DNA from: Zobellia amurskyensis
Lineage (GTDB): Bacteria > Bacteroidota > Bacteroidia > Flavobacteriales > Flavobacteriaceae
Reading direction: 5' to 3'
DNA: 43,274 nucleotides
NCBI RefSeq assembly: GCF_009725985.1
Contig: NZ_RCNR01000041.1
Location: forward strand, 1 to 43,274
Shown here: positions 1 to 43,274 of the stretch, in pieces
How positions within the stretch are numbered: the stretch's first letter is position 1
Layout: each line of letters starts with the position of its first letter
Translations under genes and position numbers: made by a program
Notes under the pieces: model-generated
Told to the model about the DNA's origin: nothing
The model's input: only the letters and a program-made list of their open reading frames with translations
The model's database searches: none

Positions 1-42
1 ATGTTTCGGGCTTTCTTTTTATGTAATAAATTGTTTCTCCTC

Positions 43-894
43 TTAGTTTGTATCGGAATCGAGATAATCAGGATTACCATCTTGATCTGCATCATCGTTA
101 AACAAATAACCGTCTTGGTTCGTGTCTTCTTCAATAGATGGAATACCATCGCCATCATGGTCCGCCTGATTTACCGCAAACATATCGATCTTGAAAATTA
201 ACGGGCTGTAGGCCGGTATACTTCCTCTTGCTATATTAAAATAACCCAAACCAGATGGAAAAATTATCATTCCAACACCATACCCCTTTACGGAATAAGT
301 TCCATCGTCGTTAATTTCTGCAGGTGCCCCTCCTTTTAAAAGTGAAGCTCCCTCAGAAAACCCTCTAGCAGCAGTACCTGTAATAGTGGAAGTTGCCGGA
401 GCCTGTAAACTTGCCAAATCAAACCACAACGGATCATTTTCATTGCTATCGTCAAAGACAGTACCGTCAATAAGATTTCCACTGTAACGCACAAAAGCGG
501 AATCCGCAACACTTAAAGCTTCACCAACACCCTCCCGTGCTTCTAAATAGTACAATGTGTGCTTTGTAGTTGTTTCTTCACCAGAAATCAAGAAATGTGT
601 AGATGGTACATTTATTTCAATAGGAACCACTTGATCAACAAGAGGTGTTTTATCTGTGTCTCCCTCTCCTATTTCCTTTATTTCAATTTTAAAATCAAAA
701 TCTTCGGCAGGACTCTCAAACTCGGCATAATTGTAATAATGTGTTTTAAGATACTCTTGAATCTCCGTTTCATCTTCCACCAACACCTCACTTAAAGGGC
801 GAGGTGGCTCAATGGTAGCACCCCCATCATCATTATTACAAGACCATAGTACAACCACTAATGCCGATAAGGCAACTATTCGATTCAATTTCAT
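43..894 (-). CDS. FKBP-type peptidyl-prolyl isomerase lipoprotein with Asp-rich C-terminal tail
   Basis: Predicted periplasm-facing lipoprotein of the FKBP peptidyl-prolyl cis-trans isomerase class. I start it at the internal ATG at 894 (MKLNRIVAL...), because this puts a clean signal peptide in front of the lipobox WSC; the frame remains open to an ATG at 924. The middle has FKBP-type features: an open substrate region (VRYSGNLIDGTVFDDS), then a GFSEGASLLKGG stretch and a GVGMIIFPSGLGY strand like the conserved IPxxLGYG segment of FKBPs. The last ~40 residues are Asp/Asn-rich repeats (DHDGDGIPSIEEDTNQDG, then DADQDGNPDYLDSD), resembling calcium-binding thrombospondin type 3 repeats. It is divergently oriented to the HslR-like gene. 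The FKBP call is from family resemblance; activity is not shown. Confidence 0.85.
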   Translation of the reverse strand: MKLNRIVALSALVVVLWSCNNDDGGATIEPPRPLSEVLVEDETEIQEYLKTHYYNYAEFESPAEDFDFKIEIKEIGEGDTDKTPLVDQVVPIEINVPSTHFLISGEETTTKHTLYYLEAREGVGEALSVADSAFVRYSGNLIDGTVFDDSNENDPLWFDLASLQAPATSTITGTAARGFSEGASLLKGGAPAEINDDGTYSVKGYGVGMIIFPSGLGYFNIARGSIPAYSPLIFKIDMFAVNQADHDGDGIPSIEEDTNQDGYLFNDDADQDGNPDYLDSDTN

Positions 895-932
895 CAATTC
901 ATTTTTACAGGCGGCAAGATACAATTTTCCCT

Positions 933-940
933 TATTTTTG
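933..940 (+). promoter_or_regulatory. Putative -7 box TATTTTTG upstream of the S4-domain gene
   Basis: Matches the Bacteroidetes sigma -7 consensus TAnnTTTG, 32 bases before the ATG at 972. I see no TTG at the usual -33 spacing, so this is a weak call. Confidence 0.35.
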
Positions 941-971
941 TAGAGAGCCTTAACAAAGATTTTTAATAGTT

Positions 972-1373
972 ATGCGAATTGATAAGTACTTGTGGAGTAC
1001 CCGTTATTTTAAGACCCGAAACATTGCTTCTACGGCCTGCAAAAAAGGTCAGGTAAGAATTAATGAACAAGTGGCCAAACCATCACGAGAAGTGTACCCT
1101 ATGGATAAAATTATAGTAAGGAAGGAACAGATCAACCTTCAACTTACTGTTTTGGACATCCCAAAAAGCAGGGTGGGTGCCAAATTAGTTGATATTTACC
1201 GTACGGATACCACTCCAAAGGAAGCTTTTGAACATAATGAACTTCTAAAGCAAGCCAAAGAACATTACCGAAAGAAAGGAACCGGAAGACCCACCAAAAA
1301 AGACCGCCGCGACATTGAGGACTATTTAGATGACCCGGACATAACTCCTGAAGATTTGAAAACCACGGAATAA
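972..1373 (+). CDS. hslR: HslR/Hsp15-like RNA-binding S4 domain protein
   Basis: 133 residues. The N-terminus (MRIDKYLWSTRYFKTRNIA, then ACKKGQVRINEQVAKPSREV) is a typical S4 RNA-binding domain. The total length, basic C-terminal tail (HYRKKGTGRPTKKDRRDIE) and acidic end match the Hsp15/HslR family, which in E. coli binds 50S subunits carrying a stalled nascent chain. The start is the first ATG and has a TATTTTTG box upstream. It is followed by a phosphoribosyltransferase gene with its own -7-like box, so the two need not be one operon. The family call is strong; the ribosome-rescue role is by analogy. Confidence 0.88.
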   Translation: MRIDKYLWSTRYFKTRNIASTACKKGQVRINEQVAKPSREVYPMDKIIVRKEQINLQLTVLDIPKSRVGAKLVDIYRTDTTPKEAFEHNELLKQAKEHYRKKGTGRPTKKDRRDIEDYLDDPDITPEDLKTTE

Positions 1374-1399
1374 AAACAGCAGATTTACCACCGGTTGGC

Positions 1400-1407
1400 T
1401 ATCTTTG
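1400..1407 (+). promoter_or_regulatory. Putative -7 box TATCTTTG before the phosphoribosyltransferase gene
   Basis: Exact match to TAnnTTTG, 18 bases before the ATG at 1426, which would give a leader of about 10-15 bases. No well-spaced -33 TTG was found. Confidence 0.4.
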
Positions 1408-1425
1408 AAATGAAAATACCCGTTT

Positions 1426-1923
1426 ATGGAAAACAAAATACTTACCCACCAGCAAATTCAGCATAAAATAGAACGTATTGCCTACCAGATTTACGAGGCA
1501 AATGTTGAGGAAAAAGAAATTATCATTGCAGGTATTGATGGAGGCGGATTGAATTTTGCCAAAAAATTGCAACGGGTCCTTAAAAAAGTTACTGATGCCG
1601 AAATAACGCTTTGCAAAGTTATGATGGACAAGGCAAACCCTTTAAAAAGCGGCGTAACGACTTCTATACCGGAGTCAGAATACCTTAATAAATCCATTGT
1701 TTTGGTAGACGATGTCCTTAACTCTGGCACCACCCTAATTTACGGTGTTCATCACTTTCTTAAAACACCGCTCAAGCAACTTAAGACCGCTGTTTTAGTA
1801 AACAGAAATCATAAAAAATACCCCGTTAAAGCAGATTACAAGGGTATCTCATTATCAACTTCGCTACAAGAGCATGTTCATGTACAGTTTCAGTCTAAAA
1901 ACGATATGGTCTATCTAGACTAA
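1426..1923 (+). CDS. Phosphoribosyltransferase domain protein (PyrR-like)
   Basis: 165 residues with a type I phosphoribosyltransferase fold. The PRPP-binding signature is clear (IVLVDDVLNSGTTLIYGVHH, about residues 87-106), with an N-terminal strand (IIIAGIDGGGLNFAKKL) that fits the first loop. Length and layout resemble PyrR/Hpt-type enzymes, but the protein could be a uracil or purine phosphoribosyltransferase or a regulator; the sequence does not settle the substrate. Its 3' end overlaps the convergent shikimate kinase gene by 9 bases. Confidence 0.82.
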   Translation: MENKILTHQQIQHKIERIAYQIYEANVEEKEIIIAGIDGGGLNFAKKLQRVLKKVTDAEITLCKVMMDKANPLKSGVTTSIPESEYLNKSIVLVDDVLNSGTTLIYGVHHFLKTPLKQLKTAVLVNRNHKKYPVKADYKGISLSTSLQEHVHVQFQSKNDMVYLD

Positions 1924-2430
1924 TGCAGTTACCACCTCTGTTACGATTTCCTGCTGGTTTTTATTATCACAACTAATGACTTTATTCGCTTGATTATAAA
2001 AATAGCTGCGTTCAAAGAGATGCTTGCCTATAAATTCAGGTAATTCCTCTTCAGCTAGATTCCTTACCAATGGGCGTTCATCCTTCTCTTTTAAAAGGCG
2101 CTTGGTTAATTCAGGTATGGAAACTTTTAGGTAAAAAGCATTTTTAGTTTCCTCTAGAATTGCTTGCATGTTGTTTCCGTAACATGGAGTACCTCCGCCA
2201 AGAGACAGAACAAAATTATTCTTTTGAGCAAGCACTTCATGCAGGTATTGATACTCCTTTTTTCTAAAATACAGTTCTCCCTTGTTTTTAAAAATATCAG
2301 ATACGGACATGTTCTCGGCCTGTTCTATATAATTATCGAGATCTATAAATTCCAGGTCTTTTTTTTGGGCCAACAATCTACCAATTGTGCTCTTACCACT
2401 ACCCATATAACCCAACAATACTATTTTCAC
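1915..2430 (-). CDS. aroK: Shikimate kinase
   Basis: Phosphorylates shikimate in the chorismate pathway (cytoplasm). The Walker A loop is GYMGSGKST near the N-terminus, followed by FIDLDNYIE with the paired substrate/Mg aspartates, an FRKKE segment, the LSLGGGTP shikimate-binding loop and an ERPLVRN lid. Start choice: no ATG precedes the P-loop. The longest frame begins with TTG at 2475, but a GTG at 2430 gives the canonical N-terminus MKIVLLGYMGSGKST and 171 residues, the usual shikimate kinase length, so I prefer GTG. It is convergent with the phosphoribosyltransferase gene. The function is confident; the start is not. Confidence 0.93.
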   Translation of the reverse strand: MKIVLLGYMGSGKSTIGRLLAQKKDLEFIDLDNYIEQAENMSVSDIFKNKGELYFRKKEYQYLHEVLAQKNNFVLSLGGGTPCYGNNMQAILEETKNAFYLKVSIPELTKRLLKEKDERPLVRNLAEEELPEFIGKHLFERSYFYNQANKVISCDNKNQQEIVTEVVTALV

Positions 2431-2503
2431 AATTTTATTTTGGTGTAAAAGTGGCTTATTTTCAGGGGTTTTCAAAAAAAAATAAATTTATCTTAAAAAG
2501 GGC

Positions 2504-2533
2504 TTGGAAAATAAAGTAATCGACTTATATTTG
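2504..2533 (+). promoter_or_regulatory. Promoter of the tRNA-Lys pair (TTG-N19-TATATTTG)
   Basis: A TTG at 2504-2506 is followed after 19 bases by TATATTTG at 2526-2533. This is a full match to the Flavobacteria -33/-7 arrangement (TTG, 17-23 bases, TAnnTTTG). It lies 36 bases before the first tRNA and is the best promoter in the window. Confidence 0.75.
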
Positions 2534-2569
2534 CACCCGCATTGAGGGAAACAATCCTGATTTGTTATT

Positions 2570-2645
2570 GACCTGGTAGCTCAGTTGGTAGAGCATCTCC
2601 CTTTTAAGGAGAGGGTCCTGGGTTCGAGCCCCAGCCAGGTCACCA
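2570..2645 (+). tRNA. tRNA-Lys (anticodon TTT), CCA encoded
   Basis: A cloverleaf can be drawn by hand: acceptor GACCTGG/CCAGGTC, D-arm GCTC/GAGC, anticodon stem TCTCC/GGAGA with loop CTTTTAA (anticodon TTT), and T-arm CTGGG-TTCGAGC-CCCAG. The discriminator is A at 2642, and CCA is encoded at 2643-2645. Confidence 0.97.
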
Positions 2646-2655
2646 ATTAAATAAC

Positions 2656-2685
2656 AGCCTCTTCAACAAAAAAAGAGGCTTTTTT
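2656..2685 (+). terminator. Terminator or processing hairpin between the two tRNA-Lys genes
   Basis: Stem GCCTCTT (2657-2663) pairs with AAGAGGC (2673-2679) and is followed by six T. It has the form of an intrinsic terminator. If it ends most transcripts, the second tRNA needs read-through or its own promoter, and I see no TAnnTTTG box in the spacer. Confidence 0.7.
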
Positions 2686-2738
2686 ATTTAATCATGTGAG
2701 CTGTTTTTTTTGAAATTGCACATGTTTTTTGACATTAT

Positions 2739-2811
2739 GACCTGGTAGCTCAGTTGGTAGAGCATCTCCCTTTTAAGGAGAGGGTCCTGGGTTCGAGCCC
2801 CAGCCAGGTCA
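2739..2811 (+). tRNA. tRNA-Lys (anticodon TTT), second copy, CCA not encoded
   Basis: All 73 bases of the mature body are identical to the copy at 2570-2642. The bases after the discriminator A (2811) read CTA, so CCA must be added by nucleotidyltransferase, unlike in the first copy. This points to a recent tandem duplication or gene conversion of the body. Confidence 0.96.
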
Positions 2812-2835
2812 CTATAATTGAATATAGTCCAAGAT

Positions 2836-2872
2836 AAAAACCCTCGTAAATCTATGATTTACGAGGGTTTTT
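2836..2872. terminator. Perfect 17-bp bidirectional terminator hairpin
   Basis: Bases 2836-2852 pair perfectly with 2856-2872 around a 3-base loop. The arms start with five A and end with five T, so it can act in both directions: for the tRNA transcript (plus) and for the small Cys-rich gene that ends at 2942 (minus). Confidence 0.85.
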
Positions 2873-2941
2873 CATTTTTAAAAGTTTTATAAGTACAAGA
2901 CCAACTAATCTTAGTTTTACCTGAACACCAATTACCTCTGG

Positions 2942-3280
2942 TTACTTTAGCCGGTATTTTTCTAAAGTGGCATTCATATCCAACATAAACTGGGCTCCCT
3001 TTATAAGGTCTTCCATATGATCAAGAATAGATTCATCTACTTTTAAACAAATGTCTATTAGTGGGTTAGAGCACCAAATTTTATTACAAAAATTGCCTCC
3101 ACAATCTGCACAAGTGCACGGTTCTGTTGACTTATACACTATACTCAAAAGGTGATCTAGATCTTCCCTAGAAAGAAATATTCCAATAGTATCTACAATC
3201 ATCTGCATTTCACAAATATGGCTTTCCTCCTTTGGCATTTTATATATTGCCCCATAACTGTTTTGATATAGTAATTCCAT
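2942..3280 (-). CDS. Small Cys-rich protein of unknown function
   Basis: 112 residues, no signal peptide or membrane segment. The centre has a cysteine cluster (CTCADCGGNFCNKIWC, about residues 56-71) that could bind a metal such as zinc or an iron-sulphur cluster. The flanks look helical and hydrophobic. The N-terminus MELLYQNSYGAIYK resembles a family of short Bacteroidetes proteins that I cannot name with certainty. It sits downstream of the haem-uptake arm on the same strand, separated from it by a terminator-like hairpin at 3423-3455. A real gene is likely; the function is unknown. Confidence 0.7.
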   Translation of the reverse strand: MELLYQNSYGAIYKMPKEESHICEMQMIVDTIGIFLSREDLDHLLSIVYKSTEPCTCADCGGNFCNKIWCSNPLIDICLKVDESILDHMEDLIKGAQFMLDMNATLEKYRLK

Positions 3281-3422
3281 TTTATACTGTTTACTAATTT
3301 GTATCTCTTCTGTTCGTTTTCTTTTCTAAATAACTCTGAGGATTATTGCTTGAGTTAAGATTCACTACTCGGCCAGCCTTATTTGAAGTTAAAATTGAGG
3401 GTTAACACAATTAAGGCTCAAT

Positions 3423-3455
3423 AAAAAAGCCGGACACACTTACTATGCCCGGCCT
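3423..3455 (-). terminator. Terminator downstream of the HmuY gene
   Basis: On the minus strand an 8-bp stem (arms 3446-3453 and 3429-3436, with one G-T pair) is followed by TTTTTT. It lies 40 bases past the HmuY stop codon. Confidence 0.65.
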
Positions 3456-3492
3456 TGACTAACTCAACTCAAACAAATTTTTTATAATCTTC

Positions 3493-4917
3493 TTATTGTA
3501 GAAGCGCATATTCAAATGAAGGATACCCTCTAACCCCACTTTCATTTACCAAAGCGGTAAACTTCAATTTGTAGATATTGCCGTTACCGTCTTTTACAAC
3601 AAAAAAGACATCTTCTTTTAATGATGGTAATGTACCGGGGCCTCCTCCGTTTCTCCAATTGCTACCAATAGCCCTTTGGTCAGCATCAAAAGTGGCCTCG
3701 TCTATATCTGAAATGGTAAAGTCTCCATAGGATATAGTTTCTGTGTTAATCATATATGCACTAACATTACCCATAGTATTGGTCGTGACAAAATCAGAAT
3801 ATCCATACGAACCAAAACCTTCTATTTCATTTGTAAAGACTGTAAAATTAAGATCCCATTTTTCCTTTTCAGGCTCCACACTTACAACACCTTCCGACAC
3901 AAGACTCACAAATTGGAAATTAAACCCAGCATCTTTAGAAATGCTAATTTCCTTATGCTTAGTGTCATCAAGACCTGCATATTGCAAGGTATAATCCGTG
4001 TCATTTCTCAATACTCGAATTTTCATCCAACCCCTAGAATCACCTGAAGTACTGACACTTCCCGCCTCTGGCTCCGTTGTTCCTATCTCAGAACCCATAT
4101 TTACCAAGTAGACCTTGTTTTCCGTATCCGTAGCAGAAATTTCCTGAATTGCCGTTCCATTAATATCGCCATTAGGCATATCTACATATACCGTATTGGC
4201 AGCATCAAAAGTACCCACGGCCACACTGCTTTGTAAATCTGCCACTTGTTCCGCAGTAACCGCATCAATATTTGTCTCATCTAGTTCAGCAACCGCCATA
4301 TAGAGTGAACCATTGATGGCCACCCTAAATTCATCACCATTATAAAAAGCCAAATCCCAAGCCTCACGATTTATACTGGTCTGGTTTTGCGCACTAAGGT
4401 CTACATATACTTGGTTTGGTTGGTTTGGCCCGCCTACTTCCGGAGCAAGATTACCGCCCAAAGCTGCAGTTTCTTCAAAGGCTACTTGTGTTGCCGTGGT
4501 TCCGTTGGACATACCTCCCATAAGGTTTACGGAACTGATTTCAAAGCTGATGCTCTTCTCCGTTCCCTCAACAGCATCTTTTAGTTTTTTGAATACGAAG
4601 GATGCGTTTTCCGCTCCACTGGCAACCTCAACGGTAACCACACCGTTTACTGCAGCAGGAACCGTTACAAAATCTTCCGTATCTCCATAAACTGCATTTG
4701 TGCCTGTAAAGGATATATCTATAGAACCGCTTTCGGTTGCAGCAGTAGAAAACACCAGATTAATGTCCTTTTCAGCTTCAGTAGCCCCAAAGCTCATTGA
4801 CGGATTCTCAAAAGCAACAACAAAATCTTCTTGCATAACGGTGCCGTCATCCGAACTACAGGCCGAAACCAAGATAAAGAGTAAAAAAACAGATGTTAGT
4901 TTGATGGTAATTTTCAT
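3493..4917 (-). CDS. HmuY-family haem-binding lipoprotein
   Basis: 474-residue lipoprotein (signal ending LFILVSAC, then SSDDG). The C-terminal two thirds match the HmuY fold: a VYVDLSAQNQTSINREAWDLAFYNGDEF segment, a middle WDLNFTVFTNEI segment, and a C-terminal SFEYALL end. HmuY proteins are surface haemophores that pass haem to a partner TonB receptor in Bacteroidetes. The N-terminal ~150 residues (Thr/Ser/Ala-rich) look like a separate Ig-like domain, making the protein longer than the ~200-residue HmuY of Porphyromonas. It starts 11 bases after the receptor gene stop, so the two form an operon. The haem ligands cannot be assigned here. Confidence 0.88.
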   Translation of the reverse strand: MKITIKLTSVFLLFILVSACSSDDGTVMQEDFVVAFENPSMSFGATEAEKDINLVFSTAATESGSIDISFTGTNAVYGDTEDFVTVPAAVNGVVTVEVASGAENASFVFKKLKDAVEGTEKSISFEISSVNLMGGMSNGTTATQVAFEETAALGGNLAPEVGGPNQPNQVYVDLSAQNQTSINREAWDLAFYNGDEFRVAINGSLYMAVAELDETNIDAVTAEQVADLQSSVAVGTFDAANTVYVDMPNGDINGTAIQEISATDTENKVYLVNMGSEIGTTEPEAGSVSTSGDSRGWMKIRVLRNDTDYTLQYAGLDDTKHKEISISKDAGFNFQFVSLVSEGVVSVEPEKEKWDLNFTVFTNEIEGFGSYGYSDFVTTNTMGNVSAYMINTETISYGDFTISDIDEATFDADQRAIGSNWRNGGGPGTLPSLKEDVFFVVKDGNGNIYKLKFTALVNESGVRGYPSFEYALLQ

Positions 4918-4928
4918 AAGTGTAAGTA

Positions 4929-7055
4929 TTAGATATTAAGGTTGTATAAAAGTTTTAAGAAATATGATCTTCCGTAACCAAGCAGAGCGCTGCTTGTTGG
5001 ATTAGAATGCACGGCCCCTCCCCCAGCAGAAATCGTGTTCACCCGAGTAACGTTCATAAGGTTTCGTGCACCAAGGGTTACTTGAAGTTTATTGTTATAA
5101 AATGATTTTTTCAGAGTTGCATCCAACCAACTGTACTGGTCTTGTTCACCCTTAATAAAGATGACATCTCCGTCTTCATTCTGATCCTGAAAAAATTGGT
5201 ATTGTTTGCCGGTGTATTTGTAGTAGGCTGAAAAAACGGTGTTCCATTTCGGAAATTTGTAGGACAGGTTACCGTTTAACTGCAACGAATAGAGGTAATC
5301 ATCATTAAATTCCATCTGACTTTCCAGTGTCTTGGACTGGCCGGAAAACGACACTCCCCCACTTAATTGTACATTATTGTAGGATAAGGCATTGGTAAGT
5401 GAAAGCCCCCACGTTTTATAGCTGTCTATGTTGTTATATTGAAAGGCTAACGGATTGGTATTGACTATAGTCAACTCAATTCTATCATCAACTGACAGGA
5501 ACCAAGTAGATAGTTTACTTTTTAAGGACCACTGACTATCCTCTGCCCAAAACTCCTTTTTTAAATGTAAAAAGGCTGAATACCCTCTTTCTGGATCAAG
5601 CGATTCGTTACCCCTTAGGTCATGATTGATATCTACAAAATAAGTAAACAACTCATCGTAATTAGGGCTTCTGGGCGAAGTTCCCAATACGGCTCGCAAC
5701 TGATATCCGTTTTCAAAAAGATACCTAGAACTCAAAGAAAGTGCTGCTTGAGGATTAAATTTTGATGAAAAAAGTGCGCGCACTCCTGGTCTAACAGACA
5801 ATCTTTTATTTAAAGCGTACTCCGCGGAGGCAAATACATCATAAGACTCTAATCGTCTTTTAATATTATTCGTTTCAAAATCTCCCGCTAAGGATGATGA
5901 ATACCCATCTATAATACTTAACTCGTAACCTAATTGGTAACTTGACCAGTCATTCGTGAAAAGATTATTGAGTGTACCCCTTGAGTAAAATCCCTTTCTA
6001 GACTCATATTCAAACCCCTCTTTGTCAAATTTTTCCTTTGTTCTAATTCTATAATTATAGGTTTCAACATCCCGTTTTTGCTGCTGATAAGAGAAAGACG
6101 CATCATAATTTACCGTCCGGTTAAGCTTTCCCGAAAGGTTTAAATGGTGATTAAAACGTTGCGAATTAAAAATCTCATCGGATGCCGTTGGGTTGGTCGT
6201 TTGGGTTGCGGAATTTAAATTGGTACGTACTAATGAATCGTATCGGGACACTTCTTCGTCAAAATACTCAAACCTATAAAAGGCTTTAAACTTTCCGCCG
6301 GTATACCGTAAAAGCGCCTTGGCATTGTTCTGTAGTTTGGGCAACCATTCATAACCGCGTTTCCCATCGTTTAACTCATAAAACTGACCCTTACTTTCAC
6401 CTAAATGACCTGCAAAATCGTTACGCGTATAGGTACCGTTTACATACCATTTATCAGAAATATTATGTCCTATTTTTAATGATTGAATATGTCTGCCTTC
6501 ATCAAAAAGACCATATTCATTACCAATTGTTTCTTCTTGAACATAAGGGGTTACCTGCCATTTATGAATAGAAGATTTTTTTGTAATAATGTTGATAATC
6601 CCAGATACCGCATTAGATCCGTACTGCACCCCCATTGAGCCTTCAACAATCTCAACTTGCTCAACATCATCTAAGTTTAATTGCGTTAAATCTGTATTGT
6701 TGCCCAGCCCTTCATCATTAATTAGCGGAACGTTATCTATTAAAATTTTAAAGTATTGTGAATCCAGTCCAAATAACTGTACCCCACTTTTTCCGGTAGA
6801 CGCATTTGGCACAATGTTTATGTTCAATGTCTGGTTGAGTACATCTGCCAAGTTATTGGCAGCTAAATTATCTATTACAGCACGTGGAATAACCTTTACC
6901 TGAAAGACCGACCTATCTACACTCTGCTCATTATATTGTCCGGTTACAACAACTTCTTCAAGCTCCGTTGTTCTTGTAGAATCACGCTTTTCTTGGGCAT
7001 TTACAGAATACAGTAAGACTACTGAAAATACTAGGGACAAAATGCGAACGGACAT
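4929..7055 (-). CDS. TonB-dependent outer-membrane receptor (HmuR-like, haem)
   Basis: 708 residues: a signal peptide (to VNAQ), a TonB-box-like ELEEVVVTGQ, a plug domain (IDNLAANNLADVLNQ... GVQLFGLDSQYFKILIDNVP... VEIVEGSMGVQYGSNAVSGIINIITKK) and a C-terminal beta-barrel ending in alternating aromatics (LKLLYNLNI). It is an energised porin for a bound ligand. Haem is inferred from the HmuY lipoprotein encoded immediately downstream, the pairing typical of haem uptake in this phylum. A palindromic operator-like element lies 9 bases before the ATG. Confidence 0.92.
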   Translation of the reverse strand: MSVRILSLVFSVVLLYSVNAQEKRDSTRTTELEEVVVTGQYNEQSVDRSVFQVKVIPRAVIDNLAANNLADVLNQTLNINIVPNASTGKSGVQLFGLDSQYFKILIDNVPLINDEGLGNNTDLTQLNLDDVEQVEIVEGSMGVQYGSNAVSGIINIITKKSSIHKWQVTPYVQEETIGNEYGLFDEGRHIQSLKIGHNISDKWYVNGTYTRNDFAGHLGESKGQFYELNDGKRGYEWLPKLQNNAKALLRYTGGKFKAFYRFEYFDEEVSRYDSLVRTNLNSATQTTNPTASDEIFNSQRFNHHLNLSGKLNRTVNYDASFSYQQQKRDVETYNYRIRTKEKFDKEGFEYESRKGFYSRGTLNNLFTNDWSSYQLGYELSIIDGYSSSLAGDFETNNIKRRLESYDVFASAEYALNKRLSVRPGVRALFSSKFNPQAALSLSSRYLFENGYQLRAVLGTSPRSPNYDELFTYFVDINHDLRGNESLDPERGYSAFLHLKKEFWAEDSQWSLKSKLSTWFLSVDDRIELTIVNTNPLAFQYNNIDSYKTWGLSLTNALSYNNVQLSGGVSFSGQSKTLESQMEFNDDYLYSLQLNGNLSYKFPKWNTVFSAYYKYTGKQYQFFQDQNEDGDVIFIKGEQDQYSWLDATLKKSFYNNKLQVTLGARNLMNVTRVNTISAGGGAVHSNPTSSALLGYGRSYFLKLLYNLNI

Positions 7056-7063
7056 GAAAATTG

Positions 7064-7081
7064 TTTAGAATGATTCTTAAT
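7064..7081. promoter_or_regulatory. Operator-like element 1 (receptor side), Fur-box-like
   Basis: TTTAGAATGATTCTTAAT contains a 7-1-7 inverted repeat TTAGAAT-G-ATTCTTA with 6 of 7 paired positions, a layout like a Fur-type box. It lies 9 bases upstream of the receptor ATG. A related element on the opposite strand lies 20 bases further on, facing the divergent gene. That it is an iron-dependent regulator site is inferred from context. Confidence 0.5.
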
Positions 7082-7101
7082 AGATTGCAAATATATATTT
7101 T

Positions 7102-7119
7102 ATTTTTAATCAGTCTAAA
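7102..7119 (-). promoter_or_regulatory. Operator-like element 2 (DUF6607 side), inverted relative of element 1
   Basis: Read on the minus strand it is TTTAGACTGATTAAAAAT, matching element 1 at 14 of 18 positions, including all of TTTAGAnTGATT. It sits just upstream of a -7-like box for the plus-strand operon. Confidence 0.45.
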
Positions 7120-7128
7120 TAAATTTTA

Positions 7129-7136
7129 TATTTTTG
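7129..7136 (+). promoter_or_regulatory. Putative -7 box TATTTTTG of the DUF6607-DUF2271 operon
   Basis: Exact TAnnTTTG match, 39 bases before the chosen ATG at 7175 and 9 bases after operator-like element 2, where a bound repressor would block the polymerase. Confidence 0.5.
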
Positions 7137-7174
7137 CTCCGGAAACAATTGACCCTATTAAACCTATATTTAAA

Positions 7175-8092
7175 ATGAAAAAACTCCTTTTTTTATCCCT
7201 AGTTTGTCTATCAATGAGTTACCAGAGTAACGCCCAGAAAGACAAAAAAAATCAAGATTTAGAAGCCATAAAAAAGATGTGTGGCTGCTATGAAGTAACC
7301 TTCAATTTTGCCGAAACTTTCAATTACAGTAGCGACTCGCTCTACAAGCCCTCTAAAACAAAAGTGGATAAAGGACTGGAATGGGCACAATTGGTTACGG
7401 ATAAACCCAATAAAATTTCTATTCAGCATATCTTACAAGTAGGAAACCCGGCAGAACCAATGATCATTAAACATTGGCGCCAAGATTGGTTATTTGAGAA
7501 TACAGATTTCTATCTCTATAATGCCGACAATAATTGGAAATACGATAGCAAAACCAATGAAGGTGTTAAGGGGCAATGGACGCAAAAAGTATATCAAGTA
7601 GATGATAGCCCCAGGTATGAAGGCTCGTCCACATGGGTGCACGTAGACGGAAAAAGTTACTGGGAAAACACCACCCCCGCTCCATTACCGCGTAGAGAAT
7701 ACACTACAAGAGGAGATTACAATTTAACTATGCGAGGCAACCGGCATGAGATTACCTCCTACGGTTGGGTACACGATCAGGATAATGACAAGATATTAAG
7801 AAAAAAAGGTGCAGAAGACGTACTCATAGCAAAAGAGAAAGGATACAACACCTATGTAAAAGTAGATGACTCCCGTTGTAGCGCTGCAGCTCAGTGGTGG
7901 AAAGACAACGACAAAAAATGGGATATTGTTCGTAACAAATGGGATGATGTATTTAACCGAAATACCGATTTGCACTTAGCGGAAAAAGTAGATAACAAAG
8001 TACTTTACAAGTATCTTTTTGATGATGATATTACCAAAAAGAAAGAAATTGAAAGAATAATAGAATCATTTGTACAAAACGAAGCCAATTGA
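7175..8092 (+). CDS. DUF6607-family exported protein of the haem locus
   Basis: 305 residues. I start at 7175 (MKKLLFLSLVCLSMSYQSNA, a clean signal peptide cleaved before QKDKK); the open frame continues upstream without a good signal. The body begins AIKKMCGCYEVTFNFAETF and has many Trp/Tyr positions (IKHWRQDWLFENTDFYLY). I recognise this as the Flavobacteria family called DUF6607, whose biochemical role is unknown. Its position, divergent from the HmuY/receptor genes and preceded by a shared operator-like element, suggests a part in haem or iron handling. It overlaps the next gene by 4 bases. Confidence 0.8.
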   Translation: MKKLLFLSLVCLSMSYQSNAQKDKKNQDLEAIKKMCGCYEVTFNFAETFNYSSDSLYKPSKTKVDKGLEWAQLVTDKPNKISIQHILQVGNPAEPMIIKHWRQDWLFENTDFYLYNADNNWKYDSKTNEGVKGQWTQKVYQVDDSPRYEGSSTWVHVDGKSYWENTTPAPLPRREYTTRGDYNLTMRGNRHEITSYGWVHDQDNDKILRKKGAEDVLIAKEKGYNTYVKVDDSRCSAAAQWWKDNDKKWDIVRNKWDDVFNRNTDLHLAEKVDNKVLYKYLFDDDITKKKEIERIIESFVQNEAN

Positions 8093-8580
8093 AATCAAAA
8101 TATAAAATTCTAACGCTTCTTATATTGTGCTTAGTAAGCTTGGCAAGTTTTATCAAACCCATTGAAACCACTAACTATAAATGTTTGATTCAGCTTACGA
8201 ACTACACGGGTGAAGGCGCCTATATTGTGGTTTCTTTGTTAAATAACCAAGAAGAATATATAAAGACCCTTTACATACAAGGAGATGATAAAGAATGGTA
8301 TAGAGATGTTGAACAATGGTGGAAGCAACTTTACGGAATAAAAAGGCCGGAAATTGATGCTATCGTTGGGGAAACCATAACCGGTGGACAACGTAAAATG
8401 ACGGTCTTAGAAGTACCCATAGACAAAATTGACAAGGATTTTAAAATACGATTTGAATCTGCAGTTGAAGATCAAAAATATTATAAAGACGATGTTCTGT
8501 TTGATTTGACTTCAGAAAACTTAAAATCGAAAATAGAGGGTACCGGATATATACGCTACGTTCGGCTTTTACCCCAATAA
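8089..8580 (+). CDS. DUF2271-like exported protein, TTG start
   Basis: 163 residues with a signal-type N-terminus (ILTLLILCLVSLASF). The rest (YKCLIQLTNYTGEGAYIVVSLLNN, then KTLYIQGDDKEWYRDVEQWW and a C-terminal YIRYVRLLPQ) fits the DUF2271 periplasmic family, which often occurs near PepSY/iron-uptake genes. The only start that keeps the signal peptide is TTG at 8089, which overlaps the upstream TGA (TTGA), so translation is probably coupled. No ATG occurs before the middle of the protein. A strong terminator follows. Confidence 0.8.
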   Translation: MKSKYKILTLLILCLVSLASFIKPIETTNYKCLIQLTNYTGEGAYIVVSLLNNQEEYIKTLYIQGDDKEWYRDVEQWWKQLYGIKRPEIDAIVGETITGGQRKMTVLEVPIDKIDKDFKIRFESAVEDQKYYKDDVLFDLTSENLKSKIEGTGYIRYVRLLPQ

Positions 8581-8592
8581 AATATTTATTTT

Positions 8593-8629
8593 AAGCCCTA
8601 AAACAAGAAAGTTTTAGGGCTTTTTTTTT
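8593..8629 (+). terminator. Strong terminator after the DUF2271 gene
   Basis: Arms 8593-8604 and 8611-8622 form a 12-bp perfect stem with a 6-base loop, running into nine T. Confidence 0.9.
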
Positions 8630-8739
8630 GATTGGACCGAGAAACAATTTGCCTTAAAATCCTCAATAGCATAATTATGGACCATCATTACCTTTTCATC
8701 ATCCAAACTAAAAAACCTCACCCCCCTTAACTCTCTCAC
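8614..8739 (-). other. Possible 41-residue reading frame or gene remnant
   Basis: On the minus strand a GTG at 8739 opens a 41-codon frame (beginning RELRGVRFFSLDDEKV, ending NCFSVQSKKKP) with an AGAAGG 10 bases upstream. Its composition is protein-like, and the same frame stays open another ~16 codons upstream of the GTG without a start (...WLNPALKRRYNIV), which suggests the end of a longer decayed gene. The stop lies inside the terminator hairpin of the convergent operon. I do not recognise the family. Confidence 0.3.
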
Positions 8740-8846
8740 GATATTATACCTTCTTTTTAGGGCTGGGTTAAGCCAAGTACAAAATACTCTTTGAATTCAC
8801 ATGTTTAGAAATAAAAATTCTTCGACAAGAGGTGGTAACCAAAAAA

Positions 8847-8889
8847 AAATCCAACCCTTTTCTATTTAAACTAGAATAGGGTTGGATTT
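8847..8889 (-). terminator. Terminator of the nrdBA operon
   Basis: Arms 8847-8864 and 8872-8889 form an 18-bp stem with one mismatch and a 7-base loop. On the minus strand it is followed by a T-run. It lies 38 bases beyond the nrdA stop. Confidence 0.88.
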
Positions 8890-8926
8890 AACTAAAAATA
8901 AGCTTTAAATAGCTGCATTTAAAAGC

Positions 8927-10714
8927 TTACGCTTCGCAGCTAGCACAATCTTTTTTCTGCTTGAATTTTTGGGCCGCATTCATACTATGCTGATAGTAAA
9001 GTGATTTTAACCCTAGTTTCCAAGCGGTAACATGAATCTTATTGATTTCTTTTACCGGCATATCTGGATGCACTATTATGTTTACCGATTGACCTTGGTC
9101 AATATGATTTTGACGGTTTGCTGCTTGATAGATAATATCCATCTGGTCTATTTCAGAATAGGTTTGAAACACATCTTTTTCAAGTTCTGTCAAGAACTCC
9201 AGGTGCTGTACAGAACCATCGCGTTCACGAATACTGTGCCATACCTCTGTAGTGTTTTTTCCTTTTTCTTCTAACAATTCCAATAAAAACGGGTTCTTGA
9301 TAGTCGTTTTTACTTTAGCAATATCCTTAACGTAAATATTTGACCAAATTGGCTCAATACCTTGAGATACCTGACCTAAAATGAAAGCAGAAGACGTTGT
9401 AGGAGCTACTGCATTTAAAGTTGCATTACGTCTACCATATCCTTTAAGAACGGCCGGCTCACCAAATTTAGCTGCCAACTCTTCTGACGCTTTATATGAT
9501 TTTTCTTTTATACCCTTAAAAATCTCGCTATTAAGGTTAAAAGCTTCTTGACTATTGAAAGGCAATCTTTTTGATTGTAGTAAAGAATGCCATCCTAAAA
9601 CACCAAGACCCAATGCACGGTTATCTTTTGCAAAATTATAAGCGCGTTCCATAAAAAGGAAAGTCTGTCTGTCCTCACGGGAATCAGAGTCGCGGTACCT
9701 TTCCAATTTCTCAATAAATTCAGTAATAACCGCATCTAAGAAGTATACCATAGTTTCAACGGCATCGGTATCTTTCCACTTATCGTAATGCAAAACGTTC
9801 ACAGAAGACAATACACATACAAATGACCAATCATCGTTTGATGGCAACATTATTTCTGTACAAAGGTTACTTGCATATATAGGTAAATCTTTCTCTTTAT
9901 ATACGTCTGATGCGCCATTGTTAGCATTGTCCGTAAAGAATATGTATGGGTAACCCATCTCTCCCCTACGTTGCAATACTTTAGCCCAAATAGAGCGTTT
10001 ATCCGTATCACCTTCAATCATTTCCTTCATCCAATTATCAGTTACCGTTACCCCATGGGTAAGCTCCTGAATAGGATTTCCTTCCGTACCAATTTCCAAG
10101 AACTCCATAATGTCTGGATGCTCAATAGGCAAGTATGGTGAGAAACGACCACGACGAACCGAGCCTTGACTAACAACATCTACCATAGATTCAAAAAGCT
10201 GCATGATATGCACAGCTCCTGAAGCTTGACCGTTGTTTTTCACTTCAGCCCCACGATGTCTTATTTTCCCAAAATAGCCAGACGTACCTCCACCCATTTT
10301 AGACATCATACCAACTTCTGATTGGGTATATAAAATATTACCCATGTCATCATCTATATGCGACCCAAAACAACTGATAGGCAATCCTCTTTCTTTTCCG
10401 AAGTTTGACCATACCGGTGATGCCAAAGAGAAAAACCCTTCTGACATATAACCGAAAAATTTATCGGAGAAACCTGGCATGTCTAACAACTGTTCTGCTC
10501 TATCCGCTATTTCGCGAATACGTTGCTCAGCAGTTACGCCTTTGGTTAAATATCCTGAATTTAAAAAGTTAAGACTGTGGTCCGTAAGCCACTTGAAACC
10601 GCCATTAGCTTCTTTTTTTGTGTTTTTAAGAGCCTCTTTTCTCGCGTTTACAAGTTGGTCTTGCCCTATAATTGTTTCTTCAATTGGTGTGGTGGTAGTG
10701 TTTAATTCGTTCAT
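8927..10714 (-). CDS. nrdA: Class I ribonucleotide reductase, catalytic alpha subunit (no ATP-cone)
   Basis: 595 residues. Reduces ribonucleotides to deoxyribonucleotides. Visible active-site parts: C115 in LPISCFGS (first redox Cys), N283-C285-E287 in SNLCTEIML (radical Cys and its partners), C300 in FVCVLSSVNV (second redox Cys), the tyrosine pair SLYYQHS for radical transfer, and a C-terminal CASC pair (C590, C593) for re-reduction by thioredoxin or glutaredoxin. The N-terminus has no ATP-cone (E. coli NrdA has one), which explains the shorter length; the cone is on the beta subunit here. The gene starts at the base next to the nrdB stop, so the two are co-transcribed. Confidence 0.97.
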   Translation of the reverse strand: MNELNTTTTPIEETIIGQDQLVNARKEALKNTKKEANGGFKWLTDHSLNFLNSGYLTKGVTAEQRIREIADRAEQLLDMPGFSDKFFGYMSEGFFSLASPVWSNFGKERGLPISCFGSHIDDDMGNILYTQSEVGMMSKMGGGTSGYFGKIRHRGAEVKNNGQASGAVHIMQLFESMVDVVSQGSVRRGRFSPYLPIEHPDIMEFLEIGTEGNPIQELTHGVTVTDNWMKEMIEGDTDKRSIWAKVLQRRGEMGYPYIFFTDNANNGASDVYKEKDLPIYASNLCTEIMLPSNDDWSFVCVLSSVNVLHYDKWKDTDAVETMVYFLDAVITEFIEKLERYRDSDSREDRQTFLFMERAYNFAKDNRALGLGVLGWHSLLQSKRLPFNSQEAFNLNSEIFKGIKEKSYKASEELAAKFGEPAVLKGYGRRNATLNAVAPTTSSAFILGQVSQGIEPIWSNIYVKDIAKVKTTIKNPFLLELLEEKGKNTTEVWHSIRERDGSVQHLEFLTELEKDVFQTYSEIDQMDIIYQAANRQNHIDQGQSVNIIVHPDMPVKEINKIHVTAWKLGLKSLYYQHSMNAAQKFKQKKDCASCEA

Positions 10715-11989
10715 CTAAAAAAGGTCGTCACTAGTTATACTTTGGGTTCGTTTACTGTAATTGATAGAGCGTTTTACAAAGAAATCGCCATGTTTTGTTC
10801 CTATTATTTCATCATCAAACCATTCCGTTTCTGCCAATAGCTTTTCATCAACATTAAATATTTTATCAATTCCTATGCTACTTAAAGAACTATTGAATCG
10901 GTTTTTAATAAATTCATTTATAACTGTTTTTGGCAAGAAGTCCAGTTCACCTTGCTCAAAAATCCAATCTACTATTTCACTTTCTGCAATAAAAGCTTCA
11001 TGGCACATGTCCTGTATCATGGTGTGATATTCTTCATCAAACCAATCTGGATTTTCATCCTTAATGATTTTGATAACATCAATACCAAAATCTCCGTGAA
11101 TCTGTTCTTCCTTAGAGGTAGCTTCAACCACGTTAGAAATACCCTTAAACATATTTTTGTGCTTATTGAAAGCCATTATTATCAAAAACTGTGAGAAAAG
11201 GGAAACATGTTCAATGAACAAAGAGAACAACAAAATAGATTCTGCATACTCCTTATTATCTACACTTTTTGCATTCTTAAGCGCTGTTTCAAGATATTGC
11301 ACACGCTTCATCATGACCGGCTTCTTCTTTAAATTTTTAAACTCTGCATTGAGTCCTAAAATTTCAAGTAAATGTGAATAAGCATCGGCATGACGCACTT
11401 CACTTTCCGCAAAAGTAGCTCCCACCGAACCAATTTCCGGCTTAGGCATTTTATGATAGATATCGCCCCAAAAACTTTTTACGGCTACTTCAATCTGAGA
11501 AATAGCCAGCATCGTATTTTTGATGGCACTTCTTTCCGATTCCTCAAGTCCCGTTTTGAAATCCTGAATATCACTAGTGAAATTAAATTCCGAATGTATC
11601 CAATAGGAATGACGAATGGCAGGTACGTATTCATACAACTGAGGATATTCGTATGGTTTTAAATTAATACGCTTCTCAAAGATATTTGATTTTCTTTTTT
11701 GAGCTTGCTCGTTACGGTACAATATGTATCCTTTGGCAACATCAAAAAAGCCAGCTTCCATGAGGTGGGTTTCAACAAAATCCTGCACTTCCTCTACGGT
11801 AGGCACATAGTTAACGTCTAGCGCATTTCTTTCCAAAAGCGAAGCGTGAACGTTGTTCGCAATACGCTCAGCATCTTGTGGACCTCCATGTGACGCAGCC
11901 TTCATGGCCTTTATTATAGCTTCGGTTATTTTGTATAACTGAAACGGTTTCTTAGTAAAATCTCTTTTTATAAGATGTGTTATTTGCAT
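10715..11989 (-). CDS. nrdB: Ribonucleotide reductase beta subunit with N-terminal ATP-cone (NrdAi/NrdBi type)
   Basis: 424 residues, about 50-100 more than a plain NrdB. Residues ~1-100 are an ATP-cone (IKRDFTKKPFQLYKITEAIIKAM... VPTVEEVQDFVETHLMEAGFFDVAKGYILYR), the allosteric on/off domain normally on NrdA. The rest is the ferritin-like radical domain: first carboxylate near E149-E152, E197 and H200 in ESEVRH, a Tyr at 204 in the position of the radical Tyr, E260, then E295 and H298 in KEEQIH. The tail has Y411 (YSKRTQ) for radical transfer. This layout is known from Leeuwenhoekiella blandensis and Flavobacterium, where the cofactor is dimanganese and no NrdI is needed; no nrdI is present here either. 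Confidence 0.95.
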   Translation of the reverse strand: MQITHLIKRDFTKKPFQLYKITEAIIKAMKAASHGGPQDAERIANNVHASLLERNALDVNYVPTVEEVQDFVETHLMEAGFFDVAKGYILYRNEQAQKRKSNIFEKRINLKPYEYPQLYEYVPAIRHSYWIHSEFNFTSDIQDFKTGLEESERSAIKNTMLAISQIEVAVKSFWGDIYHKMPKPEIGSVGATFAESEVRHADAYSHLLEILGLNAEFKNLKKKPVMMKRVQYLETALKNAKSVDNKEYAESILLFSLFIEHVSLFSQFLIIMAFNKHKNMFKGISNVVEATSKEEQIHGDFGIDVIKIIKDENPDWFDEEYHTMIQDMCHEAFIAESEIVDWIFEQGELDFLPKTVINEFIKNRFNSSLSSIGIDKIFNVDEKLLAETEWFDDEIIGTKHGDFFVKRSINYSKRTQSITSDDLF

Positions 11990-12860
11990 AGGAAATGGGT
12001 CTTAAAATTCTTCTAGAGAAGAAGTATAAAGGTCTTGATTATTACTCCGTTTTTACCTTGAACCAAACTAATGTTTTCACACTTTTATTAACAACGCGCA
12101 AAAAACTACAGAAGCAATTGTCTTCTAGAGAGTTGTCTCAAGAACAAAAAACAGATGTGAATAAATGGGTTAGATAGATAAAATACTACATGTAACAGAT
12201 TATCATAATAACTCTAAAAAAAATGATTATCCCCTAATTATATTTAGTTAGTAACTCTTATTTGAAAAAATCAAAAAAAGCGTATATCAGTCTATGATAA
12301 AACCCAAACGAGTTAAAAACTGAAATCTAGAAGCTTTTTACACCCTTTAATAACAAACAACCTAATATTCTGCAGATTTAGGTAGCTCCCAAAATTTACG
12401 ATGTGAAAAACGGGATGTGTCTGAAGAAATCCTAACAGAATATGGAAACTGCTATTCCTGGCTTTGTTACACCTAATTCAACGTTTATTAACTAATAGAA
12501 CAAGGGACTGGACGATTCTTGGCATTTCAATACATACAAGTGTTGAATAACTCAACCCATTGGTCTGAAATTCATCAACCGAGGAAATATTACTCACTTC
12601 AGAATACACTCCTTTCGGTATAATATATTTAACTAATTAAAAGTCAATAAGTTACACGTAAACCCTTATTGATTTCTTTTATAGGCACACTCTTTGTCTC
12701 TAATACCGTTAACACAAGAAAGTTGGTCAATATTTCTGGAAATCAGACAGATATCACCTCAACCCTTCCGGTTAATTTCACTTCCCCACGCTAATATCTA
12801 GTGACTGATAGAGGAAAATGTAGAGCAAAAGAATCTAGGAGCTAATATAAATATGGAAAT
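11990..12860. other. Gene-poor 870-base spacer with decayed coding remnants
   Basis: No intact gene. A 60-codon plus-strand frame at 11995-12177 lies over the expected nrdB promoter and has no coding features. On the minus strand 12651-12785 is a relic of nrdA (separate entry). Just below it, 12478-12633 is a 52-codon open stretch without a start codon (contains IPKGVYSEVSNISSVDEFQ), which may be another fragment of the same decayed locus; I do not recognise it. The nrdB promoter must lie at the left end, but I found no exact TAnnTTTG box. Confidence 0.6.
12651..12785 (-). pseudogene. Decayed fragment of a second nrdA (C-terminal region)
   Basis: Two exact blocks are shared with the intact nrdA, same strand and order: 12665-12681 equals 9038-9054 (17 bases), and 12723-12733 equals 9095-9105 (11 bases), with start-to-start spacing 58 versus 57. 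Read with one frameshift it gives SEIN..., then IDQ---VN, then VPIKEINK, against SEID..., IDQGQSVN and MPVKEINK in NrdA. An in-frame stop is also present. It lies ~670 bases upstream of nrdB in transcription order, so it is a remnant of a duplicated or replaced nrd gene. Confidence 0.8.
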
Positions 12861-13253
12861 ATGAATGCAATACAACCATTTTACCCCCACGAATCCGATA
12901 GTCATATCATGATGCAGAAAGATAAGGTAGAAGTAACTAGTTGGACGGATGATCTTGAATACATAAATGAAGAATTAGAATACCTCATAGATATTGAAGA
13001 CCGGATACTGAACAACGTTCATCTGTATCAACAATTACATGAATTAAAGAATGAGAATCAATCCCGAATAAAAACATTACAAAGATATGGTAGTAACATG
13101 CGACATATAATAGAATGTGACACTGCGCAATGCGATGCTTTCTATCTACAAAAACATGAAAAAAATAGGATTGTTTACCTAGAGCACATTAAAAACTATA
13201 GACGTATAAAAACCAAGGTACTATCACAAATTCTTTTGAATATAAAAGTTTGA
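12861..13253 (+). CDS. Hypothetical protein, probably coiled coil
   Basis: 130 residues, soluble, rich in Glu, Lys, Leu and Ile, with long helical stretches (DDLEYINEELEYLIDIEDRI, LYQQLHELKNENQSRIKTLQ). No signal peptide or catalytic motif, and no family recognised. The first ATG gives a Pro/His-containing lead; an internal ATG pair (MMQKDK, residues 17-18) is an alternative start. It precedes a universal stress protein gene on the same strand, with a 137-base gap, so a stress-related role is possible but unsupported. Confidence 0.65.
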   Translation: MNAIQPFYPHESDSHIMMQKDKVEVTSWTDDLEYINEELEYLIDIEDRILNNVHLYQQLHELKNENQSRIKTLQRYGSNMRHIIECDTAQCDAFYLQKHEKNRIVYLEHIKNYRRIKTKVLSQILLNIKV

Positions 13254-13349
13254 GTTTCGAGTCCCAACCTATAATTATGAGACTTATTTATTAAGGGAGA
13301 ATACGGCATGCGAATAATCAGATTCAAAAAATTTAGCGAATAGGGCTAA

Positions 13350-13362
13350 ATCCAAATTGGAT
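13350..13362. promoter_or_regulatory. Small palindrome upstream of the universal stress protein gene
   Basis: ATCCAA-A-TTGGAT, 6-bp perfect arms, ends 27 bases before the ATG. It could be an operator; a chance palindrome is not excluded. Confidence 0.2.
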
Positions 13363-13389
13363 ATAAGAACATAATTAAAAACAACGATC

Positions 13390-14238
13390 ATGGGGAAAAA
13401 GCTTCTATTACCAACGGATTTTTCAAAGAATTCATTAAACGCCATTGAATATGCTATGAAACTTTATGAAGATGAAGACTGTGATTTTTATATTCTAAAT
13501 ACTTACGCTAAAGATACACACGGGTTGGACAGCCTTACGCTTCTAGATCCAGATGAAGCATTCAACAAATTATCCGAAAAACGCTCAAAACAAGGTCTTG
13601 GCGATATTCTAACCCGCTTAACTTTTGAAAACAACAACCCAAAACATGCGTTTCATGTTCTTTCACGGTCCACACTTTTGTTAGATGCCATAAATGACCT
13701 AGTTGAATCTTTGCAGATAAACATGATCGTAATGGGCGCTAAGGGCATTACCAATAAACGAAAGGGGAATTATGGGAAGACCACATTATCCGTTATAGAA
13801 AATATTAGAAAGTGCCCGGTTCTTATAGTTCCGAAAAATGCAATTTTTAATTATCCGAAAGAAATTGTCCTGGCTACCAACTTTGAAGCCGACTTCAATT
13901 TTTTTGATATAAAACACTTAGCCGAAATAGCAAAACTCAGTAAATCCAGTATTCAAGTACTTAGTTTAGAAAGCGATGATGCATTGAATGCTAAGCAAAA
14001 AGAGAATAAAACAATGCTTATCAAATATTTTAAAAACATAGATTATAGTTTCAACATTGTCCATAATGCAAAGATGGATATAGCACTAAACTGCTTTGTT
14101 AAGATTAGACAAAGTAACATGGTAAGCTATATCAATAAAAAACGGACATTTTGGGAAAGGCTAGGGTTTGGAAAACATACATTGGGCCAATTGGGTTATT
14201 TTGAAAATATACCGGTGCTTGCTTTAAATGACAGATAA
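13390..14238 (+). CDS. Universal stress protein (UspA family, two Usp domains)
   Basis: 282 residues, about twice a single Usp domain. Domain 1 (residues ~1-148) begins KKLLLPTDFSKNSLNAIEYAM and has the nucleotide-binding pattern G116-x2-G119-x9-G129 followed by KT, then a CPVLIVPK closing strand. Domain 2 (~155-282) begins KEIVLATNFEADF and ends IPVLALNDR with a degenerate G-rich loop (GFGKHTLGQLG). Such tandem Usp proteins are cytoplasmic, ATP-binding and stress-induced; the exact role is unknown. An MscS-family channel gene follows, so the neighbourhood may be osmotic or general stress. Confidence 0.9.
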   Translation: MGKKLLLPTDFSKNSLNAIEYAMKLYEDEDCDFYILNTYAKDTHGLDSLTLLDPDEAFNKLSEKRSKQGLGDILTRLTFENNNPKHAFHVLSRSTLLLDAINDLVESLQINMIVMGAKGITNKRKGNYGKTTLSVIENIRKCPVLIVPKNAIFNYPKEIVLATNFEADFNFFDIKHLAEIAKLSKSSIQVLSLESDDALNAKQKENKTMLIKYFKNIDYSFNIVHNAKMDIALNCFVKIRQSNMVSYINKKRTFWERLGFGKHTLGQLGYFENIPVLALNDR

Positions 14239-14383
14239 AAATATTATTCTTGAATCTAAAATACAGTCCCCTTTTCTGGAAACCAATATACCCCATATTG
14301 AAATAAACAGGCAGGGTTTCCGTCTGCACCCCAAAACCTATTAATTATTGCATCCATAACCATTTTTTGTTCTTCCTATGGTG

Positions 14384-14391
14384 TAATTTTG
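14384..14391 (+). promoter_or_regulatory. Putative -7 box TAATTTTG for the MscS-like gene
   Basis: TAnnTTTG match 27 bases before the ATG at 14418. A TTTG at 14366-14369 is only 14 bases upstream, shorter than the usual spacer. Confidence 0.4.
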
Positions 14392-14407
14392 CAAAAGAAA
14401 TATCTAC

Positions 14408-14413
14408 AAGGAG
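14408..14413 (+). promoter_or_regulatory. Shine-Dalgarno AAGGAG deciding the MscS-like start
   Basis: A textbook AAGGAG lies 4 bases before the ATG at 14418, which is unusual in this AT-rich window. It rejects the longer frame from 14367, which would begin over the promoter-like box. Confidence 0.7.
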
Positions 14414-14417
14414 ATTC

Positions 14418-15671
14418 ATGAAAGAGGGATTACACCGAATATTATACGATTATCTGTTAAAAACAGGAATAAGCGAGAGTCTCGCATCATATTTAAACTT
14501 ACTGATTTTACTGGTTGCCGCTTTAATTTTGGCGTGGTTCCTAGATTTGATTATTTGGAAAGTTCTTCGCTCCATCTCTTTGAGATTTGCCCGGAAATCT
14601 AAAACTAACTTTGATAATTTTCTTGTAATAAACAAAGTGCCCCGTTATGTAGCTCATATTGTTCCGTTGCTAGTCCTGTTTGAGTTTCTTCCTTTTGCTT
14701 TCTTTCATTTTGAGTACGGTGGTCAGTTGGCCCTTAAAGTCCTCCAAATACTGTTTGTGGTCCTAACTCTTTTTATAGTCAAAAGTCTTTTCACAAGTAC
14801 AAATGACTATTTAAAGACCAAGCCTAGGTTTCGTGACAAACCAATGGATAGTTACATTCAGGTTTTTATGATCTTTGCTTGGTTTATTGGTATTTTGACC
14901 ATATTCGCTATAATCACGGATGTTCTCATCTGGAAATTTTTTACGGCACTGGGCGCGGGCTCTGCCGTAATTCTTCTCATATTCAAAGATTCTATCTTGG
15001 GTCTGGTTGCCAGTATACAGGTTAGTATAAATGACATGGTGCGCATAGGCGATTGGATTACATTTGAAAAATATGGTGCAGATGGTGATGTCATTGAAAT
15101 TACCCTGGCCACTGTAAAAGTTCAAAATTTTGATAAGACCATTACCACCATTCCTACATACGCCTTAATTTCCGATTCCTTTAAAAACTGGAGAGGCATG
15201 GAAATTTCTGGCGGAAGACGTATTAAACGTGCTTTGATCATCAGTCAAAAAAGCATTCGTTTTCTTACCAATAAGGATATGGAATCGTTTGAAAAAATTC
15301 AACTTATACAGCCCTATCTCACTACAAGAAATGAGCAAATCAACTCATACAATACGACCAATGAAATAGATAAGAACCTAGCCATTAACGGAAGGAACCT
15401 GACCAATATTGGTGTATTTAGAAAATATGTGAACGATTACCTTCAAAATCATTCTGCGGTGAACAAGGGCATGACCTTAATGGTTCGGCAACTGGCACCA
15501 ACAACGCAAGGTATTCCTTTAGAAATATATGCTTTTAGTGCGGATAAGCGCTGGGAAAATTACGAATACATCATGGCCGATATTTTTGATCATCTTTTAG
15601 CAGCGCTACCTTATTTTGATTTAGAGGTTTTTGAACTTCCTACTTCATTGAATACGTTAGCAACTAACTAA
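14418..15671 (+). CDS. Mechanosensitive channel, MscS superfamily (YbdG-like)
   Basis: 417 residues from the ATG with a good ribosome site. It has several N-terminal membrane segments (LNLLILLVAALILAWFLDLII, IVPLLVLFEFLPFAFF, VLQILFVVLTLFIV, VFMIFAWFIGILTIFAII), then the pore-lining helix and MscS beta domain (GAGSAVILLIFKDSILGLVASIQVSINDMVRIGDWI, then the YGADGDVIEITLATVKVQNFDKTITTIPTYAL strand). The long cytoplasmic C-terminus and overall length match the YbdG/MscM branch rather than the short MscS. Such channels release solutes on hypo-osmotic shock. It is preceded by a Usp gene and convergent with the DUF5060 gene. Confidence 0.92.
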   Translation: MKEGLHRILYDYLLKTGISESLASYLNLLILLVAALILAWFLDLIIWKVLRSISLRFARKSKTNFDNFLVINKVPRYVAHIVPLLVLFEFLPFAFFHFEYGGQLALKVLQILFVVLTLFIVKSLFTSTNDYLKTKPRFRDKPMDSYIQVFMIFAWFIGILTIFAIITDVLIWKFFTALGAGSAVILLIFKDSILGLVASIQVSINDMVRIGDWITFEKYGADGDVIEITLATVKVQNFDKTITTIPTYALISDSFKNWRGMEISGGRRIKRALIISQKSIRFLTNKDMESFEKIQLIQPYLTTRNEQINSYNTTNEIDKNLAINGRNLTNIGVFRKYVNDYLQNHSAVNKGMTLMVRQLAPTTQGIPLEIYAFSADKRWENYEYIMADIFDHLLAALPYFDLEVFELPTSLNTLATN

Positions 15672-15707
15672 GCCTCGAACATCCCCAATACAAATACCGA
15701 ATAGTGG

Positions 15708-17651
15708 TTATATTTTCTTTAAAAGGCACACCCAATCATTATGTGCCTCACCCACCACGGCAGGTGGATTTCCAAGAGCTTGAACGGCCCCTCCGGTAAC
15801 GGTATCGACCGAGCCTTTTTGAAGTTCTCCCCCGTTTAGAGGGTCAAACCAAAATAGTTCAAATTCTCCGGATTCCCCAGAGAGATCAATTGTAGCCGCT
15901 TTTACCTCCGGAAGAAATAATGCATATACCTCACCTTCTGCTCTAAAACAATAAGCTTCTTTTATATTGATTAAGTTATGTTCAGGTTGCATTCTCCAGT
16001 ACGGAAGATTTTCTTCAAAAAATACTCGTGCGTGATTGGATATTTGCCATAGACGGTCACGCTGGCGCCAGTCTTCAGAGTTTAAGTCATTATGTGGGTG
16101 TTTGGCTCCAAAGTACCACTCTACCCCTGCTCCACCGGAAAGTAATGTACCCCAAAGCACATACTTTCTTAAACTTTCATGAGTTGGGTCTTCACTATCA
16201 AGAACGGCACCTTGAAACCATTTGCCAATTTCATCCATAGTAATTAACCATTCATGTCCTGCCTCCTTAGCGTTTGTTCTCCATCTTTCAATTACCTCAG
16301 CGGTTTCTTTTCTTTCATCCTGTTGCAATGATAGACCGTCTACATATTTGTAGCCTACAATAGAATCCAAAATATCACTTCGCAAAGGGTCATGAGAATG
16401 TGTATGCAATAACACAGGATGATTATATGGATCTGTCTCTTTTATATACTTGGCCATTGCTTTTCTTTGTACATCGTTCTGACCAAGAGGCGACCAATCA
16501 GCAGGACCGTTCTCTTCTCCCAAATTCCAATTCAATGCTAAATGATGTCCAAAACGAGCTATTAATTCGTTCAAATAAAGTTTTCGCAAAAGCCCCGTAT
16601 CACCATTATCCAACATAGTCTCGTTCTCCGTTTCTTGCAACACAACATGCAACAATATTCCTTTTGATTGCATATGTTTAAAAACAATTTCCCATTGCTC
16701 TAATTTGCTTACATCAAAACGGGTGAATTCATCAGGTTTAGCATAAGGCCACACATCTTTTCCATCGCCTAAAATATTCATGGTCAAGAAATAAACTGAA
16801 TTCATTCCTGTAGATGCAAGGTAGTTTAGAGCGCCAATCAAACTTTTCCCTTTTCCATCTTTCCATATTGGGTCTCCAACTTTCCAGTCCTTTAAATGTG
16901 TTGGATAAGAATGAATTTCATCCGTTGTACTGGCTTCACCCTCTTTACTAGAAGAAGCCATCCGGTAGGTATCGTCAAAATCTACATAGCCCAATAAATT
17001 TTCCGGACTGTTCGCCCCCACTTTTAACCAATACATATCCGTATTCTGAAACTTGTAATACCCTTGGGAAGCTACAAGTCTACCCTTGGCCCTAAAATCT
17101 ACACCTTCTCTATCTGACTCCGTTACTTTAAAAGCCCCCTTGTTGTTTAAAATTTGAACCTTATCCGCTTCTAAAATATCACCTTGTACAGCTATATTAT
17201 TTTTACGATACAATTTTGCTGAATAGGTCCAATCCCCCAACAAATCCGGTGTAAACCGAACCCTCCAAATATTCCCTTTGTCCGCACTTGTTTCCGAAGC
17301 ATTTCCATCGGCGGCATAAAACCCTCTGATGTTATAAGTAGTCTCTCCACTCGTAAACACTACATCTAGGCGATAGTTTAAAAATGGATTATCCTCTGCA
17401 TCCTCCGAAGTTTCGGGACCTTCAAAATCAATTTCTACCGTGTGATATTGCTTATAAATTTGATTAGAAATGACATTATTAGAGTCCACAGACGATTCCC
17501 CAGTGGAGACAGGCCCAGATATTTCGCTTGTCTGTCCTGTCTTTGTTTTGGTCACATTACAGCTCGATACCAGAAAAAAAACTGATAGCGCTGGAAGAAC
17601 GATACACTTTGAAACTGAAAAAAATATTCTAGGTAGAGGATGAATTTTCAT
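15708..17651 (-). CDS. DUF5060 lipoprotein, glycoside-hydrolase-like, with collagen-binding-type C-terminus
   Basis: 647 residues. The lipoprotein signal ends at VSSC, so it is probably outer-membrane or surface anchored. Domains: a Ser/Thr linker, a DUF5060 beta-sandwich (~70-165; VEIDFEGPETSEDA... WRVRFTPDLLGDWTYSAKLY), a TIM-barrel glycoside-hydrolase-like centre (~190-560; NSVYFLTMNILGDGKDVWPY, GHHLALNWNLGEENG, EWLITMDEIGKW), and a C-terminal beta domain like those in putative collagen-binding modules (YALFLPEVKAATIDLSGESG... FELFWFDPLNGGEL). The acids in NLGEE and MDEIG are plausible catalytic residues. Marine Flavobacteria carry such proteins in polysaccharide-use loci; the substrate is unknown. 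Confidence 0.82.
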   Translation of the reverse strand: MKIHPLPRIFFSVSKCIVLPALSVFFLVSSCNVTKTKTGQTSEISGPVSTGESSVDSNNVISNQIYKQYHTVEIDFEGPETSEDAEDNPFLNYRLDVVFTSGETTYNIRGFYAADGNASETSADKGNIWRVRFTPDLLGDWTYSAKLYRKNNIAVQGDILEADKVQILNNKGAFKVTESDREGVDFRAKGRLVASQGYYKFQNTDMYWLKVGANSPENLLGYVDFDDTYRMASSSKEGEASTTDEIHSYPTHLKDWKVGDPIWKDGKGKSLIGALNYLASTGMNSVYFLTMNILGDGKDVWPYAKPDEFTRFDVSKLEQWEIVFKHMQSKGILLHVVLQETENETMLDNGDTGLLRKLYLNELIARFGHHLALNWNLGEENGPADWSPLGQNDVQRKAMAKYIKETDPYNHPVLLHTHSHDPLRSDILDSIVGYKYVDGLSLQQDERKETAEVIERWRTNAKEAGHEWLITMDEIGKWFQGAVLDSEDPTHESLRKYVLWGTLLSGGAGVEWYFGAKHPHNDLNSEDWRQRDRLWQISNHARVFFEENLPYWRMQPEHNLINIKEAYCFRAEGEVYALFLPEVKAATIDLSGESGEFELFWFDPLNGGELQKGSVDTVTGGAVQALGNPPAVVGEAHNDWVCLLKKI

Positions 17652-17705
17652 TAATGTACTTATTTGGTTTGATTAATCAAGTAGACCTATTTTTTTGTAC
17701 AAGAC

Positions 17706-17719
17706 ACGATACATATCGT
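17706..17719. promoter_or_regulatory. Perfect 14-bp palindrome upstream of the DUF5060 gene
   Basis: ACGATA-CA-TATCGT, 55 bases upstream of the ATG on the minus strand. Operator-like by position; the regulator is unknown. The remainder of 17652-17850 shows nothing else recognisable. Confidence 0.3.
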
Positions 17720-17843
17720 AAATCTAATAGGCATTTGTTTACCCAATCAATCTTAGGGAAATCAGCAATAGCCGATTTTACCGCAAGCTCGAAAATAGAA
17801 TAAGAAATTCATTTCTCCAACCCTATCACCTTAAATAGGCTAC

Positions 17844-17878
17844 TAAAAAAAGCCATAAACTGAAATTAGTTTATGGCT
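17844..17878 (-). terminator. Terminator after the DsbA-family gene
   Basis: Perfect 11-bp stem (17851-17861 with 17868-17878) and a 6-base loop. On the minus strand it is followed by seven T. Confidence 0.85.
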
Positions 17879-17927
17879 GTTAAAATATCAAGAATCTACT
17901 TTACGGTAGATTACTATCCGGTAGTCC

Positions 17928-18575
17928 TTATTGTTTTTCGATTAGCTCTGCAAGGACCTGCTTAAAAGTCTCTACAGGCTGAGCACCTGTAAGTGCGCTC
18001 TTTTTATCGAACACAAACGTAGGTACTGAAGATACGCCAAGTCCCTGCCAATATTGCTCTTTAGAAGTAACTTCATAGCGCGCAGTATCATCATCTAACC
18101 GAGCCATAGCATCTTCTGAATTTAGGCCAACAGCTTTCAATTCTTCGGCTAAAACTTTTCTATCGGACACATCTTTTCTTTCACTAAAAAATGCCGAAAC
18201 AAGTCGCATTTTTAGTTCGGTCTGTTTTCCTCTTTCATTTGCGTATTCTAGTAATACATGAGCATCACGGGTATTTGCCATTCTCATATCATCAAAATAA
18301 TCGAAGGTAAAACCAAGGTCTTCACCAAACTCTGTCATACGCTGCTGAGACAATTTTTGCTCCTCAAGAGATGAACCGTATTTTTCGGCAATATGTTCTT
18401 GAACATTTTGTCCTTCTGCAGGCATAGTTGGGTTTAGTTCAAAAGGCTGCCATTCCAAATCAATCTTATCCTCAATACCCATTTCAGAAATAGCACGCTC
18501 TAAACGCTTGTAACCTATTACACACCAAGGACAAACCACATCTGAAACCAAATCTATCTTTATCTTTTCTGCCAT
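17928..18575 (-). CDS. DsbA/FrnE-family oxidoreductase
   Basis: 215 residues, no signal peptide, so cytoplasmic. Thioredoxin-fold active site C15-P-W-C18 in DVVCPWCVIGYKRLERA, a helical insertion, and a cis-Pro loop (VSSVPTFVFD) near the end, as in the FrnE/2-hydroxychromene-2-carboxylate isomerase group of DsbA-like proteins. FrnE-type proteins handle thiol redox stress or act in polyketide pathways. It is the last gene of a TetR-linked minus-strand set; a hairpin separates it from the EthD gene, so it may be expressed at a different level. Confidence 0.9.
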   Translation of the reverse strand: MAEKIKIDLVSDVVCPWCVIGYKRLERAISEMGIEDKIDLEWQPFELNPTMPAEGQNVQEHIAEKYGSSLEEQKLSQQRMTEFGEDLGFTFDYFDDMRMANTRDAHVLLEYANERGKQTELKMRLVSAFFSERKDVSDRKVLAEELKAVGLNSEDAMARLDDDTARYEVTSKEQYWQGLGVSSVPTFVFDKKSALTGAQPVETFKQVLAELIEKQ

Positions 18576-18602
18576 AATTTATATCGTATCATTTTTAAAC
18601 AA

Positions 18603-18641
18603 ATAGAGAATCTACCCAAATCAATTAAGCAGATTCTCTAT
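18603..18641 (-). terminator. Hairpin between the EthD and DsbA genes (attenuator-like)
   Basis: Arms 18603-18613 and 18631-18641 (ATAGAGAATCT with AGATTCTCTAT) are perfectly complementary. Only a weak T-rich tail follows on the minus strand, so partial termination or RNA-end stabilisation is as likely as full termination. Confidence 0.5.
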
Positions 18642-18656
18642 CTAAGACGATTTTCT

Positions 18657-18965
18657 CTACACAACCTTACTAATTTGAACTTGAGGTTTAGCATTTGTAA
18701 AATTAGGCAAATCTCCTAAGATTTTTTCGGCATTAGCACCAAACGATTCTTGGAACGACTCCAACGAATCAAAAAGTAAATTTGCAATTACCACATACGG
18801 AGCTGGATCAGCAGGAGTAGCTCTGGTAAGTCCAAAATTAATATCTGATCCCTTTATGGCATCCCCCATTAAGTCTACCAATAATTGACTGTGCTTTGTT
18901 GTGTAATACTCTTTATCGAACTTTAAATCTTTACTGTTCGGGTACATTACGGTTAACTTTATCAT
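18657..18965 (-). CDS. EthD-family protein
   Basis: 102 residues, a single EthD domain (dimeric alpha-beta barrel): IKLTVMYPNSKDLKFDKEYYTTKHSQLLVDLMG... with the typical F-D-x-x-Y-Y-x-x-x-H pattern and a closing strand VQISKVV. EthD proteins are small cofactor-free or accessory proteins in degradative or redox clusters. It starts 32 bases after the SDR stop and is co-oriented, hence probably co-transcribed. Confidence 0.88.
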   Translation of the reverse strand: MIKLTVMYPNSKDLKFDKEYYTTKHSQLLVDLMGDAIKGSDINFGLTRATPADPAPYVVIANLLFDSLESFQESFGANAEKILGDLPNFTNAKPQVQISKVV

Positions 18966-18997
18966 TTTTGCATTTTTAAAATTGTTGAATATTCTAT

Positions 18998-19732
18998 CTA
19001 TTCAGAAAAGTCTGCTAATACCACATTCTCAGAAAATCCTTGGTAAGCTCCTTCTACTTGCTTTGCCATTTCATCCGGAAATAAATGAAAATCTCCTGCT
19101 TTAAGAGAACTAACGATTCCTTCTGAAACTACTTCTGGTGTTGAGTCTGTATCAAAACCGGCAGTAGCTGCCATATCCGTATCAATTGGGCCTGGATGTA
19201 CGCTTAATATGCTAACTCCTTTAGCACCCAATTCACTTCTTAACCCTTGGGTTAATGAGTAGGAAGCAGCTTTTGATGCCGAATAGGTAGAAAGGTGAGC
19301 AAAATTCTTTAGGGATGCAACTGAATTTAACTGTACCAATGCGCCTTTTTTCTCTTCTAATGTTTTTGCGAATGCATTAGCCACACGTAAAAGTCCAAAG
19401 GCATTTACCTCTAATTGAAATGCAAAATCTTTTTCTACATCATCTCCTAAAGTTCCATGTGGAGTTCCTACACCTGCGTTATTCACGACAATATCAACAT
19501 CATTGGCCTTTTGAGCCAAATCATTAATAGACTTTGTATTGGATACATCAGCTTCTATAGTAACTACTTTATCACCATACTTAGCTTCTAGCTCTTTAGT
19601 AGAATCTACATTACGAACCGCTAAATACACTTTTTTAGCTCCGTGGTTTATAAAAGATTCCACAATAGCTTTACCAATACCTCTATTTGCTCCTGTTACT
19701 AAAGCGACTTTATTCTCTATTGAAATACTCAT
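18998..19732 (-). CDS. Short-chain dehydrogenase/reductase (SDR)
   Basis: 244 residues, a classical SDR. Cofactor-binding TGANRGIG at 13-20, NNAG at 84-87, catalytic S137, Y150 and K154 (YSASK), then HPGPIDTDM after the active site. An NAD(P)H-dependent carbonyl or alcohol oxidoreductase with unknown substrate. Within the TetR-linked set (CMD, exported protein, EthD, DsbA) a role in removing reactive carbonyls or quinones fits, but this is inference. Confidence 0.93.
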   Translation of the reverse strand: MSISIENKVALVTGANRGIGKAIVESFINHGAKKVYLAVRNVDSTKELEAKYGDKVVTIEADVSNTKSINDLAQKANDVDIVVNNAGVGTPHGTLGDDVEKDFAFQLEVNAFGLLRVANAFAKTLEEKKGALVQLNSVASLKNFAHLSTYSASKAASYSLTQGLRSELGAKGVSILSVHPGPIDTDMAATAGFDTDSTPEVVSEGIVSSLKAGDFHLFPDEMAKQVEGAYQGFSENVVLADFSE

Positions 19733-19762
19733 AGTTTATTTTTTATTTATTGAAATTCTATT

Positions 19763-20653
19763 TTAAGGCTTATTGTTTCCAATAGCTTTCTCATTTTTAA
19801 AAGGTCTTATTTCCTTTGCGGAAAAACCATCCCATTTAAAATTTTCTAGTTTTAACTGGTGTACGTAATCTGTAGCATCTCCATTTGGCTCTCCTAGTTG
19901 TGCGGATTGCAAAAAAGGGATTAAAATTCCGTCTATATTTCTGAAATCATCAAAAAGAATAGCACCATATAAAAATGCTGGGGTAGGCTTAAAATTATCT
20001 CGTGTTGTAAAGGTCAAAGCTTCTATAAGTCCACTTTCTTTTCCTATCCAAACTACATATTGATCGTATTCTTTTGTAGCTTCATTTCCCCAACTCACAA
20101 ACACTTTCTCTACCTCTTCACCATTAAGGGAATCCACACCTGCATATCTAATAAAAGGAGCTTCCAATAGTCTATTGCCTATCTCAAAAAAATAATGAAA
20201 TGCGGCCAATATAAAAGTGAGGCCGGCATCATCCTTAACATCCGTACTATACTTGCCGTTTACTTTTTCATAATAATCCCACGACTGTAATCCTGCCGTA
20301 AAACCTGCTTTGTTTCCCACAAGAACTGTAGCTTGTCCATCAAAGTCTCCAACGGTAAACTTTAGCCCTAGTTTATCTCCATTAACCGGCCATGGGTTAC
20401 CCATCTTCCCTAAAAGTCCTTTCCAATGGTCCGTACCCGTTACCTCATAAGTTTGATGTTCTCCAATTTTGCTCAGCCCCTGTTTTATAGCCGCATTTTG
20501 AAGTATTGTTTTTGCGAACTTAATTTCAGTTTTGGTCTGAGTATCATTTTTTATTTCATCATTTCTTAAATCTGCCAGTACAAAAGAGCTAATTCCTACG
20601 AATACTAACACTACAGTCAAGATAGCGATGCTAAATGTTGTGGTTTTTTTCAT
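19763..20653 (-). CDS. Exported protein of unknown function in the TetR-linked cluster
   Basis: 296 residues with an N-terminal signal/anchor (FSIAILTVVLVFVGISSFVLA). The body (ANAIKQGLSKIG-like region, YEVTGTDHWKGLLG, QSWDYYEKVNG, then EALTFTTRDNFKPTPAFLYG and DDFRNIDGILIPFLQSA) reads like a LolA-like or outer-membrane-lipoprotein-sorting beta fold, which I cannot confirm. It is 30 bases upstream of the SDR gene and co-oriented, and is separated from the CMD gene by a terminator-like hairpin. Confidence 0.7.
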   Translation of the reverse strand: MKKTTTFSIAILTVVLVFVGISSFVLADLRNDEIKNDTQTKTEIKFAKTILQNAAIKQGLSKIGEHQTYEVTGTDHWKGLLGKMGNPWPVNGDKLGLKFTVGDFDGQATVLVGNKAGFTAGLQSWDYYEKVNGKYSTDVKDDAGLTFILAAFHYFFEIGNRLLEAPFIRYAGVDSLNGEEVEKVFVSWGNEATKEYDQYVVWIGKESGLIEALTFTTRDNFKPTPAFLYGAILFDDFRNIDGILIPFLQSAQLGEPNGDATDYVHQLKLENFKWDGFSAKEIRPFKNEKAIGNNKP

Positions 20654-20747
20654 GTTTTCTTAAGTTGAGGCGATTTTCTAAAGTAAATTAGTAGGTAGAA
20701 AATAGATTTAAGGTAATGCGAAACATCTCTTAGCGAAGTAAATAAGA

Positions 20748-20778
20748 ATAAACCTTCCGCATAAAGCCGAAGGTTTAT
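20748..20778 (-). terminator. Hairpin between the CMD gene and the exported-protein gene
   Basis: ATAAACCTTC (20748-20757 approx.) pairs with GAAGGTTTAT (20769-20778), followed on the minus strand by a T-rich tract (TCTTATTT). It probably ends much of the TetR-CMD transcript. Confidence 0.6.
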
Positions 20779-20825
20779 ACATTGCCATCAAGCTTCATTA
20801 GCTTACAACATTAGGCAACTTCATT

Positions 20826-21374
20826 TTACTTTTTCCAAGCAAATTTTTCAAATGCTGCATCAACTGGAGTTTCTGCAATATGGTTCACATAGTTGCTGAT
20901 CACTTTTTGAGAAAGACCCAAAATAATTTCCAACAATTGTCTCTCTTCATAACCCGCTGCATAAAATGCCTGAACATCTTTCGGTTCAATATATCCTCTG
21001 TTACGAACTATTTTCAAGGTAGTTTCATGAAGAACCTGCAATTTTTCAGAAGGTAATTGAGTTCCGTTTCTTAATGCTTCCGTAATAGCATCATCTACCT
21101 TCATCATTTTTGCGATTGCAGTATGTGCCGGTACACAATAATGACATTCGTGCTCTACGTTAATAGTTTGCCATACTACCGTAAGTTCATCATTATCAAA
21201 TGAAGAGTTCACAAAAAGTTCATGTATAGATTGGTATGCCTCCAACAAGCCAGGTGCTCCGGCCAATACACCATGTAGATTAGGTATGTTACCATATGCT
21301 TTTATCGATTTTTCCAATAATGGCTTGCTATCTTCCGGTGCGGTCTCTAAAGTGTGAATTTTTAATGTGCTCAT
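20826..21374 (-). CDS. Carboxymuconolactone decarboxylase/AhpD-family protein
   Basis: 182 residues from the ATG at 21374 (MSTLKIHTLE); the frame remains open upstream but that part overlaps a palindromic operator. The CMD/AhpD core is the helix with the redox pair C77-x-x-C80 and H84 in EHECHYCVPAHTA, the signature of AhpD-like peroxidase partners. It is likely a peroxidatic or alkyl-hydroperoxide-linked enzyme rather than a true decarboxylase. The TetR gene lies just upstream on the same strand. Confidence 0.9.
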   Translation of the reverse strand: MSTLKIHTLETAPEDSKPLLEKSIKAYGNIPNLHGVLAGAPGLLEAYQSIHELFVNSSFDNDELTVVWQTINVEHECHYCVPAHTAIAKMMKVDDAITEALRNGTQLPSEKLQVLHETTLKIVRNRGYIEPKDVQAFYAAGYEERQLLEIILGLSQKVISNYVNHIAETPVDAAFEKFAWKK

Positions 21375-21408
21375 AGTTTCTATTTTTAATTTATTAATAT
21401 ATTTATTT

Positions 21409-21424
21409 CTAAGCAAATGCTTAG
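21409..21424. promoter_or_regulatory. Palindromic TetR-type operator before the CMD gene
   Basis: CTAAGCA-AA-TGCTTAG, perfect 7-bp arms, centred 43 bases before the CMD ATG. A second copy (13 of 16 bases identical) precedes the TetR gene at 22029-22044. Two such sites flanking the regulator gene argue for autoregulation by this TetR protein. Confidence 0.75.
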
Positions 21425-21441
21425 GTTAAGGGTAAAAAATT

Positions 21442-22005
21442 TTATATGTTCAAAAACGTAATTTCAATTGTATCGTTGAGTTGGCTTTGGTCGAAAACTT
21501 TTGATGAAACTGACAAACCCAACAAACTATTCATTAAATAATCTGATTGTCGTGTAGCTTCCTCTACTGTTCTTCCTTCTTCCTGCAAAAGATTATTAAT
21601 GAACAATTGTTTAATACTGTTGGCAAATTCCATTAATTGCTCCATAATTAAAGGGTCTGTATCTTCTTTAATCTCGTTTACCGTATTGGTAACCAAACAC
21701 CCTTTATTCTTATTATCTTCTTTTGCAAATTCTAAAAAATCATAGAAGTATTGCTTTATGCCTTCCTTTCCATTATTAGATTTAGAAAGCTTATCAGTTA
21801 TAGAACGAATTCTCTTTCTGTACGCATTAATGCTTTCAAGAAATACGCCCTGCTTATTCCCAAAACTAGAATAAATTGAAAATTGGTTAATCCCCATTTC
21901 CTTTTCCAACATACGTACAGTAGTGGCCTCATAACCATTCTTCCAGAAAAGAGCTGTCGCCTTTTCTATTACCTCTTGTTCGTTATATTGCTTTTTTCTA
22001 GCCAT
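21442..22005 (-). CDS. TetR/AcrR-family transcriptional repressor
   Basis: 187 residues from the ATG at 22005 (MARKKQYNEQEV); the frame stays open to 22026. The N-terminal helix-turn-helix is typical (EKATALFWKNGYEATTVRMLEKEMGINQFSIYSSFGNKQGVF), followed by a helical ligand-binding domain. C-terminal ligands cannot be predicted. Palindromic sites lie upstream of both this gene and the next, so it most likely represses itself and the CMD gene, and perhaps the genes below. Confidence 0.93.
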   Translation of the reverse strand: MARKKQYNEQEVIEKATALFWKNGYEATTVRMLEKEMGINQFSIYSSFGNKQGVFLESINAYRKRIRSITDKLSKSNNGKEGIKQYFYDFLEFAKEDNKNKGCLVTNTVNEIKEDTDPLIMEQLMEFANSIKQLFINNLLQEEGRTVEEATRQSDYLMNSLLGLSVSSKVFDQSQLNDTIEITFLNI

Positions 22006-22028
22006 TGTTTCTAAACTACGATACAAAA

Positions 22029-22044
22029 CTAAGCACTTGCTTTG
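22029..22044. promoter_or_regulatory. Palindromic TetR-type operator before the TetR gene
   Basis: CTAAGCA-CT-TGCTTTG, 13 of 16 bases shared with the site at 21409-21424; one arm position is mismatched. It lies 24 bases upstream of the TetR ATG. Confidence 0.7.
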
Positions 22045-22084
22045 ATTTCACCAAGAAATTAAGAATAATTTAGCTTTCGCGTAT

Positions 22085-22139
22085 AAAAAAACAGCTCAAA
22101 CGCATAACTCATAGCCCCATGAATTATATGTTTGAGCTG
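22085..22139 (-). terminator. Terminator of the REC-GT2/GT4/flippase operon
   Basis: Outer 10-bp perfect stem (22092-22101 with 22130-22139), plus an inner ATAACTCAT/ATGAATTAT extension with one mismatch, closing a small loop. On the minus strand it runs into seven T. It lies 25 bases past the REC-GT2 stop. Confidence 0.8.
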
Positions 22140-22164
22140 ACTTGCAATTAAGGAATATGTTATT

Positions 22165-23304
22165 TTATCTATATGATACGGCAATCTTGGCAAGTTGGCC
22201 AACAATTTTAACCGAGTCTTTCATTGATAATTTGGAACCATCTGCATGAATCCATCGTTTTAAGGGTTGCTCACAAATAACGCGCTTAGCTTCTTCTTTA
22301 CCGTAATGTTTTCTCATACGCATGAAAATTTCCACATCAAAAAGCCATTTGGTAATGAACTTTTTGTTAAACATGGTAGAAGCTATTTCACGGTCCATTA
22401 TTTTGGCTCCACATTGAGTGTCCTTAAAGGGCATGCCCAAAATAGTCTGTATAATCATATTGATGGTCATACTTATCACTTTTCGAGCTGATTCCTTAGT
22501 AATGTTCGCTCCCATTCTACTGATTCTGGAACCACTCACAATTTTAAAATCGGAATTTTCAATAGTCTTTACCAAATCATCAAAATCCCTAAAGTCAGTT
22601 GAAAGATCGGCATCTAAATATCCGAGATAATCTAACTGTTCATCTTTTATCATGTGTAAGATTCCTTGTCTTACCGCTTCTGCCTTACCACCGTTCTTCT
22701 CACAATCATAAACACTTATGTTGGACTCATGTCCTTTTCGTAGTTCATGCAGTACTTCTAAAGTTTTGTCCGTACTTCCATCATTTACAAAACATAAATG
22801 GTAGCCTAAATTCTTGTGTGCAAACTCCTTGAATTCAGGACCGGACAAACGGTCTTCTTCATTATAGCAAGGAATTATTACACCCACGCAATTCTTTTGA
22901 AGCATACGTGCATTATCACTCGCTACCGTTTCTTTCTGAATATCAGGTGCTCCGATAATTCGTTTTATACGTGCCGCCATTTCGTCTAGGCTCACAGGCT
23001 TTTTCATGTAATCGTTAATTCCTAAATCAAAACCATCTACAATGATTTTTTCATCGGTATTACCTGACATGATCAGAATAGGTGTTTCGGATTTCTTTTC
23101 AACCCTTATATGTTCAACTACCCTAAGGCCTGACATGCCCGGCATATTTATATCTACCAAAACTAAATCTGGCTGAAAACTATCAAATACTTCTATGCCC
23201 TGCTCTCCAGAACTGGCCGTTTTAACCTCATAGCCTAATTCTAATAGTCTCTTTTCAACTGAAAGCAAAATCAATTGCTGGTCGTCTATGGTTAATATTT
23301 TCAT
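22165..23304 (-). CDS. Response-regulator receiver fused to a GT2 (ALG5/DPM1-like) glycosyltransferase
   Basis: 379 residues, two domains. Residues 1-~118 are a CheY-like receiver: acidic pair D7-D8, phospho-acceptor D51 (LVLVDINMPGMSG), S80 and K102. Residues ~138-379 are a GT2 glycosyltransferase: VIIPCYNEED (142-151), VNDGSTD (173-179), NGGKAEAVRQG, the divalent-metal motif DADLS (231-235) and DTQCGAK (295-301). The last matches the dolichyl-phosphate glucosyl/mannosyltransferase group, which loads a sugar onto a lipid phosphate. No membrane segments. A receiver whose output is a glycosyltransferase is rare; phosphorylation could switch sugar-lipid supply. The sugar and lipid are unknown. 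Confidence 0.9.
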   Translation of the reverse strand: MKILTIDDQQLILLSVEKRLLELGYEVKTASSGEQGIEVFDSFQPDLVLVDINMPGMSGLRVVEHIRVEKKSETPILIMSGNTDEKIIVDGFDLGINDYMKKPVSLDEMAARIKRIIGAPDIQKETVASDNARMLQKNCVGVIIPCYNEEDRLSGPEFKEFAHKNLGYHLCFVNDGSTDKTLEVLHELRKGHESNISVYDCEKNGGKAEAVRQGILHMIKDEQLDYLGYLDADLSTDFRDFDDLVKTIENSDFKIVSGSRISRMGANITKESARKVISMTINMIIQTILGMPFKDTQCGAKIMDREIASTMFNKKFITKWLFDVEIFMRMRKHYGKEEAKRVICEQPLKRWIHADGSKLSMKDSVKIVGQLAKIAVSYR

Positions 23305-23340
23305 GGTGGTATATTTTATTAAGAAGTGGGAACCTATTTT

Positions 23341-24579
23341 TTATGCTTTTACTTTTTCGTGGGTTAGTCCAATGGCGTTAACGTCTATAATCTGCCCTTT
23401 GGATTTTTGAACCTGAATAGCCTTAAAATAATCCAGATACATTTGGGTAATGGTACTCATAGGCAATGAACATGCAGCCGCATAATTGGTTTGGGCCAAC
23501 TCCGTTCTATAGGCATCATCCGTGAGTATTTTTTCTATGGCGTCCGCTAATGAATTTTTGTCCTCGGGTAAAAAGAACTCGCCCCTATAACCTTCTTCCT
23601 TAACTAACACGCTCAAGTCTCCCAAATCAGGAAGAGCAACTGCTTTTCCGTAGCTTCCGGCTTGGTGCAATACACCCGAACTACCTGTAGTAGAGGTATA
23701 CGGGAAGACCACTACCGCACTTTCTCCAAAAATAACGGGGACGTCCTCTTCGGCTACATAGCCTGTAAATCGTATTTGCGATACATGGCTGTATATTTCT
23801 TCCATCTTCTTAAGGTAGCCTGGTGTATTAGGACTATCCGTTCCGGCAATTACAATTTCTATATCTTCATTGCTCCTATTACGAATTACCTCTATTGCCT
23901 CAATAAGTACCTCAACCTTTTTATAGGTCCCGAACTTCCCGAAAGCCATTACCTGTTTTGGTCCAGCTGGAAGATTAAAATCCGGTTCTGGTGGAGTTTC
24001 AAAAGAACCGTGAGGAATTAATGCTATATTTTTTGCTTTATATTTCTTCTCAAGTATGGTTACGTATTTGCTGATGGTCACGGCCAAAATATCCGATGCA
24101 AGAACAAACTTGGTCAAGGTCGTACCTATAAAACCATATATGCTTTGTAGTATTTTGCTTTTGGTAAAACCGGCACTATCCAAATCTACCTGCTCTAAAA
24201 TATTATGTAATAATGATATGGTAGGAATTCCTTTAAACTTGGTTGCATAAGGTAACATCAACCCTAAAGCCGCGGGTATTTTTTTATCACCAAATTTCAG
24301 GAACTGTAAATTATAAAGTACGGCGTCCGGTTTGTGGGTTTTAATAGCTTTGTTTACTGTAAGTAAATTAGAATAGCTATTGAACTCCCAGCATTCCGAA
24401 ACGGTTATCTTACAACCTTCGCCTTCAAAAGAAAAATCCTTTGGTGCTGTTGTCTTATCTGTCATCAAAATAATTTCGGTGACTTCTTCTTGTAATCTAA
24501 AATGCTTTACAAGATAATATCCGTACTCCGTTAAGGTTACTTTACTGGGAGGATAGGCGGTTACAATGGCTAGTTTCAT
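23341..24579 (-). CDS. Glycosyltransferase family 4
   Basis: 412 residues, GT-B fold. The N-terminal half starts KLAIVTAYPPSKVTLTEYGYYL. The C-terminal half has GT4 features: FGKFGTYKKVEVLIEAIEVI (donor-side helix), a VIAGTDSPN segment, RFTGYVAEEDVPVIFGESAVVVFPYTSTTGSSGVLHQAGSYGKA (acceptor/donor loop with the ExxxG/SxxxxxxE-type region, here G-V-L-H-Q-A). It probably transfers a nucleotide-sugar-derived residue to a growing glycan on the cytoplasmic face. It lies 36 bases upstream of the REC-GT2 start and 59 downstream of the flippase, on the same strand, so one operon. Confidence 0.9.
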   Translation of the reverse strand: MKLAIVTAYPPSKVTLTEYGYYLVKHFRLQEEVTEIILMTDKTTAPKDFSFEGEGCKITVSECWEFNSYSNLLTVNKAIKTHKPDAVLYNLQFLKFGDKKIPAALGLMLPYATKFKGIPTISLLHNILEQVDLDSAGFTKSKILQSIYGFIGTTLTKFVLASDILAVTISKYVTILEKKYKAKNIALIPHGSFETPPEPDFNLPAGPKQVMAFGKFGTYKKVEVLIEAIEVIRNRSNEDIEIVIAGTDSPNTPGYLKKMEEIYSHVSQIRFTGYVAEEDVPVIFGESAVVVFPYTSTTGSSGVLHQAGSYGKAVALPDLGDLSVLVKEEGYRGEFFLPEDKNSLADAIEKILTDDAYRTELAQTNYAAACSLPMSTITQMYLDYFKAIQVQKSKGQIIDVNAIGLTHEKVKA

Positions 24580-24638
24580 ACTGTAGGTTTAATATTTTGG
24601 AACTATTTAGTAAGCAATTTATTTTTTGGTTTTGTTCT

Positions 24639-25895
24639 TTAACTTTCGATAAGATTCTTCTTTCGCAATTCCTTATTAGAAAAATATACCAACTGAACGA
24701 CAAGCAATATAGACATGGCTATGAGCTGCATATGCACCACACTTTTTAAAGTATCATGATACAATACCACCAATAAAATTTGGGAAAGTCCCAATACACC
24801 GGATAAAATAACCGGTATATAATGGTCTAACGACAAAAAGTAATACGCGAAAATATTGGATATGGCGAACAATGAAGTAGCCAATGCATATTGCCACAGC
24901 AAACTGGACATTGCTATATAGGAATCGCCAAACATTAGCGTTATAATCAATTCAGGAAATAAGTAACATACTGTTACAATACCAGCGGAAAGCAACCCAA
25001 TATAAGATACATATTTAAATAAGATCGGCGCTGTTGGCTCTCTGTCTTTTTGTTTCTGCACTACTACCGGAAGTAAGAGCATCACAAACATCCAGGCAAC
25101 AAAATATACTACCCTTCCTATTAAAGCTAATGAGGCATAAAGTCCAGCTTCCATAGGTTCAAAGTAATGCTTTACCAAAAGTACATCGCTGTTGTTAATT
25201 ATAATCTGTGTAAACTCATAACAGGCGGTTAACCAAATAAACTGTGAGACTCGTTTTGCATTCTCTGGAATTAATTTTCTAGATTCCTTAAAGGATATGG
25301 ATATACTGTCCGATGGAAAAAGTCCAAAAAGAAAAGATAAAAAGATTCCCAAAGCCACTAGCGTTCCGGGTTCTATATCTAATAGGAATAGTAAAAGCAT
25401 GGTCAATAACAACCGGCTCCACATTTCAGTCTGGTAAGTAATGGACAGTTTTCCAAATTCCTGCCTGCCTTGGTATGCTCCTCTATTTACACTCATAAAA
25501 AAGTAGACAGGTATACCCAGACCAAATATGATAAACATCCAATGACTTTCTGTGTTGAAAAGCGATTGCAGTTGATGGGAAAAAATAAGAATAAGTACGC
25601 CTATAATAAGACCTGCAATACTAGCCTGACGGTAACTTATATTTTTAAAAATATCCCATTCCTTACCGGAAAAAATAACTGCAAACTTTGCCGTTGCCAG
25701 TTGAAAGGTCATTCCCATAAAAGATAGAACCAATAATAGGGTAACTAAAAGTGCTGCTTCCGAAAATGCTGCGGGACCTAACAACCTACCTAATAAAAGA
25801 TTATAAAGGTAGTTTCCACCATTTACCAAAAGCACGCTTCCCATGAACAACTGCTCCTGAGAAACTTTCTTAAACATTAACTTAATGGCAGTCAT
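24639..25895 (-). CDS. Lipid-linked glycan flippase (Wzx/MATE-like, oligosaccharide flippase family)
   Basis: 418 residues and about 12 hydrophobic segments, beginning FMGSVLLVNGGNYLYNLLLGRLLGPAAFSEAALL, the usual start of polysaccharide biosynthesis flippases. The charged loop GAYQGRQEFGKLSI and the YFLSLDHYIPVILSGVLGLSQILLVVLY tail fit the family. It should move a lipid-linked glycan, or a glycan chain, across the inner membrane. The ATG at 25895 is used; an internal ATG seven residues in (MFKKVSQ) is an alternative. The role resembles PelG or Wzx, but the sequence is not obviously PelG. Confidence 0.88.
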   Translation of the reverse strand: MTAIKLMFKKVSQEQLFMGSVLLVNGGNYLYNLLLGRLLGPAAFSEAALLVTLLLVLSFMGMTFQLATAKFAVIFSGKEWDIFKNISYRQASIAGLIIGVLILIFSHQLQSLFNTESHWMFIIFGLGIPVYFFMSVNRGAYQGRQEFGKLSITYQTEMWSRLLLTMLLLFLLDIEPGTLVALGIFLSFLFGLFPSDSISISFKESRKLIPENAKRVSQFIWLTACYEFTQIIINNSDVLLVKHYFEPMEAGLYASLALIGRVVYFVAWMFVMLLLPVVVQKQKDREPTAPILFKYVSYIGLLSAGIVTVCYLFPELIITLMFGDSYIAMSSLLWQYALATSLFAISNIFAYYFLSLDHYIPVILSGVLGLSQILLVVLYHDTLKSVVHMQLIAMSILLVVQLVYFSNKELRKKNLIES

Positions 25896-26447
25896 AGTTG
25901 GTGTGGTCTTAGTTTATGCTTTTATTCTGTTATTATGTACTTTCTTGAATCGTTTGGGATGTAAAATATGTGATAGCCTGGATTTCAAATATGTAGCGAC
26001 AATTTTTAGTCAAAAAACCAAACATGATACCTAAACGGCATTTTGTAAGAATATTGTAGGATTTAACTTATAATCGATGAAATGTAGCATTTCATAGAAT
26101 TATTTAGCATTTTAACGATTAAATATATAAGCCGGAGTCACTCCTTTATCTATCGTATGAGCATTAATTTCTTATTCCTCCGGTAACACCTTTTCCAAAT
26201 TAACTACAAAAAACACAACAAGTAATTGAATACGAGCATTTTACAATATTTTATTGTTTCATAACAAGCGCGCCGAAGCTGATTTTCACAAACTAATTTC
26301 ATCGCCTTTGCTTTGGTTTTAAACATTTAAAAGTTCACAAGAACATAACCATAGACAAGTGCCTCAAAGCAATAGATTAGCAATACCATCGGTGAAATAC
26401 AATATTAACACCTTTATAATGTTATATTTTCTGACAATTATATAGGA
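25896..26447. other. 552-base divergent spacer with an inverted repeat
   Basis: Separates the minus-strand flippase operon from the plus-strand GT-C operon, so it must hold both promoters. No exact TAnnTTTG box was found for either. A perfect inverted repeat, ATGAAATG-TAG-CATTTCAT (26077-26095), is the only clear structural element and could be a shared operator. No reading frame worth listing. Confidence 0.5.
26077..26095. repeat. Perfect inverted repeat in the divergent glycan promoter region
   Basis: 8-bp arms ATGAAATG/CATTTCAT around TAG, 182 bases upstream of the flippase start and 353 upstream of the GT-C start. It could be a regulator site; chance is not excluded. Confidence 0.35.
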
Positions 26448-29400
26448 ATGCAACGTACCAATGTTTTATTAATCTTAGCACTGGTCATAGGTATCGCTTT
26501 TCATGGGTCTAGTATCTTCTTCACCCTAGAGACTACCTATGATGCTTTGATTCATCTATTTTTTGCGGACCATTACGCCAATAGTTGGTTTGAGCCTTGG
26601 GATTATAGATGGTATACGGGTTTTACGGTGCAAGCCTATCCTCCCCTTGTGCATCAATCCATAGGTATTCTATCCCATATTGGCGGACTCAAATTTGGAA
26701 TGTTCAGCGTAGCCATGATAGGTATTGTACTATTCATAACAGGCGCTTATAGGTTTGGTCTTTTGATGACCGGAGACAGAAAAATAGCTGGATACACAGC
26801 TATACTTGCGGTGTTTTCTTCCACCTTTGTAGAAACCCTTCACATATTTGGTCAATTGCCCAGTATTATAGGCCTATCCGTACTTTTGCATTCCCTACCT
26901 GAAATATATCTCTGGGTAAAAACCGGAAAAATCAGATATATAGTCACCAGTCTTTCGCTGATTGCCGTAACGGTAACCTCTCACCATGTGACCCCTATTT
27001 TTGGAATGATATTCTTTATTTTTCCACTACTAGGTATGGCGGTTATGGATTCGGCCAGAGATCAGGTCAATAGTTTTAAGGAAGTACGTTTTGGCGTCTT
27101 TTTTAAGCAATTTAAAAAGTGTTTCTGGCGTATTGTCATTTTTGGATTCTCCTCATTATTTCTCATTGTTACTTGCATCCTACCCTATTGGATCAATTCA
27201 AAGAAAAACCCAATTACTCAAGTACCCATTCCCCATGGTTCTAGAGATAACTTTCTTGAGGTAACCTCATCCGGACTTGTATTTTTTGTGATTCCATGGG
27301 GGATTCTCACTTTTGTTTTACCATTTCTATTTTACCGTTTCTACAGCAGACGGTACATCTTTTTTGGGTTATCATTCTCTATGTTAACCCTTTTGGGAAC
27401 TGGTGGCACTACGCCTCTACCCCTAATATTATTGGGCGAAACTGCTTTTAATATATTAACGTTAGACCGCTTTACACTTTGGGCCACCATTATGGCACTG
27501 CCTCTATTTGGTGAGTTCGCTTATCGTATGGTAGAGGGTGACCTTAAAGACCGTATTCAAGAAAATTGGGGCCGTGTGTACCACCGTATTCTTGGTGGTG
27601 TAATTGTAGGTGGTATTTTGTTCATGGTTATTTTCACAATGAGTCTAGGGTATTTTAGACCCTCTCAACCGCAGAAAATTAAGATGCAGCCCATCATTAA
27701 CTTTCTCAGTCAAGATTCTCACGATCATTGGCGCTATTTACCATTGGGCTTTGGAGATCAAATGGCATGGTTATCCGCTCAGACGAAAGCTATGACCGTA
27801 GACGGCAATTATCACTCCGCGCGCCGTTTACCCGAGTTGACCACAAGAGCCATAGAGCGACTTGAAAATTCAAAATTTAGGGGTGTAGAAGGTATTGGTT
27901 CTTTACAGCAGTTTTTGACCGTACCCGAAAAATATAACCTGAAATACATTTTTTCCAACGATAAGTTCTATGACCCCATTCTCTATTTCTGTGGATGGCA
28001 AAGGTTGCAACAATTAGAAAACGGAATAATGGTCTGGGAAAAATTGAACGTCCCGCCTTTTCCAACCATAATGCCCAAAGAAGATGTGCACGTGGCGTTA
28101 AAGGTCATGTGGGGCATCATACCCATATTAACCGTTCTCATTGCATTTATAATAAACATTCAATGGATATGGATCAGAGCATTGAAAGCAAAAAAACTCC
28201 CCCAAGGGGAGTTTATGAAGTATGCTATTGAGCACAAAAACTTTCCAAAAAAATTAGTGGTCATCAATCATATTTGGGCTTTTATAATTCTAATCGTTCT
28301 TGGCTACGGTATTTATCTGTTCTACATCAAAAACGTGGATCAGATTGCACCTACCAACGTGGTCCAAGCCTATTATGATGCTATCGATTTCAAAGAGTTC
28401 AATAAGGCACATTCGTTTTTAAATCCCGATAGCGGTAAAACCATTGCTCAATATATGTTAGAGGTTTCCGTAACGGATGGTATTCTTAGTTCTTATGCCA
28501 AATTAGATTCCCTTGGAATTGAATTTTTACAAGAGAATGATACCAGTGCCAGAGTAAAAGCAGCTACTAGATGGATCACGCCTTTGGAAAGTATCAATAA
28601 AGATTTTTACCACAGCCTTATCAAAAAGAAAGGCAAATGGTATATAGAACCATCAATGATAGATAATGATTTACCGCCCGATCAACTCTTTACCTCTAAC
28701 AATACAACTTTCTTTAATCATGGTAGACGAAAGATTACCACCCAACAAACACATCATGAAGATGTTCTGAAACAACCAGTTCTAGAGGTACTGAAAGCTA
28801 AATTGGTCCAATATAACGGGAGTTATAGTATTATTGGTGAACTGCAAAACGTAGATCACGTTCCTGCAGATGTAGTTATAAAGGGTACACTTTATAATGA
28901 CTTAAATAAAGAATTGGCAACCTATAACGCCAAAGATGTTGCCAAGCATAAACTGATGCCAAAAGAGACTACTACGTTTAGAATAGATTTTGAAGGTATA
29001 GCCTGGTCATCTACAAAAGATACTTTGCCCCCAACTTTTGACCCTGATCAGTTTACTCCTATGACGTTTGAGGAGCAACCTACTAAATTCAACTTACAGT
29101 GTGCAGGTAACGTTGCCAATACTGATTTATATAAACAAGTGAGTCTTCAGGAACTAGTTTTTGAGGACGATAAAATAAGTGGTTCCCTTTTTAATTCAGG
29201 TATACAGGAAGTAACCATACCACAGCTATTAATTTCTTATTATGATGAAAGTAAAAATCTTCTGTGGGTAGAACATGAGTTTTTAACCGATGGTGTTCGC
29301 ATTCAGAGAAAACGATATTTTGAGTATGAACCGGCGTGCTTAACGGATATAAAGATTATAAATAGTAGCCTTAAAAACTGTTTCGTAAACGGAAGCCCTA

Positions 29401-29534
29401 ACTCAGAAATTAGTGACAAGCTATTTCCTAACAGGGATAAATCACATGCCGAAGACCAGCTGCAGCCGTACTCCGGTAATGGTTTTGATTATTTAAAATT
29501 TGAGTTGAACAGTTATATTGGCAATCCTAAATGA
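26448..29534 (+). CDS. Large GT-C-like membrane glycosyltransferase with periplasmic NTF2-like domains
   Basis: 1028 residues. The N-terminal ~400 residues have about ten membrane segments. The first external loop (TTYDALIHLFFADHYANSWFEPWDYRWYTGF) is of the type seen in GT-C enzymes and the 6-pyruvoyl-tetrahydropterin-synthase-related membrane family, with acidic residues that could be catalytic. Two more segments at ~545-570 and ~605-625 precede a soluble tail: an NTF2-like domain (~635-750; NVVQAYYDAIDFKEF..., KKKGKWYIEPSMID), then an FxLYD-like segment (~775-860; SYSIIGELQNVDHVPADVVIKGTL). GT-C enzymes use lipid-phosphate sugars as donors, the product expected of the REC-GT2 enzyme. A stop-overlap (ATGA) couples it to the next gene. 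Confidence 0.75.
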   Translation: MQRTNVLLILALVIGIAFHGSSIFFTLETTYDALIHLFFADHYANSWFEPWDYRWYTGFTVQAYPPLVHQSIGILSHIGGLKFGMFSVAMIGIVLFITGAYRFGLLMTGDRKIAGYTAILAVFSSTFVETLHIFGQLPSIIGLSVLLHSLPEIYLWVKTGKIRYIVTSLSLIAVTVTSHHVTPIFGMIFFIFPLLGMAVMDSARDQVNSFKEVRFGVFFKQFKKCFWRIVIFGFSSLFLIVTCILPYWINSKKNPITQVPIPHGSRDNFLEVTSSGLVFFVIPWGILTFVLPFLFYRFYSRRYIFFGLSFSMLTLLGTGGTTPLPLILLGETAFNILTLDRFTLWATIMALPLFGEFAYRMVEGDLKDRIQENWGRVYHRILGGVIVGGILFMVIFTMSLGYFRPSQPQKIKMQPIINFLSQDSHDHWRYLPLGFGDQMAWLSAQTKAMTVDGNYHSARRLPELTTRAIERLENSKFRGVEGIGSLQQFLTVPEKYNLKYIFSNDKFYDPILYFCGWQRLQQLENGIMVWEKLNVPPFPTIMPKEDVHVALKVMWGIIPILTVLIAFIINIQWIWIRALKAKKLPQGEFMKYAIEHKNFPKKLVVINHIWAFIILIVLGYGIYLFYIKNVDQIAPTNVVQAYYDAIDFKEFNKAHSFLNPDSGKTIAQYMLEVSVTDGILSSYAKLDSLGIEFLQENDTSARVKAATRWITPLESINKDFYHSLIKKKGKWYIEPSMIDNDLPPDQLFTSNNTTFFNHGRRKITTQQTHHEDVLKQPVLEVLKAKLVQYNGSYSIIGELQNVDHVPADVVIKGTLYNDLNKELATYNAKDVAKHKLMPKETTTFRIDFEGIAWSSTKDTLPPTFDPDQFTPMTFEEQPTKFNLQCAGNVANTDLYKQVSLQELVFEDDKISGSLFNSGIQEVTIPQLLISYYDESKNLLWVEHEFLTDGVRIQRKRYFEYEPACLTDIKIINSSLKNCFVNGSPNSEISDKLFPNRDKSHAEDQLQPYSGNGFDYLKFELNSYIGNPK

Positions 29535-30760
29535 AAATGCACATACTACATATCTGCATTATGCTATCCTTGCTTTTCTCTGGCTGTTCTAAGAAAACCG
29601 AAGTCAAGAAAGCATCTAACGTCAATTTTGAATTGCTCACATCAGAAGAAAATTTTACCGCCGGAGAACCTTTCTCTCTAAAATTTAGCGCTTCAGAGAA
29701 ATCTAGTCCTGTCTTAGTATTTAGAAATGCGGTAGGTACAACAATACTTGAAACTTCTTATAGCGATGGAGCTGTTCAATTTGATGTACCTAAGAATTTT
29801 TATGAAAAATCTGGTATTTGTTATTGGTCTTTAGTTTCGGATGCTGAAGAGAAAATGAAGGGCACACTAAACATCCATGTAAATAACAAAAATGGCACTT
29901 TTTTAGAATCTTATTTAGGTCCTAGAAGTCTTACCGCCGGCCCTGAAGATTATGCCATGTTCGTAATGCTAGCAACCGATTTTTATGATAATCCATTAAA
30001 CGATAGCACTTCTATAACAAGTAAAGTTCAGTTTCAGAAAAATCAATCAGAAGAAATACTACGTTCTAAAAACCTAATTGCCTGGACGCGGGTAAGAGCA
30101 CCAGAAAAATCTGGCCGCATGCTAATTTCCGCGGCATGTAATGAAACGGACTCCAAAGAATTTACAACGATCATATATCCTGCTAATCCAATAGACTTTA
30201 CTATTTCTTATGATCGAAATCACGAATATGCAGATGGTAACCAAGTTATAAAGTTCAAAACAGATATTATCAGAGACACCTATGGTAATATAGCAAGCGA
30301 GGGTACTTTAGTATATTTTATAATAACAGATAACCAAGGCGCAAGACTTAAAGCACAGGGCACTACGTTAAACGGTAAGGCAGAAGCCCGCCTTTTACAC
30401 CCTGAACACCAAGCCTCGTGGTCTGTTGAAGCTTTTGTTACGGGTGCAGCAAGAAGTAAGCCTATTAAAGTTGCTTTTATAGCTTCCGTAACCGATTATG
30501 AGGTAACTTTCCTAGACGATAATAGAACTGTTTCTGTAGGCCCTTTAAAAAGTTTTATGAACCAATTAGTTCCTGACGGCATGCCTATTTCATTATCGGT
30601 AAAAGATGTAAATGGAGACGTGTTAGATGTACTAAGAACTTCATCTATGCAGGGTGAAGGTAAATTTGAATTATCTCCGGATTTCTTTCCGACCGGTAGC
30701 TACGAGTTAAAGATTAAGACCGCAGGGATAACGAAAACAAAATCAGTAGAACTAAAATGA
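29531..30760 (+). CDS. Lipoprotein with Ig-like domains, in the glycan operon
   Basis: 409 residues. Signal peptide ends at the lipobox FSGC (LSLLFSGC), so it is a lipoprotein, probably periplasmic. The rest reads as consecutive beta-sandwich domains (FELLTSEENFTAGEPFSLKFSA; FTISYDRNHEYADGNQVIKFKTDIIRDTYGN; a C-terminal GKFELSPDFFPTGSYELKI), resembling invasin or macroglobulin-like Ig folds. No enzyme motif. It starts inside the stop of the GT-C gene (ATGA) and overlaps the hydrolase start the same way, so all three are translationally coupled. I infer an accessory or scaffold role in glycan export. Confidence 0.72.
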   Translation: MKMHILHICIMLSLLFSGCSKKTEVKKASNVNFELLTSEENFTAGEPFSLKFSASEKSSPVLVFRNAVGTTILETSYSDGAVQFDVPKNFYEKSGICYWSLVSDAEEKMKGTLNIHVNNKNGTFLESYLGPRSLTAGPEDYAMFVMLATDFYDNPLNDSTSITSKVQFQKNQSEEILRSKNLIAWTRVRAPEKSGRMLISAACNETDSKEFTTIIYPANPIDFTISYDRNHEYADGNQVIKFKTDIIRDTYGNIASEGTLVYFIITDNQGARLKAQGTTLNGKAEARLLHPEHQASWSVEAFVTGAARSKPIKVAFIASVTDYEVTFLDDNRTVSVGPLKSFMNQLVPDGMPISLSVKDVNGDVLDVLRTSSMQGEGKFELSPDFFPTGSYELKIKTAGITKTKSVELK

Positions 30761-32283
30761 AAATAAACAGAACCTTATATCGTATTTTTCTACTTGCGTC
30801 ATTTTTGGCCTTGAACGGCCTAATCCTATTTGGTATTAGTAGTGCTTGGACGTATTTGAACACGGGAGCCGACCGTACCTCTATGCTTCATTTACATGAA
30901 GATATTTCCGCAACCTATTTACCAAAAGTACAATGGGAAATAGCCATGAACGAAGGTAGGCCCATGGAAGAACAAACTTTGGGCGAAATTGAACGGGATT
31001 ACCTTAGTGCTTGGCAAGTACGTAATGCGGCTTACGCAAATAATGTACCCTACGGCATTGCTGACTATTATACCGATAGTATGCGTACAGAACTTTTTAA
31101 GATAACGAACCTCAACCTTAAAAATAATGTAACCCTAAAAACTACTACGCTAGAGCACCACCCTAAATTGGAATTCTATAGTACGGATGGCAAACTTGTT
31201 GTCTTTACGGATAAAAATGTTTCGGCTTACGAAGAAGTATATCAAAATAAAACTTTAATTACCAAGCGCAAACTGGTATCAGACTATAAAGTAATGCTGC
31301 TTTTAGAAGATGGTTTTTGGAGGATTCGCCAGTTGGTAGAAACTTCGTTACCAGAAGAAACTATTGTGGCCCAGACAAAGGTTCAAAATCTTGACGACTT
31401 TCATTTTAAGGGTATCAATTACTATCCACAGGATACACCTTGGGATATGTTCGGTAAGAAGTTTAATGACTCTATTATTGAACATGACTTTAAACTTATG
31501 GCTAAAATGGGTGTAAACAGCCTACGAATCTTTATTCCCTATGAATCTTTTGGCAAAGAATATGTAGACCAAGAAAAAATAGAAAAGGTAAAACTAACGC
31601 TAGATATAGCCGAAAGAAACGGATTGGATATCATGCTAACCCTGTTTGATTTTTACGGTAATTATAGCATTCATGATTGGACGATGACCAACCGTCATGT
31701 AGAACAAGTGGTAGAGGCTCTAAAAGACCACAAAGCCATTGTTGCTTGGGACGTAAAAAATGAACCGGATTTAGATTTTGAATCTCGCGGTAAAGAACGG
31801 GTACTAGCTTGGCTAGAGCAAACTGTAGAACGTATACGTAAAGTGGACCCAAAACATGCCATTACCATTGGATGGTCTAGCCCAGAAGCTGCGGTAAATC
31901 TAAGTGATAAATTGGAGTTAGTCTCTTTTCACTATTACCGTGGAGCTCCTGAGTTTGCAAGTGCTTTCAATACACTAAAAAATAAGATTACCGATAAACC
32001 ATTACTCCTACAAGAATACGGATATTCCTCATATGACGGTATCTGGAACGGGTTCTCTGGTTCCGATGAAAAAGAAAAAGAATATATGGGAACGATTCAA
32101 AAGGTGGTAGAAAAGGAGAATCTATCTCATATGATATGGACTCTTTATGATTTTAGAAACATCCCTACTTCCGTAGTTGGGCGCTTACCATGGCGAAAAG
32201 TTCGTCAACGGCATTTTGGCCTACTGGATGACAAAGGTGAAAAAAAGCCGGTATACGATATCTTCTTCCATAATAAGCACTAA
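30757..32283 (+). CDS. Membrane-anchored glycoside hydrolase (clan GH-A, GH5-like) with NTF2-like domain
   Basis: 508 residues. One N-terminal membrane segment (IFLLASFLALNGLILFGISSAW) anchors it. Residues ~50-205 are an NTF2-like domain (ADYYTDSMRTELFK, KVMLLLEDGFWRIRQLVE). Residues ~212-508 are a TIM-barrel hydrolase: FHFKGINYYPQDTPWDMFG, VNSLRIFIPYESFG, acid/base E336 in AWDVKNEPD, H392 in FHYYRG, nucleophile E420 in LLQEYGYS, and W in MIWTLYDF. These are the clan GH-A hallmarks. The substrate is probably the glycan made by this locus, by analogy with hydrolases in exopolysaccharide operons. It overlaps the upstream lipoprotein stop (ATGA). Confidence 0.85.
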   Translation: MKINRTLYRIFLLASFLALNGLILFGISSAWTYLNTGADRTSMLHLHEDISATYLPKVQWEIAMNEGRPMEEQTLGEIERDYLSAWQVRNAAYANNVPYGIADYYTDSMRTELFKITNLNLKNNVTLKTTTLEHHPKLEFYSTDGKLVVFTDKNVSAYEEVYQNKTLITKRKLVSDYKVMLLLEDGFWRIRQLVETSLPEETIVAQTKVQNLDDFHFKGINYYPQDTPWDMFGKKFNDSIIEHDFKLMAKMGVNSLRIFIPYESFGKEYVDQEKIEKVKLTLDIAERNGLDIMLTLFDFYGNYSIHDWTMTNRHVEQVVEALKDHKAIVAWDVKNEPDLDFESRGKERVLAWLEQTVERIRKVDPKHAITIGWSSPEAAVNLSDKLELVSFHYYRGAPEFASAFNTLKNKITDKPLLLQEYGYSSYDGIWNGFSGSDEKEKEYMGTIQKVVEKENLSHMIWTLYDFRNIPTSVVGRLPWRKVRQRHFGLLDDKGEKKPVYDIFFHNKH

Positions 32284-32359
32284 AATATTACGATAATTCC
32301 ATTGTATTAACCAATGATCCTTCTGTACGGAATAAAAAAAACGTGTAAGAAAATTAGGC

Positions 32360-32656
32360 TTAATTACCCCCTAATATATAAGTAGAATTTATTTTTCGAA
32401 AAGATGAAAGGACATTCTCGTTGGCCTTTCCTAAAATTGTTATTTGCCGATTTTTTTTTACGGCATAATCATATAGTTGCCGCAATGCACTTGCTCCATT
32501 AACATCAATACTTTTTAGTCGTTCTAGGTTAATCACTACACGTCTATCCGAGCCTAAGTATCCTCCTATATGGCGGATGAGTATGTTTGCACTTTTACTG
32601 TTCAAAGTTCCATGAACACAAAATATTCCACGTGCTTCTGTAATTTGTAAAGGCAT
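32360..32656 (-). CDS. STAS-domain protein, non-phosphorylatable-type
   Basis: 98 residues, a single STAS (anti-sigma-factor antagonist/SpoIIAA) domain: VVINLERLKSIDVNGASALRQLYDYA. In SpoIIAA-like proteins the serine phosphorylated by an anti-sigma kinase lies in D-S-S-G; here the motif is D-V-N-G, so Asn replaces that serine. The protein could still bind partners but could not be switched by the usual serine phosphorylation. It is the only minus-strand gene inside the plus-strand glycan genes, between the hydrolase and the TPR/barrel gene. Its partner is unknown; no RsbW-type kinase is in the window. Confidence 0.82.
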   Translation of the reverse strand: MPLQITEARGIFCVHGTLNSKSANILIRHIGGYLGSDRRVVINLERLKSIDVNGASALRQLYDYAVKKNRQITILGKANENVLSSFRKINSTYILGGN

Positions 32657-32876
32657 ATCTTAAAATTTATCAGGTTAAGTATCACTTACATTACAATGCG
32701 AAATAGCGAGCAGACCTTAAGAAGTCAAAAGCATTGTTAATGGACATTAAATAACTGTAAATGAGCATATTTTATTGCATTTATCCTTAAAAAAGGTTGT
32801 TTAAATATTTATCCGATAAAATACCAATAAATCGGTTTAATGGGCGTTATACCCTTGTGGTAAAAACCTTACTTTA

Positions 32877-34937
32877 ATGTTAAAACTAAATACACTCTGC
32901 TTATTCCTGTTCTTTTCACTTTACGGAATGGCACAAAGTCCGCTTCAGCCGGGATTTACCTTGTTGGAAAATGGGGATTTTGAACAAGCGGAGACCTTTT
33001 TTGAAGGTTATCTTGTTGATGACCCAACAAATAAAACTGCCTTATTATGTTATGGGCGTGCTGTAGGCCTAAGCGGTGAACCCGAAAAATCCACAGGAAT
33101 GTTCGCAGATCTTTTAGACGATTATCCAGGTGATTTTGAAATACAGATAAACTACAACGAATCTTTCCTTTGGGGTAAAAAGTTTGAAGAAGCAGAACCT
33201 TTATATGCTAAACTCGTAAAAGAATATCCCAAAAATTTTGGAGCTGTTTTAGGGTACGCCAATACTTTAAGTAATTTAAAGAAGTATGAAAAAGCCCTAG
33301 AATGGGTAGAAAAATCTTTGGTAATACAACCTGATAACCTCAGTGCCAAAACTTCTAGAAAATACATGAGACTAGGCTATGCCAACGCCTATGTAAACAA
33401 ACAAAACTATAAAAAGGGAGAAAGCCTATTAAAAGAAATATTTATAGATTTTCCTGAAGACAGAGATGCGCTATTAAATCTTGCAAACCTGTATCTAATT
33501 ACAAAAAACACCAAAAGTGCGAAATCAACTTATCGTCGTTTAGCTACTTCTCAAAAAGATTCCATCACTGCGCTTAACGGCATTGCCCTTGCCGAACATA
33601 TTGGGGAGAATGACAAACAAGCTTTAGCCGTGGCCATGACCGCAAAAGAAAAAGTGGATGTTCTTGATGATGAAACCTTAAAGGAACAGACGTATGACCG
33701 TTACGTACAAGCTTTAATATGGAACCGAAAGTATATTAAAGCCAAAACCGAAATAGCATTACTAGAAGCCAAATACACAAATCGTAATTGGATATATGCA
33801 CTAAAGGCCATGCTTGGCCTCTATACAGGTTCTCCTAAGAAGAGTGTCGCTAATTATAACGCCATTCTAAAAAATGACAGCACATCCTTTGACGGAAACT
33901 TAGGGAAAGCCAACGCGCTTTTTGCCGCAGACCGAATAGTTCCTGCCTACAAGGCCGCGTTTGGAACCCTCAAAGTCTTTAAGGACCAAAAAGATGCACT
34001 TGGATTTATTGATAAGCTTAATATATCCTTTACACCAACACTAGAAGAACATCTTGCCTATACTTTTGACAATGGTAAAAACGTTGCTTTTTCAACCAAT
34101 ACAACTGCCACTGTTCCTTTATCTACAAAGTTAAGTACCAACCTATCCTATAACTTTAGGACTACTGAAAATACTATTACGGAGAACAAAGCAAGTTCGC
34201 ATGTGCTTTCTGCAGGTTTAGATTATAAAATTCTTCCTAAGACAACATTTAAAGCCGTTCTAGGATTAAATAAATCCAGCTTCGACTCAGAGTCCTATAC
34301 TCAACCGGTTATAGATGTAAAACTGTTACTACAACCTTTTAAACTTCAAAATCTTGAATTGGGTTACAAACGGGAAATTCAAAGTTTTAATGCGGACCTT
34401 ATTGAACGGGAAATTATCATGAACCATTTTGGACTGAATTATAATCTAGGAACCAATTTTAATCTAGGTTGGTATACTCAAGCCATACACACCACCCAGA
34501 GTGATAATAACACCCGAAATCTTTTATTTACCTCATTATATTACAACGTAATGCGAAAACCAGCCCTAAAAGTGGGGCTTAACTATCAATACTTGTCTTT
34601 TGCGGAACAGATACCTACTATTTATTTTAGTCCGGAAAAATACCAAGCTGTAGAAATATTTGCAGATCTGAGAGGCGATATTTCAAAAAATACGCAGTAT
34701 ATGATGAGTGCCGCTACTGGTTTACAACAAGTAGAAGAAGACCCTAATACCGTAATATTTAGAGCCGAGGCAGGTGTAACCCATAAATTCTCAAAGCGCT
34801 TTAGCGGTAACCTCTATGGAAAATACAGCAATATTGCCTCTGCTACGGCTGCTGGATTTGAGTTTACGGAAATTGGGTTGAAGTTAAAATGGCTGATGAG
34901 CAAAAAGCCCTTGTTCTATAAGCAAATCGCTAAATAA
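32877..34937 (+). CDS. Outer-membrane TPR/beta-barrel protein (exopolysaccharide secretin-like, PelB/BcsC/PgaA-like)
   Basis: 686 residues. A signal peptide (to GMAQ) is followed by TPR-like helical repeats (~20-385; e.g. ALLCYGRAVGLSGEPEKSTG, FGAVLGYANTLSNLKKYEKALEWVEKSLVIQPD, ALLNLANLYLITKNTKSAKSTYRRL). From ~390 on the sequence alternates polar and hydrophobic residues with aromatics (LSTNLSYNFRTTEN... LELGYKREIQSF... NFNLGWYTQAIHTT), a beta-barrel, ending with LKLKWLMSKKPLFYKQIAK. TPR-plus-barrel is the layout of PelB, BcsC, PgaA and AlgK/E exporters, so I propose a channel for the glycan of this locus. Transport is inferred; no c-di-GMP domain is present. Confidence 0.82.
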   Translation: MLKLNTLCLFLFFSLYGMAQSPLQPGFTLLENGDFEQAETFFEGYLVDDPTNKTALLCYGRAVGLSGEPEKSTGMFADLLDDYPGDFEIQINYNESFLWGKKFEEAEPLYAKLVKEYPKNFGAVLGYANTLSNLKKYEKALEWVEKSLVIQPDNLSAKTSRKYMRLGYANAYVNKQNYKKGESLLKEIFIDFPEDRDALLNLANLYLITKNTKSAKSTYRRLATSQKDSITALNGIALAEHIGENDKQALAVAMTAKEKVDVLDDETLKEQTYDRYVQALIWNRKYIKAKTEIALLEAKYTNRNWIYALKAMLGLYTGSPKKSVANYNAILKNDSTSFDGNLGKANALFAADRIVPAYKAAFGTLKVFKDQKDALGFIDKLNISFTPTLEEHLAYTFDNGKNVAFSTNTTATVPLSTKLSTNLSYNFRTTENTITENKASSHVLSAGLDYKILPKTTFKAVLGLNKSSFDSESYTQPVIDVKLLLQPFKLQNLELGYKREIQSFNADLIEREIIMNHFGLNYNLGTNFNLGWYTQAIHTTQSDNNTRNLLFTSLYYNVMRKPALKVGLNYQYLSFAEQIPTIYFSPEKYQAVEIFADLRGDISKNTQYMMSAATGLQQVEEDPNTVIFRAEAGVTHKFSKRFSGNLYGKYSNIASATAAGFEFTEIGLKLKWLMSKKPLFYKQIAK

Positions 34938-34952
34938 AGTCATTATAACATA

Positions 34953-34989
34953 TAAAAAAGACAACCTTTCAATTAAGCAAGATTGTCTT
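34953..34989 (-). terminator. Minus-strand terminator downstream of the 39-residue gene
   Basis: AAGACAA (34958-34964) pairs with TTGTCTT (34983-34989), extended by an inner CTT/AAG. On the minus strand it runs into TTTTTT. Confidence 0.6.
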
Positions 34990-35000
34990 GAGACAAATTG

Positions 35001-35058
35001 TATTCTCACGAACCCAAATTAAAATGAGAATATTTTCTAGGAGCTCTTGCTCCTTTTT
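35001..35058 (+). terminator. Two tandem plus-strand hairpins after the TPR/barrel gene
   Basis: First hairpin: TATTCTCA (35001-35008) with TGAGAATA (35025-35032), followed by TTTT. Second: AGGAGC (35039-35044) with GCTCCT (35049-35054) around TCTT, followed by TTTT. Each could terminate the plus-strand transcript. Confidence 0.6.
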
Positions 35059-35138
35059 ATGGATTTATGCCTTACAGGGTATGTAAGTAGATAAGTTGAA
35101 AAAGTGTTGTTCTTAGAGTAAAGTCTACTCTAGGTATC

Positions 35139-35258
35139 CTAATAATTCCAGATACTCATAACTGCCAACACAATACCGATAAGCACTGAAACAAGTACAC
35201 CTATCAAACGTATAGCGGCTCCTTTGGAACTCAAAATGTATAAAAGATTTGCTTTCAT
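35139..35258 (-). CDS. 39-residue single-pass membrane protein
   Basis: ATG at 35258 to TAG at 35139, 40 codons. The protein has a basic, amphipathic N-terminal part (KANLLYILSSKGAAIRLIG) and one hydrophobic helix (VLVSVLIGIVLAVMSIW), a classical small-membrane-protein layout. A TAAATTTG box (minus strand, 35284-35291) lies 25 bases upstream, and a T-run hairpin ends the region at 34953. I do not recognise the family. Coding is supported by the frame, the helix, and a promoter and terminator that fit; homologs would settle it. Confidence 0.6.
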   Translation of the reverse strand: MKANLLYILSSKGAAIRLIGVLVSVLIGIVLAVMSIWNY

Positions 35259-35283
35259 GAGTAGATGGCTTTAATATTCTATA

Positions 35284-35291
35284 CAAATTTA
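35284..35291 (-). promoter_or_regulatory. -7 box TAAATTTG for the 39-residue gene
   Basis: Exact TAnnTTTG match read on the minus strand. It would give a leader of roughly 20 bases to the ATG at 35258. Confidence 0.5.
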
Positions 35292-35373
35292 CATCTGATA
35301 TATAGAAATAAGAAAGTACTTACGTTGAATTACTTTAACCTATAGATGAATGGTAAAAAACTGAAGAAGTACG

Positions 35374-36090
35374 TTAAACTAAGTTTAATCGTCTCATGAG
35401 TTCGGGTCGATTTGATCGACTAATGGGAATAACCATTTTTCTGATAAGTACGCTATTATCCTCAATATCAATTATCTTAGAGAAATTAATAATGTACGAC
35501 CTATGTATTTGAAGAAATATTTTATCCGGTAACTTATCTTTTATTTTCTTGAGTGTAGTATGTACGTGATATTCTTTGTTTTCTGTTGTAATATCAATAT
35601 AATCACCTTGTGCCTTAACTACGAGTATTTCATTAAAGTGTAATTTTATCAACCTTTTATCTATGTTGATGTACAACTCTTGTAAGGCATCCGAACCAGA
35701 GCCGGATTGTTGATTAGAAACAGGGGTTCCCTTTTTATCCAACGCGCTTTTTACTTTCTGTATTGACTTCTTAAACCGCTCAGCCGTTAAAGGCTTAACC
35801 ATATAATCTACAATAGCTTCATATTCATAAGCTGCGATCGCAAATTCAGTATCCGAAGTGGTCAAAACCACTTTTGGACAATTTTTTAAGGTTTGGACAA
35901 AATCTACTCCGCTAAAACCTGGCATATGTATGTCCAAAAACACGACATCTACGTCTTGTTGATTTAATAACTTAATAGCATCTATAGCATTATCAAATTC
36001 CGCAACAACCTTTAAGTCTGACACCATAGAACAGTGTTTTGCTACTATGGCGCGTGCCGTTGCTTCGTCATCTATGATAATACAGGTCAT
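35374..36090 (-). CDS. LytTR-family response regulator
   Basis: 238 residues. Receiver 1-~120: acidic pair D7-D8 (IIIDDEATARA), phospho-acceptor D53 (VVFLDIHMPGFSG), T in VVLTTSDTEF and K in YMVKPLTAERFK. LytTR DNA-binding domain ~130-238: LYINIDKRLIKLHFNEILVVKAQGDYIDITTENKEYHVHTTLKKI... FLQIHRSYIINFSKI. Such regulators bind DNA with tandem imperfect repeats. Last gene of the H-NOX/FIST operon, 4 bases after the HPt stop, so it is probably the transcriptional output of this relay. No target box was identified. Confidence 0.94.
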   Translation of the reverse strand: MTCIIIDDEATARAIVAKHCSMVSDLKVVAEFDNAIDAIKLLNQQDVDVVFLDIHMPGFSGVDFVQTLKNCPKVVLTTSDTEFAIAAYEYEAIVDYMVKPLTAERFKKSIQKVKSALDKKGTPVSNQQSGSGSDALQELYINIDKRLIKLHFNEILVVKAQGDYIDITTENKEYHVHTTLKKIKDKLPDKIFLQIHRSYIINFSKIIDIEDNSVLIRKMVIPISRSNRPELMRRLNLV

Positions 36091-36094
36091 ACTA

Positions 36095-36412
36095 TTAAAT
36101 GGTTTTTAGAAAATCGTTTATTCGGGTCAAAGTAATTCTGAAATCAGAATCCATGTCAGTTTTACCTGTACGTAATTGCTCTTCAAATTGAACTGCAAAA
36201 CGATAAGTTTCTTCCATACTTAGAATATTGAACTTATGTTTTAGCTTATGAACAACATCAGCAGCTTCATTTGTTTCCTTGCTATCTATATGTTCTTTAT
36301 AGGCCGCGATTTCCATTGGGAATTCGTCTTTCAATATAGAAATAAATTTCTGTTCAAACTCAATATCATCCCCGGATAATTCCTTAATGTATTTTAGGTT
36401 TGGCTGTTCCAT
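36095..36412 (-). CDS. Histidine phosphotransfer (HPt) protein
   Basis: 105 residues, a stand-alone HPt helix bundle. The phospho-accepting histidine is probably H55 in AADVVHKLKHKFNILSM, which aligns with the usual AHxLKG motif. An HPt passes phosphate between two receivers, so the kinases of this operon need an intermediate receiver; the CheY-like protein at 41214-41615 or the receiver on the GT2 enzyme could be donors or acceptors. Gap of 4 bases from the kinase stop and 4 bases to the LytTR gene. Confidence 0.9.
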   Translation of the reverse strand: MEQPNLKYIKELSGDDIEFEQKFISILKDEFPMEIAAYKEHIDSKETNEAADVVHKLKHKFNILSMEETYRFAVQFEEQLRTGKTDMDSDFRITLTRINDFLKTI

Positions 36413-36416
36413 AATG

Positions 36417-37475
36417 TTATTTTTTAATCGTAAACGAGAAATTGGCTCCCTTATTTTCTTTTGATTCCAGTTCTATAGAACCGTTGTATAATTTGACTAT
36501 TTTTTTAACCAATGCCAGGCCTACACCTGCGGCACCACTATTGTTCTCTAACTTTTTAAACATTTCAAAAATTGAGATTTGGTGTTTGGTCGGAATTCCT
36601 TTTCCGTTGTCTATTACCGAGAATTTCCAAAATTGGTTATCTTCTTCAAAACCTATAGTGATTATGCCTTTTTTCAAATGTTTTGTAGCGGTAATTGCAT
36701 TTGTTATCAAATAGGCAAAAATCTGCTCTATCAAATGTTTTTCAATATGTATTACAGGAAAACCAGACCCATAAGTCATTGTAACATTTTCAGGCAAGGG
36801 CACGTAACTTTCTATTTCTTTTAAAAGGATATTGACATCAACATTCATCTTGGACTCCATATTGATGCCTATTGTGGCATGTTCCAGAATTCCATTGATC
36901 AAATTATCCATTTTAACCAAATTCCCTGAAGCTAAATCAATGTTTTCCCTACTTTCTTCCGTAAGGCTATTTTCATTATCGTCCTGAATCCAACTTAACA
37001 AGGCATTTACGTTACGAATTGGTGACTTTAAATCGTGCGACACCATTTGCACATAATTATTAAGAGATTCGTTTCTGGCTTCCAAATCTTCTAAAAGAAG
37101 CTTTTTCTCTATGGAAATTTCCGTAACCTCTTTGGCCAAATGACTAATATGCTTAGCCAATTTTTCTACATCAAATGCTTTTTTCCCGTTACTTTTAAAA
37201 TCTTCATCTGTATTTAAATTGGAGTTTAAACTATTCATTGTCAGTTCTAACGAAGCCAAAATTTTCTTCTGTCTTTCTGCCTCTTTAGTCAGCTCTCTAT
37301 TTGCCTCAAACAATTCTTCTGAGCTAATAGCGGTAGCCCTTTGTATCATGCTCAGCTTTTCATCATAATTCTCGTATGACCTTTCCACGGCAGCAAAGAA
37401 CTCCTGCATCTCTTGGTTTTCACTAAGATGTGCGGGTAAATTTTTCTTCAGCTGTCGTTTTAATAAAGAGTGCAT
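36417..37475 (-). CDS. Soluble histidine kinase without a recognised sensor domain
   Basis: 352 residues, no membrane segment. The N-terminal ~140 residues are charged, coiled-coil-like helices and no PAS or GAF is visible. HisKA H147 (QMVSHDLKSPIRNVNALL) is followed by a HATPase_c: N-box LITNAITATKHL, G1 VIDNGKGIP, G2 GAAGVGLALVKKI. Its start codon is entangled with the FIST stop (TAATG), so coupled translation and a direct partner in the FIST protein are likely. This is the arrangement of a cytoplasmic kinase controlled by a separate sensor, as with NosP/NahK or H-NOX/HnoK. Confidence 0.9.
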   Translation of the reverse strand: MHSLLKRQLKKNLPAHLSENQEMQEFFAAVERSYENYDEKLSMIQRATAISSEELFEANRELTKEAERQKKILASLELTMNSLNSNLNTDEDFKSNGKKAFDVEKLAKHISHLAKEVTEISIEKKLLLEDLEARNESLNNYVQMVSHDLKSPIRNVNALLSWIQDDNENSLTEESRENIDLASGNLVKMDNLINGILEHATIGINMESKMNVDVNILLKEIESYVPLPENVTMTYGSGFPVIHIEKHLIEQIFAYLITNAITATKHLKKGIITIGFEEDNQFWKFSVIDNGKGIPTKHQISIFEMFKKLENNSGAAGVGLALVKKIVKLYNGSIELESKENKGANFSFTIKK

Positions 37476-38608
37476 TATTCGCTAAATAAGGTTAATGTCA
37501 TGGTTTGGTTATGCAATTTACATGCATCTTGGCCTGCAAATGGGGCCATTTCTCCATAAGAATAAAATCCAGTAACCGCTGCATTAGTACCTATGACCGA
37601 TATAACTTCTTCTACTTCTTCTTCCGTTCTTTGATCCATTACCAGTTTTCTACCCACACAACTTATTAAAATTGCCAATTCCGGTTCGTTAGTTCTATCC
37701 TTCATAGCATATTGTGCAGCAATACTTGCGCCACCTGCTATATCATCTACCGTAGACATCATTAACTGTACACGAGCCCCTTCCGGTACATCTCCTGCCA
37801 AGGTCATTGTTCCTACCTTCTCGTCTATGGTAAGAATGGTACGAACTAAAGGTTCTTCATTTTCGTTGATGCGCACATTAAGCGGATACAGCAAGGCCGA
37901 TGTTGGTAGTTCTTTTGCCTTATCCCCTAAATATTTTTTATATAAATCCAAAGCTGGTTGCCTATCCAGTTCATGAAGTACGTTTTTCTTAGATTTGGTG
38001 ATAATCCTTTCTGGACCAAATGGTGTCCAACCACCATAATTAGCACTTGTTATTTCTAGTGATTCACCATAAAAACCAATAGCTATGATTTCACCTTCTT
38101 TGGCACTCTTATTATATGAGGCAAGGGTGCGTTCAAAACGGTCATCATCGCCGCATAGCCCACCTGAAAGACTAATATTATTTATCCTAACTTCGCCAAA
38201 CCCTTCTATTAGTGCACTGCCGTTAACTGAACTTCCTTCCGAAACTAAAAATATATGCTTTAATCCTTCTTTGGAGAACTCCCTAAAAAGAGTTTCCCCC
38301 AACAGTTGGTCATCATTAATTTCAGATATATTTTTTCTTTTTACTACAAAACTACATTTCTCAAATTCAATGGCTGTTAAAGATACTACACCTTCAAGCA
38401 CGGAATCACCTATAATTTCACCCGCGGTACTGCCAAAAACAATATGTCCATCTGGAAAAAGTTGATTCACTTCAGCATAGAGATTATCGTCTTCAAGCGC
38501 ATATCTATTTCCAAAAACCAAAACAAGAGGTTCTTTTAAATTATGGCTTTCTTTGGATAAAATCTTAAATGGTTGTTTAGCCTCCTTTACAGCTTGCATT
38601 ATTTTCAT
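37475..38608 (-). CDS. FIST-domain protein (NosP-type haem/NO sensor candidate)
   Basis: 377 residues, FIST N and C domains. N part: LVLVFGNRYALEDDNLYAEV, HIVFGSTAGEIIGDS, then NNISLSGGLCGDDDRFERTL. C part: ALDLYKKYLGDKAKELPTSALLYPL, ILISCVGRKLVMDQRTEEEVEEV, ending GFYSYGEMAP, the FIST_C signature. FIST proteins are cytosolic sensory proteins; one family, NosP, binds haem and nitric oxide and controls an associated kinase. The haem-ligand residue cannot be assigned here. It lies between two histidine kinases, 2 bases after the PAS kinase stop. Confidence 0.9.
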   Translation of the reverse strand: MKIMQAVKEAKQPFKILSKESHNLKEPLVLVFGNRYALEDDNLYAEVNQLFPDGHIVFGSTAGEIIGDSVLEGVVSLTAIEFEKCSFVVKRKNISEINDDQLLGETLFREFSKEGLKHIFLVSEGSSVNGSALIEGFGEVRINNISLSGGLCGDDDRFERTLASYNKSAKEGEIIAIGFYGESLEITSANYGGWTPFGPERIITKSKKNVLHELDRQPALDLYKKYLGDKAKELPTSALLYPLNVRINENEEPLVRTILTIDEKVGTMTLAGDVPEGARVQLMMSTVDDIAGGASIAAQYAMKDRTNEPELAILISCVGRKLVMDQRTEEEVEEVISVIGTNAAVTGFYSYGEMAPFAGQDACKLHNQTMTLTLFSE

Positions 38609-38610
38609 GT

Positions 38611-40602
38611 TTAGCTATTAAGGTTGTTGATTTCTTTTTTAATGGTAAAGTGGAATTCCGTTCCCATATCTTTTTCACTCTCTACCCAAACTTCGCCTTC
38701 ATAGCGATCAATTATCTTTTTAACAATGGAAAGCCCAATACCCGTGGATCTTTCATTTGCACCAATGGACTGAAAGATTTCGAATATTTTTTTGTGATAT
38801 TCCTTTGGTATACCTACACCATTATCCTTGATTGAAAATTGCCAATGTGTTGTGTTTTCAATAAATAGCACCTCTACCAACCCTATCTCCTTTTCGATAT
38901 GCACAACGGCATTTGACAGTATATTTTGAAATAATTGATGCATTTTTGTGCGATCCGCTACAATTGTAGGCAAGACTTCGGGTACGACCAAGGCTACATG
39001 ATCTGGAATAAATATGCTTTCTTTAATCTTCTCTACAACCTCGTTTAAATCAACACTAGAATTATCTAACGTAGAATCGTTAGCCGTTGAATATTCTAAT
39101 ATACCGTGAATCAATTTATCCATTGACGCCACTTTCTCTTGCATCAATTCTAAGTTCTGTTGACCTGTCTCATCAAGAACGTCTTTATAATCATCTTGGA
39201 TCCAAGTAGCCAAAGCACTTATACTTCGTAAAGGTGACTTCAAATCGTGGGATACAATGTGTGCATATTCTTGAAGCCCTTGATTGCTTTGTTCCAATTC
39301 TTTCACTAATTGTTCCTTTTGATGCTCAAGTAACTTTTGCTTGGTAACATCTAAATGTATGCCTACTGATCCAATTAAGTTTTTATTATTATCGTACCGA
39401 GGGGCGCCACTTACCAACCAGTGTTTCTTTTCTCCACTTTTATCAATAACCTCTAATTCGTATGAATCCGACTCACCTCGCATTCGTTTTTCATCTTCAT
39501 TTTCTAAAACACTCCTATTCTGTACTTGGAGTATATCCGTTCCTTTTTTACCTAAAAGTTCTTCTTCCTTAAAGCCACTCATGTTACAAAAACTCTGGTT
39601 CACGAGTCGTATAATGTCTTCCGTATCTACCTCTACCAGGCCAAGATTCATATTAGCTATAATATTTGCATACTTTTTACGCTCATAATTTAATCTTTCT
39701 TCAGCTTCACGCTCCCTTGTAATATCCTCTATCATGGCTAAAAGGTATTTTAATTTGCCATCACCTCCCCTAACCGCACTTACGGATGTTTTGGCTATAA
39801 GACAACCGCCACCTTTTTTAAAATATCTTTTTATAACAACTGCCTTGTCCTTCTTTCCTTTTTTCATTTGAACGATAATATCGTCAGAAGGAGAGCCTTC
39901 TTCAACCTTTGAAAAATCGTTTAAAGCCATTGTTTTAAGTTCGCCTTCTGAATAACCTAGAAGTTCTGTAAAAGTATTGTTAGCTTTTATGATCTTACCC
40001 CCCACGCTTAAGACAATACCTAATGGAGAATTTTCTACAATGATATCTAACTGCCGGCGTTGATGCGCCAGTAACTCCTTAATCTCCATTTCTTGGGTGA
40101 TGTCCCTAATAATACCTTGAGCCCCCATGGGTTCTTGCTTTGTATTATAAATGAGGCTACTGTTTATTTCTATCCATTTCTCATCTCCGCTCTTAACGTT
40201 TATTTTAGCCCTATAATTTTTGAGCGTACCTACCTCTAAAAGATACTTAAACGATTCTGCGGTGTATTGAAGGTAGTCTGCATGCACGAGACCTGTTAAG
40301 TTAACGTCCTCTTTTGTATTATCATACCCTAAGAACTCTTTAGCCGAAGTATTCATTTTGATTACATTGGCCTGTAAATCCATCACCACATAAGGATCAA
40401 TAATATTTACAAAGACTCCATCTAATTCTGAAACTTTTTCGGTAAGTAAGTTCTCTAATGTACCATTGGCCTCTTTTAGTCGTTGGGCTGTTTCATAGAG
40501 CTCCGTAGATTTTTGCTCTAGAATTTTTTCAGCTTGTTGACGTGCTTTTTTCTGACGCTCTAAGGCCTTTTTGAGAAGTTCAATCTCTTTATCGCTATCC
40601 AT
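38611..40602 (-). CDS. Multi-PAS sensor histidine kinase (H-NOX partner)
   Basis: 663 residues from ATG at 40602 (MDSDKEIELL), which overlaps the H-NOX stop as ATGGATAG; the frame is open to 40635, but that would overlap further. Domains: an N-terminal coiled coil (~1-60), three PAS domains (~60-172, ~180-300, ~312-425; e.g. VIKMNTSAKEFLGY, IIKANNTFTELLGYSEGEL, IIRLVNQSFCNMSGF), HisKA with H452 (HIVSHDLKSPLRSISALA), and HATPase_c (NILSNAVVHIEKEI, IKDNGVGIP, GIGLSIVKKI). No membrane segments, so soluble. Overlap with the H-NOX gene indicates direct control of this kinase by H-NOX. Confidence 0.94.
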   Translation of the reverse strand: MDSDKEIELLKKALERQKKARQQAEKILEQKSTELYETAQRLKEANGTLENLLTEKVSELDGVFVNIIDPYVVMDLQANVIKMNTSAKEFLGYDNTKEDVNLTGLVHADYLQYTAESFKYLLEVGTLKNYRAKINVKSGDEKWIEINSSLIYNTKQEPMGAQGIIRDITQEMEIKELLAHQRRQLDIIVENSPLGIVLSVGGKIIKANNTFTELLGYSEGELKTMALNDFSKVEEGSPSDDIIVQMKKGKKDKAVVIKRYFKKGGGCLIAKTSVSAVRGGDGKLKYLLAMIEDITREREAEERLNYERKKYANIIANMNLGLVEVDTEDIIRLVNQSFCNMSGFKEEELLGKKGTDILQVQNRSVLENEDEKRMRGESDSYELEVIDKSGEKKHWLVSGAPRYDNNKNLIGSVGIHLDVTKQKLLEHQKEQLVKELEQSNQGLQEYAHIVSHDLKSPLRSISALATWIQDDYKDVLDETGQQNLELMQEKVASMDKLIHGILEYSTANDSTLDNSSVDLNEVVEKIKESIFIPDHVALVVPEVLPTIVADRTKMHQLFQNILSNAVVHIEKEIGLVEVLFIENTTHWQFSIKDNGVGIPKEYHKKIFEIFQSIGANERSTGIGLSIVKKIIDRYEGEVWVESEKDMGTEFHFTIKKEINNLNS

Positions 40603-41137
40603 TTTGAACAATATCAAATTTAACCTCGGTGCCATCTTCTTTTAAAAGATCGTACGTAATTGTAGCAGTACCTCCAAAATGTTCAAAAGCTTTTTCTATA
40701 AGACCGTGAGCTAAACGGTACAACCCTCTAGAAGAAGAGTATACCATAGATATTGAGGTATCTGTCTTATCTAAAACTTTAAATGAAGGCAGTTCTGCAT
40801 CTGGATACAGCTTCTTGACGTGGACATGTATATGATCCTCTATACAATACAGAAGACCTAAGGGTGTATTGTAGTTTTTTATAACCTCCGGATGCGAATT
40901 GGCTAGACCCGCAAAGAGGTAGAGACCAAAAGCATAAATGAGGTCGCCAACCGGAATATTAGTTTCTTCACTCAGGTTGGTGATGAGTGTAACCATTTCA
41001 TTAAAGTCATACGTTCCCACAGATGTATAAATACCCTCTGATGGCAATTGACCATTTTCTATAATATTATCTAGAGTCTCAAGACCGAACTTAGACTCTA
41101 CCATTTCCAAAAACTCGGTAAATACAATGCCCTTCAT
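40595..41137 (-). CDS. H-NOX haem protein (nitric oxide/oxygen sensor)
   Basis: 180 residues, single-domain bacterial H-NOX. Begins KGIVFTEFLEMVESKFGLE; SEGIYTSVGTYD is a family hallmark. The proximal haem ligand is H104 (DHIHVHVKKLYPDAELPSF, seven residues before Y111-P112), and the propionate-binding Y-x-S-x-R is present as Y133-S-S-S-R137. Such proteins bind NO (and sometimes O2) through haem and inhibit a partner kinase. First gene of the signalling operon; the spacer of 76 bases from the CheY-like gene may hold its promoter, though no TAnnTTTG was seen. Confidence 0.96.
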   Translation of the reverse strand: MKGIVFTEFLEMVESKFGLETLDNIIENGQLPSEGIYTSVGTYDFNEMVTLITNLSEETNIPVGDLIYAFGLYLFAGLANSHPEVIKNYNTPLGLLYCIEDHIHVHVKKLYPDAELPSFKVLDKTDTSISMVYSSSRGLYRLAHGLIEKAFEHFGGTATITYDLLKEDGTEVKFDIVQNG

Positions 41138-41213
41138 ATACTTCTATTTATAAAATAAAAGTAGGAAAAGTAGTATGTTTTAACGAATTTTTGTTGTGAA
41201 ATCCAATATTTTG

Positions 41214-41615
41214 TTAGCCTTTGACTAATTGGTTGATATCCCAGTACTCAAGAACTTTATGGAGTTTTGATTGATACTCTTCATATTTTAGAGGCTTTAT
41301 AACATAACCTGCTACTCCAATTTTATAGCATTCTAACAAATCCGCTCTATTTTCAGATGTTGTAAGAATGACTGTAGGAAGATATTTTAAAACATCGTCG
41401 GCCTTAAGAATACTTAAAAACTCAATGCCGTTCATTCTGGGCATATTAAGATCTAGTAAAATAATATCCGGCAATTTATTACCCGATTTCAATACTTCTA
41501 AAGCATCTTCACCATTCTTGGTTTCAATGATATTATGCTTCAGTTCCAATTTCTTTACCGTACGCTGTAATTTCATTACCTCAATAGCATCGTCCTCAAT
41601 CAATAAAATATCCAT
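41214..41615 (-). CDS. Single-domain CheY-like response regulator
   Basis: 133 residues, receiver only: acidic pair D8-D9 (LLIEDDAIEV), phospho-acceptor D55 (IILLDLNMPRMNG), T85-T86 and K107 (GYVIKPLKYEEY). Subfamily resembles the Rcp1-like regulators next to phytochrome-type kinases. No output domain, so it could pass phosphate to the HPt or act by protein binding. Same strand, 76 bases upstream of the H-NOX gene, so probably part of the same unit. Confidence 0.93.
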   Translation of the reverse strand: MDILLIEDDAIEVMKLQRTVKKLELKHNIIETKNGEDALEVLKSGNKLPDIILLDLNMPRMNGIEFLSILKADDVLKYLPTVILTTSENRADLLECYKIGVAGYVIKPLKYEEYQSKLHKVLEYWDINQLVKG

Positions 41616-41904
41616 AACTCAATTATTAATGTTGATTACAAAATTCTTAAATAAATAATACAATTCTTACGAGGTGTAGGCGAATGGTAGACAACTGTAG
41701 ACGAATGGGAAATTGTATCGGTTAAAAGTTCTTTGTGGATAATTAAATCATACAGCAAATAGTTAATAAAAGTTCATATTTATCCTCCTATATAGGTTAA
41801 ATACATTATTTTAGATAATTCTCCCCCAAAATTTGTTCAGATTATTGGACTTGCTACATCAGCAACTCAAAAACTCATTCTTTAATAAAATTTTGTTGAA
41901 AATT
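41616..41904. other. 289-base spacer, no feature seen
   Basis: AT-rich divergent spacer between the CheY-like gene and the asparagine-synthetase-like gene. Both promoters should be here, but no exact TAnnTTTG box was found; a GAATTTTG on the minus strand upstream of the regulator is one base off. Confidence 0.4.
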
Positions 41905-43274
41905 ATGGCCAAAGCAATAACCGTCTGTTTCAAAAAACCAATTCAAAACGATATTTCAAAACTTGCTGAAAAAATCGCTAAACGTATAGAACCAAATAAC
42001 GTTCAGGCCCAGCAACCATATATTTCAAAAAATAAAACTACAATCAGCTTAATTTATAATCCAGCATCGACTATTGTAAAAGATGGAATAAATTATTGCT
42101 TGGGTACCTGTGAGCATGACAATTCACTATTTAAATATGACGCTCCTTTACCCAATGGGAGTTATGCTTTATTCCGTATAGGAAATGATAGAGTCGAAAT
42201 CGCATCGGATTATGCGGCATCAAGAACTTTATGGTACTACCATGATAATGACGTTTTTATGGCCTCTACCTCGCAGCGATTAATTATATCATTTCTAGGG
42301 GATTTTAAATTGAACAACAAAGCATGTAGCTGGTTTCTATGCACTGGTACCTTGGGACCCGGTCTTTCTTGGGATGAAAGAATAAAAATTGTTCCACCCA
42401 GAACCCGCTTGAAGTTAAATCGTGATAATTGGGAAGTTGAAATAGACCATAACCCAAATTTCAATTTTGATATAACCTATGATGAAGAAAAAACCGAATT
42501 ATCACATGAAGCCCAATTAAAAAATGCCGTAGAAAAAACAATAAAAGGTCTTAAGATAGACACTTCAAAATGGACATTGGCTCTTTCAGGTGGAATGGAC
42601 AGCAGAAGTCTTCTTTACCATTTAAAGGGAAAGAATCTTAACGCAGTTACATGGGGGCTAGGCAGAGCCTTGGGATTACCTACAAGTGATGCGTCTATTG
42701 CAAAGAATCTTGCGCAAAATTGCAATATGGAACATTCTTATGCAAAAATGGATTTTAGACCTGATAGTTTCCCTGTTCTTCTTGAGAGATTTTTAGCGGC
42801 TGGAGAGGGACGCCTGGACCATCTTGCCGCATATTTGGATGGTTTAGAACTGTGGGGGCAGCTATCTGCTTCTGGAAGAGGAGTCATTAGGGGCTATGAC
42901 GCTTTTGGAAGAAAACCACCTGTCACCAATTCGTATCAAGTAAGACGCACTTGTAACCTTATGACAAGTTTCGATTACACATCTTCAGATATTCCCGACG
43001 ATTTTCTGGTAAATTATGAAGATATTCCAGAACATTTACATCAGAAGGCAAACGAGTCTCTAGGGGATTGGAGATACAGGCTTTGGCTACAACATAGAAC
43101 TCCAATTACAACAGCTGCTCTAGAAGATATAAAGCTCGCTTATGTAGAAGTTATCAACCCTTTACTTAGTCAAAAAATTATTGCTTCCGTACAACAGGTG
43201 CCAATTGAACTAAGAACAAATAAAAAGATATGGAGGTCTATTGTTTCTGAAATGTTTCCAAAAATTCCTTTTGC
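41905..43274 (+). CDS. Asparagine-synthetase-like protein, partial at the window end, no catalytic N-terminal Cys
   Basis: The frame opens with ATG at 41905 and runs off the end after 456 codons, so the C-terminus is missing. Residues ~1-190 look like a degraded Ntn glutaminase-type half (DRVEIASDYAASRTLWYY, MASTSQRLIISFL, VPPRTRLKLNRDN) but start MAKAITVCF, so the Cys2 nucleophile of glutamine-dependent synthetases is absent. Residues from ~220 hold the ATP-pyrophosphatase motif S228-G-G-M-D-S233. Relatives of this layout include ammonia-independent amide-forming enzymes (beta-lactam synthetase type) and peptide-modifying enzymes; the substrate is unknown. Confidence 0.85.
   Translation, partial: MAKAITVCFKKPIQNDISKLAEKIAKRIEPNNVQAQQPYISKNKTTISLIYNPASTIVKDGINYCLGTCEHDNSLFKYDAPLPNGSYALFRIGNDRVEIASDYAASRTLWYYHDNDVFMASTSQRLIISFLGDFKLNNKACSWFLCTGTLGPGLSWDERIKIVPPRTRLKLNRDNWEVEIDHNPNFNFDITYDEEKTELSHEAQLKNAVEKTIKGLKIDTSKWTLALSGGMDSRSLLYHLKGKNLNAVTWGLGRALGLPTSDASIAKNLAQNCNMEHSYAKMDFRPDSFPVLLERFLAAGEGRLDHLAAYLDGLELWGQLSASGRGVIRGYDAFGRKPPVTNSYQVRRTCNLMTSFDYTSSDIPDDFLVNYEDIPEHLHQKANESLGDWRYRLWLQHRTPITTAALEDIKLAYVEVINPLLSQKIIASVQQVPIELRTNKKIWRSIVSEMFPKIPF

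Follow-up and report, generated by a model that had tools for sequence, protein, structure and literature searches.

Genes of the locus

The window, meaning the whole stretch of 43,274 nt that was analyzed from Zobellia amurskyensis (contig NZ_RCNR01000041.1), contains a gene for a response-regulator receiver joined to a GT2-type glycosyltransferase (REC-GT2), along with a polysaccharide-type locus and a group of phosphorelay genes (Table 1). The genes for a GT4 glycosyltransferase and a flippase are on the same strand as REC-GT2, and those for a large membrane protein (PTPSmem), a possible lipoprotein, a GH5-like protein and a TPR porin are on the opposite strand. The last ORF (41833-43272) runs past the window end and holds the sequence SGGMDS, which we take to resemble that of asparagine-synthetase-type enzymes.

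Table 1. Features of the window, with strand and supporting evidence
Feature	Position	Strand	Evidence
REC-GT2 fusion, 379 aa	22165..23304	-	ORF, ATG start, Pfam
Receiver domain of REC-GT2, aa 1-117	22954..23304	-	Pfam Response_reg; structure model match
D51 codon of REC-GT2	23152-23154
GT2 domain of REC-GT2, aa 139-379	22168..22890	-	Pfam Glycos_transf_2; ArnC/GtrB/DPMS matches
GT4 glycosyltransferase	23341..24579	-	Glyco_trans_1_4, 68.4 bits
MOP-type flippase	24639..25895	-	Polysacc_synt_3, 36.3 bits
PTPSmem, 1028-aa membrane protein with C-terminal beta domains, possible GT-C enzyme	26448..29534	+	Weak PTPS_related
Possible lipoprotein (N-terminus by eye)	29531..30760	+	ORF; weak Invasin_D3, below cut-off
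GH5/GH2-like protein, one hydrophobic helix	30757..32283	+	Cellulase, 62.7 bits; hydropathy
STAS-domain protein, 98 aa	32360..32656	-	STAS, 27.7 bits (cut-off 22.6)
TPR protein, possible outer-membrane barrel	32877..34937	+	TPR_19, 76.7 bits; BCSC_C, 20.3 bits, below cut-off
LytTR response regulator	35374..36090	-	LytTR, 69.8 bits; Response_reg, 65.9 bits
Hpt phosphotransfer protein, 105 aa	36095..36412	-	Hpt, 25.2 bits (cut-off 24.6)
Histidine kinase HK1	36417..37475	-	HisKA/HATPase_c
FIST protein, NosP-like	37475..38608	-	FIST, 141.3 bits
PAS histidine kinase HK2, without its own receiver	38611..40635	-
H-NOX (HNOB), haem nitric-oxide-binding protein	40595..41137	-	HNOB, 130 bits
Single-domain receiver, possible donor to Hpt	41214..41615	-	Response_reg, 77.1 bits

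PTPSmem scored 18.7 bits against the Pfam family PTPS_related, below the cut-off of 26.4. At E ≤ 1, hits to this family came from 26 of the 45 PTPSmem sequences examined, and a search of PDB sequences with PTPSmem gave no match. A Foldseek search with its model (pLDDT 64) returned PorU first and a transglutaminase next, with chains of the OST complex, presumably of the catalytic subunit, at ranks 5 and 6 (E 2e-3). With a sub-threshold Pfam match, a low-confidence model and unrelated proteins ahead of the OST chains, PTPSmem is a possible GT-C enzyme.

The neighborhood is conserved. A neighbor was counted as present where BLAST gave a best match to the corresponding protein of the window, partial and weak matches included. 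Among 40 fetched 20-kb REC-GT2 loci, the GT4, flippase and TPR porin genes were found in 36 each, and those for PTPSmem, the lipoprotein and GH5 in 32 each. The relay genes followed (LytTR 27 loci, Hpt 25, HK2 22, H-NOX 13, HK1 and the single receiver 10 each, FIST 8), those at the far end often falling beyond the 20-kb fetch limit. Among the best 78 named loci listed, where each flank extended to at most 10 kb, PTPSmem was present in 72, GH5 and the lipoprotein in 69 each, GT4 in 67, the flippase in 64 and the TPR porin in 55; of the relay genes, Hpt was seen in 13 loci, LytTR in 10 and H-NOX in 2. The STAS protein accompanies the polysaccharide-type locus in many genomes, at times in two copies. 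Some loci encode proteins of 831-957 aa close to the genes for the TPR porin and LytTR (L066:1461-4046, L059:15470-17962, L047:15928-18798). Of four such proteins scanned, three combine DUF6923 or DUF4114 with a type IX secretion tail; the tailed proteins are perhaps secreted matrix proteins. No type IX-tailed gene lies between the TPR porin and LytTR genes of the window.

Domains and predicted structure of REC-GT2

Both domains of REC-GT2 score far above the Pfam cut-offs, well beyond chance (Response_reg on aa 3-114, 94.8 bits against 30.2; Glycos_transf_2 on aa 142-309, 75.7 bits against 23.3), which confirms the fusion reported in the preliminary description. The residues and motifs listed there were all found in place: the receiver carries the acidic pair (D7, D8), the phospho-Asp (D51), the Ser/Thr position (S80) and the Lys (K102), and the GT half carries DADLS at 231-235 and DTQCGAK at 295-301. 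Hydropathy gave no membrane helix in the GT half.

A structure model built from a 47-sequence alignment had a mean pLDDT of 81.5 and a pTM of 0.70, with the receiver and the GT both folded and pLDDT below 50 at residues 124-132 (the linker), 263-271 and 352-357. In fold searches the receiver resembled an activated YycF homologue (2a9o; TMt 0.94, rmsd 1.0); across the searches, the best receiver matches were mostly of the OmpR/PhoB type. The GT half was closest to ArnC (9asc; E 5.3e-12, TMt 0.56), with 24% identity across 249 columns, followed by GpgS (5jt0, E 4.4e-10) and DPMS. ArnC also led the PDB sequence matches, which included GtrB (sll0501), TagF and DPMS. A GT-A fold with a DxD motif is indicated by Pfam, by the match to GT2 structures and by an intact DxD in 130 of 134 REC-GT2 sequences.

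No NCBIfam equivalog cut-off was reached by the GT2 domain. Its top-scoring model was PgaC (49.8 bits, below the cut-off of that model), with the curated models for ArnC at 48.6 bits (cut-off 529) and PpgS at 33.8 bits (cut-off 370), and the Pfam family PF13641 scored 20.7 bits, below its cut-off of 27. The earlier placement in the dolichyl-phosphate-sugar synthase group can be retained as a nearest-relative assignment (ArnC closest, DPMS by fold and sequence, GtrB by sequence), but not as a subfamily assignment, for which the cut-offs were not reached. Judged from its sequence, with a complete receiver and a complete GT2, REC-GT2 is probably a response regulator with a peripheral glycosyltransferase as its output.

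Distribution and conservation

A search of 199 Flavobacteriaceae genomes from 198 genera (E ≤ 1e-30, up to nine candidates scored per genome) found full-length or near full-length REC-GT2 in 46, with identities of at least 41%. A phylum-wide search of 395 genomes at E ≤ 1e-70 gave 12 with a match, 11 of them Flavobacteriaceae and one from another family of the class. Among the best 80 relatives listed are proteins from Zobellia, Maribacter, Arenibacter, Winogradskyella and Kordia, the closest from a named genome being that of Zobellia russellii (99%). Since two-domain, full-length relatives occur in the 46 genomes and in named genera, the fusion is not an assembly artefact. It is common in Flavobacteriaceae, whose members are mostly marine bacteria. 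The look for other REC-GT2 proteins and their neighbors that the preliminary description recommended thus uncovered both a sizeable set of relatives and a conserved polysaccharide-type locus. Its view that a glycosyltransferase output is rare needs modifying, given this frequency and the receiver-glycosyltransferase fusions described for Methanobacteriaceae (PMC5847659, in excerpt). No receiver-GT2 fusion in Bacteroidota was recognized in the open-access literature searched.

Conservation was assessed on 134 distinct REC-GT2 sequences (not 134 genomes), a few of them incomplete; two other response regulators that had been picked by length (L120 at 17402 and L154 at 19404) were left out of this count. 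D51, K102 and P103 are kept in every sequence, D7 and S80 in 133 each and D8 in 130, so that all five receiver residues (D7, D8, D51, S80, K102) occur together in 129. Positions D98 (132/134), E108 (133/134) and R112 (132/134), which we take to be residues of an alpha4-beta5-alpha5 dimer face as in OmpR/PhoB, are similarly conserved. Over 809 pairs, median dN/dS was 0.146 in the receiver and 0.114 in the GT; over 1004 pairs, it was 0.160 in the adjoining GT4. The linker is of variable sequence, and in 134 of the 136 rows its length is 18-24 residues. By the conservation of its residues, the receiver is maintained like a working one. Random loss of receiver residues alongside a conserved GT, a pattern raised in the preliminary description, is ruled out by the near-invariance of the key residues; the reverse was seen in three genomes, as described below.

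Across the 199 genomes, REC-GT2 occurs with PTPSmem in 43 and alone in 3, and PTPSmem occurs alone in 11 (Fisher 1.3e-29, a value that ignores shared ancestry). An Hpt match is present in 45 of the 46 REC-GT2 genomes. At least one REC-GT2 copy with an intact DxD was found in all 43 genomes with PTPSmem (39 in the main alignment and four checked in addition), against none of the three without it (Fisher p 6.6e-5, again ignoring ancestry). In those three (G077, G113 and G117) the DxD is damaged and the five receiver residues are intact; G077 has a single DxD Asp changed and two receiver-less GT2 genes adjoining REC-GT2, and several GT motifs are gone in G113 and G117. Loci L075, L077 and L078 hold REC-GT2 copies of this kind, with a damaged DxD, an intact receiver and no PTPSmem match in the genome. 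In G075, which has PTPSmem, a second REC-GT2 copy has lost DxD, S80 and D8, and the main copy is intact. Because the DxD is intact in the presence of PTPSmem and damaged in its absence, the pattern supports a common pathway for the GT and PTPSmem.

Receiver-less and truncated relatives

The 11 genomes with PTPSmem alone encode a receiver-less GT2 (255-282 aa, 45-51% identical) adjoining PTPSmem. All 11 have an Hpt match, and six of the loci have Hpt and LytTR within the fetched stretch (L169, L170, L172, L173, L176 and L178); a further 34 genomes have an Hpt match, some weak, without PTPSmem. Since Hpt and LytTR accompany receiver-less loci and Hpt occurs in PTPSmem-less genomes, the phosphorelay does not depend on the REC-GT2 fusion, which counts against an exclusive pairing of the two.

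In a GT2 tree of 86 rows, the 61 receiver-bearing GTs that were included (not all those available) fall on one side of a branch with SH-aLRT support of 96, and 20 receiver-less rows fall on the other side with a support of 31. The root is unsure, since outgroup branch lengths run from 3 to 10 changes per column and several rows of the family also sit on long branches. The topology fits a receiver having been fused to GT2 once.

A third form is a truncated GT2, represented by 40 rows of 96-222 aa (37 of them at 136-180; e.g., L063:16979-17461); at least two sequences were encountered twice and fill two rows each. It adjoins REC-GT2 in 35 cases, PTPSmem in four and neither in one. Every row scores better against the receiver-less GT2 than against REC-GT2, and the DADL motif is absent in 39. 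Median dN/dS was 0.49 over 119 pairs, with synonymous sites near saturation; in four of the six closest pairs by dS (two of which share a sequence) it was 0.11-0.22, and in several pairs 0.6-0.9. Retained function is only suggested by these values, and the truncated proteins may be dead remnants or retained partners. The simplest reading of the sequences is that the fused enzyme replaced a receiver-less GT2, which afterwards decayed.

Phosphorelay genes

Two histidine kinases had been described at 36417-40602 as possible phosphate donors to D51, and both are present, with the FIST gene between them. The Hpt, H-NOX and single-receiver genes, like the polysaccharide-type genes from 23341 to 34937, went unmentioned in the preliminary description. 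NosP was the sole NCBIfam match of the FIST protein at E ≤ 1e-5 (67.8 bits, below the cut-off of 450). The H-NOX gene of the window lies beside HK2, and the same adjacency, with H-NOX directly following HK2, was seen in 22 of the 24 loci, some of them receiver-less, in which the gene after HK2 can be seen; only L050 and L076 differ. The phospho-His of the H-K-x-x-x-K motif is kept in the Hpt relatives examined. A receiver is absent from the window HK2 and from five HK2 relatives, and also from a different PAS kinase at L092.

Since no receiver is built into HK2 or its five relatives, the single-domain receiver is the likely step from kinase to Hpt. For the same reason, and because Hpt adjoins these kinases, Hpt seems a likelier direct donor to REC-GT2 than HK1 or HK2, so the kinases named earlier would be part of the relay, with their direct transfer to REC-GT2 less likely. 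The best hint that an Hpt feeds the REC-GT2 receiver comes from four Aquimarina genomes, in which REC-GT2 is found apart from PTPSmem (on other contigs in three, and about 69 kb away on the same contig in G581) and is convergent with what appears to be a private Hpt, 37-41% identical to that of the window. All four genomes also encode another Hpt, which in three of them lies at a distance of 21-24 kb from PTPSmem, and the GT2 beside PTPSmem is receiver-less in three and truncated in one. These cases belong to one genus and may represent a single event; a fifth Aquimarina record (L150) has the usual arrangement, with REC-GT2 adjoining PTPSmem.

The window genome itself encodes a second Hpt (G000:C1:186663-186971, locus L191), 47% identical, and no gene matching the window kinases was found in the 20-kb stretch around it. 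In Algibacter, a standalone 123-aa receiver lies between REC-GT2 and PTPSmem (L053:4582-4950, L138, L141 and L143) and is 56% identical to the fused receiver; the Pfam check covered L053. No GGDEF match was found in the window genome, in a search for which the control was positive in 8 of 14 genomes, and because of this a c-di-GMP switch made by GGDEF is not expected there.

Proposed mechanism and alternatives

We propose that REC-GT2 is probably a phosphorylation-regulated glycosyltransferase of this polysaccharide pathway. The nitric oxide sensors (H-NOX with HK2 and the NosP-like protein with HK1) would set kinase activity, and phosphate would pass from both pairs to the single receiver and on to Hpt, which would then serve two targets, the LytTR regulator (transcription) and D51 of REC-GT2 (the enzyme). 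Phosphorylation of D51 is very likely in view of the conserved sequence of the receiver, and it is likely that GT output is altered by it; the local Hpt is the probable donor, and the chances that nitric oxide is the signal are about even. Phosphorylated receivers would pair via the alpha4-beta5-alpha5 face in the manner of OmpR/PhoB, and such pairs would gather the GT2 domains at the membrane and raise output; we lean slightly towards the phosphorylated form as the active state.

The sugar donor supplied by the GT2 half would most likely be a polyprenyl-phosphate sugar, with which the divergently encoded PTPSmem would build or decorate an exported polysaccharide; that a polyprenyl-phosphate sugar is the product made for PTPSmem is marginally favored. 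A different chemistry, in which the GT2 passes its sugar straight to a soluble acceptor or to a glycan under extension and makes no polyprenyl-phosphate sugar, appears rather unlikely. It would suit the position of GpgS close behind ArnC in the fold search, the presence of TagF among the PDB sequence matches and the sub-threshold PgaC score as best NCBIfam match, but ArnC tops both the sequence and fold searches, followed by GtrB and DPMS, and the divergent neighbor is a membrane protein that may belong to the GT-C type.

The role of the receiver can also be read in other ways. It could be a location or assembly module, phosphorylation docking the GT2 on the flippase, GT4 or PTPSmem with catalysis unchanged, and the missing membrane helix and the linker of variable sequence and near-constant length suit such docking, as does the CheY domain of PorXFj, which mediates interaction with GldL (PMC10951265, in excerpt). 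Receiver-less relatives nevertheless persist at the same place with no such module, and we consider this reading unlikely. Much less probable still is that the receiver serves the relay, with REC-GT2 acting as a phosphate sink or competitor for Hpt that tunes the LytTR branch. The copies of G077, G113 and G117, with damaged DxD yet five intact receiver residues, are what a sink would look like, those of G077 and G113 lying within the same 20-kb stretch as relay genes (L075, L078), and the standalone receivers that adjoin REC-GT2 in some loci point the same way; but every genome with PTPSmem keeps a copy with an intact DxD, which argues that the enzyme matters there.

Returning to the phosphorylation-regulated enzyme, nitric oxide would reduce phosphate flow as in HahK of Vibrio fischeri, on which the predicted polarity is modelled, and by this analogy a lowering of polysaccharide by nitric oxide is a tentative prediction, a little short of even. 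The complete chain, in which nitric oxide sensors act through the phosphorelay and Hpt to switch the GT directly without a second messenger, REC-GT2 has displaced a receiver-less GT2, and the truncated descendant may be a partner or inhibitor, is possible but somewhat doubtful as a whole. If it is true, two-component signaling would act on the glycan-building enzyme itself, beyond gene control or c-di-GMP, and bacteria such as this one could adjust surface polysaccharide quickly without GGDEF, perhaps when they meet nitric oxide. Because the locus occurs in nature both with and without the receiver, what the receiver does can be tested directly.

Comparison with known systems

ArnC and GtrB have C-terminal membrane helices. 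Together with DPMS they are the nearest solved structures to REC-GT2, which shares their GT2 fold and DxD but differs in its extra receiver, in having no membrane helix by hydropathy and in its low identity to ArnC (about 24%). In Pel-type loci, GT4, MOP flippase and TPR porin genes lie side by side, a layout similar to that of the window; a Pel system was considered and rejected, as no Pel-specific family was matched in the six neighbors scanned (Pfam and NCBIfam, E ≤ 0.001).

Receiver-glycosyltransferase fusions as a kind are already known from methanogens: in Methanobacteriaceae, a BcsA-like glycosyltransferase of family PF13641 carries either one or two fused receivers (MTH_548), and receivers on metabolic enzymes are known in bacteria generally (PMC5847659, in excerpt). 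REC-GT2 differs from the archaeal, BcsA-like type in its sub-threshold PF13641 score, in a GT nearer ArnC/DPMS and in its setting, a polysaccharide-type locus of Flavobacteriaceae near a phosphorelay. Within Bacteroidota, PorX (REC-PglZ) is likewise a response regulator with an enzyme output, although that output is a phosphodiesterase and is tied to type IX secretion (PMC10951265, in excerpt).

The relay resembles the H-NOX/NosP relays that control biofilm in Shewanella and Vibrio, in which H-NOX adjoins a kinase and the outputs, as given in the excerpted source, are c-di-GMP enzymes, quorum sensing or transcription (PMC8738867); here the receiver is on a glycosyltransferase and the genome has no GGDEF match. 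The polarity of such systems varies. In V. cholerae and Shewanella oneidensis, nitric oxide is reported to raise biofilm along with c-di-GMP, opposite to V. fischeri, where HahK promotes biofilm and H-NOX counteracts this in dependence on nitric oxide (PMC8738867, in excerpt). HahK is an H-NOX-adjacent kinase that acts on an exopolysaccharide locus, probably via the Hpt domain of SypF (same source), and the STAS protein SypA is described as a regulator of that locus, syp. With its H-NOX kinase, Hpt and STAS protein at a polysaccharide locus, syp is the closest circuit to that of the window, and the receiver-fused glycosyltransferase, of which none was seen in the available part of the syp account, is what sets the Zobellia locus apart.
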